Assembly: GCA_022843925.1 (NCBI GenBank)
Contig: JALHMS010000014.1
Span: 92,483 to 134,111, forward strand
Source of the DNA: Burkholderiales bacterium
GTDB taxonomy: Bacteria > Pseudomonadota > Gammaproteobacteria > Burkholderiales > Ga0077523
Length of the DNA: 41,629 nt
Direction: 5' to 3'
Shown: piece by piece, positions 1-41,629 of the stretch
How the letters are laid out: every line of letters begins with the position of its first letter
Numbering within the stretch: the first letter of the stretch is position 1
Made by a program: the position numbers and the translations under genes
The notes under the pieces: generated by a model
Told to the model about the DNA's origin: nothing
Databases searched by the model: none
The model's input: the letters and a program-made list of their open reading frames with translations, nothing else

Positions 1-350
1 TCCTGCGTGGGGCGAGCAATGGCTCGACACGGCGATGGCTTGGGCACAGCGATGAATCCAGGAACGCGGGTGTCGAGCAGTGCTCGACTCACGGGGGTTT
101 TCTCAGCGCCGCTGCGCCCGATGGCGAGGCTCCTGCGTGGGGCGAGCAATGGCTCGACACGGCGATGGCTTGGGCACAGCGATGAATCCAGGAACGCGGG
201 TGTCGAGCAGTGCTCGACTCACGGGGGTTTTCTCAGCGCCGCTGCGCCCAATGGCGAGGCCCCTGCGTGGGTCGAGCAACAGCTCGACGCGGCGATGGCC
301 TGGGCACAGCGATGAATCCAGGGACGCCGGCGTCGAGCAGTGCTCGACCC
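1..350. repeat. 130-bp tandem repeat with internal palindromes
   Basis: Two nearly identical 130-bp units lie at 1-130 and 131-260; the difference I see is at 120 versus 250 (g/a). A third, diverged and shortened unit runs from 261 to about 350. Each unit carries two small dyads. GTCGAGCA-G-TGCTCGAC lies at 72-88, 202-218 and 332-348. A second hairpin is CGAGC-AATG-GCTCG at 13-26 and 143-156, and becomes GTCGAGC-AACA-GCTCGAC at 271-288. The period is not a multiple of three, so open frames across it change phase from copy to copy and are not believable genes. The array probably continues upstream, because the window opens inside it. Confidence 0.9.
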
Positions 351-655
351 ACCGGCACGCTGCGCAGTCATGTGCTTGTCCTGCGCTGGCGCCATTGTCG
401 GAGAAGCGATCGCCCCGGGGAATTGCCGTCGCGAAGGTCGGGAGCGCAACCGATCATGCCGACCCCGGCCGGTGACGGGCCTCCTTCCAACGCTGGCATT
501 GCGCTGAACCGGTCGAAGTGCGAGATTAGTGCCGGCGCAGCACCGCGACGGGCACCGATGTTGCCTTCGCTGGGTGAAATCCCCGCCCCGGTGGCGCCAT
601 CGTCAGGAATCCCGACGCCGCCATCTTTCGAGCAGAGCCCTCAGGGAGCGAGACC
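351..655. other. Intergenic leader upstream of the adaptor gene
   Basis: About 300 bp between the repeat array and the first gene. I see no convincing coding sequence and no clear sigma-70 promoter. The best match, TTGCGC at 499-504 with GAGATT 17 bp further on, is too weak to call. An open frame ends at 659 overlapping the next ATG (ATGA), but it begins inside the out-of-phase repeats and shows no recognisable protein features. A Shine-Dalgarno-like AGGGAG lies at 643-648, ahead of the ATG at 656. Confidence 0.5.
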
Positions 656-2524
656 ATGACCACTTCGAGCACCGGCAGTGCCGAGGGCCGGCCCCATCTC
701 CAGGTCGCCGATCCGGTACGCCTGCGGGCCGCCGCCGAGGACGATGCCTGGACCCGGTTCTCCGGGGCGGCCTCCGTCGAGGCCTTCTGTCACGGATGGC
801 TCGCCGTCACCTGCATCCGCGCCGAGGCGGCCGACGGCATCCTGGTGCTCGCCAGTCCCGAGGGCAAGGGTTTCGTCCCGGCAGCCGCCTGGCCCGATGG
901 CCGGCGGGATCGCGCCAAGCTCGCCGAGACCATCGAGCAGTGCCTCGCCCAGCGGGCTCTCGTGGTCGCGCCCTTCGGCGAAGGCCGTCAGCACATCGCC
1001 CAGCCGGTCGAGTTCGAGGGGCAGCTCCTCGGCGCCATCGCCGTCGACGTCGTCCTGCGCCAGGATCGCGAACTGCAGACGCTCTCCCGGGAACTCGCCT
1101 GGGGCGCCGGCTGGCTCGAGGCGCTGCTTCGCCGGACGCTCGGCAGCCGGGAGGCCGAGGCCGCCGTCCGGCTCCGCAAAGTCTTCGACCTCTTCAGCGC
1201 CGCGCTCGAACACCACGGCTTCGTCCCGGCGGCGACCGCCACGATCACCGAACTGGCGACGATGCTGGATTGCGATCGGGTCTCGCTCGCGATCATCGAG
1301 GGCCGCCGGCCGCGGGTGAAAGCCCTGTCCCACACAGTCAACTTCGAAAAGAAGTCCGAGCTGACCCGGGCGATCGAGGAGGCCATGGAGGAGGCCGTGG
1401 ACCAGAAGGCCACCATCGCGTGGCCTGCGGTGGCGGAGGGCGATGGCTTCGTCCGCCGCGCCCACGAGCGGCTCGTGCAGACCCAGGGCGCGAAGGGGGT
1501 CCTCACCGTACCGCTGGTACGCCTCGGGGAGACCGTCGGGGCGCTCTGTCTGGAGCGCAATCGTCCCTTCGAGACGGCCGACAACGAGCTGGTCGAGGGG
1601 CTCGCGGCACTGCTCGGGCCGATCACCGAGATCCAGCGGGATGCCGAGCGCGGTCCACTCGCCCGGGCCTGGCAGGTCATGAAGAGCTTCTGGTTCCGGT
1701 TCTTCGGCCCCGGGCACGCGGCCTGGAAGCTGGCGGGTGCGATCGCCGTGCTGGTCGTGCTGTTCTTCTCGTTCGCCACCGGCAACTACCGGATCGCCGC
1801 CAACACGCGTATCGAGGGTGCGGTGCAGCGGTCCATCGCCGCGCCGTTCGAGGGTTACATTCGCGAGGCCGCGGTGCGTCCGGGCGACATCGTGAAGAGC
1901 GGCGACCTCATCGCGCGCCTCGACGATCGCGATCTCCAGCTGGAACGCCTGAAGGCCGCGAGCCGCCGCGAACAGCTCGTGAAGCAGCATCGCGAGGCCC
2001 TCGCCAACCACGACCGCACCCAGATCCGCGTGATCGGCTCCCAGATCGACCAGGCCGAGGCCGAACTCGCCATCGCCAGCGAGAAGCTCTCCCGCACGGA
2101 GCTCCGCGCGCCGTTCGACGGCGTGATCGTGAGCGGCGATCTCTCCCAGCAGCTCGGCGCGCCGGTCCAGCGCGGCCAGGTGCTGTTCGAGGTCGCGCCG
2201 CTCGAGGACTATCGCGTCGTGCTGAAGGCCGACGAACGCGACATCCGCGATCTCGAGGTGGGTCAGGCCGGCGAACTGGTGCTGACGTCGATGCCCTCCA
2301 CCAGGCTGCCGGTGAAGGTGGCGCGGATCACGCCCGTTTCCACACCCGAGGATGGCCGCAACTACTTCCGCGTCGAGGCGAAGCTCCAGCAGGGCGCGGA
2401 GCGGATGCGTCCGGGGATGGAAGGCGTCGCCAAGGTGACCGTCGGTGACCGCAAGCTGATCTGGATCTGGACGCGCTACCTGATGGACTGGGCGCGTCTC
2501 GAACTCTGGTGGCTCCTGCCTTGA
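656..2524 (+). CDS. Membrane-anchored HlyD-family periplasmic adaptor with cytoplasmic GAF-like domains
   Basis: A 622-residue adaptor (membrane fusion) protein. Residues about 1-170 look like a degenerate GAF fold and 176-330 like a clearer GAF domain. Both precede a single hydrophobic segment (about 359-377), so they should be cytoplasmic. The periplasmic half begins with a biotinyl-lipoyl-like strand set (about 388-425, with PFEGYIREA and GDIVKSGDLIARL). A helical hairpin follows (about 430-480), then the second lipoyl half (APFDGVIVSGD) and a beta-barrel part. The C-terminus is rich in aromatic residues. AGGGAG about 8 bases ahead supports the ATG start. It is first in a row with the M50/PqqD fusion (37-bp gap) and the SecA-like gene. 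HlyD-type adaptors bridge inner-membrane transporters to outer-membrane channels. No RND, ABC or TolC-like partner lies in the window. The GAF fusion suggests signal-dependent control, which is inference. Confidence 0.88.
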   Translation: MTTSSTGSAEGRPHLQVADPVRLRAAAEDDAWTRFSGAASVEAFCHGWLAVTCIRAEAADGILVLASPEGKGFVPAAAWPDGRRDRAKLAETIEQCLAQRALVVAPFGEGRQHIAQPVEFEGQLLGAIAVDVVLRQDRELQTLSRELAWGAGWLEALLRRTLGSREAEAAVRLRKVFDLFSAALEHHGFVPAATATITELATMLDCDRVSLAIIEGRRPRVKALSHTVNFEKKSELTRAIEEAMEEAVDQKATIAWPAVAEGDGFVRRAHERLVQTQGAKGVLTVPLVRLGETVGALCLERNRPFETADNELVEGLAALLGPITEIQRDAERGPLARAWQVMKSFWFRFFGPGHAAWKLAGAIAVLVVLFFSFATGNYRIAANTRIEGAVQRSIAAPFEGYIREAAVRPGDIVKSGDLIARLDDRDLQLERLKAASRREQLVKQHREALANHDRTQIRVIGSQIDQAEAELAIASEKLSRTELRAPFDGVIVSGDLSQQLGAPVQRGQVLFEVAPLEDYRVVLKADERDIRDLEVGQAGELVLTSMPSTRLPVKVARITPVSTPEDGRNYFRVEAKLQQGAERMRPGMEGVAKVTVGDRKLIWIWTRYLMDWARLELWWLLP

Positions 2525-2561
2525 CGACCGCAGCCAGGTCGCCAGCTGCCGGGGCCCGCCC

Positions 2562-4709
2562 GTGAGCGGTGATCTCCACAGCCCTTCGTGGTACCGGGTC
2601 GCGGGCCTGCGACCCCGGCTGAAGAGCCATGCGGAGGTGCATCGGCACCACTACCGCGGACAGCTCTGGTACGTCCTCCAGGATCGCGCCTCCCGGCGCA
2701 TGTACCGCTTCAACCCGTCCGCCTGGCAGGTGATCGGCCTGATGGACGGCTCCCGCACGGTGCAGGAGGCCTGGGACCTCGCGTGCCATCGGCTCGGCGA
2801 CGACGCGCCGACGCAGGACGAAACCATCCGCCTGCTCGGCCAGTTGCACGGCGCCGACCTGCTGCAGAGCGAGGTCGCGCCGGACGCCGACGAACTGCTC
2901 CGGCGCTACGCCAAGCAGGAGAAGGGGAAGTTCTGGCGCAACCTGCGCAACCCCATGTCGGTGAAGCTCCCGCTCATCGATCCCGATCCGGTGCTGCGCC
3001 GGAACGTCCCGGCCTATGCGTGGATCTTCCGGCCCGCCGGTTTCCTGGCGTGGCTGGCCCTCGTCGTCGCCGGCCTCGTGGTGGTGGGGTCGCACTGGCT
3101 CGAGCTGACCGAGAACATGGCCGACCGCATCCTCGCGCCGGGCAACCTCGTCGGGATGCTGCTCATCTTCCCGCTCGTGAAGATCGTCCACGAGTTCGGC
3201 CACGCCTGTGCCGTCCGGGCCCACGGGGGCGAGGTCCACGAGATGGGCGTGATGTTCCTCGTGTTCCTGCCGGTGCCGTACGTCGATGCGTCGGCGTCGT
3301 CGGCGTTCCCGAGCAAGTGGCTGCGGTTCGTCGTCGGCGGCGCCGGCATGATGGCGGAGCTGGCGCTGGCGGCGCTCGCGGCCTTCCTCTGGGTGAGCGT
3401 CGAGCCCGGCATCGTCCGGGCGGCCTGCTTCAACGTGATGCTGATCGCGGGCGTGTCGACGGTGCTGTTCAACGGCAACCCGCTGCTCCGCTACGACGGC
3501 TACTACATGCTGGCGGACCTCATCGAGATCCCCAATCTCGGCGCGCGGGCGAATCGCTATCTCGGCTATCTCGTGCAGCGCTACGCCTTCGGCGCCCGCG
3601 AGATGACGGCGCCGGAGGCGCTGCCCGGCGAGAAGCGGTGGTTCGTCTTCTACTCGATCGCGTCGTACCTCTACCGCCAGTTCGTCACGTTCGCCATCAT
3701 CCTGTTCGTCGCGACGCAGTACTTCGTGTTCGGCGTGCTGCTCGCCATCTGGGCCGGCATCTCGTCGATCCTGGTGCCCATCGGCAAGGGTCTCGCGCAG
3801 GTCATCAACGGCCGCAATCTGCGTCGGCATCGCCAGCGGGCGTGGTGGGTGACGGGCGGGGCCGTCGCGGCCCTGCTGGCCGGACTCTTCCTCATCCCCT
3901 TCCCGATGTGGACGCGCACGGAGGGCGTGCTCTGGGTGCCCGAACAGTCGGTGGTGCGCGCGCAGACCGACGGCTTCGTCGCCGGTCTCGAGACGAAGCC
4001 CGGTGCCTCCGTGGCATTCGGGGTCCCGTTGATGCGTCTCGAGGATCCGCTCCTCGTACCCCAGGAGCGCCTGCTGGCGGCGCGTCTCGACGAGCTGGAT
4101 GCGCGGCTGCGCGCCATGCAGGTCGAGGATCGCGTGCAGACCCAGATCGTCCGCGAGGAGATCGAGTACACCCGCAAGGAACTCGTGCGCGTGCAGGAGC
4201 GCATCGCCGGCCTCACGGTGAAGAGCCCCGCTGCCGGCCGCTTCGTCATCGCGAATCCGGACGACATGCCCCAGCGTTTCGTGCACAAGGGCGAGCAGCT
4301 CGGCTACATCACCCCGCGCGAGGACCGGCTCGTGCGCGTCGTCGTCGATCAGGATTCCGTCGATCTCGTCCGGCAGCGCACCGAGGGCATCGAAGTGCGT
4401 CTGGCGGAACGGGTGAAGGACCGCCTCCCGGCGAAGATCCTGCGGGAGGTTCCCGCGGCGTCCGGCGAACTGCCGAGCCTCGCGCTCTCCGAACGCGGCG
4501 GCGGGACGATCGCGCTCGATCCGCGCCAGACCGAGCGCCCGGTCGCGCTGAACCCGGTGTTCCACTTCGAGCTGCGACTGCCCGCGGCCGACGGCGAGAT
4601 GCACCTCGGCGAACGCGTCCACGTGCGCTTCGACCACGGCGCCGAACCGGTCGCCTTCCAGGTGTGGCGCGCAGGCCGGCGGTTGTTCCTGCGGAGGTTC
4701 AGTGTCTGA
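2562..4709 (+). CDS. PqqD-like / M50 site-2-type zinc metallopeptidase / HlyD-like fusion membrane protein
   Basis: 715 residues. Residues about 10-103 resemble a PqqD-like peptide-binding domain, the fold that recognises leader peptides in RiPP systems. A polytopic membrane core follows from about 149 to 460. It carries the M50 zinc motif HEFGH at 210-214 and the second motif NPLLRYDGYY from 306, whose D312 is the expected third zinc ligand. All expected catalytic residues (H210, E211, H214, D312) are present. After the last membrane helix, residues about 465-715 look like a HlyD-type lipoyl/barrel adaptor with a helical hairpin (about 500-555). The start is GTG at 2562, as no ATG lies near the beginning of the conserved region. 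The gene sits 37 bp after the GAF-adaptor and 59 bp before the SecA-like gene, probably as one operon. A role in recognising and processing an exported protein, perhaps the giant protein, is inference. The HlyD-like tail suggests it may also be structural in an export complex. Confidence 0.87.
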   Translation: MSGDLHSPSWYRVAGLRPRLKSHAEVHRHHYRGQLWYVLQDRASRRMYRFNPSAWQVIGLMDGSRTVQEAWDLACHRLGDDAPTQDETIRLLGQLHGADLLQSEVAPDADELLRRYAKQEKGKFWRNLRNPMSVKLPLIDPDPVLRRNVPAYAWIFRPAGFLAWLALVVAGLVVVGSHWLELTENMADRILAPGNLVGMLLIFPLVKIVHEFGHACAVRAHGGEVHEMGVMFLVFLPVPYVDASASSAFPSKWLRFVVGGAGMMAELALAALAAFLWVSVEPGIVRAACFNVMLIAGVSTVLFNGNPLLRYDGYYMLADLIEIPNLGARANRYLGYLVQRYAFGAREMTAPEALPGEKRWFVFYSIASYLYRQFVTFAIILFVATQYFVFGVLLAIWAGISSILVPIGKGLAQVINGRNLRRHRQRAWWVTGGAVAALLAGLFLIPFPMWTRTEGVLWVPEQSVVRAQTDGFVAGLETKPGASVAFGVPLMRLEDPLLVPQERLLAARLDELDARLRAMQVEDRVQTQIVREEIEYTRKELVRVQERIAGLTVKSPAAGRFVIANPDDMPQRFVHKGEQLGYITPREDRLVRVVVDQDSVDLVRQRTEGIEVRLAERVKDRLPAKILREVPAASGELPSLALSERGGGTIALDPRQTERPVALNPVFHFELRLPAADGEMHLGERVHVRFDHGAEPVAFQVWRAGRRLFLRRFSV

Positions 4710-4768
4710 TGTCGGTGGGCGGCGCACCCCGGTCGGCAGCCGCCGGATCCACCGCTAGCGGCTGAGCG

Positions 4769-6727
4769 ATGTCCACCGACATCCTCGGCTACGGCTTCTA
4801 CCCCGAACGGGTCGAGAAGCGCGAGAACTGGCTCGAGCGCACCATGCGCGCGCCCGTGCGGTGGGTCGGGCGCGACATCGATCAGGGCAGCCGACGGTTC
4901 GCCACGCTGATCGCCGCCGTGAATGCCGCCGCGCCGAGCATCGATGGTCTCGACCTCGCCGGGCTCCGTGCGTACGCCGACGATCTCCGCCCGCGACTGA
5001 AGCGCGAGGGCTACACCGATGCGCTGGTCGGCGAGGCCTTTGCCCTCGTACGGGCCACGGCCCAGGCCGTGGTCGGCATGCGGCACTACGACGTCCAGCT
5101 CGCAGGTGGCTACGTGCTGCTGACGGGCCGGGTGGCCGAGATGGAGACCGGGGAGGGAAAGACGCTCACCGCCACGCTCGCGGCCGCCACCGCCGCGCTC
5201 GCCGGCACGCCGGTGCACGTGGTGACGGTGAACGACTATCTCGCCGAGCGCGACGCGGAGGAGATGGGCAAGGTCTACAAGGCCCTCGGCCTCACCGTCG
5301 GATGCGTCACCCAGAAGATCCCGCCCAACGAGCGCGCCCCGCACTACGCCTGCGACATCACCTACTGCACCAACAAGGATGTCACGTTCGACTATCTCCG
5401 CGATCGGATGCAGTTGAAGGGCCGCCCGCGCGCGCTGCGCTACGCGGTGGGGAAGGTCGGAGGCACCGGCGGCGACACCGGCCTCACTTTGCGCGGGCTG
5501 CACTTCGCGATCCTCGACGAGATCGACAGCGTCCTGGTGGACGAGGCGCGCACGCCGCTCATCCTGTCGGCGGAGACCGACGACGCAGGCCTCGAACGCA
5601 TCTATCGCGAAGGGCTCTCGCTTGCCGGGCAGCTGGTCGAGGGAAAGGACTTCGTGATCGAACACCAGCGCACGTCGATCCGCTTCCTGAAGGAAGGCAA
5701 GGACCGCCTCGCGCAGCTCGCTGCCGGACTGCGCGGCGTCTGGACGGGACCGAACCGCCGCGAGGAGCTCGTGCGCCAGGCGCTCACGGCGCTGCATCTC
5801 TTCAAGCGCGACCAGCAGTACCTCGTCACCGACGACAAGGTGCAGATCGTCGACGAGTTCACCGGGCGCGTGATGCCCGACCGCTCGTGGGAGCGCGGCC
5901 TGCACCAGATGATCGAGGTGAAGGAGGGCTGCCCGATCACCGGCCAGCGCGAGACGCTCGCGCGGATCTCGTACCAGCGGTTCTTCCGCCGCTATCTGCG
6001 CCTCGCCGGCATGACCGGCACGGCGAAGGAGATCGCCGGTGAACTCTGGTCGGTGTACGGACTGAAGGTGATGCGGGTGCCCACCCGCAAGCCGGTGATC
6101 CGGCAGATCGCGCCGCTTCGCATCCTCGCGACCGAGGACGAGAAGTGGCAGGCCGTGGTGGAAGCGATCCGGCGCGAGCACGCGCGCGGCCGGCCGATCC
6201 TCGTGGGTACGCGTTCCGTGGTCGCGTCCGAGAAGCTGTCGGCGCTCCTCGTCGACGCCGGTCTCGAGCACAGCCTGCTGAACGCGCGCCAGGACAAGGA
6301 GGAGGCCGAGATCGTGGCGCAGGCGGGCCAGCCTGGCCGCATCACCGTCGCCACCAACATGGCCGGCCGCGGCACCGACATCAAGCTGCCGCCGGCGTCC
6401 CTCGCGGCCGGTGGCCTGCACGTGATCGCCACCGAACTGCACGAGTCCGGCCGGGTGGACCGCCAGCTCTTCGGCCGCTGCGCCCGGCAGGGCGATCCGG
6501 GCAGCTGCGACGTCTTCGCGAGCTACGAGGACGACCTCATCGTCCGCTACGCGCGCCTCGCGAGCGGTGTGGCCGGCAAGGCGCCTGCGAAGGATCTCAC
6601 CGGCCCGGCGCTCTTCCGCTTCGCGCAGAACCGTGCGGAGCGCATCCACGGAATGATGCGCAAGGAAGTGCTGGAGATGGACGACTACCTGGGCGACATG
6701 CTCGCGTTCGCGGGGCGGGCCGAGTAG
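4769..6727 (+). CDS. Shortened SecA-like preprotein translocase ATPase (accessory paralogue)
   Basis: 652 residues with unmistakable SecA motifs: Walker A METGEGKT at 125-132, the Walker B/DEAD-type motif DEID at 250-253 followed by SVLVDEARTPL, TGRVMPDRSWERGLHQ in the preprotein cross-linking region, GMTGTA, TNMAGRGTDI at 529-538, and GRCARQGD. Housekeeping SecA proteins are about 850-900 residues. This one stops soon after the second nucleotide-binding domain, inside what would be the first helical-scaffold helix (LEMDDYL near the end). It therefore lacks most of the helical scaffold with the two-helix finger, the helical wing domain and the C-terminal zinc-binding tail. All ATPase motifs look intact, so it is likely an active motor rather than a decaying copy. 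Its place behind two adaptor-type genes and near a giant exported protein argues for a specialised export role. This is probably not the cell's essential SecA. Confidence 0.93.
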   Translation: MSTDILGYGFYPERVEKRENWLERTMRAPVRWVGRDIDQGSRRFATLIAAVNAAAPSIDGLDLAGLRAYADDLRPRLKREGYTDALVGEAFALVRATAQAVVGMRHYDVQLAGGYVLLTGRVAEMETGEGKTLTATLAAATAALAGTPVHVVTVNDYLAERDAEEMGKVYKALGLTVGCVTQKIPPNERAPHYACDITYCTNKDVTFDYLRDRMQLKGRPRALRYAVGKVGGTGGDTGLTLRGLHFAILDEIDSVLVDEARTPLILSAETDDAGLERIYREGLSLAGQLVEGKDFVIEHQRTSIRFLKEGKDRLAQLAAGLRGVWTGPNRREELVRQALTALHLFKRDQQYLVTDDKVQIVDEFTGRVMPDRSWERGLHQMIEVKEGCPITGQRETLARISYQRFFRRYLRLAGMTGTAKEIAGELWSVYGLKVMRVPTRKPVIRQIAPLRILATEDEKWQAVVEAIRREHARGRPILVGTRSVVASEKLSALLVDAGLEHSLLNARQDKEEAEIVAQAGQPGRITVATNMAGRGTDIKLPPASLAAGGLHVIATELHESGRVDRQLFGRCARQGDPGSCDVFASYEDDLIVRYARLASGVAGKAPAKDLTGPALFRFAQNRAERIHGMMRKEVLEMDDYLGDMLAFAGRAE

Positions 6728-6776
6728 GCGTCCACGGACGCGTCGCCTGGTACGCCGCCCGCCGGCGACATGCCTG

Positions 6777-7217
6777 CTACGGCGTCGCCGTGCACTCCAC
6801 CGCGGCGCCGCTGCTCAAGACGCCACGCGCGATCTTCTCGGCCTGCACGTAGAGCGTCGCGGCCTTGCCGGGGTTGGCCGGGAGCGCGGCCTCGGCGCGG
6901 GCGGCCAGGGCGTTGGCGGAATCGAGGACCTCCCGATAGCGGTCGACCCGCCGTGCGGCGAGCGAGTGACACTCACCACCGGCGGCGCGCGCGATGACGG
7001 TCTGGCCGTCGCGCACCGTGGACTCGAAGGCGCGCCGCCGCATCTCCACCGCGCGCAGCTGCAAGGTCGGCGCGGCCCCGGTGCGGGCCGGCGCGGCCAT
7101 CGCATCCGCCGCACCGCCGTCCGAAGGCGCGTCCGCACCCCATGCTTCGGCGATGCAGACCAATGCGGCGGCAGTCAGCGCGCCCAGCGACTTCTTCTGT
7201 GACATCGATCGATTCAC
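6777..7217 (-). CDS. Small secreted protein of unknown function
   Basis: About 146 residues if translation starts at the GTG at 7217, which has GGGAGA five bases upstream. An ATG four codons further in (7205) is the alternative. The N-terminus has a typical Sec signal peptide: lysines, then a hydrophobic run (LGALTAAALVCIAEAWG), with likely cleavage before ADAPSD. The mature part is alanine- and arginine-rich and mostly helical, with two cysteines (in GGECHS and near the end in VECTATP). I do not recognise a family. It converges on the SecA-like gene (49 bp between stop codons) and is divergent from the RuBisCO-like gene across 227 bp. Nothing ties it clearly to either neighbour. Coding rather than chance is supported mainly by the signal peptide and the gene-sized frame. 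Confidence 0.6.
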   Translation of the reverse strand: MNRSMSQKKSLGALTAAALVCIAEAWGADAPSDGGAADAMAAPARTGAAPTLQLRAVEMRRRAFESTVRDGQTVIARAAGGECHSLAARRVDRYREVLDSANALAARAEAALPANPGKAATLYVQAEKIARGVLSSGAAVECTATP

Positions 7218-7444
7218 TGCGTCTCCCAGGGGGTCGGTTGCCTCCGCCCGATTCTCCCACGGGACCTTCGGTCCTGGTGGCAAGGATGACGGGCCGCGGC
7301 GGCGACGTTCCGCGTCCCGGCCCGTCGATGGTCGATCGGTATCATGGCGAAGCACCGATGGAAAGACGCGCCTCGAATCAGCGTGCCGCCACCCTGCGTA
7401 TCCCCAGAGACGAATCCGTCGCAACCCCCGAACACCGGAACGCC

Positions 7445-8689
7445 ATGACCGAACGCATCCATGCGAGCTACTGGCTCGAAACCCCGATCGAGCCGCAGCG
7501 TGCGGCCGACATCATCGCCGGCGAGCAGTCGAGCGGCACCTTCCTCGCGCTCGCGAACGAGACGCCCGAACTCAAGGAGCGCTCGGGTGCCCGCGTCGAG
7601 CGCCTCGAGATCCTCGACACCGTCGACGTGCCGAGCCTGCCCGGCCGCTACAAGACCGGCGCGCGATTCACGCGATGCCTGCTCGACGTCTCGTGGCCGA
7701 TCGCGAACCTCGGACCTTCGCTGCCCAACCTCATGGCGACCATCGCCGGCAACCTGTTCGAGCTGCAGTGCGTCTCCGGGCTGCGCATCCTCGATCTGCG
7801 CCTGCCGCCGTCCTTTGCGGCGGCATACCCGGGACCGGCGTTCGGCATCGCGGGCACGCGGCGGATGGCGGGTGTGCCGACCGGCCCGCTCATCGGGACG
7901 ATCGTGAAGCCGAGCGTCGGGATGAATCCCGCCGAGACTGCGGCCGAAGTGCGGAAGCTCGTGGCGGGCGGCATCGACTTCGTGAAGGACGACGAACTGC
8001 AGGCGGACGGCCCGCACTGTCCTTTCGACGAACGCGTGCGCGCGGTCATGCGCGAGGTGCGCGCCGGCGCCGACCGACTCGGGCGCAAGGTGATGGTGGC
8101 CTTCAACCTGACCGGTGAGCTGGACGACATGAAGCGGCGCCATGATCTCGTCCTGGCCGAGGGCGGCACGTGCGTGATGGTCAGCCTCAATTCCGTCGGA
8201 CTCGTGGGGCTGCGCGAGTTGCGGCGCCACTCGGTGCTGCCCATCCACGCGCACCGCAACGGCTGGGGGTATCTCAACCGCAGCCCGGCGCTCGGCTGGG
8301 AGTACGCGCCATGGCAGAAGATCTGGCGTCTGGCCGGCGCCGACCACATGCACGTGAACGGCATCGCGAACAAGTTCAGCGAACCCGACGAGACCGTCAT
8401 CGCCGCCGCGCGTGCGGTGCTGAGCCCGCTCTGGCCGGACGCACCGATGACCGCCATGCCCGTCTTCAGTTCGGGCCAGACCGGGCTCGTCGCGGCCGAC
8501 ACCTACCAGGCCGTCGGCAGCACCGACCTCATCTTCGCCGCGGGGGGCGGCATCTTCGGTCATCCCGACGGCGTCGCCGCCGGCGTGAAGGCGCTGCGCG
8601 AGGCGTGGGATGCCGCGGTGGCCGGCGTGCCCATCGAAGAGGCTGCGCGCCACCGCCCCGCGTTGAAGGCCGCGCTGGGGTTCTGGTGA
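7445..8689 (+). CDS. RuBisCO-like protein (form IV), probable sugar-acid phosphate decarboxylase/hydrolase
   Basis: 414 residues from the ATG at 7445. The frame is open further upstream, but homologues of this class start near the sequence ERIHASYWLETP, so the longer forms are unlikely. The large-subunit TIM-barrel motifs are present. K155 in IVKPS matches RuBisCO K175, while the usual second lysine of KPK is serine. K181, D183 and E184 in DFVKDDE match the carbamylated lysine and Mg ligands K201/D203/E204. H270-R271, H303 and the loop-6 lysine K310 match H294-R295, H327 and K334. Its coupling to a DUF1537 kinase is the arrangement reported for 3-oxo-isoapionate (apiose-related) catabolism, where such proteins (OiaX/OiaC) act on the phosphorylated acid. 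That assignment is inferred from context and is not unique. It is unlikely to be a true CO2-fixing RuBisCO. Confidence 0.88.
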   Translation: MTERIHASYWLETPIEPQRAADIIAGEQSSGTFLALANETPELKERSGARVERLEILDTVDVPSLPGRYKTGARFTRCLLDVSWPIANLGPSLPNLMATIAGNLFELQCVSGLRILDLRLPPSFAAAYPGPAFGIAGTRRMAGVPTGPLIGTIVKPSVGMNPAETAAEVRKLVAGGIDFVKDDELQADGPHCPFDERVRAVMREVRAGADRLGRKVMVAFNLTGELDDMKRRHDLVLAEGGTCVMVSLNSVGLVGLRELRRHSVLPIHAHRNGWGYLNRSPALGWEYAPWQKIWRLAGADHMHVNGIANKFSEPDETVIAAARAVLSPLWPDAPMTAMPVFSSGQTGLVAADTYQAVGSTDLIFAAGGGIFGHPDGVAAGVKALREAWDAAVAGVPIEEAARHRPALKAALGFW

Positions 8690-10071
8690 TGATGATGGCC
8701 GATCGCGACGACGCGCTTCCGGCGGGACCGCTGCTCGCCTATTGCGGCGACGACTTCACCGGGTCCACCGACGTCATGGAGGCGTTCACGGCCGCGGGGG
8801 TGCCGACCGTGTTGTTCCTCGCGCCGCCCGGGCCCGAATGGGTCGAGCGGTTCGCGGGGACGCGCTGCATCGGCCTCGCGACGACAGCCCGTGGGCAGTC
8901 GCCCGAATGGATGGATGCCGCCCTGCCCGATGCCTACGCACGGCTGAAGGCCTTCGGCGCGCCGATCCTCCAGTACAAGGTCTGCTCCACGTTCGACTCG
9001 TCCCCGCAGGTCGGCGCCATCGGCCGTGCGATCGACCACGGCGTCGCTGCCATGGGCGGGCGCTGGTCGCCGATGGTGGTCGGGGCGCCGAGACTGCGGC
9101 GCTGGCAGGCCTTCGGGAATCTCTTCGCGGCGGCCGCCGACGGCGTCGCGCATCGTCTCGATCGCCATCCCACCATGAGCCGGCATCCGGTCACGCCCAT
9201 GCACGAGGCCGATCTCCGGCGGCATCTCGCGGAGCAGACGCCGCGTCGCACGGGTCTCGTGGACCTCGTCGCGATGAAGGCGGGCGACGGCAGCGCGCGG
9301 CGCGATGCGCTCTGTGCCGATGACGCGCCGATCGTCCTTCTCGACGTCGTCGACGAGGAGACCCTCGCGGAGGCCGGCCGACTCGTCTGGGAAGGGCGCG
9401 GCGAGGGTATCTTCTCGGCGTCGTCCTCGGGATTGCAGTACGCGCTCGCGGCCCACTGGCGCAGCCGCGGCTGGGTGCCTGCGCAACCGTCGCTGCCGTG
9501 CCCCTCCGCGGTCGAGGCCATCGCCGTGGTGAGCGGCAGCTGCTCGCCCGTCACCGCATCGCAGATTGCCTGGGCGGCCGGCAAAGGCTTCCACGCCGAG
9601 CGTCTCGATCTGACCCGCGTGCTGCCCGTCACGACCCGCGAGGCCGAGATCGAGCGGACGGTCACCGCCGCCCTGGCGGGGCTCGGTCTCGGACGGAGCC
9701 CGCTCGTCTACTCGGCAGCCGGTCCCGAGGATCCCGCGGTGACGGGCTTCGACGCCGTCGCGCGCGTGGCAGGGCTCACCCGTGGCGACGCCGCACGCGC
9801 CGTCGGTGACGCGCTTGCCGAAGTCATGCGGCGTCTCCTCGACCGTTCCGGCCTGCGACGCATCGTCGTCGCGGGCGGCGACAGTTCCGGTGCGGTGGCG
9901 GGTGCGCTCGACATCGCGGCCCTGAGCGTCACCGCCGGTATCGCCCCCGGGGCGCCGCTCTGCCGCGCCTGGTCCAAGGTGCCTTCGCGGGATGGCCTCG
10001 AGGTCGTGTTGAAGGGCGGACAGATGGGGGCGGAGGACTTCTTCGCGCGGGTCCGGTCCGGCGGAGCGTGA
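8689..10071 (+). CDS. Four-carbon acid sugar kinase family (DUF1537) kinase
   Basis: 460 residues from the ATG at 8689, which overlaps the preceding stop by one base (TGATG). Two further in-frame ATGs follow at once (8692, 8695), so the exact start may shift by one or two codons. The N-terminal GDDFTGSTD at 20-28 is the hallmark of the substrate-binding domain of DUF1537 kinases. The C-terminal GGDSSG at 396-401 is the glycine-rich nucleotide-binding signature (usually GG[ED][TS]SG). Length is normal for the family. These enzymes phosphorylate four- or five-carbon sugar acids with ATP. Coupling to the RuBisCO-like gene suggests the kinase makes that enzyme's phosphorylated substrate, as OiaK does for 3-oxo-isoapionate. 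It ends 18 bp before a convergent minus-strand gene. Confidence 0.9.
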   Translation: MMMADRDDALPAGPLLAYCGDDFTGSTDVMEAFTAAGVPTVLFLAPPGPEWVERFAGTRCIGLATTARGQSPEWMDAALPDAYARLKAFGAPILQYKVCSTFDSSPQVGAIGRAIDHGVAAMGGRWSPMVVGAPRLRRWQAFGNLFAAAADGVAHRLDRHPTMSRHPVTPMHEADLRRHLAEQTPRRTGLVDLVAMKAGDGSARRDALCADDAPIVLLDVVDEETLAEAGRLVWEGRGEGIFSASSSGLQYALAAHWRSRGWVPAQPSLPCPSAVEAIAVVSGSCSPVTASQIAWAAGKGFHAERLDLTRVLPVTTREAEIERTVTAALAGLGLGRSPLVYSAAGPEDPAVTGFDAVARVAGLTRGDAARAVGDALAEVMRRLLDRSGLRRIVVAGGDSSGAVAGALDIAALSVTAGIAPGAPLCRAWSKVPSRDGLEVVLKGGQMGAEDFFARVRSGGA

Positions 10072-10089
10072 GGCCGTGCCCGCCGGCTG

Positions 10090-10629
10090 CTACATCTCGT
10101 GCATCGGGACCGGTGCGGGGCGCAGGCGCGGGCGGTCGGCCTCGGGAGGCCGTGGCGCGGCCGGATCGGGGGCGTCCGCCGGTGGCAGCGGCGGGGCGTC
10201 GCCCCGGGCCGCCCGGACCAGCAGGTTCACCTTGCTCGGCGCCTCGCCCCGGGAGTTGTCGAGCATGAGCACATAGTCGCCGGCCGCAGGGATCACCACC
10301 GAGAACGAGAGCACGCTCTCGACCGGGGCCGTGAACAGCGGCTCCCCGGGCGTCGGATACTTTGCCGCGTCGGCGGCGTTCAGCAGTGACAACGCGATGC
10401 GACCCGAGGCCTTCGCCGCGATGGCGAGGCGGGCACCCCGCGGGACATTGCGTAGACGCAGGCCGCGAAACTGACCTGACGGGACCTCCGTGGCGAGGCT
10501 GGCCTGTCGGGGCTGCGCTTGCGCCTGCGCCCAGGTCTCCCGGGGAGCGACGCTGACCAGGAGGATCGCGAAGGCGATCCCGGTGCCGAGCAGGGTGGCG
10601 GCGATCAGCCGCCGAACGTGATCTTGCAC
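10090..10629 (-). CDS. Small exported protein with a PPC-like beta domain
   Basis: About 179 residues starting at a GTG (10629) that overlaps the end of the adaptor gene by 25 bp; a GGGG-containing stretch lies just upstream. The N-terminus is a signal peptide or anchor (LIAATLLGTGIAFAILLVSVA). The middle (about residues 45-135) looks like a small beta-sandwich resembling the bacterial pre-peptidase C-terminal (PPC) domain, ending in a YVLMLDNSRG-type strand. The last 40 or so residues are proline-, alanine- and arginine-rich, like a linker or wall-spanning tail. It is probably translated with the HlyD-type adaptor in one operon. The family call is tentative, since the domain resemblance is by pattern only. 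A periplasmic accessory role in export is inference. Confidence 0.65.
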   Translation of the reverse strand: MQDHVRRLIAATLLGTGIAFAILLVSVAPRETWAQAQAQPRQASLATEVPSGQFRGLRLRNVPRGARLAIAAKASGRIALSLLNAADAAKYPTPGEPLFTAPVESVLSFSVVIPAAGDYVLMLDNSRGEAPSKVNLLVRAARGDAPPLPPADAPDPAAPRPPEADRPRLRPAPVPMHEM

Positions 10630-11465
10630 TTCGCCCCGGCGGGGATCCGCAACCCGGGGTTGGGCAGCTCGAGTCGGATGCCGAATGTGCCACTCGCGGC
10701 GTCGATCATGGAATCGACCGTGGTGACCGTGGCGACGAACTTGCCGCTGGGGGCCTCGGGCCGGACCGTGGCCTTGGCGCCCCGGCGGATCTTGCCGTAG
10801 TACGACGCCGGCAGCACCACCTCCACGTGCAGCGGATTCACCTCCGCGATCTTCATCACGGGGTCCTTCACGTTCGACGTGGCGAACTCGCCCGGAGAAA
10901 GGTAGCGCTCGACCACCACGCCGTCGAACGGACTGCGGATGCTCCGAAGCTTCAGCAGTTCCTCGGCGCGGCGCAGTTCGAGTTCGTTCAGCTTGCGGTT
11001 CTCCCGGGCCTCCCGGAGTTCCGATTCCGCCAGCTCGCGCTGCGTCCGCGCCTCGTCCAGGGCGCCGGCGGCGATGAAGTTCTGCTTGAACAGCTCGATG
11101 GACCGCTGCTCCTTCTTGGCGGCGAAGTCCAGCCGGGATTCCGCCGCCTTCAGCGCGCCCTCCATCGTGGCCCGCGATCGGGCCAGTTCGACGGCTGCCC
11201 GTTCCGACCCGGACTCGAGCATGACGAGCACCTGCCCCTTCCGGACCTGGTCGCCGCGACGCACCAGCACCTGCTCGATGATGCCTTCGACCGAACTGCG
11301 GATCTCGACGGTATCGCGCGCCTCGATGAGGCAATCGTGCTCCTCGGCACCGGCGGCCGGAACCGCCAGCAGCGAGGCGGCGATCATCAGGACGCTCGAT
11401 CGCGCGAACCTCGACCGCACGGAGACCGGTGCCCGCACCGGCAAGCCACTTCGAAGACTTTTCAT
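10605..11465 (-). CDS. HlyD/RND-type periplasmic adaptor subunit, soluble form
   Basis: 286 residues from an ATG at 11465. The frame stays open upstream, but those codons are not protein-like. Residues 1-43 form a long signal sequence: a basic region, then VLMIAASLLAVPAAGA. The mature protein starts with a lipoyl half (VEIRSSVEGIIEQVLVRRGD), followed by an alpha-helical hairpin with strong coiled-coil character (about 88-165). The second lipoyl half (SIRSPFDGVVVERYLSPGE) and a short beta-barrel end at the C-terminus. It lacks the membrane-proximal domain of long RND adaptors, so it is a short adaptor. The gene is transcribed away from the giant gene, followed by an overlapping secreted-protein gene. 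With the HlyD parts of the first two genes, this is the third adaptor module in the window. It probably serves the same export system, which is inference. Confidence 0.88.
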   Translation of the reverse strand: MKSLRSGLPVRAPVSVRSRFARSSVLMIAASLLAVPAAGAEEHDCLIEARDTVEIRSSVEGIIEQVLVRRGDQVRKGQVLVMLESGSERAAVELARSRATMEGALKAAESRLDFAAKKEQRSIELFKQNFIAAGALDEARTQRELAESELREARENRKLNELELRRAEELLKLRSIRSPFDGVVVERYLSPGEFATSNVKDPVMKIAEVNPLHVEVVLPASYYGKIRRGAKATVRPEAPSGKFVATVTTVDSMIDAASGTFGIRLELPNPGLRIPAGAKCKITFGG

Positions 11466-11496
11466 CGAGTCAGGTTTCGGTGAATTCGACCGCTCG

Positions 11497-11525
11497 ATTC
11501 TGTCCACTGCGCAACGCAATGTAAA
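11497..11525 (-). promoter_or_regulatory. Candidate sigma-70 promoter of the minus-strand adaptor operon
   Basis: On the minus strand, TTTACA (complement of 11520-11525, five of six matches to the -35 box) is followed after 17 bp by CAGAAT (complement of 11497-11502, four of six matches to the -10 box). Transcription would start near 11490, about 25 bases ahead of the ATG at 11465. It lies in a locally AT-richer stretch. No strong Shine-Dalgarno sequence is visible in the short leader. Confidence 0.4.
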
Positions 11526-11900
11526 GCCACGAATCTTCGGTACTTTTTCTGGCAGTGATCTATTCGGACTGCATGGACAAACCTCTCGTCCGGGAGTATT
11601 TTCGCTTCTGCCTGGGGAGGCCATCTTCGAGACGCAATGAGAGCGTCCACCCTCAGCCGAACTGAAGCACGCAAGAGGCTTTGTCGGGGGTGCAGTCATT
11701 GGGGCGATCCATCGCTCCGCGCGCAGCCGTTTTCCGCGCGCACATCCCATCGCCTGGACGCTCTGCGACCATTGCGATGGACCTGTCGTTCCGGTCGGGG
11801 GGAGGGCCTCGAATGCCGGGAACGCCGCGCTTCCACGCGCGCATTCCATGTGCACGTTCCGTGTGCAACTCCACGCTGACCGGTTGAACGCAGCACTTTC

Positions 11901-11932
11901 GAGCCGTTGCTGAGCGGCTCCGGGAGTTCGTC
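11901..11932 (+). promoter_or_regulatory. Hairpin and Shine-Dalgarno ahead of the giant gene
   Basis: GAGCCG (11901-11906) and CGGCTC (11915-11920) form a perfect 6-bp stem with an 8-base loop. The stem ends one base before the Shine-Dalgarno GGGAG (11922-11926), itself six bases from the ATG at 11933. A stem ending at the ribosome-binding site could influence initiation, but no function is shown. Confidence 0.45.
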
Positions 11933-14900
11933 ATGCTCGGTCGAAATGTCCTCCACCGCCTGTTTGGCGGCCGCAGAGCCACGGCAGTCGTTCCAGGCCG
12001 CATCCCCTTCCGTCGCAAGGCGCTCTTCGAGGCGCTGGAGCCGCGATTGCTGCTGTCGGCCGATCTGCCAGGCGCACCGCTGCCGCAGATCCTCGCCGCG
12101 ACGGCGCAGTCGACGGGATCGGTGCAGCTCCAGGTGAATCCCGGGCCGCAGTCGGTGAGCAGCGCCATCGACACCCCGGCGGCATTCGCGGGGCTGCCGG
12201 AGAACGTCTGGACGATCAGCGGTCCGGTCACCGGAGACCTCGTCGGCGGCACCGACGATCGCGACACCTTCGTGCTCGGACCGGGCGCCTCGGTCAGCGG
12301 CATCATCGATGGCGGCGCGGGCGGCTTCGACAGCGTCGTGATTGGTACCCAGCAGGTGAACGTCGTCATCCACGAGGCCACCGCCCCGGACGCCGGCACC
12401 ATCACGGTCGATGGCCGCACCTTCCGATACCGCGGGATGGAGCCCGTGGTCGACGCCACCGTGGCCGTCGAGAAGCTGTTCAATTCGGCGACGGGCGGGG
12501 ACGACATCGTCCGCATCTTCGATGCGCCGGCGCAATCGATCCTCATCGACAGCGTGAATGCGACCTTCGAGGACCACACGATCCGCGAGGCGACCCAGAC
12601 CTTCACGATCAATCTCGGCGCCGGTGCCGACACCCTCCGGTTCGACGCGCTGTTCTACAACAACGCCTTCGTGTTCGATGGCGGCGAGGGCAACGACATC
12701 TTCGATCTCGGCACGCGGGCCGTCGGCATGTCCGCGATCCGCTACTCCGACGGCACCTACGTCCTGACCGACGGCATCGGCACCCCCGTCCGCCTGCGCA
12801 ACTTCGAGACCGTCACGGGGGCGGACTTCAACCTCCAGGCCGACGGCCTGCCCGACTGGGTGGAGCAGGGCCCCGGCGGCATCGACAACGCGACGGGTCT
12901 CCCGCGCTTCCGCGGCCAGCCCTGGTCCGGCGCGGTCCAGGCGATCGCGACCCACCCGGACAACGCGAACATCATCTTCGCGGGGTCGGTCAACGGCGGC
13001 GTATGGCGGACCATCGACGGCGGGGCGACCTGGACGAGCCTGACCGACCAGTTCCCGTCGCTCGCCGTGGGCGCCCTGGCCGTCAGCACCCACGACAACA
13101 GCGGGAACCTCGTCACGAACGCCACGCCCCTGGCGAATCTCGTGGTCTATGCCGGCACCGGTCAGTTCAGCAATTTCTACGCGGGTGGCCAGTCGGTCGG
13201 CCTGATGCGTTCGACCAACGGCGGCGACACCTGGGAACTCGTCGGCTCGCCCGAGATGGCCGGCCTGCCGATCTCATCGCTGGTGGCCACGCGCGTGGGC
13301 ACCGAGGACATCGTGCTGGTGGGCGCCATCGCCAACACCGTGACGACCCGCGACGACACCGGCGCGATCCAGCAGCAGGTGCTCCGGGGCGGCGGCGTGT
13401 TCCGCAGCGTGGATGGCGGCGACACGTTCACCAAGAACGAGATCGTCGCGCCGCCGGCGACGGCAGGGAGGGGGGAGTTCCAGGTGGGTTCGGTTTCCGA
13501 CCTTGCCCGGGATCCCGGCAACCTCTCGCGCGTGTACGCCGCCGTGATCGGTGGCGGCATCTACCAGTCGACCGATGCCGGTGCCAACTGGACACCCATC
13601 AATGCCGGCTTCGGGCTGGATGCCGACGGCGCCGACAACGACGGCGTCGGCGGTGTCGACAACGCCACCGAGGCGCTCACCGGGGCGGCCCGCATCGTCC
13701 TCGCCGTGCAGCAGGATCGGACTTCCGCCACCAACGCCGTGTACGCGGCTCTGATCGGCGTGACCGACTGGCTGACCGGCGTGTACCGGAAGGCACCGGC
13801 CGACGCCGCGTGGGCGCTGGTCGGGACGAATCCTCCGCCCCGCACCAACGCGGACCGCGACTTCGGCGAGATGCAGGGCGCGCCCAATGTCACGTTCAAT
13901 GCGGGTGCCAACCCGACCATCGTGCGGGATGCCGGCAGTTTCCTCGACGACGGCTTCCTGCCGGGCGGGACGATCGCGGTCCGCATCGCCGGGGCGAACG
14001 GGTGGAACTACCGGATCGCTCCTGGCGCCGGATCGGTCACAGCCACGACTCTCACCCTGGAGGCGGGCTCGGGCATCACGGCCGCGGCCGCGGCCGGCGG
14101 TGTACGCATCTTCCACGTGAACGAAGCCGACATCGTCATCGTCGGCAATCCGACCCTCACGCTGGCTGCCGGACCGGCGGCCGGCACCATCACGGTCACG
14201 CGCAACAACGGTACCTGGGGCGCCGACGGGTTCATGGTGGGTGGCATCGCCACCATCGCGGGCACCAACAGCAACAACGGCAACTTCGTCGTCACCGCGG
14301 TCGCGGGTGGCGTCATCACGCTGCAACGTGCGAACGGATCGACGGCGGCCTTCGTGGCCGAGCCGGCGCCGTCCGCCAACATTCAGGTCACGGGCAGCGC
14401 ACGGATCGCATCGACGCCCTCGGGTATCCAGCCCCAGATCCACTTCGGGCGTCAGGGCATCCGCAACACCGCACTCAACGTCGACGCCGCCGGCAACGTG
14501 TTCCTCGGCGGGGACACGGCCAGCCGGGGCACCAACCTGTACTGGTGGGACAACAGCGCCGGCGGTCAGGTCTGGCGGAATTTCGTGCCCGTCGGCACCC
14601 ACCCCGACGCACGCACCATCGAGTTCGATGCGACCGGCCGCCTGCTGCAGGGCGACGACGGCGGGATCTATCGCTTCCCGAACCCCGCCACGACGCCGCC
14701 CGTGGTGTCGAGCGGCACGTTCACGTTCGTGAACGGAGCCACCGACACCATCACCCGCACCGTGGGCAGTTTCGTCACCGACGGATTCCAGGTGGGCCAG
14801 ACGCTGGTCGTCACCGCCAACGCCGGTGTGGGCAACCTGCAGGCCTTCGACCAGTACACGATCCGCGGCGTAGCGGCGCAGACCCTCACGCTCGATCCGG

Positions 14901-17900
14901 CGGACGTGCTGAACCCCAACCTGCTGGCGGGCACCGGGACCTTCCTCGCGACCCTGTCCGCGAGCCGTTGGGAGGTGCTCAACAACGACCTCCGTGCGAT
15001 CGAGATGCTCGCGATCGCGTACGACCCGCTGAACAACGCCGTCTTCGGCGGCACCCAGGACAACGGGATCGCCGAGCAGCCGTCACCGGCCAACGGCATC
15101 GACGACGACGGCGATGGCGTGATCGACGAGGCCGACGAGCGGTTCGCGTGGCGGGAGATCCGCGTGGCGACCCGACCGGGGGACGGCAACACCGCCGCCG
15201 TCGTGCCCGTGAACACCGACGCCGATCCCGCCTTCGAGCAGGTGCGTCGCTACACCATGTCGAACAGCTGGTCACTGCTGGGCGTGCGCACCTTCGATGC
15301 GAATGGTCAGCTCGTGCCAGGCACGGACCGTCTGGTCAACCTGAGCCGTACGGTGGCGCACAGCCGCGTCGTCACGGCCGACGCCGCCACCGACACGCTG
15401 ACCAGTGCCGCGCATGGCTTCGTGAATGGGCAGCAGGTGTGGATGCGTAGCACCGGAACCCTGCCGGGCGGCCTGTTCCCCTTCGGCCGCCCGTTCGTCG
15501 CAAACGCCACGGCCGACACGTTCCAGCTCTCTTTCCAGAATGGTGGCGCGGTCATCGACATCACCAGTGCGGGTGCGGGGGAGATTCGCGCCACCGACCG
15601 GTTCTCCGGCCTCTCCGCCGACGATCGGAGAGAGGTCGACCAGTTCCAGAAGTGGCCCTACGTGGTCAACGCCGTGAACTCCAGCCGCATGATGGCCGGC
15701 CTCGGCGGGCTCTATCAGAGTCGCAACATCGGTACGGCCGCGGTGCCGGTGTACGACGGTCTCGATACCATCGCCGCCGTGCCGCTGCCGAACGCGCTCA
15801 CCGGCAACGATGCCTACTTCACCGCCATCGCCTACGGGGGCACCAAGGCCGGCGTCGCGAACGAGGATGTCGTCTACGCGGTGCGCGGCAACGAGGTGCT
15901 GATCCGCTTCGCGGACACCGGTGTCGCCGGCGACTTCACCACCGAGCGCATCTCGGCGGCGACGTTCATCCAGGACATCGTCCTCGATCCCGACAACCAC
16001 GACGTCGCCTTCGCCGCCACGGACGCCGGCGTGTTCCGGCGCTCGGCGCCGAACACCTGGGTTTGGGTGTCGGCGAGGATGTTCAACCCCGATCTCCGCA
16101 GCATCGAGGCGGTCCGTACGGGAGGCCAGCTGGTCGTCCTGGCAGGCGGCGCCGCCGGTGTGTACCGCGCAGTGGATCCCGTGGCCGGCAGCACCTGGAC
16201 CGAGTTCGGCAACGGGCTTCCCAACGCGCTCGTGTTCGACCTCGACTTCACCGCCCGCGACGCGGCCCAGTTCGAAAATCCCCGCAACCTCTCGCGCGAC
16301 GACGTTCTGGTGGCGGGTACGCTCGGGCGCGGTGCCTGGACGGTCGGCGTGGCCGACACCTTCCTCGCTGCCACGCCCCAGTTGCGCATCGACGGGACGA
16401 GCGGCGATGACCAGTTCCTGATCCGTCGCAATGCGACCAACGCGTCCCTCGTCGACATCCGCACCGGGCTCCTCGAAACGCTGGTCATGCAGGTCCCCAT
16501 CGACGCGTTGCAGAAGATCGAGATCTTCGGCGGCGACGGCAACGACACGCTGACGATCGACAGCACCGACGGCCCCATCAGCCTGCGCGAGGGCATCTTC
16601 TTCGACGGCGGTGCCGGCGCGGACGATCGCGTCATCCTCGAAGGTGTCGCCGCCGGTCTGACCACCACGACCACCGTCGGTGCACGCACCACCATCGCGG
16701 TGATCGACACGCGCTTCGGGAAGACCCAGCGCGTTTCTTACGAGAACGTCGACGCGGCGGACGTCCAGAACAACATCGTGGCCGCCACCGAGCAGGAGAG
16801 GTTCGGCGTCGGCATGAACCTGCTGTTCAACGTGCTGGAGGCGTCGTCCAACGGGACCTGGGACGAGATCGCCCTGCTGGGGAACTCGCTGCCGCGGGCC
16901 CTCACGGGCCGCAGCACTGCCGGGGCGAATCCGGAGTCCGACGAGCCGCTCGTCCCCGGCACGCCCGAGGCGGCCGACGCCACCGCCGCGGCCCTGGCGG
17001 GCTTCAAGCGCCTGATCGAGGAGGGGCCGAACGGCTTCAGCCTCGCGAGCATCTCCGAGCTGTCCGCCACGCAGTTGCGCGACAGGTTGGAGGCGCTGGA
17101 CACCGTCGCCGGCAACGTCACCCTGACGCAGGTCGCCGGGGACACGCGCTTCGACGCCACCATCGTGCGGCGGCTGGAGGGGCAGGCCGACCTCGACATC
17201 CTCACGGAGCAGCTGGGCGGCGTGGTCGACCTCGGTGGCGCCCTGCGCGTCGGCGCGGAAGTCACCCTTCGCCTCGTCTTCGGCGTGGACGGCGACGGCT
17301 TCTACATCGACACCGCGGGCGGCGCCTCCCGCCTCACCGTGCGCGACATCGACCTGGAGGGCGATCTCTTCGCCGGCGGGCGCCTGGGCTTCCTCGACGT
17401 GACGCTCGCGGAGGCGAGCCTCGCCGTCGATCCGTCGCTGCGCCTCGACCTCGTTCTGCGCGATGCCGGTCCGGGCGGCAAGCTGCGGCTCGACGAACTG
17501 GAGGACGCCACCGGCAGCCCGACTGCCCTCGCCGATGCGCTCGACTTCACCGTCTCGGGTTCCGCGGCCGACGACTTCGCCCTGACCGTCGATGCGCGGG
17601 TTGCGGCGATCCTTCCCGGCGACGCGGCTCCGTTCGATCTCGGTGCCGCCAACATCACCTTCACCTGGGCCGACGTCACCGACCCGACGACCGTCGCGCT
17701 GTCGGCGAGTGCCGGCGTCGCGCAGGACCTCCTCAACTTCCTGCGCGTCGATGCGCAGCAGGTGCTCGACCAGGTCCGCGGGCTCGCCGACATCTCGGTC
17801 AGCTTCAACGGACAGACCGTGCCGCTGCTCCAGGACAGCCTCGATGCCATCGTCCAGGTGGCGGACTTCCTGCAGCAGAACATCATCGATCCGCTCTCCA

Positions 17901-20900
17901 CGGCCTCCGGCGGCGTGCGCTTCGGCTCCATCCAGGAACTCATCGCCAATCTGGCGAACGAGCTGGGGATCGATCCGTCCGCACTCGGTCTCGGGTACAA
18001 CAGCGCGACGAAGGAGCTGACCTGGGACCTGCAGTTCGTCGAGGAGATCTTCTCCGCCGAGGCGATGGATCTCGGTCTCGACGCGCAGACCGGCATCGCC
18101 GGGTTCGAGGTGTCGACCGACGCGGCGGTGTCCGGGCAGTTCGCGTTCTCGGTGCAACTCGGCATCGACTTCGACGACCTGCTGGCGACCCCGGCCGACC
18201 CGACGAGGTGGATCTTCGTCCGTGATCCCTCGGCCTCGGCCACGCTGAACCTGTCGGCCACGGACCTCGACGCCAACGCGCGCTTCGGCTTCCTGTCCAT
18301 CGGCATCGTCGACGGCACGCTCACCGCCGATCCGACGTTCACGCTGAGCCTCTCCGAGCCCGGCTCGGGCAACGCCAACGGCCGCATCGAGATCGGCGAA
18401 CTGCTCGATGCCCTCGGCACCACCACACTGCAGTTCTCCGGTTCTGCCGACATCAGTCTGCCCGTGAGCGCGCCCTTCATCGGCCTCGCGCCCGGGCCGG
18501 ACACCGCCATCGCGCTCGACTGGTCGGACCTGTCCGACCCCGACACGATCAGCGTCACCATCCCGCCCGCCCTGACCGATCTGTCGCGCTTCACCAACAT
18601 GGACGCGGGCACGCTGGTCAGCCTTCTGGCCAGCATCACCGGCTGGCTGTCCGATCTGAAGAACACCGACGCCTTCAGCGTCGACATCCCCTTCATCGGC
18701 GACGTCCTGCGCGGTGTCATCGAGCTGGGCGATCTCGTGCAGGACAACCTGCTCTACGACGACAACGACACCGAGGACATCACCACCGACGACGTCGCGA
18801 AGCTCGTCGATGCGAGCGGGGTGGCGCGCTTCGAAACCGCGCAGCAGCTGGCCGAACTGCTGGTGGAGGTGCTGGGGCCGGGAAGCCCGGTCACCTGGGA
18901 TGCCGCACGCGAGTCGCTGCTCATCGACTTCACGCTCGACGAGACCTTCGGCGAGGTCGATGTGCCGCTGGATCTCGACCTCACGCTCGGACCCCTCGGC
19001 GGGCTCACGAGCGACGGCGCCCTGCATCTCTCCGCCGACGGACGTCTCAGCCTCCGGCTCGGGATCTACCTGGGCAACGAGGGCTTCGTCGAACTGGACG
19101 AGAGCACGACCCTCTCGTCGCTGAAGGACGGCGCGATCGTCTTCAACAAGGACATCGTCGTCGCAGCGCCCGCGGACGTCGCGACGCTCTACGGCCAGCT
19201 GGCCGCCGACGCGAAGTTCACGCTGAAGGTGAACGGCGGCGCAGCGACGGAAGTCATCGTGCTCGCGGCGAACACCACGACCAACGCGACCGTCGACGAC
19301 ATCGTCGCGGACGTCAACACGGCGCTCGGTGTGGCGGGCCTCGCGGCCCAGGTGCAGGCTGCGCGCGACGGCAACCGGATCGTGCTGAACCCGCTCGGGG
19401 GCGTGACCGCGCTCGTGCTCAACGCGACCACCGGCACGCCGGCCATCACCCGGCTGGGCTTCCGCGACGGCCAGGGGCTCGCCGACGTCGGCGGCCAGCA
19501 GAAGCTGCGCGCGGTGGCCGAGGTGTCGGGTGCCGTGGGTCGGCTCTCGTCCGACGCCATCTTCGACGTGGTGCTGGACGGCGGGGCGCCCGTGACGGTG
19601 ACCGTGCGGTCGGCCGACACCACGCAGAACAGCAACATCCTCGACATCGTCTACGACGTCCAGAAGGCCATCGACGACACGCAGGTCGGTGGCGTCAACG
19701 TGCTGCGCGACAAGCTCGTGGTGACGTCGCAGGGACGCCGGCTGCTCATCACCGCGAAGGACGCCGCGGCGGACAGCTTCTCGATCACGGCCGCCGCCGG
19801 GAATCCGGCCGTGACGCAGCTCGGGCTCGCTGCGGCCAACACCGGCAGCACGGCGGACATCTTCATCACGACGCGCGACGGCGTGCGCCGGGCGGTCTCG
19901 TTCGACGCGCTCTCGGCATCCGCGACGCTCGGCGATGTGGTCTCGGCCATCGAGACGCAGACGGCCAATCGCGTGCAGGTGGAGTTCTCCGACGACAACA
20001 CGCGGCTCGTGCTGCGCGACACGTCGCCCTCCGGCACGGCGCTCTTCCAGGTCGAGAACGCCATCGGTTCCTTCGCGGCGAACCTGCTCGGCATCCTGGG
20101 CGCGGACGTGGCCGACCCGGACGATCCCGATCTCGTGCGCGACTTCCGCATCGAGGGCGGTGCGCTCGGCGGGGTCGACGTCCTCGACCGGCTCTTCATC
20201 GAGGATGCGAGTGCCAGCGTCGGGTTCGAGATCGACACCCCGGGGACAGGCGTTTCGCTCGGCGCGACGTTCGGTTTCGTGGGCGTCACGCTGAACGGCG
20301 ACGGGCATCTGGAGGGCGAGGTCTCGATCGGACTGAAGGATCCCGGCACGAGTGCGGCCGACGGCCGCATCACGCTGAAGGAACTGCTGAACGGCATCGG
20401 CGACATCGCGACCCTCATCGACCTGCCATCCATCGAGGGCGGCGGCGATCTCACCTTCGACGTCAACCTGTCGCCGTCCTTCGGACTCATCCAGACCGGG
20501 TCCGAGCCGCGCGTGCAGGTGCAGGTGCTGAACCTCGGCGACCTCTTCGACGAGCTGCCGGATACGTTGAACCTGACGGCCGACGGCGCGAATCCGACGC
20601 GCACGGGTGCGAAGACCTTCACCCTGGCGGGCAACTTCCTCGACCGCATCGCGCGCGGCACCGACATCGTCTTCACGACCGGCAGCGGCACCGCGACGAC
20701 CAAGGTGGACGCGATCGCGTTCGCGGTTGGCACCACCACGGTGACGGTGTTCGACGATCTCCCCACCGGCGCCGTCACCGCGGCCACGGCCAGCACCACG
20801 GCGGCGCCGTCGGTGCGTGTCACCACCGAGAACTTCGAGGATCTCGGCAACTTCGAGAGCATCGGTTTCGCGGACATCCTGGAGGCCCTGCGCGGGCTGG

Positions 20901-23900
20901 TGACGTTCCTGCAGCAGTTCGAGGAATTCGGCTTCCTGAACGAGAAGATCCCGGTCATCGACGTCAGCGTGAACGACATGCTGGCCTACGCCGACCAGTT
21001 CGCCGCCGCCCTCGACGAGGTGCAGGCGAACCCGGCGGCGACCGTGCAGTTCCTCGAACAGAAGCTGAAGGAGGCCTTCGGCATTCCGCAGTCGTCCGAC
21101 CTCCTCGACCTGCAGCTGATCCGCGACGCCAGCACGCGCATCCTGCGGTTCGACCTCACGTTCAAGCCGGGCTTCTCGGACTCCCTGCCCATCGGCTTCG
21201 AACTGCCCACCGAGGGCTTCGCGCTGTCCGGCAACGCCGATCTGCGCACCCAGGGCAATCTCGACCTCAAGCTCTCGTTCGGCATCGACCTCGGCGATCC
21301 GACACAGCTCTGGATCTTCCGGGACACCGGCATCACCGGGCAGCTCGAGGCGGCGGCCGAGGACATCGCCTTCACCATCGGCCTGGGCGACCCCGACAGC
21401 GGCACGTTCGTGGGTGGCCGGATCATCGATGGCGACCTTTCCCTGGAAGGCAACTTCGGCCTGACGCTGAAGGATTCCGCGATGATCGGCGGCGCGCCCG
21501 AGGCGCGGCGGATCCTCCTCGTCGACCTCCTGGGCGACCTGGGCGAGGCGGTCGACGTGGCCCTCGACATCGACGTCGACGGCACGCTCCCCGTCTACTT
21601 CCCGACCGAGTCCCTGTTCCGCGGCAACGTGCTGATCGGCGGCACGCTGTCCGCATCGCTCGACGAGGGCATCGAGGTGGCCGGCACCGCCGGTCCCACG
21701 GGCGACCAGTTCCTGTACGTGCCGCCCGAGATCCTGTCGTTCGACTTCAGCCAGTTCAGCGCGCTCGACAACCTGCTGCTCATCATCGACGGTGTCGACG
21801 GCTTCCTCGGCTTCCTGCAGGACCTCCTGGACGGCGAGGTCGGCGGTATCAGCCTGCCGCTCATCGGTGACGAGCTGTCGTCGGCCACCGACTTCATCGC
21901 GGACTTCCGCGAGGACATCGTCGACGGCCTGCGCGAGATCGTCGAGACGTCCAACGACCCGACGGCGAATTTCCTCTCGCTGAAGCTCTACGACCTGCTG
22001 CACACGCAGCTCCAGATCCTCGAGGACGTCAACAGCGACGGGTCGGTCACGGTGGAGGACATCCAGCTCGACACCAACGTGGATGATCCGGGTGTCTCGC
22101 CCGCCAACCTCTACATGCAGTGGAACCTGAAGCTGGGCGGCACGCTGCTCGACGTGGGCACGGGCATCGACTTCGATCTCGGCATCCCCGGCCTCGGCCT
22201 CGAGACCCGCGGCGGCGTGAAGGTCGACATCGGCTGGGATCTGGATCTCGGTTTCGGCATCGGCGGCGGCAAGGGCTTCTACCTCGACCTCTCGGACGAG
22301 GACGAACTCCGCCTCGACGTGGACGTGACCCTCCCCGGCGCCGGCCTCACGGGCCGGCTCGCGTTCCTGCAGTTGGATGCGGACGACAACGGCGGCACCG
22401 GCCTCGGCGCCACCATCGCGGTGAACCTGCGTGAACGCAACGGCGAGGACGAGCGCGTCGGCCTCGCGGACTTCGGCAACATCCGCTTCGAAGCCGGCAT
22501 CGCCGCCGAGGCGAACGTGGACCTCGGTCTCGAGCTGCAGCTGAACAGCGATCTCGTTCCCGGTGCCGACTCGGTGTTCCCGAAGGTCGCCGCCGACTTC
22601 GTGCTCGAGTGGGCGATCGGCGATCGGTCGGCCGGCGAGTACGTGTCGTTCTCCGACATCGGCGATTCCATCCAGGACGGCCTGAAGCGCGTCGCGTTCG
22701 AGAACGTCGGCCTCGACATGGGCAGCTTCATCTCGCAATACGTGAAGCCCATCGTCGAGCAGGTGCAGAAGATCACCGAGCCCATCCAGCCGCTCATCGA
22801 CGTGGTGACCACGCCGATCCCGGTGATCTCCGATCTGGCCGGGTCGCCCATCACGCTGCTCGACATCGCCCAGGCGATCACCCCGCCTGAGAAGTTCGAC
22901 GTGGGGCTGATCCGCGACATCGCCGGCTTCATCACGCTCATCAACAGCATCCCGACCGACGTCGCGACGCTGTTCATCCCCTTCGGCGGCTTCACGATCT
23001 TCGACCATTCGTCGACCGATCCGAACCTGCGCCGCAGCCTCACCACGGGCAGCCTGTCGAGCAGCTTCACGATCCCCGACACGTCCGACTTCGACCTCGA
23101 AGGCGCCATCGATGCCATCGGATCGAGCGCGCCGGGTGCCAGCTCCACCTCGTCGTTCACGAAGGATCTCGGCAACCAGAGCTTCGGGGACATGATCTCG
23201 TTCCCGCTGCTGAACGACCCCGGCCAGATCTTCGGCCTGCTCATGGGCAAGACCGACATCGACCTCGTGGTGATCGATCCGGCGCCGCTCAAGTTCGAGT
23301 TCCAGTATTCCCAGTTCTTCCCCATCTGGGGGCCGCTCGGTGCGGCGATCGGCGGCCGCCTCGGCGCGATCATCGACTTCTCGTTCGGATACGACACGCA
23401 GGGCCTGGTGGAATTCTTCGACTCCGGGTTCCGCAATCCCGAGCTGCTCTTCAACGGCTTCTACATCGGCGACAACGATGCGAGCGGCGTCGACATTCCC
23501 GAGGTGAAGCTCTACGGCGGCATCACCGCGGCGGCGGAGCTGAACCTCGGCATCGCCAAGGGCGGCGTCGGTGGCGGCATCTTCGCGGAGATCGACTTCA
23601 ACCTCCACGATCCGAACGAGGACGGCAAGCTGCGGCTGCACGAGCTGGCCACGAACTTCCTGAACGAGCTGCTGTACGGCGAACCGGTGCTGGCGCCGCT
23701 CGCGGTGTTCGACGTGACCGGCCGGCTGTACGCGAAGCTGTTCGCGTACATCGAGTTCCTGTTCGTCAGCAAGGAATTCGACATCACGCCCGAGATCACG
23801 CTGGTCGACTTCGACATCCCGTTCACGCGGAAGCCCACGCTGGCCGCGGAACTGTCGAACGACAGCGTGTTGCAGATCAACATCGGCAAGTTCGCCGACA

Positions 23901-26900
23901 AGCGGCTCGAAGGCAACGACCAGGACATCTCCGAGCACATCGTCGTGGTGCAGGACGGTGCCGGCCGCGTGAAGGTCTACGCGCCGAACCTCGATGTCGC
24001 CGAGAGCGAGGCCCAGCGCTACGATCTCCGCGCCGACGGCGCCAATCCGCCGCGCATCATCGTGCTGGGCGGCGACGGCGACGACATCATCGACCTCTCG
24101 GGGATCACCGACGCCAGCGTGATCTACGAGATCGACGGCGGCGGCGGGAACGACACGATCATCCTCGGTGCCGGGCGCGGCATCGTGCGCGGCGGCGAGG
24201 GCGACGACACCATCACCGGTTCCGAGGGCGACGACATCATCTACGGCGATGGTGGTGCCGACCGCATCCTCGGCCTGGGTGGCAACGATGTGATCTTCGG
24301 CGACAAGGCCCGGCTGTCGGAAGACGGCCTGGTGCTGACCGCGAGCACCGGGCTCACCGACGGGGGCGACCACATCGAGGGCGGAGACGGCAACGATCTC
24401 ATCGTCGGGGGCGGTGGCAGCGACCGCATCGGCGGCGATCTCGATCCCGACGATCCCGACACCGACACGGGTTTCGTCGGCAACGACGTGATCTTCGGCG
24501 ACGGCGTCACGCTGACGCTGGGCACCGCGGGCGTGTTCACCTCGTTCACCCGCGTCGAGGACACCAACAAGGGGACCGGCAGCGGCCACGACGTCATCTT
24601 CGGCCATCGCGGCAACGACCGGATCTGGGCCGGCAAGGGCGACGACCAGGTATCGGGCAGCACGGGCAACGACACGATCTTCGGCGAGGACGGCTTCGAC
24701 GTCATCACGGCCGGCGACGGCGACGATACCGTCGACGGCGGCGCGAACGACGACATCATCACCGGCGGGCTCGGCAACGACAATCTGAGCGGCGGCACCG
24801 GCAAGGACAGCATCCGCGGCAACGAGGGCAACGACATCATCGCCGGCGGTGCCGGTGTCGACGAACTGTGGGGCGACCAGGGCGACGACACCATCGACGG
24901 TGGCAGCGACCCCGACAAGATCTACGGCGGGGGCGGGGCGGACATCCTCTCCGGCGGCGCCGGCAACAACACGATCTACGGCGACGACAAGCCCGGCGAC
25001 AGCACCGGGCCCGAGGGCGCGGACATCATCACCGCGCTGAACGACAGCGACACCATCCACGGCCAGGGCGGCGCTGACATCATCTCCGCGGGCGACGGCA
25101 ACAACATCATCCACGGCAACGACGGCGACGACATCATCACCGCGGGCGACGGCAACAGCATCGTCCTCGGCAACGACGGCGACGACATCATCACCGTGGG
25201 CGACGGCAACAGCCGGCTCTTCGGACACGCCGGCCTCGACACGATCACGGCCGGCGACGGCAACCACTTCATCCTTGGTGCCGCAGGCGACGACGTCATC
25301 GTCGCGGGCATCGGCAACAGCGTGATCCGCGGCAACGCGGGCGCCGACCGGATCACGGTGGGAGGCGGCAACAACGTCGTGATCGGCGACGGCGACGAGA
25401 GCGACGGCACGCTCGTGGCCGAGCGTCTTGCCCTCGGCGACAGCAACGCCGCCGACGACGGTGCCGACATCATCATCATCGGCAATGGGAACAACACGGT
25501 CCACGGCTTCGGCGGCAACGACGCCATCACCGTGGGCAACGGCAACAACACGGTCCGCGGTCACGACGGCGACGACACGATCACCGTCGGCACGGGCACG
25601 AACTTCATCTACGCCGCAGCGGGCGACGACACCATCGTCTCCGGCGACGGCAACGACACCATCGAGGGCGGGGCGGGCGACGACCACATCACGTCCGGTG
25701 GCGGCAACGACTTCATCCAGGGCGAGGCCGGGCAGGACATCATCTTCGCGGGGGCGGGCAACGACCGCGTGATCGGCGGCCTCGGCAACGACGAGATCCA
25801 CGGCGGCGGCGGATCCGACATCCTCTGGGGGGACGGCGAGGTCTTCGCACCGCAGTTCTTCGATCTCGCGAACCCCGACAACTTCGAACTCCCCGACGGA
25901 TTCGAACTGAACGAGGCCCTGTACCCAACCGGCTTCGTGGCGCCCCGCATCGCGCCAAAGGTGGTGCTCGGGCAGAGCATCGGCGAGACGCTCTTCGGGG
26001 TCGACGGACTGGCCCTGCCCGGGACTGCGCCCACGGCCGATGGTCGCGACACCATCTTCGGGGGCGACGGTGTCGACTTCCTGTTCGGCGGCAGCAACCC
26101 GAACACGCTCGGCGCCGAACTGCTCGACGGGGGCGGCGACGCCGACTACGTGGACGGCGGTGGCGGGCTCGACGTCGTCCTGGGCGGTGCCGGCGACGAC
26201 GTCGTCCGGGGCGGTGCCGGCGAGGACTCCGTGTCCGGCAACGATGGCATCGACCAGGTCTACGGCGACGACGGCGACGACGTGCTCTACGGCGACGCCG
26301 GACGCAAGGGCGCCGCTGGCGAGATGGGCGATGCGAGCGCGCCCGAAGGCAGCCAGGCCGGCCAGCGGCTGTACGGTGGTGGCGGCAGCGACCAGCTCTA
26401 CGCCTACGCCGACATCACGGGCGTCGATTCCCCGAACTACGCAGCCGAGATCGTGAAGATCGGCGACGAGATGCACGGCGGTGCCGGCAACGACTACCTC
26501 TTCGGCAACCTGCGTCGCGACACGCTGCTGGGCGACAGCGGCAACGACTATCTGCATGGCGAAGCCATCGCCGGCAACAGCTACGCGACCAACTTCCTCG
26601 CGGACGTGACGGGCGGCTCCGCGTTCGACGCCGGACTCGGCTACGTCGTGGGTGACCGACTCTTCGGCGGTTCCGGCCAGGACGATCTCTACGGCGGCGG
26701 TGGCGACGACGAGCTCTGGGGCGGCGCGGACGGCGACCGGCTCGAAGGTCAGCAAGGCAACGACCGCCTGTACGGCGGCGGGTGGATCGACTTCCTGATC
26801 CTCGACGTGGACGCCATCTACTTCGGCCCCGGCGAGACGCCCGTGGACATCATCGACGGGCACTTCGGCGACGCGTCCTTCGACGACGTGGAGGACGACA

Positions 26901-29900
26901 ACGCCACGGACATCCTGCTGGTGAAGGGCATCGATCTCAACGACGACACCATCGTCGTGGGCGAGGTCGACGCGGCCGGCGGGCCGCGGCAGCTGCACTT
27001 CGACTACAACGGCCGCGAGATCCTCGCGCCTTGGCGCAACGCCGCGGGCATCCCGCTCGTGGAGCAGATCCGCATCACGGGTCTGGGCGGGAACGATCAC
27101 ATCGAGTTCCTGCGCCGCGACGACACCGCCCGCAACATTTACACGGTCGACACGTCGTACCTCACCGCGCGCGGCAACGACTTCGTCGGACATATCGAGG
27201 GCGGTGCGGGCGACGACACGCTGATCGGCGGCAACGCGCGCGACCGCATCGACGGCGGCCGCGGCAGCGACACGATCTTCGGCTACGGCGGGAACGACCG
27301 CCTCTACGGCGAGAAGCCCACCGACAGCCCGGTCCCGATCGACACCACGACCGTCGACACGATCTTCGGCGGCCAGGGCAACGACGACCTCATCGGCGGT
27401 GCCGGCCGAAACTTCCTGTACGCGTGGTCGCAGGATCCCAAGCTGGGTGGCCAGTTCGGCATCTTCACCGACGCGTCCGGTCTGCTGTACGACAACGACG
27501 GCGACACCGACGACGACGGCGTCCTCGACGCGGGCGTGACGGCGGTGCGCGCCCTGGAGGACACCGGGATCGATCGCATGTTGGGCTCCGCGCAGGACGA
27601 CGAGCTCTACGGCGGCACCGGCCCCGGCTTCCTGTTCGGCAACGGGGGCGACGACAAGCTGTTCCGCGCCGACGGCTCCCTGTTCGAATCCCTCGATGGC
27701 GGCCTCGGCGGGGACGAGTGGAAGGAGTATGCGAAGGAGTACTCGAGCGTCTGGTACGTGGCCGGTTCCGGTGCGGACGACCGCATCACCGTCGACTACG
27801 TGACCGAGCCCGGCCTCCTGCGCGACTACCACCTCGTCACGCGCCTCACGAAGAACGGCGACGTCTACAGCTTCGCGGCCCAGGTGCGCCTGGACCCCAC
27901 CGGTCTCGCGGCCGGCGGCGCCTTCGAAGCGGTCGACTCCGACATCGAGACCGACGACGTGGAAGGCCGCAGCAGCGGCGTGGTGGCCGACGGTGCGAAC
28001 CCAGATGCTGCCCTGCCGACCCTCGAGGACATTGCAGCGACCGATCTCGCCATCGCCGAGGGCATCCTGCCCGGCGAGGGGGCCTTCGACGTCATCCTGA
28101 TCGACGCGCTGGGCGGCAACGACATCATCGAGGTCGGCCCCACGGTGCAGAAGACCGTGTGGATCGACGGCGGCGACGGCGACGACGTCATCACGATCGC
28201 CTCCGGCAACGCCATCCTGGTGGATGGCGCGGAGGAAGGTTCCCGCAACGACACCGTGACCCTCGCCAAGCGCCTGGCCTCACCGGGCAGCGACGACACC
28301 ATCACGGGTTCGACGAGATTCAGCAAGCTCACCATCGACAGCCCGGACGACGTCGACTGGTTCACGTTCAAGCTCTCGGAGGCCGCCCCGAGCGGGTTCC
28401 TCGAACTCTCCGGCACGACGGAGCTGGACCGCCTCGGCCTCGCGATCTTCGCGGATCCCGCCGGCGCGCCGGTGGTCAGCGCACCGCTCGCCTTCGCGCC
28501 CGATGCCGCGGAAGGCACCACAGGCAACGGCAGCCTGGCGAGCGCGCACCGCCTGCCCGATCCCACCACCTTCGCCCGCATCCGCGGCCTCACGATCGAC
28601 AGCGCGCTCGATGTGGACCACTACGCGATCACGCTGGCCGCCGGTGGCATCGACGGCGACTACTTCGGGCTCATCAAGGAACTGGCCGAGGCCAGCCTGA
28701 CGCTCGCACTCCTGCGCACGACGGGCGAGGTGCTGCGGACGGCCGAGTCGAACTCGGTTCTGGGCCAGGTGCTCGACCTCGCGGGCATCGAGGCGGGTGA
28801 GTACGTGCTGCGCGTCGTCTCGGCGGGCGGCGCGGCGCGCTACGACCTGGTTGCGAACGTCGGCGTGCCGAACCTCGCCACCGACGAGGACGACCGCAAC
28901 TACATCGGCAACACCGTCCTCGATCTCGGCGGTGCGCGCACGACGGGTCTGTCCCTCGCCGGTCTCCTGGCCGACACCGTCTACTACGTGCGCGTCGACA
29001 CGCCGAACCGCATTCCGACCGTCTACGACCTCACGTTCCAGGTGGGCGACCCGACCGACCCGATGGCGGTGGTCGTGATGACGCCGCAGACCGTGCTCGA
29101 GCGGCAGGATGTCCTGAAGGGCGGCAACGGCAACGACGTGCTGCAAGGCGGTGCGGGCGAGGACTGGCTGTTCGGCGACGATGGCAACGACGTGCTCTCC
29201 GGCGGCTACGACCGCTCGGCGGAGGACCTCATGTTCGGCGGTGCCGGCGACGACACCTTCCAGATCCTGCCCGACCGCCTCCCGTCCTTCGCGGGTTCCG
29301 ACGATGCCACCATCGTTCCGGAACTCACCGACGAGATGTTCGGCGGCGACGGCAACGACCGCGTGCTGTTCCTCGGTGGCGATTTCGACGGCCTGTCCCG
29401 TCCGGTGAACGACCACGTGTCGATCCGCTGGGACCGCAACCTGCAGCGCTACGAGTTCACCGCGCTCCAGTGGGACACCGCCAACCAGGAGTTCATGGTG
29501 GGCGAGTCCGTGGTGTCGTCGAACCTCACGCTGCCCACGAGCGTCGACACCGCGTGGCAGGCGATCGACTTCCAGCTCCGCGTGCCCGGCACCGACGGGA
29601 CGTTCCAGGACATCCACGTCGACGCCTTCTTCGGGAAGATGCCGGCGTGGCGCGCGCTGATCCAGGCCGCGCTGGACGCGCGCTTCGGCGCCGGCACGGT
29701 CGAGGTCGAGGACATCGAGGGCGTGCTGCGGCTTCGCGCGAACGGTGACGGCCTCGAACTCCGGGCGGACCCCGCGAACGCCGTGGTGACCCAGCTCGGC
29801 TTCACTCCGCTGTCCGCGGCCCGCCCGCTGTTCGCGCAGGACTACGCGTTCTTCCGTACGCAGGGTGTCGAGAGCATCGTCCTCGACCTGCGGGCCGGCG

Positions 29901-32900
29901 ACGACACCGTCCACGCCAATCCGGAATACAAGTTCCCGAACACCAATTCCGAATGGGGCATCAAGCGCGGCAACCTGCAGGAGGGCGCGCGCCTGGGTGG
30001 CCTCACGATCCTCGGTGGTGCCGGCGACGACCGCCTGTTCGGCGGCGAGCAGGACGACATGATCGACGGCGGTGAGGGTGACGACATCCTCTTCGGCTAC
30101 GGTGGCAACGATTCCCTGAACGGTGGCGGCGGCAACGATCTCATCTCCGGCTTCGCTGCGCTGGAACCCGACCTGTACGAGTTCGGCACGAGCCAGGGCG
30201 TGCGCGGGCGCAACGACATCTCGACCTACGCGTCGGTCCTGCCGGCCATCCGCGCCGGTTCGGTGATCGACGGCCTCAATTTCCATCTGGGCGACACCGG
30301 CGACTGGTACGCGATCCGCACGCCGGAATCCCTGAATGCGCTCGGCGAGAGTGCGAAGGCGCTGCTCACGAAGGACATGTTCGAGGTGGTGAAGACGCGC
30401 CGCGACGTGAACGGCGTGTGGCAGGAGGAGCCCTTCCAGGCGAAGTTCTTCCTCTTCGCCGCGGAGAACACGGGAACGGTCGACGCGCCGAAACTCCAGC
30501 CGCGCGGCAGCTTCTCGGGTGTGCCCGACCACTATCTGCTGCACGTGGTGAACGAGTTCACGCCGGCGGTCACCACGGACGAGGTGGAGTACCGCATCCG
30601 CGTGAAGGCGCCCCTCGGTGCCACCACGGCCGTGGACGCCTCGCTCGCCGATGTCACGCTGTCGGCGACCGCGCTCGGCGGTCAGCCCGTGTACATCCCG
30701 CTGGGCGACATCGACGGCGACCGCTTCGAGGATGCCGTCGTCTCCATCCTGGACAACGTCTTCGACAGCACCACCGGCAGAACGCGGTCGTACGCGACGA
30801 TCGCATTCGGTCGGGCGGGCGGCATCGACGCCGCGAGCCGCACCGTGACGGTGGCGGCACCCACGCAGTTCCTCGGCGCGAACCCCGCCAACCGCACACA
30901 GGTCGAGAAGGTCGGCGACCTCGACGGCGACGGCATCGCCGACATCGCGTTCGCCGTGTCCGCCGTCGGCGCGACCAATGCACCGCTGCAGGGGGCGTAC
31001 GTCCTGTTCGGACGCAGCGACTGGGAGCCCGTGGTCGATCTCACGAGCGCGACCTTCGCCGACTCGCGCAACGTCTTCATCCGCGTCGCGGCCGGCCCGG
31101 TGTCGGTGAGCGGCATCGGCAACATGGCCGACTTCTACGGCCTCGGCATGCGCTCGGAGTTCTTCGACCTGTCCGAGACCGCCAACACCGTCGCGATCCC
31201 CGAGGTGGCGGACGGCAAGTTCCTGCGCAACGATTCCGACAGCGGGCGCACCGTGCTCACGCTGACCGATCTCCCGGCGCACGATCTCCTCGATCTCGAA
31301 TTCCTGCTGGCTGCCATCGGCGCCTGGGGCGCGAACGGCCCCGACCTGTTCAACGTGACGGTCGACGGCGTTTCGGTGTTCTCGCGGCGTCTCGACAACA
31401 GCGTCACGGGCGACCCGCTCGCGTACGTCGCGCCGGCCGGCGGGCTGCTCGTCGATCGCGAGGATCGCGGTTTCGGTCTCGCCGTCGACTCGCTCTTCGA
31501 CATGGGTGCCGAGAGTGCGCTGAAGTCCATCGCGCACACCGGGTCCACGGTCACCATCGAGTTCTTCGCCGACGGCGACGGCTGGACGGGCGGCAGCGTC
31601 GAGTCGTTCGCGCTCGACCACGTTCGCGTGGCGGTGGGCACCAGCGGGTCGGACGCGCGGGCGGTGGTCTTCTCCAGCGATCTCGACGGTGGCCGGCCGG
31701 TGCAGTTCACCGGGGCAGGCACGGTGCAGGACGTCGGCGGCTTCGGGCCGACGGCGGTCCGCACGGAACCCGATGCGGTCGCCATCGGCGATCTCACGAA
31801 CGTCGACGGGGTCACCGGCCTCGGCGCCCAGTACCTGCTCCGCTGGAGCGGGCAGATCCTGTCGCCGGCCGCGACGTCCCTCGACCTGTACATCGCCGGG
31901 GACGAGCGCGTGCGCTTCGTGCTGAACGGCGTCGAGGTGGTGGGCGATACCGCGGATCGGGCAGGCGTGGAGTTGCTGGGTCTCGACGCCCTCACGCGGG
32001 TCACGGTCGATCTGGTGGCGGGATTCAACGATTTCCGGTTCGAGATGCTGAACCGCACGGGCAACAGCGTCGCGTTGCTCGCCTACGATGCCGATCCCGG
32101 TGCCGCGCTCGACCTGCGCCTGCTGTCCGACATCAACGGCGACGGCGACGCCACGACCGCCGACACGCTGCTCTGGCGCACCTCCGCCGGTCTCTCGGAT
32201 CTCATGATCTCGTCCGGCGAGAAGCTGCGCTACTGGGGTGGCCGCGACCGCGCCGAGTGGATCGCCGATGCGCGCACCAACAACACCGGCGGTGCCGACG
32301 ATCCGGATCTCGTGCCCGTGGCGACGCTTCCGTATTTCGCGCTCGACGGCAGTGGGGCGGTGGGTATCGGCGACATCACCGGCGACGGGCGGCCCGACGT
32401 TGCAGCCCTTATCGACGCCGACAACAACGGCGTCGCCGAGAAGGTCCGCATCCTTCGCGGCGGCGCGCTCTTCTTCGATTCCAGCATCGACATCGATCTG
32501 GGTGCCCTCGCGGCAGGCGGCATGCGACTCGATGCCGCGGGCGACGTCGATGGCGACGGCGCGCCGGATCTGCTCCTGCTCGGGTCGCTGAACAACAACA
32601 CGCAGAACTATCTGCTCCACGGTGGCAGCCTCGGCACCGGCACGACGCTCTCCGCGATGCTGGCCTCCGGCAACGCGATGCGGCTCCCGCGCCTCGACTT
32701 CGTCGCAGTCGGCGATGTGAACGGCGATGGGCGTGGTGATCTGGCCGCGGCCGCAAAGGTGGCGAGCCAGAACATCGACGAGTCGATCGCGGTGCTCCAG
32801 CAGCGCGAGGTCACGATGCTGTGGCTGGGCGACAACCGCCCGGCCCTCGCGGCGAAGCTGGCACAGACGACGCCCGGGACGCTCATCGCGCCGCCGCCCG

Positions 32901-35900
32901 CCGACATCCTGTTCGAGCCGGAGCGCGCTGCTTTCGGTACCTCCATCGCCGTGCCGCGCTCCCTCTTCATCGGCACGGCTGAAGTGCGTGCCGGGGACGA
33001 TTCCGTCGCCACCCGCCTCGCCCTCTCGGCGCCGTTCGGCGATTCGCTGCGCTTCTACGACATCACCCAGTTCGGGGATGCGCCGGCCACCGGCACCACG
33101 ACCCCTGTTGCGAAGGAGACGCCGCGCCCGTTCCGCTTCCAGATGGCGACGCCGGTGGCGCCGGCCTTCGGCGCGACGCCCGTGCCGGGCATCGACATCT
33201 CCGAGGACGTCAATCCGTCGCTCGGCAACGCGTTCGCCATCACCGGCGAGACCACCGACGAGCAGCTCTCGCGCGTGATCGACCTGGAGGACTTCAACGG
33301 CGACCGGCGCGGGGACGTCATCGTCGCCGGCGCCGCGGGCGGTTACCTGATCCTCGGCCCGCTGAAGCTGGACGCCATCGGCAACGCCCGGGACGAAGCC
33401 AACATCATCTTCGGCAGCGATCTCGGTCGCGTGGCCGACCGCCTCGGCGACGTGAGCGGCCAGAGTCCGAACGACACCGGCCTCACCGATGTGGTGTTCG
33501 TCCGCCGCAACGACATCACGGGCTTCTCGACGATCACCGTCATCTCCGGCGCCGTGGTGGGCGAGGAGCTGCCGCGGGTGATCGACGAGGCCTGGGTGGT
33601 CGCGAGGCTCGCCCAGCCCGGGCAGAACCTCGTCCGCCGGATGTCGGTGCGGACGGCCGCTGCGCCCGTGGTCTCGGTGGCGAACTGGAACGACGACGGC
33701 TTCGCGGACATCGTCGTGTCGTCGGCGACGGCCTTCAACCGGGCCGGCGCCGGTCCCGCGGACACCATCGCCCGCGTGTGGTCCGGTGCAGCGCTGTGGA
33801 ACTCGAACGCGGCCACGACCCTGGCGGACATCTTCATCGACACCACCAACCGCCTCACCTACGCGTCGCAGCTCTTCGGCGGCGCCTCGTGGCTGAATTC
33901 CGGACTCGTGTCCATCCCGTCGAACTACCGGGTGACGGTGGCCGGTGACGTCGATGGGGACGGTCGCGACGATCTCGTCGTGGGCGACGCCGGCTTCCTC
34001 GGCGTGTTCCTGCCCAACGGCCAGGGGATCACCCACGGTCGCGGCTACGTGATGACCGCCCGCGGCAGCCAGGAGCTCAGCTCGGCGAAAGCGATCATCG
34101 AGGACTTCTCGTTCGCGGCCTCGGTGTCCGAGCTGGGTGACCTGAACCGCGACGGCTACGACGACTTCGCCATCGGCCGGAACGTCGAGTCGCGCCTGCC
34201 GGGGAACGGCGAGCTCGTCGGCGAGAGCGCCCTGCTTCGCGAAGGCGGCCTGTTCGTCTTCCAGGGTGGCGTCGAGTACCGGGCCGGTGGTGCGCAGCTC
34301 CGGCTGCAGCCCGCCGATGCCGACATCACCGTGTCGCGGCAGCCGCGCGCCGAGGCGCCCGAGGCCATCAGCACGATCGGGACGTTGACGGCGACTGCCG
34401 GCGATTTCGACGGCGACGGTCGCCAGGATCTGCTGGTCGGCGAGACGTCCAGCCAGCTGCGGGCGGCCGGTGGCACCACGAACCTCGATGCGAACAATCG
34501 CGGCGGTGCGTGGGTGTTCTTCGACGTGAACAATCGCTCCAACCAGCTCGCGCTCACGAGCGCGGATCCGGGGGCGAATCCGGACGACGCCGACGTGCGG
34601 ATCGCGGGCCAGTTCGAGACCGACCGCTTCGGCACGCTGTCCGCCACGCCGCGTCTCGACATCGACGGCGACGGCATCGACGACATCGTGGTGGGTGCCG
34701 GCTTCTCCGATCTCGTTGCTGCGCGGCCGGTGGCCAAGGCGGGCAGGGTCTTCGTGGCGTACGGCGCGAGCCGCGCGCCGGATCTCCCGGCGGCCTCGGA
34801 GATCGTCGTGCTGGCGAACAGCGACACGGGCGCGTTCGTCGTGCGTCCCGGATCGAACCGCCCGCTCGAGTATGCCCGCACGCTCAGCGCCGGCGAGATC
34901 GAGACGTGGTACAGCTTCTCCACGCTGGGCGATGGCGATGCGGAGACCTACATCCGCGTGAACCCGGGGCTCTCCGACGACTTCGTCGAGGCGGTGGCAC
35001 CGGTCGGCAGCAGCGCGACCGCGGCGCAGACGACGCGCACCGGCGTCGACAGCATCGCGCGGAGCCTGGTCGACACGGCCGTGGGCAGCCTCTTCTCGGG
35101 ATACGGGTTCTCCACGGAGGGCAGGGTCGCGAAGTGGTCGCTCTTCACCGGCGACTTCTCGGGTACGCGGAGCATCACCCCGGTCATCTTCAAGCTGCGC
35201 TCCGACGGCGGCTACGAGATCACCGGCACCGGGACCACGCGCGCGGTCACCGGCAATCAGCCCTACGAGTTCGACTTCGGCGTGACGAGCGGCAGCGATG
35301 CCGTCGGCGCGGGGTACACGCTCGGCTGGAAGGACGGCAGCGTCGGCACCGATGGCGCCGGCGTCATCGCCTTCGATCCGTTCTACGCCTTCGGGTCGCC
35401 CGGCACGCCGATCCAGTGGTTCGGCGGCGATCTCGGCTTCGAGAACCAGGTGCGCGACGGCGCGACCTTCCGTCCGACAGCGGGCTTCGCACGCACCTAT
35501 TCCGTGAACGCCACCGTCACCCGCGGTGCCGTCCTCGAATTCGATCTCGGACAACTCCTCGGCCTCGTGGGCGACACGCAGGCGCTCGGCTCGGCAGTCC
35601 TCACGCTGGACGCCCCCGCGGCCAACCAGCCCGCCGACGCACCGACGGCCATCGGCAATCTGGTGGCCTCGGGCGGTCGCATGTACTTCACCGGTCAGAC
35701 CGCGGCCCGTGGCATGGAGCTGTGGGTGACCGACGGCACCGAGTCCGGCACGCGTCTCGTCAAGGACCTCAACCCCGGCGCCACCGGGTCGAGCCCGCAG
35801 AATCTCGTGGATGTCGCTGGCACGCTCTATTTCACGGCGAACCCGACGTTCAGCGGCGAGGAGCTCTGGAGGACCGACGGCACGGAGGCGGGCACCGTCA

Positions 35901-38900
35901 GGGTGGCCACCCTGCCTGGGTCGGCGTACAACCTGACCGCGATCACGGGTCTGGCGCAGCTCGACGCCGCAGCAGCGGGCCCCGCGGATGGCCAGCCCGC
36001 GATCGATTTCCGCTTCACGCTGGAACTCGTCACGCTGGACGGGCAGCAGACGAACGTCGCCGTGGTCGTCCCGTTCTCCGACACGCGGGACAACACCTCG
36101 GCGGCGCAGCTCGAGGACGAGGTCCGCACGCAGGTCCAGGCGGCGCTGGTGGCGAGCGGCTTCGACGCGACCGACATCGCGGTGACCAGCACCCCCGTCG
36201 GGAACAGGCTCGGATTCACCGTGACGGACGACGCCATCGTCCGCATGCGGGTCGTCGACGCCGATCCCGCGGGCTTCGGCAGCAGCGTGGCTTCGGTGCA
36301 CCAGGTCGCGATCGTGGCCGATGCCCCCGGACCCGTGAACGGGCAGACCGCGGGACTCACGTTCGATGTCGCGCTCACGCGGCTCGGCGGGACGACCACC
36401 GACCTGTCGGTCACGCTGCTCGGCGCGGCCACGTCGGCCAACACCACGCTGAACGATCTCGCTGCAGACCTCAACCAGGCCCTGGACTCGCGCCTTTCGG
36501 CATCCGGCTTCCAGGCGGGGGCCGTGTCGTTCGTGGTCCGCGCCGACCGGCTCGAACTCGTCGCGGCCAACACCGTCGCCGGACTCGACATCGTGCGGAT
36601 CCGCCTCACGGGCGCCGCCACACTGGGCTTCGCGGCCGATGCGACATCGCCCAACAACGTGCGCGTGGCGGCTGCGCAGGGGCTGCCTGCGGATGGCCGT
36701 CCGGGGATTCCGCTCACCTTCTCGCTGAACGTCACCCGAGCGGACGGCAGCGTCACGGCAGTGCCGGTGTCGGTGCCGTTCCGCGGGACCGGCGCCGCAC
36801 CCCGCACATCGGACAACGCCACCTTGGCCGACCTCGTCGCCGACATCGGCGCACGCCTGCAAGCGGCGCTCGGCGCGGCAGGTCTCGGTGCGCAGTCGAT
36901 CACCGTCGCCGACAACGCGGGAAGTCTGCGCTTCGCCTCGGCCGACGACGGCATCCTGGGCTTCTCGATCAGCGGGGCCGAGAGTCTCGGCATCGGTGGC
37001 ACGCAGATGTCGGCCCGGGTCGGTGATGTCCTGTACTTCGGTCTGTCGTCCTCGGGCGGCAGCCTCTGGTTGAGCGATGGCACCGAGCCGGGGACCCGTG
37101 TGGCGACCGGTGGTGGCGGCATCAATCCCGGCGAGTTGACGGCCGTCGGCGACGACCTCTACGTCGCCGGCAGCGGCGTGCTGTACCGGGCCTCGGCCGG
37201 TGCGGTCGCCGCCCTTGCCCTGCCTGGCGGCGCGACGAATGCATTCGGGCTCGCCGAGGTCGACGGTGCGCTCGTCTTCTCTGCGCAGGTGTCGGGTGGC
37301 AGCTTCGAGAACCGCGAGCTGTACCGCGTCGCCGCGGGCTCGAGCGTGGTGACGCCGTTCGCGACGATCCCGGGGACGGCGTCGTTCCCGGCGGAACCCA
37401 CGGCGCTCGCCGGGGGCAAGTTCATCTTCGCTGCCCGCGATCGGAACGATGGCGCGTACACGTCCGGCACCGGGACCGGCCGCGAGCTCTGGATCGGCGA
37501 TGCCGTCACCGGGACCGTCTCGCTGCTGCGGAACATCGCCACCGACACCGCGCCGCGCAGCGGCTTCTTCTTCGACGACGTCATCCTTTCGCCCCTTTCA
37601 CCCGCGTCGGCGGGCGCGCAGCCCGCGGCGCCGGTCTTCGGCGGCGGCTTCACCGAGCTCATCCTGTTCCCGACCCAGCCCGGCCAGATCAACAGTTCGT
37701 ATCCGTTCGGCTTCCTCACCTCGGGCAACTTCACCTACTTCACCGCCAACGACGGCGTGAGCGGCTACGAGCTGTATCGCACCAACGGCACCGCAGGCGG
37801 GACGGTGCGTATCGCCGATCTGTCGCCGGGCGCGGCGAGCAGCTTCGCGGGCGAGATGGAAGCCGTCCGCACCAGTGCCGGCGACCGCCTCTTCTTCACG
37901 CAGGGTGGCCGCCTGCGGGTGACCTCCGGCGCCGTCGGCGACATCCAGACGATCAACGGTCCCATCGGCACGCCGTTCGGCCTGGCATCGGTCGGCGGGA
38001 GGCTCTACTTCAACGCGGACGACAAGCTCTGGGTGTCCGACGGTACGACGGCGGGCACGTACAGCATCGATCGCATCTCGCCGCCGCCCATCGATCTCCG
38101 CGTGAGCGTGCTCGCGGCCGAGGGCGACGACCGGGTGACCGCGGCCGACTACACGGCGGAGGCGGCGTTCACCACGGCCTATGCGATGGTGGGCGGCCAG
38201 GCCCAGGTGGATCTCACCGCGGCCATCAACGCGGCGCTCGCGCGGGGCGACAGCCGCGTCACCATCCGCGTCGATGCACTCGACACCGAGGGGCCGGTCG
38301 CCTTCGCGGTGGCCGGGGGCGCGTCGACGGGCCGCACCGGTCTCGAGGTGCAGGCGGCGCGACCGTCCATGCTCGTGGACCTCTACACGGCGGACGGCAA
38401 GCTGGTCGACAAGGGCAAGTCGATCATCGACCTGCGCAACTCGGAAGCCGGTACGTACTTCGCACGCGTCTACAGCGCGGGCGGCGCGGTCGCGGCCGAC
38501 GCCGAGTACACGCTGACGCTCGCCGCGCCGATCCGCGGCTGGTCGCACGACTACGATGACCGCGACACGATCCACGGCGGCGATGGCGACGATCTCATCC
38601 TCGGCGGCAAGGGTCTCGACCGCATCTACGGCGACAGTGGTCGCGATGCCTTCATCGCCGAGAAGATCGAGGTGCGCGACCTCCAGCCGGAGGACACCAT
38701 CGATCCGGTCGTCACCAACGAGGAGCTCTCCAGCAAGCCGCTCGCGGCGACGGATGCGCTCGTCACCATCGCCGACCAGGGTCTGCAACTGGCGCTCGCC
38801 GAGGCGCTGGGCCTGCCGATCACGACCGACTGGAACGGCAACACGCTGATCCATCCCGACAGCGGCAGCGGGAACACCTCGATCTCGCTGTCGTCCGGCA

Positions 38901-41629
38901 GCAACTTCCGCGAGCGTCTCTGGGCGAGCGATCTCGCCGAGATCGCGATGCTCGACGCCAGCTCGCGCGGCGTGAGCGATCTGAAGGGCCTCGAGTTCGC
39001 GGTGAACCTCGAGACGCTGAACCTCGCGAACAACAGCCTCTCGTCGTCCGATCTGCAGTCGCTGATCCCCGGCCAGTTCGGCAAGCGCAAGGCCGGGCCG
39101 GAAGCCGCCCCGATCGAGTTCGACCGGGAGGGCAGCGGCCCGAACCCGACGTACGTGGTGGACGTGGCCGAAGACGGTCGCGATACGCAGGTGGGTCTGA
39201 AGTCGCTCGAGAACCTCGCGCTCGATTTCAACATCGGAACGAACGACCTGCAGGATCTCGCGCGTCTGCGCGAACTGGCGCGCCTGTCGATCGACCGATC
39301 GATGCCGACCAGCCAGGCGACGCTCGACGGCCTGAAGGACGACGTCGCGAACCTGCGCTTCCTGCAGCCCGACGGCACGCAGCGTTCGCTCGATCTGCTG
39401 TCGATGGACAACGTGGTCACGAACGGCCTCAACGGCTTCTACTATCGGGGCGTCGATGTGCCCGGCACGGGAGCGGCGCTCGACGGGGTGATCAACGACC
39501 TCGCGGATCTCGCGAATCCGGAGGTGCAGTTCTTCAACAGCCGGGTGGACGCGAACATCGACTTCGCGCCCACGGCCGGGAGCTTCCTCCCCGGGCTCCA
39601 GGCGGACAACTTCTACGTGATCTGGCAGGGCTCCATCTACCTCTCGGAGGATGGCCCGGTCACGTTCTACCTGACCAGCGACGACGGCAGCCGTCTCACA
39701 ATCGACGGCAACGTCGTGATCGACCACAACGGGCTGCACACGATGACCGAGAAGGCCTCGGCGCCGATCACGCTCACGAAGGGTTATCACACCATCCGCG
39801 TCGACTACTTCGAGCGCACCAGCGTCGCGGGCGTCGTGCTGGAGTACGACCCGGTGAACGGCGGTCGCCAGGTCATTCCCGAGAGCGTGCTCTTCACCAG
39901 CACGCCCAGGCCGGTGGCCGACACGGCATGGCTCGCGCCGCTCGAGGATCTCCGCGTGCTCAGCCTGAAGTCGCAGGCCATCGAGACGGTCCGTCCGCTC
40001 GCCGATCTCCCGGCGCTCGAGGTGCTCCGGCTCGACGGCAACCGCATCCGCGATCTGGAGCGCATGGCCGACACCCGCATCATCGACAACGGCGATGCGA
40101 TCACCGACGACAACGGCGACGGCATCATCGACGCCAAGGACTCCGGCTTCCGCGTCGGCGGCGACATCGGGACGTGGCTCGCGAACCAGCGGCCCACCGA
40201 TCAGGCCTTCGAGGGCGACTATCTCTTCCGCCCGGATCTCACGGGCAGCACGCCCACGTGGACGTTCGCCGACCTCGATCCCGGCACGTACGAGGTCTAC
40301 GTCACGTGGCCCGAAGCCGCATCGCGCAGCGAGGACGTCCTCTACGTCGTCCGCGGTTCGGACACCTCCGCCACGGTGAGCGGCCTCACGATCTTCGCGC
40401 CGACGACACCCGACGCCGTCGCGTTCGACGTGGGCGGCCGCTCGGTCACGATCGACACCGACACCGGCGCGATCACCGGCGACGATGCCTTCGCCGACCG
40501 GTTCTACGGGACGCTCTTCACCGCCGACATCGACGACGCCGACGGCATCACGCGTCTCTACGTGCGCGGCGATCTCACCATTCCCGCGGACACGATCCGC
40601 ATCCTCGGCGGTCGACCGCTCTCGATCGTCGTCGCGGACGACGTGTGGATTTCGCCGGACGCGATCCTCGACGCGTCCGCGGCGGGGCGGAATGCGGCGG
40701 CCGGCGGCGGTCTGGGCGGCGCGGCGGGCAGCGGCGGGGCGGGTGGCAACGGTGCCGCGCTCCCCGGCAACGGGGGTGCGGGCGGTGCAGGCGGGGCGGG
40801 GGCATCGCCGTTCCTGGGCGCACCCGAAGGTGCGCCGGGACAGCAGGGTGGATTCGGGGCCTTCGGACAGTTCGGCGCCAGCGGCACCGGCGGCACGCCG
40901 GGTGGTGCGGGGGGCGCGGGCTTCGGCAACGCCGACGCCGTGGCGACCGGGGGCGGCGGGGGCCAGGGCGGCTTCGGCGGCTTCTACGGGTTCGGCGCCT
41001 TCGGGGGGTTCGGCGGCAGCGGCAGCACGCCGTCCAACAGCAACGGGAGTCCCGGCGGCAACGGCTTCGGCAGTGGCGGCGGTGCGGGTGCGCCCGCGCT
41101 CGTGGGCGGCGCCGGTCTCGGCGGCGGGCATCTCGGCTTCTACGGGTCCCTCGTCGGCGGTGGCGGCGGCAGCGGCGGTGGCGGCGGTGGTGGTGGCGGG
41201 GGTGGCGGTTCCGGCGGTGGTGGTTCCGGCGGCGGCGGTGGTGGTGGCGGCGATTCCGGTGTGCTCTCCTTCTCGGGCATCTTCACCACGTCGTTCTTCC
41301 CGTCCGCCGGCGGCGATGGCGGCAACGGGGGTGGCGGAGGCAGCGGCGGTGCCGGCGGCCACGGCGCGCAGGGTGGCGATGGCGCGGTGGGCGGCGGGGG
41401 TGGCGGTGCGTTCGAGATCCTCGCGAACGGACGGATCCTGGCGGCTGGTTCCACGCTGCGCGCGGACGGCGCGGACGGTGCCGCGGGTCGACAAGGCGAT
41501 ATCGGGACGGCGGGCTCCCCGGGCACGGCCGGCACTCCCGGCAGTGCAGGCGGCTTCGGGCCGGGCAGCGCGGGCAATGGCGGTGCAGGCGGCAACGGCG
41601 GGACCGGCGGTGCCGGCGGCAGCGGCGGG
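11933..41629 (+). CDS. Giant LEPR-XLL multidomain surface/secreted protein (3' end outside window)
   Basis: One frame open for 9,899 codons to the last base, with no stop, so the protein is at least 9,899 residues. The ATG at 11933 is the only usable start: an in-frame stop lies at 11885-11887 and no other start codon intervenes; GGGAG sits six bases upstream. The N-terminus is basic and has no classical signal peptide, but carries FEALEPRLLLSAD (residues 32-44), the LEPR-XLL signature of giant proteobacterial proteins. In order follow Asp-box propeller parts (about 340-1470), barrel-like modules with EF-hand-like loops (1760-4010), a long RTX block (4044-5240), PPC-like and further RTX parts, FG-GAP/VCBS repeats (6250-7600), ELWxxDGT repeats (7920-8716), leucine-rich repeats with an inserted PA14 domain (9000-9380), and a glycine-rich tail (from about 9584). 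Calcium-stabilised adhesion or a surface layer is likely but inferred. Codons TTA, CTA and TCA are nearly absent. Confidence 0.97.
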   Translation, partial: MLGRNVLHRLFGGRRATAVVPGRIPFRRKALFEALEPRLLLSADLPGAPLPQILAATAQSTGSVQLQVNPGPQSVSSAIDTPAAFAGLPENVWTISGPVTGDLVGGTDDRDTFVLGPGASVSGIIDGGAGGFDSVVIGTQQVNVVIHEATAPDAGTITVDGRTFRYRGMEPVVDATVAVEKLFNSATGGDDIVRIFDAPAQSILIDSVNATFEDHTIREATQTFTINLGAGADTLRFDALFYNNAFVFDGGEGNDIFDLGTRAVGMSAIRYSDGTYVLTDGIGTPVRLRNFETVTGADFNLQADGLPDWVEQGPGGIDNATGLPRFRGQPWSGAVQAIATHPDNANIIFAGSVNGGVWRTIDGGATWTSLTDQFPSLAVGALAVSTHDNSGNLVTNATPLANLVVYAGTGQFSNFYAGGQSVGLMRSTNGGDTWELVGSPEMAGLPISSLVATRVGTEDIVLVGAIANTVTTRDDTGAIQQQVLRGGGVFRSVDGGDTFTKNEIVAPPATAGRGEFQVGSVSDLARDPGNLSRVYAAVIGGGIYQSTDAGANWTPINAGFGLDADGADNDGVGGVDNATEALTGAARIVLAVQQDRTSATNAVYAALIGVTDWLTGVYRKAPADAAWALVGTNPPPRTNADRDFGEMQGAPNVTFNAGANPTIVRDAGSFLDDGFLPGGTIAVRIAGANGWNYRIAPGAGSVTATTLTLEAGSGITAAAAAGGVRIFHVNEADIVIVGNPTLTLAAGPAAGTITVTRNNGTWGADGFMVGGIATIAGTNSNNGNFVVTAVAGGVITLQRANGSTAAFVAEPAPSANIQVTGSARIASTPSGIQPQIHFGRQGIRNTALNVDAAGNVFLGGDTASRGTNLYWWDNSAGGQVWRNFVPVGTHPDARTIEFDATGRLLQGDDGGIYRFPNPATTPPVVSSGTFTFVNGATDTITRTVGSFVTDGFQVGQTLVVTANAGVGNLQAFDQYTIRGVAAQTLTLDPADVLNPNLLAGTGTFLATLSASRWEVLNNDLRAIEMLAIAYDPLNNAVFGGTQDNGIAEQPSPANGIDDDGDGVIDEADERFAWREIRVATRPGDGNTAAVVPVNTDADPAFEQVRRYTMSNSWSLLGVRTFDANGQLVPGTDRLVNLSRTVAHSRVVTADAATDTLTSAAHGFVNGQQVWMRSTGTLPGGLFPFGRPFVANATADTFQLSFQNGGAVIDITSAGAGEIRATDRFSGLSADDRREVDQFQKWPYVVNAVNSSRMMAGLGGLYQSRNIGTAAVPVYDGLDTIAAVPLPNALTGNDAYFTAIAYGGTKAGVANEDVVYAVRGNEVLIRFADTGVAGDFTTERISAATFIQDIVLDPDNHDVAFAATDAGVFRRSAPNTWVWVSARMFNPDLRSIEAVRTGGQLVVLAGGAAGVYRAVDPVAGSTWTEFGNGLPNALVFDLDFTARDAAQFENPRNLSRDDVLVAGTLGRGAWTVGVADTFLAATPQLRIDGTSGDDQFLIRRNATNASLVDIRTGLLETLVMQVPIDALQKIEIFGGDGNDTLTIDSTDGPISLREGIFFDGGAGADDRVILEGVAAGLTTTTTVGARTTIAVIDTRFGKTQRVSYENVDAADVQNNIVAATEQERFGVGMNLLFNVLEASSNGTWDEIALLGNSLPRALTGRSTAGANPESDEPLVPGTPEAADATAAALAGFKRLIEEGPNGFSLASISELSATQLRDRLEALDTVAGNVTLTQVAGDTRFDATIVRRLEGQADLDILTEQLGGVVDLGGALRVGAEVTLRLVFGVDGDGFYIDTAGGASRLTVRDIDLEGDLFAGGRLGFLDVTLAEASLAVDPSLRLDLVLRDAGPGGKLRLDELEDATGSPTALADALDFTVSGSAADDFALTVDARVAAILPGDAAPFDLGAANITFTWADVTDPTTVALSASAGVAQDLLNFLRVDAQQVLDQVRGLADISVSFNGQTVPLLQDSLDAIVQVADFLQQNIIDPLSTASGGVRFGSIQELIANLANELGIDPSALGLGYNSATKELTWDLQFVEEIFSAEAMDLGLDAQTGIAGFEVSTDAAVSGQFAFSVQLGIDFDDLLATPADPTRWIFVRDPSASATLNLSATDLDANARFGFLSIGIVDGTLTADPTFTLSLSEPGSGNANGRIEIGELLDALGTTTLQFSGSADISLPVSAPFIGLAPGPDTAIALDWSDLSDPDTISVTIPPALTDLSRFTNMDAGTLVSLLASITGWLSDLKNTDAFSVDIPFIGDVLRGVIELGDLVQDNLLYDDNDTEDITTDDVAKLVDASGVARFETAQQLAELLVEVLGPGSPVTWDAARESLLIDFTLDETFGEVDVPLDLDLTLGPLGGLTSDGALHLSADGRLSLRLGIYLGNEGFVELDESTTLSSLKDGAIVFNKDIVVAAPADVATLYGQLAADAKFTLKVNGGAATEVIVLAANTTTNATVDDIVADVNTALGVAGLAAQVQAARDGNRIVLNPLGGVTALVLNATTGTPAITRLGFRDGQGLADVGGQQKLRAVAEVSGAVGRLSSDAIFDVVLDGGAPVTVTVRSADTTQNSNILDIVYDVQKAIDDTQVGGVNVLRDKLVVTSQGRRLLITAKDAAADSFSITAAAGNPAVTQLGLAAANTGSTADIFITTRDGVRRAVSFDALSASATLGDVVSAIETQTANRVQVEFSDDNTRLVLRDTSPSGTALFQVENAIGSFAANLLGILGADVADPDDPDLVRDFRIEGGALGGVDVLDRLFIEDASASVGFEIDTPGTGVSLGATFGFVGVTLNGDGHLEGEVSIGLKDPGTSAADGRITLKELLNGIGDIATLIDLPSIEGGGDLTFDVNLSPSFGLIQTGSEPRVQVQVLNLGDLFDELPDTLNLTADGANPTRTGAKTFTLAGNFLDRIARGTDIVFTTGSGTATTKVDAIAFAVGTTTVTVFDDLPTGAVTAATASTTAAPSVRVTTENFEDLGNFESIGFADILEALRGLVTFLQQFEEFGFLNEKIPVIDVSVNDMLAYADQFAAALDEVQANPAATVQFLEQKLKEAFGIPQSSDLLDLQLIRDASTRILRFDLTFKPGFSDSLPIGFELPTEGFALSGNADLRTQGNLDLKLSFGIDLGDPTQLWIFRDTGITGQLEAAAEDIAFTIGLGDPDSGTFVGGRIIDGDLSLEGNFGLTLKDSAMIGGAPEARRILLVDLLGDLGEAVDVALDIDVDGTLPVYFPTESLFRGNVLIGGTLSASLDEGIEVAGTAGPTGDQFLYVPPEILSFDFSQFSALDNLLLIIDGVDGFLGFLQDLLDGEVGGISLPLIGDELSSATDFIADFREDIVDGLREIVETSNDPTANFLSLKLYDLLHTQLQILEDVNSDGSVTVEDIQLDTNVDDPGVSPANLYMQWNLKLGGTLLDVGTGIDFDLGIPGLGLETRGGVKVDIGWDLDLGFGIGGGKGFYLDLSDEDELRLDVDVTLPGAGLTGRLAFLQLDADDNGGTGLGATIAVNLRERNGEDERVGLADFGNIRFEAGIAAEANVDLGLELQLNSDLVPGADSVFPKVAADFVLEWAIGDRSAGEYVSFSDIGDSIQDGLKRVAFENVGLDMGSFISQYVKPIVEQVQKITEPIQPLIDVVTTPIPVISDLAGSPITLLDIAQAITPPEKFDVGLIRDIAGFITLINSIPTDVATLFIPFGGFTIFDHSSTDPNLRRSLTTGSLSSSFTIPDTSDFDLEGAIDAIGSSAPGASSTSSFTKDLGNQSFGDMISFPLLNDPGQIFGLLMGKTDIDLVVIDPAPLKFEFQYSQFFPIWGPLGAAIGGRLGAIIDFSFGYDTQGLVEFFDSGFRNPELLFNGFYIGDNDASGVDIPEVKLYGGITAAAELNLGIAKGGVGGGIFAEIDFNLHDPNEDGKLRLHELATNFLNELLYGEPVLAPLAVFDVTGRLYAKLFAYIEFLFVSKEFDITPEITLVDFDIPFTRKPTLAAELSNDSVLQINIGKFADKRLEGNDQDISEHIVVVQDGAGRVKVYAPNLDVAESEAQRYDLRADGANPPRIIVLGGDGDDIIDLSGITDASVIYEIDGGGGNDTIILGAGRGIVRGGEGDDTITGSEGDDIIYGDGGADRILGLGGNDVIFGDKARLSEDGLVLTASTGLTDGGDHIEGGDGNDLIVGGGGSDRIGGDLDPDDPDTDTGFVGNDVIFGDGVTLTLGTAGVFTSFTRVEDTNKGTGSGHDVIFGHRGNDRIWAGKGDDQVSGSTGNDTIFGEDGFDVITAGDGDDTVDGGANDDIITGGLGNDNLSGGTGKDSIRGNEGNDIIAGGAGVDELWGDQGDDTIDGGSDPDKIYGGGGADILSGGAGNNTIYGDDKPGDSTGPEGADIITALNDSDTIHGQGGADIISAGDGNNIIHGNDGDDIITAGDGNSIVLGNDGDDIITVGDGNSRLFGHAGLDTITAGDGNHFILGAAGDDVIVAGIGNSVIRGNAGADRITVGGGNNVVIGDGDESDGTLVAERLALGDSNAADDGADIIIIGNGNNTVHGFGGNDAITVGNGNNTVRGHDGDDTITVGTGTNFIYAAAGDDTIVSGDGNDTIEGGAGDDHITSGGGNDFIQGEAGQDIIFAGAGNDRVIGGLGNDEIHGGGGSDILWGDGEVFAPQFFDLANPDNFELPDGFELNEALYPTGFVAPRIAPKVVLGQSIGETLFGVDGLALPGTAPTADGRDTIFGGDGVDFLFGGSNPNTLGAELLDGGGDADYVDGGGGLDVVLGGAGDDVVRGGAGEDSVSGNDGIDQVYGDDGDDVLYGDAGRKGAAGEMGDASAPEGSQAGQRLYGGGGSDQLYAYADITGVDSPNYAAEIVKIGDEMHGGAGNDYLFGNLRRDTLLGDSGNDYLHGEAIAGNSYATNFLADVTGGSAFDAGLGYVVGDRLFGGSGQDDLYGGGGDDELWGGADGDRLEGQQGNDRLYGGGWIDFLILDVDAIYFGPGETPVDIIDGHFGDASFDDVEDDNATDILLVKGIDLNDDTIVVGEVDAAGGPRQLHFDYNGREILAPWRNAAGIPLVEQIRITGLGGNDHIEFLRRDDTARNIYTVDTSYLTARGNDFVGHIEGGAGDDTLIGGNARDRIDGGRGSDTIFGYGGNDRLYGEKPTDSPVPIDTTTVDTIFGGQGNDDLIGGAGRNFLYAWSQDPKLGGQFGIFTDASGLLYDNDGDTDDDGVLDAGVTAVRALEDTGIDRMLGSAQDDELYGGTGPGFLFGNGGDDKLFRADGSLFESLDGGLGGDEWKEYAKEYSSVWYVAGSGADDRITVDYVTEPGLLRDYHLVTRLTKNGDVYSFAAQVRLDPTGLAAGGAFEAVDSDIETDDVEGRSSGVVADGANPDAALPTLEDIAATDLAIAEGILPGEGAFDVILIDALGGNDIIEVGPTVQKTVWIDGGDGDDVITIASGNAILVDGAEEGSRNDTVTLAKRLASPGSDDTITGSTRFSKLTIDSPDDVDWFTFKLSEAAPSGFLELSGTTELDRLGLAIFADPAGAPVVSAPLAFAPDAAEGTTGNGSLASAHRLPDPTTFARIRGLTIDSALDVDHYAITLAAGGIDGDYFGLIKELAEASLTLALLRTTGEVLRTAESNSVLGQVLDLAGIEAGEYVLRVVSAGGAARYDLVANVGVPNLATDEDDRNYIGNTVLDLGGARTTGLSLAGLLADTVYYVRVDTPNRIPTVYDLTFQVGDPTDPMAVVVMTPQTVLERQDVLKGGNGNDVLQGGAGEDWLFGDDGNDVLSGGYDRSAEDLMFGGAGDDTFQILPDRLPSFAGSDDATIVPELTDEMFGGDGNDRVLFLGGDFDGLSRPVNDHVSIRWDRNLQRYEFTALQWDTANQEFMVGESVVSSNLTLPTSVDTAWQAIDFQLRVPGTDGTFQDIHVDAFFGKMPAWRALIQAALDARFGAGTVEVEDIEGVLRLRANGDGLELRADPANAVVTQLGFTPLSAARPLFAQDYAFFRTQGVESIVLDLRAGDDTVHANPEYKFPNTNSEWGIKRGNLQEGARLGGLTILGGAGDDRLFGGEQDDMIDGGEGDDILFGYGGNDSLNGGGGNDLISGFAALEPDLYEFGTSQGVRGRNDISTYASVLPAIRAGSVIDGLNFHLGDTGDWYAIRTPESLNALGESAKALLTKDMFEVVKTRRDVNGVWQEEPFQAKFFLFAAENTGTVDAPKLQPRGSFSGVPDHYLLHVVNEFTPAVTTDEVEYRIRVKAPLGATTAVDASLADVTLSATALGGQPVYIPLGDIDGDRFEDAVVSILDNVFDSTTGRTRSYATIAFGRAGGIDAASRTVTVAAPTQFLGANPANRTQVEKVGDLDGDGIADIAFAVSAVGATNAPLQGAYVLFGRSDWEPVVDLTSATFADSRNVFIRVAAGPVSVSGIGNMADFYGLGMRSEFFDLSETANTVAIPEVADGKFLRNDSDSGRTVLTLTDLPAHDLLDLEFLLAAIGAWGANGPDLFNVTVDGVSVFSRRLDNSVTGDPLAYVAPAGGLLVDREDRGFGLAVDSLFDMGAESALKSIAHTGSTVTIEFFADGDGWTGGSVESFALDHVRVAVGTSGSDARAVVFSSDLDGGRPVQFTGAGTVQDVGGFGPTAVRTEPDAVAIGDLTNVDGVTGLGAQYLLRWSGQILSPAATSLDLYIAGDERVRFVLNGVEVVGDTADRAGVELLGLDALTRVTVDLVAGFNDFRFEMLNRTGNSVALLAYDADPGAALDLRLLSDINGDGDATTADTLLWRTSAGLSDLMISSGEKLRYWGGRDRAEWIADARTNNTGGADDPDLVPVATLPYFALDGSGAVGIGDITGDGRPDVAALIDADNNGVAEKVRILRGGALFFDSSIDIDLGALAAGGMRLDAAGDVDGDGAPDLLLLGSLNNNTQNYLLHGGSLGTGTTLSAMLASGNAMRLPRLDFVAVGDVNGDGRGDLAAAAKVASQNIDESIAVLQQREVTMLWLGDNRPALAAKLAQTTPGTLIAPPPADILFEPERAAFGTSIAVPRSLFIGTAEVRAGDDSVATRLALSAPFGDSLRFYDITQFGDAPATGTTTPVAKETPRPFRFQMATPVAPAFGATPVPGIDISEDVNPSLGNAFAITGETTDEQLSRVIDLEDFNGDRRGDVIVAGAAGGYLILGPLKLDAIGNARDEANIIFGSDLGRVADRLGDVSGQSPNDTGLTDVVFVRRNDITGFSTITVISGAVVGEELPRVIDEAWVVARLAQPGQNLVRRMSVRTAAAPVVSVANWNDDGFADIVVSSATAFNRAGAGPADTIARVWSGAALWNSNAATTLADIFIDTTNRLTYASQLFGGASWLNSGLVSIPSNYRVTVAGDVDGDGRDDLVVGDAGFLGVFLPNGQGITHGRGYVMTARGSQELSSAKAIIEDFSFAASVSELGDLNRDGYDDFAIGRNVESRLPGNGELVGESALLREGGLFVFQGGVEYRAGGAQLRLQPADADITVSRQPRAEAPEAISTIGTLTATAGDFDGDGRQDLLVGETSSQLRAAGGTTNLDANNRGGAWVFFDVNNRSNQLALTSADPGANPDDADVRIAGQFETDRFGTLSATPRLDIDGDGIDDIVVGAGFSDLVAARPVAKAGRVFVAYGASRAPDLPAASEIVVLANSDTGAFVVRPGSNRPLEYARTLSAGEIETWYSFSTLGDGDAETYIRVNPGLSDDFVEAVAPVGSSATAAQTTRTGVDSIARSLVDTAVGSLFSGYGFSTEGRVAKWSLFTGDFSGTRSITPVIFKLRSDGGYEITGTGTTRAVTGNQPYEFDFGVTSGSDAVGAGYTLGWKDGSVGTDGAGVIAFDPFYAFGSPGTPIQWFGGDLGFENQVRDGATFRPTAGFARTYSVNATVTRGAVLEFDLGQLLGLVGDTQALGSAVLTLDAPAANQPADAPTAIGNLVASGGRMYFTGQTAARGMELWVTDGTESGTRLVKDLNPGATGSSPQNLVDVAGTLYFTANPTFSGEELWRTDGTEAGTVRVATLPGSAYNLTAITGLAQLDAAAAGPADGQPAIDFRFTLELVTLDGQQTNVAVVVPFSDTRDNTSAAQLEDEVRTQVQAALVASGFDATDIAVTSTPVGNRLGFTVTDDAIVRMRVVDADPAGFGSSVASVHQVAIVADAPGPVNGQTAGLTFDVALTRLGGTTTDLSVTLLGAATSANTTLNDLAADLNQALDSRLSASGFQAGAVSFVVRADRLELVAANTVAGLDIVRIRLTGAATLGFAADATSPNNVRVAAAQGLPADGRPGIPLTFSLNVTRADGSVTAVPVSVPFRGTGAAPRTSDNATLADLVADIGARLQAALGAAGLGAQSITVADNAGSLRFASADDGILGFSISGAESLGIGGTQMSARVGDVLYFGLSSSGGSLWLSDGTEPGTRVATGGGGINPGELTAVGDDLYVAGSGVLYRASAGAVAALALPGGATNAFGLAEVDGALVFSAQVSGGSFENRELYRVAAGSSVVTPFATIPGTASFPAEPTALAGGKFIFAARDRNDGAYTSGTGTGRELWIGDAVTGTVSLLRNIATDTAPRSGFFFDDVILSPLSPASAGAQPAAPVFGGGFTELILFPTQPGQINSSYPFGFLTSGNFTYFTANDGVSGYELYRTNGTAGGTVRIADLSPGAASSFAGEMEAVRTSAGDRLFFTQGGRLRVTSGAVGDIQTINGPIGTPFGLASVGGRLYFNADDKLWVSDGTTAGTYSIDRISPPPIDLRVSVLAAEGDDRVTAADYTAEAAFTTAYAMVGGQAQVDLTAAINAALARGDSRVTIRVDALDTEGPVAFAVAGGASTGRTGLEVQAARPSMLVDLYTADGKLVDKGKSIIDLRNSEAGTYFARVYSAGGAVAADAEYTLTLAAPIRGWSHDYDDRDTIHGGDGDDLILGGKGLDRIYGDSGRDAFIAEKIEVRDLQPEDTIDPVVTNEELSSKPLAATDALVTIADQGLQLALAEALGLPITTDWNGNTLIHPDSGSGNTSISLSSGSNFRERLWASDLAEIAMLDASSRGVSDLKGLEFAVNLETLNLANNSLSSSDLQSLIPGQFGKRKAGPEAAPIEFDREGSGPNPTYVVDVAEDGRDTQVGLKSLENLALDFNIGTNDLQDLARLRELARLSIDRSMPTSQATLDGLKDDVANLRFLQPDGTQRSLDLLSMDNVVTNGLNGFYYRGVDVPGTGAALDGVINDLADLANPEVQFFNSRVDANIDFAPTAGSFLPGLQADNFYVIWQGSIYLSEDGPVTFYLTSDDGSRLTIDGNVVIDHNGLHTMTEKASAPITLTKGYHTIRVDYFERTSVAGVVLEYDPVNGGRQVIPESVLFTSTPRPVADTAWLAPLEDLRVLSLKSQAIETVRPLADLPALEVLRLDGNRIRDLERMADTRIIDNGDAITDDNGDGIIDAKDSGFRVGGDIGTWLANQRPTDQAFEGDYLFRPDLTGSTPTWTFADLDPGTYEVYVTWPEAASRSEDVLYVVRGSDTSATVSGLTIFAPTTPDAVAFDVGGRSVTIDTDTGAITGDDAFADRFYGTLFTADIDDADGITRLYVRGDLTIPADTIRILGGRPLSIVVADDVWISPDAILDASAAGRNAAAGGGLGGAAGSGGAGGNGAALPGNGGAGGAGGAGASPFLGAPEGAPGQQGGFGAFGQFGASGTGGTPGGAGGAGFGNADAVATGGGGGQGGFGGFYGFGAFGGFGGSGSTPSNSNGSPGGNGFGSGGGAGAPALVGGAGLGGGHLGFYGSLVGGGGGSGGGGGGGGGGGGSGGGGSGGGGGGGGDSGVLSFSGIFTTSFFPSAGGDGGNGGGGGSGGAGGHGAQGGDGAVGGGGGGAFEILANGRILAAGSTLRADGADGAAGRQGDIGTAGSPGTAGTPGSAGGFGPGSAGNGGAGGNGGTGGAGGSGG
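12026..12064 (+). other. LEPR-XLL leader motif
   Basis: Residues 32-44 of the giant protein read FEALEPRLLLSAD. The preceding 31 residues are rich in arginine and lysine (RRATAVVPGRIPFRRK). There is no long hydrophobic core, so this is not an ordinary Sec signal peptide. The motif is known as a shared N-terminal tag of very large, repeat-rich proteins. A role as export or processing signal is likely but, to my knowledge, not proven. Confidence 0.92.
12896..16360 (+). other. BNR/Asp-box propeller region, interrupted
   Basis: Four Asp-box-type motifs are visible: TIDGGATW (13010-13033), STNGGDTW (13211-13234), SVDGGDTF (13406-13429) and STDAGANW (13568-13591). Each is set in a repeat resembling sialidase- or sortilin-like beta-propeller blades. 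The pattern resumes at about 15850-16360 with further blade-like repeats (DVAFAATDAGVFRR, GSTWTEFGNGLP). Between them lie beta-rich modules resembling phage-tail or adhesin segments (DGFxxGxxI strand patterns at about 13900-14940 and an AHGFVNGQQV module at about 15330-15600). The boundaries are approximate. Confidence 0.7.
17226..23960 (+). repeat. Repeated barrel-like modules with EF-hand-like loops
   Basis: A diverged module recurs about six times (near 17.3, 18.2, 20.2, 21.3, 22.3 and 23.5 kb). It alternates hydrophobic beta strands (FGIDLGDPTQLWIFRD type) with a strand pair FGFL...DG.L. In the clear copies a 12-residue loop follows, matching or approaching the EF-hand pattern: DPNEDGKLRLHE (residues 3893-3904), DAGPGGKLRLDE (1844-1855), SGNANGRIEIGE (2145-2156) and TSAADGRITLKE (2806-2817). 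The first is a near-perfect EF-hand loop. I do not recognise a named family. Copies are too diverged at DNA level to be recent duplications. Confidence 0.65.
19186..20110 (+). repeat. Three flagellin-hook-IN-like modules
   Basis: Three consecutive segments of roughly 100-116 residues share a pattern: a strand such as FTLKVNGG, FDVVLDGG or IFITTRDG; a helix resembling the D-x-V-x-x-V-N/Q-x-A-L part of the flagellin hook IN motif; then strands ending in LGF, LGL or LGI. Four further copies lie elsewhere in the protein, near 29570 and 35980-37010. The family resemblance is by pattern only. Confidence 0.55.
24062..27660 (+). repeat. Main RTX (haemolysin-type calcium-binding) repeat block
   Basis: Dense glycine- and aspartate-rich nonapeptides of the GGxGxDxUx type run through residues about 4044-5240 (for example GGEGDDTITG, GGAGDDHITS, GGGGDDELWG). 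Such repeats bind calcium in parallel beta-rolls and fold outside the cell, where calcium is high. Within 25078-25370 the block becomes a regular 18-residue (54-bp) unit alternating GDGNNxI and GDDIIT half-repeats. Non-RTX segments interrupt the block near 25850-26040 and 26780-27150. Smaller RTX clusters lie at about 29100-29240, 29990-30150 and 38555-38650. Confidence 0.95.
28300..29070 (+). other. PPC-like beta-sandwich region between RTX blocks
   Basis: Residues about 5457-5713 contain segments such as DSPDDVDWFTFKLSE and SALDVDHYAITLAAG, followed by GEYVLRVVSAGG and DTVYYVRVDTPN. This is the pattern of bacterial pre-peptidase C-terminal (PPC) or similar domains in large secreted proteins. 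At least two copies seem present. Boundaries are approximate. Confidence 0.55.
30680..34740 (+). repeat. FG-GAP/VCBS-type integrin-like repeats
   Basis: At least ten calcium-binding loops of the form D-x-(D/N)-x-D-G-x-x-D-(I/L/V) are visible: GDLDGDGIADIAF (near 30910), GDITGDGRPDVAA (32370), GDVDGDGAPDLLL (32545), GDVNGDGRGDLAA (32710), GDVDGDGRDDLVV (33945), GDLNRDGYDDFAI (34135), GDFDGDGRQDLLV (34405) and DIDGDGIDDIVVG (34660). This matches integrin-alpha-like propeller blades, unevenly spaced and with inserted modules (about 31130-32100). Such blades are common in adhesins and large extracellular proteins. Confidence 0.88.
35660..38080 (+). repeat. ELWxxDGT repeats with an inserted three-module block
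   Basis: ELWVTDGTESGT (residues from 7929) and ELWRTDGTEAGT (from 7977) are 49 residues apart. The next motif, LWLSDGTEPGT (from 8378), is 400 residues later, followed by ELYRTNGTAGGT (37769) and LWVSDGTTAGT (38027). The long gap at about 35975-37018 is filled by three tandem segments of about 115-120 residues of the flagellin-hook-IN-like type. ELWxxDGT repeats are a known repeat family of large bacterial proteins, probably propeller-forming. Confidence 0.85.
38920..40080 (+). repeat. Leucine-rich repeats split by a PA14-like domain
   Basis: Leucine-rich repeats are visible at about 38920-39370 (VNLETLNLANNSL, LKSLENLALDFN) and again at 39940-40080 (LEDLRVLSLKSQAI, LPALEVLRLDGNRI). Between them, at about 39430-39880, is a PA14/GLEYA-like beta-barrel with the typical YLTSDDGSRLTIDG and YHTIRVDYFE strands. 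Residues from about 9384 read DNGDAITDDNGDGIIDAKDS, a calcium-loop-like or dockerin-like stretch. PA14 domains often bind carbohydrate and leucine-rich repeats often bind protein, so this is a plausible ligand-binding head. Confidence 0.8.
40686..41629 (+). repeat. Glycine-rich PGRS-like tail
   Basis: From residue about 9585 the protein turns into GGAGGxGG-type repeats like mycobacterial PE_PGRS tails. It includes pure glycine runs broken by serine (41174-41260, with 12- and 8-glycine stretches). A less repetitive island (SFSGIFTTSFFPSAG, about 41270-41310) and FEILANGRILAAGSTLRADG (about 41410-41470) interrupt it. The region continues to the window edge, so the real C-terminus, with any anchoring or secretion signal, is not visible. 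Confidence 0.9.

Follow-up and report, generated by a model that had tools for sequence, protein, structure and literature searches.

A short SecA, an M50 membrane protein and HlyD adaptors as a candidate exporter of LEPR-XLL giant proteins

How might a protein of at least 9899 residues pass two membranes, and could the genes lying close to it supply the machine? This question is raised by a window of 41,629 nt, by which we mean the whole stretch of DNA analysed here, from a Burkholderiales bacterium (GCA_022843925.1, contig JALHMS010000014.1, positions 92,483-134,111, forward strand). An earlier note on this DNA had proposed a dedicated export machine beside the giant, and the genes that it named do exist, their families being confirmed by Pfam and NCBIfam profiles.

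The machine genes and their presumed cargo

The presumed cargo is a repeat protein encoded on the forward strand at 11933..41629, whose open reading frame runs off the contig end, so that its length is a lower bound. It contains 38 GGxGxD motifs and matches the LEPR-XLL profile NF012209 (28.4 bits, cut-off 17) at 12023..12085 on the same strand (contig C14:104505-104567), with the motif EALEPRLLLSAD as presumed leader. The giant had been said to lack a normal Sec signal, and a hydropathy scan bears this out for its first 100 residues, which hold no signal-peptide-like stretch (best 19-residue mean, 1.09). For comparison, the part of PMC10868602 consulted describes a Vibrio giant of ~8000 aa with an N-terminal LEPR-XLL motif and C-terminal RTX and serralysin domains.

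Three forward-strand genes precede it. The first (656..2524) encodes a GAF domain, one membrane helix (residues ~355-373 by hydropathy) and a periplasmic HlyD adaptor, matched in Pfam by GAF and HlyD_3/HlyD_D23. The second (2562..4709) joins in one frame a PqqD-like (RRE) domain, an M50 site-2-protease-like membrane domain and an HlyD adaptor (Pfam PqqD, 26.7 bits, cut-off 23.4; Peptidase_M50, 26.2 bits, slightly below its cut-off of 27.2; HlyD_3, 25.6 bits, cut-off 22.2). Its HExxH motif lies at residues 210-214 and is present, variants counted, in all 83 M50 frames compared (80 loci and three frames from this genome), 77 of which were caught by a regular expression and the remaining six confirmed as HExxH by reading. 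On profile comparison, its nearest curated family is that of the daptide proteases (MpaP, NF041824), which, according to the portion of PMC10036551 consulted, are site-2 proteases with a fused RRE, reported to cut the leader off precursors that bear ELExMEAP. Both begin with an RRE/PqqD-like domain to which an M50 membrane protease is fused, and the match spans profile positions 1-378 of 379; however, it scores 159 bits, below the equivalog cut-off of 300, and the protein of the window has an added HlyD domain and a cargo of thousands of residues. Pfam PqqD was detected in just 5 of 12 M50 relatives, which counts against reading the set as an exporter. The third gene (4769..6727) encodes a short SecA ATPase with a DEAD motor, a preprotein cross-linking domain and a P-loop domain (SecA_DEAD, SecA_PP_bind and P-loop_SecA, all matched in Pfam).

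Divergent from the giant, on the reverse strand, lies a pair of genes that had been taken for two adaptors. One of them (10605..11465, start at 11465) is a stand-alone HlyD/RND-type periplasmic adaptor (TIGR01730, 145 bits, cut-off 94.9). The other, behind it (10090..10629), encodes a protein of ~178 aa with an N-terminal hydrophobic stretch and no Pfam or NCBIfam match; thus the pair holds one adaptor and not two, and the window has three HlyD modules, in the GAF-HlyD, M50-HlyD and divergent HlyD proteins. Among the 80 related loci, phmmer matched the small protein only in the near-identical L034, and it perhaps stands outside the machine.

Conserved gene order and the link to LEPR-XLL giants

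Two OiaX/OiaK-like metabolic genes (7445-10071) separate the machine genes from the giant in the window, which would suit a chance neighbourhood of unrelated genes, but the surroundings of 80 relatives of the M50 protein tell otherwise. In each of the 73 loci that allowed a judgement, the M50 gene is preceded by GAF-HlyD; in 70 of 74 it is followed by the short SecA, a count that takes in the degenerate L069 as well as L061 and L109, whose frames start early (scores 926 and 828); a second HlyD is found in 57 of 67 judgeable loci. The order GAF-HlyD, M50, short SecA, HlyD recurs in Pseudomonadota, Thermodesulfobacteriota, Myxococcota, Nitrospirota and Rokubacteria. Of the 49 loci checked, 34 have a LEPR-XLL giant next to the operon, where a crude estimate would expect ~3% per locus; 28 of these giants are in phase and six were read directly. 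The count includes L099, with a frame shorter than 900 aa, but neither L104, which is out of phase, nor L035 and L113, in which no motif was read. Marinobacterium mangrovicola (L048) is one host whose operon has a giant beside it.

At the level of genomes, LEPR-XLL (E <= 0.05) was found in 43 of 48 having such loci versus 1 of 14 controls. Within the same class (276 genomes), the M50 family occurs in 24 of 28 genomes with LEPR-XLL and in 17 of 248 without it (Fisher p ~1e-19, for genomes that are related and not independent), and where the strong M50 type is present (22 genomes), 17 show at least two SecA_DEAD matches, versus 5 of the 254 others. The earlier note had proposed looking for co-occurrence across genomes and comparing phylogenies: families and LEPR-XLL giant are linked far above chance, and the distance matrices of the families agree (r = 0.75-0.89 over 54 loci). 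Chance or hitchhiking is contradicted by the adjoining counts and the class test, and we consider an unrelated machine and giant extremely improbable.

The cassettes of this genome and some of the related loci show where the link loosens. In fifteen of the 49 loci no LEPR-XLL giant next to the operon could be verified, genome G237 carries a solid LEPR-XLL giant and no M50 match, and of the eight LEPR-XLL giants in the present genome, six show no cassette in the flanking stretches that were read, all of which counts against an exporter. In a second cassette of the same genome, by contrast, the giant's ATG overlaps the SecA stop codon, which counts in its favour. Four of the 74 loci lack SecA although GAF-HlyD, M50 and HlyD are there, and so does a sister cassette in this genome, which encodes a TolC-type channel (PF02321); these SecA-less sets are further points against an exporter, as is the failure to detect Pfam PqqD in the sister. 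Its middle protein was considered as GAF-HlyD-like and rejected, Pfam giving HlyD and no GAF. Likewise, an FD[GA]A ending of the LEPR-XLL motif is seen in three SecA-less sets (C2 of this genome, L206 and L212) and was discarded as a mark of SecA-less cassettes, the ending being SA in the SecA-less L091, L096, L101 and L199; at best, the form of the motif tracks cassette subtype and not SecA.

A small gene, DUF3467, often lies between the giant and GAF-HlyD. It was dropped as a SecB-like chaperone, its predicted model (pLDDT 79, pTM 0.57) matching nothing in the PDB at E <= 0.001 and SecB being absent among the best 50 of 633 structure matches; a SapC model (pLDDT 73) likewise gave no match at E <= 0.001. 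DUF3467 and SapC are nearly mutually exclusive (both in 1 of 49 loci), and for this reason we guess that both are chaperones.

The shortened SecA and the comparison with known exporters

The short SecA of the window has 652 aa and retains the Walker A motif TGEGKT; aligned with the canonical SecA of the same genome, its last residue before the deletion corresponds to canonical position 661 of 906. It is thus a second SecA_DEAD protein without most of the scaffold/wing domain, in a genome with a canonical SecA. The missing parts we take to be the helical wing, the two-helix finger and the C-terminal tail. In the short SecA of the relatives a median of 79 residues follows RQGDPG, versus 295-313 in canonical SecA, and the short proteins form a separate clade (SH-aLRT 100) in a tree of 38 short, subsampled, and 11 canonical rows from which SecA2 rows and the sequences of PMC4452313 were left out. 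The SecA of L069 has no Walker A, which counts against an exporter.

An extra SecA paralogue alongside the housekeeping one recalls accessory Sec systems (SecA2, SecA2/SecY2), in which case the short SecA might simply take the giant to SecYEG, M50, HlyD and TolC only trimming it and ferrying it across the outer membrane. Such a delivery accords with the single SecY of the whole genome, in which a second SecY was not found, with the cross-linking domain kept by the short SecA, and with the occurrence of SecA-less cassettes. It fits poorly, however, with the giant's first 100 residues, where hydropathy shows no signal-peptide-like hydrophobic core, or with the SecA2 curated cut-offs, none of which the protein reaches (545/1085, 472/930, 434/725 and 391/1100 bits). 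Evidence from E. coli points both ways: in the sections of PMC5456053 consulted, SecA fragments N649-N668, of similar length, keep ATPase activity, form pore rings and give channel activity with SecYEG, but show 0% translocation, which also counts against an exporter. On balance, we consider delivery to SecYEG unlikely, though the most serious of the alternatives. Membership in SecA2/SecY2 was rejected on the unmet cut-offs and the single SecY, a second SecY being no requirement of SecA2-only systems; the absent wing and finger and the HlyD and M50 partners are further differences. As a separate observation, the natural truncation lies near the length at which, in the same part of PMC5456053, the E. 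coli fragments keep ATPase and lose translocation.

The claim that none of the usual transporter pieces is present held for the ABC exporter and failed for TolC. Profile scans of the window genes gave no ABC exporter, nor was one found in the 80 loci, where an exporter query from this genome met only isolated ATPase frames, three in number and 238-282 aa long. A TolC-type channel (PF02321), however, lies in or near 12 of the 80 related loci as well as in the SecA-less sister. Within the stretches scanned, no TolC gene was seen with the cassette of the window, in the DNA flanking the window or with the C18 cassette, which counts against an exporter. From the TolC-type channels it follows that the set, suggested earlier as possibly unlike the standard schemes, resembles instead a tripartite exporter with the ABC motor replaced. 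It shares with type I systems (HlyB/HlyD/TolC) the HlyD adaptors, in some loci the TolC-family channel, and a cargo of very large size that in some cases bears RTX-like repeats; in contrast, SecA and M50 genes stand in for the ABC exporter and the common motif of the cargo is N-terminal. Since the ABC exporter is missing, membership in type I was ruled out.

The HlyB profile matches nine ABC proteins encoded elsewhere in this genome, though none of them above its cut-off, and the giant could leave by such another route, the operon cutting, anchoring or freeing it by means of a protease with periplasmic clamps and GAF as sensor. The M50 site kept in every frame and the GAF-HlyD protein in every judgeable locus would suit this role in maturation or regulated release, yet it calls for no SecA motor, which most loci encode, and for no TolC-type channel next to the operon, and we consider it quite improbable.

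A candidate route and its meaning

The gene set as such is known. Kamneva, Poudel and Ward (2015, PMC4452313) described computationally from genomes a locus whose secondary SecA_DEAD protein has no wing/scaffold domain and is accompanied by M50, HlyD and GAF-HlyD proteins and sometimes by an OEP, but by no ABC gene; in their proposal SecA is the motor and M50 the pore. One such operon is given for Methylobacterium extorquens AM1 (META1p2402-2399). The main text, as far as consulted, names no cargo, leaves the role open and does not mention LEPR, PqqD or adhesin. The window agrees with it in its short second SecA_DEAD, M50 (1 bit below cut-off), HlyD and GAF-HlyD, and the clade of short SecA proteins apart from canonical SecA also fits that locus. 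Compared with that text, the LEPR-XLL giants, the PqqD domain, the DUF3467/SapC satellites and the SecA-less sister go beyond it. The earlier note knew of no experimental description, and none was found in the open-licence papers searched, but the set had been on record since 2015.

Conserved order, the LEPR-XLL link, the SecA_DEAD surplus, TolC in 12 of 80 loci, the lack of an ABC exporter and the daptide-protease parallel all speak for export, and from these we infer, with some confidence, a dedicated exporter for LEPR-XLL giants, built as a tripartite, type I-like conduit but driven by another engine. In this model, the LEPR-XLL leader at the N-terminus of the giant would be bound by the PqqD-like domain of the M50 membrane protein, and the M50 site may trim it. 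The short SecA, hydrolysing ATP, would push the unfolded giant into an inner-membrane passage formed by the M50 protein, possibly together with SecYEG. From there, the three HlyD modules could form a periplasmic duct leading to a TolC-family channel encoded at the locus or elsewhere, and GAF might gate the conduit.

LEPR-XLL giants are the likely cargo of the 2015 gene set, an assignment that is new here, as is the hypothesis of a leader read by an RRE-protease. For the roles of finger and wing, the naturally truncated SecA and the sister cassette without SecA offer built-in comparisons. In the literature searched, the transit of single chains of thousands of residues without an evident Sec signal through two membranes is undescribed for LEPR-XLL giants; here the 2015 locus gains a likely substrate and these giants a likely machine, across several Gram-negative phyla. 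Tentatively, and with less confidence than for export as such, we can imagine a separate secretion route whose RRE-fused site-2 protease recognizes and cleaves the LEPR-XLL leader and, with a stripped SecA as motor, threads proteins of ~4000-14000 residues via three HlyD modules and TolC. If true, this route would unite the leader recognition of RiPPs with the logic of giant-protein secretion.

The cassette of the window and its short SecA

The window forms the final 41.6 kb of its contig, within a genome of 5.57 Mb, and the five genes behind the earlier note's possible export machine beside a giant protein are real: GAF-HlyD (656-2524), PqqD/M50/HlyD (hereafter the M50 protein; 2562-4709), a short SecA (4769-6727), a divergent HlyD on the minus strand (10605-11465), and the giant LEPR-XLL gene, which runs from 11933 to the contig end. 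A betaproteobacterial metagenome bin (locus L034) encodes an M50 protein 98% identical to that of the window. Between machine and giant (7445-10071) lie two genes of isoapionate catabolism, an ordinary sugar metabolism: a RuBisCO-like gene near OiaX (435 bits, below the cut-off of 700) and an OiaK kinase gene (772 bits, cut-off 700). These are perhaps an insertion; in related loci, unlike the window, the four operon genes mostly lie close together. A tandem repeat (130-base unit, 2.7 copies) occupies positions 1-352, 5' of the operon. The N-terminal part of the giant (11933-17932) gave two matches below threshold: 22.6 bits to Sortilin-Vps10, whose cut-off is 33, and 45.8 bits to a glycosylhydrolase profile of the F510_1955 type (cut-off 175).

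The short SecA of the window retains the DEAD motor as well as the cross-linking and P-loop domains, and in alignment it ends where the canonical SecA of this genome (906 residues) has residue 661. Of 76 short-SecA rows, 47 are complete at the end and have a legible RQGDPG motif; in these, 66 to 84 residues come after the motif, whereas three canonical proteins have 295-313. A canonical-length SecA frame accompanies the short one in ten of the eleven genomes searched, the eleventh, a 2.5 Mb bin, showing only the short SecA. In a tree of 38 short rows (every second one plus the window, contig C18 of the same genome and locus L156) and 11 canonical rows, with SecA2 left out, both groups separate with an SH-aLRT of 100. 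The same loss of the scaffold/wing domain was described for a secondary SecA, which was considered akin to actinobacterial SecA2 (PMC4452313). Going by the residue numbering of two different proteins, the short SecA would be about as long as the E. coli SecA fragments N649-N668, which had high ATPase activity and formed ring structures, yet gave 0% translocation (PMC5456053). At the operon position of L069 (12614-14866), Walker A and Walker B patterns were not found in the SecA homologue, a possible pseudo-ATPase.

Association with LEPR-XLL giants

A contig scan with three M50 proteins as queries yielded 580 relatives, and the best 80 serve here as related loci. Among these, GAF-HlyD lay 5' of the M50 gene in all 73 loci with enough sequence, the short SecA lay 3' in 70 of 74 (it was not found downstream in L042, L091, L096 and L101), and a second HlyD was present in 57 of 67. 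For 49 related loci picked for long contigs, the LEPR-XLL profile (E <= 0.05) matched 43 of 48 genomes, against one of 14 controls, Deinobacterium chartae. The LEPR-XLL frame adjoined the operon in 34 of the 49 loci, a position confirmed either from frame and contig coordinate or from the motif as read in the locus, and in the other 15 it did not adjoin or was not verified as adjoining. Adjoining giants were mostly upstream on the operon's strand (26 of 34), at gaps of at most ~1.6 kb except in L075 and L099 (~4.7 kb). In L066 and L105 the giant next to the operon carries a weaker motif. The co-occurrence of these families near LEPR-XLL genes, which the earlier note had proposed as a check, is borne out. 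Pairwise distances of the cassette genes agree with r = 0.75-0.89 across the 54 loci that have the full set of four (0 of 500 permutations reached such values), an agreement that common descent by itself would also produce. The upstream giants of L041, L044, L068, L069, L082 and L113 have HExxHxxG-type metallopeptidase-like segments near the C-terminus, which perhaps serve self-processing.

In an independent sample, 276 genomes from the class of the window, LEPR-XLL (E <= 0.01) occurred in 28, the M50 family (E <= 1e-20) in 41 and both in 24 (Fisher p ~1e-19, overstated as the genomes are related). The four with LEPR-XLL and no M50 match comprise G151 and G258, whose frames span 99 and 168 aa; G114, which is a bin in ~780 contigs; and G237, where the frame is a genuine giant of 7373 aa. 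Among the matches listed, at least two SecA_DEAD matches occurred in 17 of 22 genomes with a strong M50 type (over 500 bits) versus five of 254 others; in one of these five, G102, a SecA stands beside a weaker M50 (L209).

Sister cassettes, satellites and the outer channel

The genome of the window holds eight LEPR-XLL matches and three M50-family proteins. Contig C18 carries another complete set (GAF-HlyD, PqqD/M50/HlyD, short SecA, divergent HlyD), where the stop codon of the short SecA overlaps the ATG start of a giant of 4065 aa that bears ELAPRILFSAD, a variant of the motif. On contig C2 (L027 1047-7082 and L026 15678 onward), a SecA-less sister cassette lies downstream of a giant with ALEPRMLFDGA. 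Its genes encode, in order, a TolC-family protein, HlyD, a second and N-terminally extended HlyD for which Pfam detected no GAF, and M50-HlyD. Such sets recur in other genomes of the class, and LEPRMMFDGA or LEPRLMFDAA was read near two of them (L206, L212). Six of the eight giants (C2:85241, C2:127985, C4:289699, C4:338840, C9:100093 and C14:46809; 4945-14056 aa) had no cassette in the flanks read, and would need a machine in trans.

Profiles built from recurrent neighbours, with one member of each satellite family checked in Pfam, found DUF3467 in 19 and SapC in 19 of the best 80 loci. DUF3467 lies mostly between giant and GAF-HlyD; SapC lies there, between M50 and SecA, or 3' of HlyD. TolC-family proteins gave 12 strong matches in the same 80 loci, those of L107 and L111 being some kilobases away, and two weak ones (L059 and L066). 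In the 49 loci that have flanks of 5.5 kb to either side, DUF3467 occurred in 14, SapC in 17 (together in L058 only) and a TolC-family protein in four, with none of the three in 17. The profile scan found none of them in the window, and with an ABC exporter from its genome as query, three isolated ATPase frames were the only matches in the 80 loci. The earlier note's statement that ABC, RND and TolC pieces are missing needs correction for TolC-family proteins, which do occur in or close to 12 of the 80 loci and in the C2 set.

A predicted export route

Through its residues 18-426, the M50 protein aligns with the whole length of a daptide leader protease profile. A site-2 protease with fused RRE domains has been described, together with co-occurring precursors that bear ELExMEAP at the N-terminus and lose their leader to this protease (PMC10036551). 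Near their N-terminus, LEPR-XLL giants have E-x-L-E-P-R-x-L-L-S-A-D, often preceded by a basic stretch, and the parallel between daptide leader and protease and LEPR-XLL and M50 is suggestive only. Given the HlyD modules, the occasional TolC gene and the lack of an ABC exporter, the simplest picture would be a tripartite conduit whose motor is SecA and whose gate or pore might be the M50 protein. SecA as motor and M50 as pore were already proposed in 2015, in a paper that called the biological role of the secondary SecA locus completely unknown (PMC4452313). To that proposal our analysis adds a likely cargo, the idea of a leader, the satellite genes and the sister cassette without SecA, for an export that is itself predicted.
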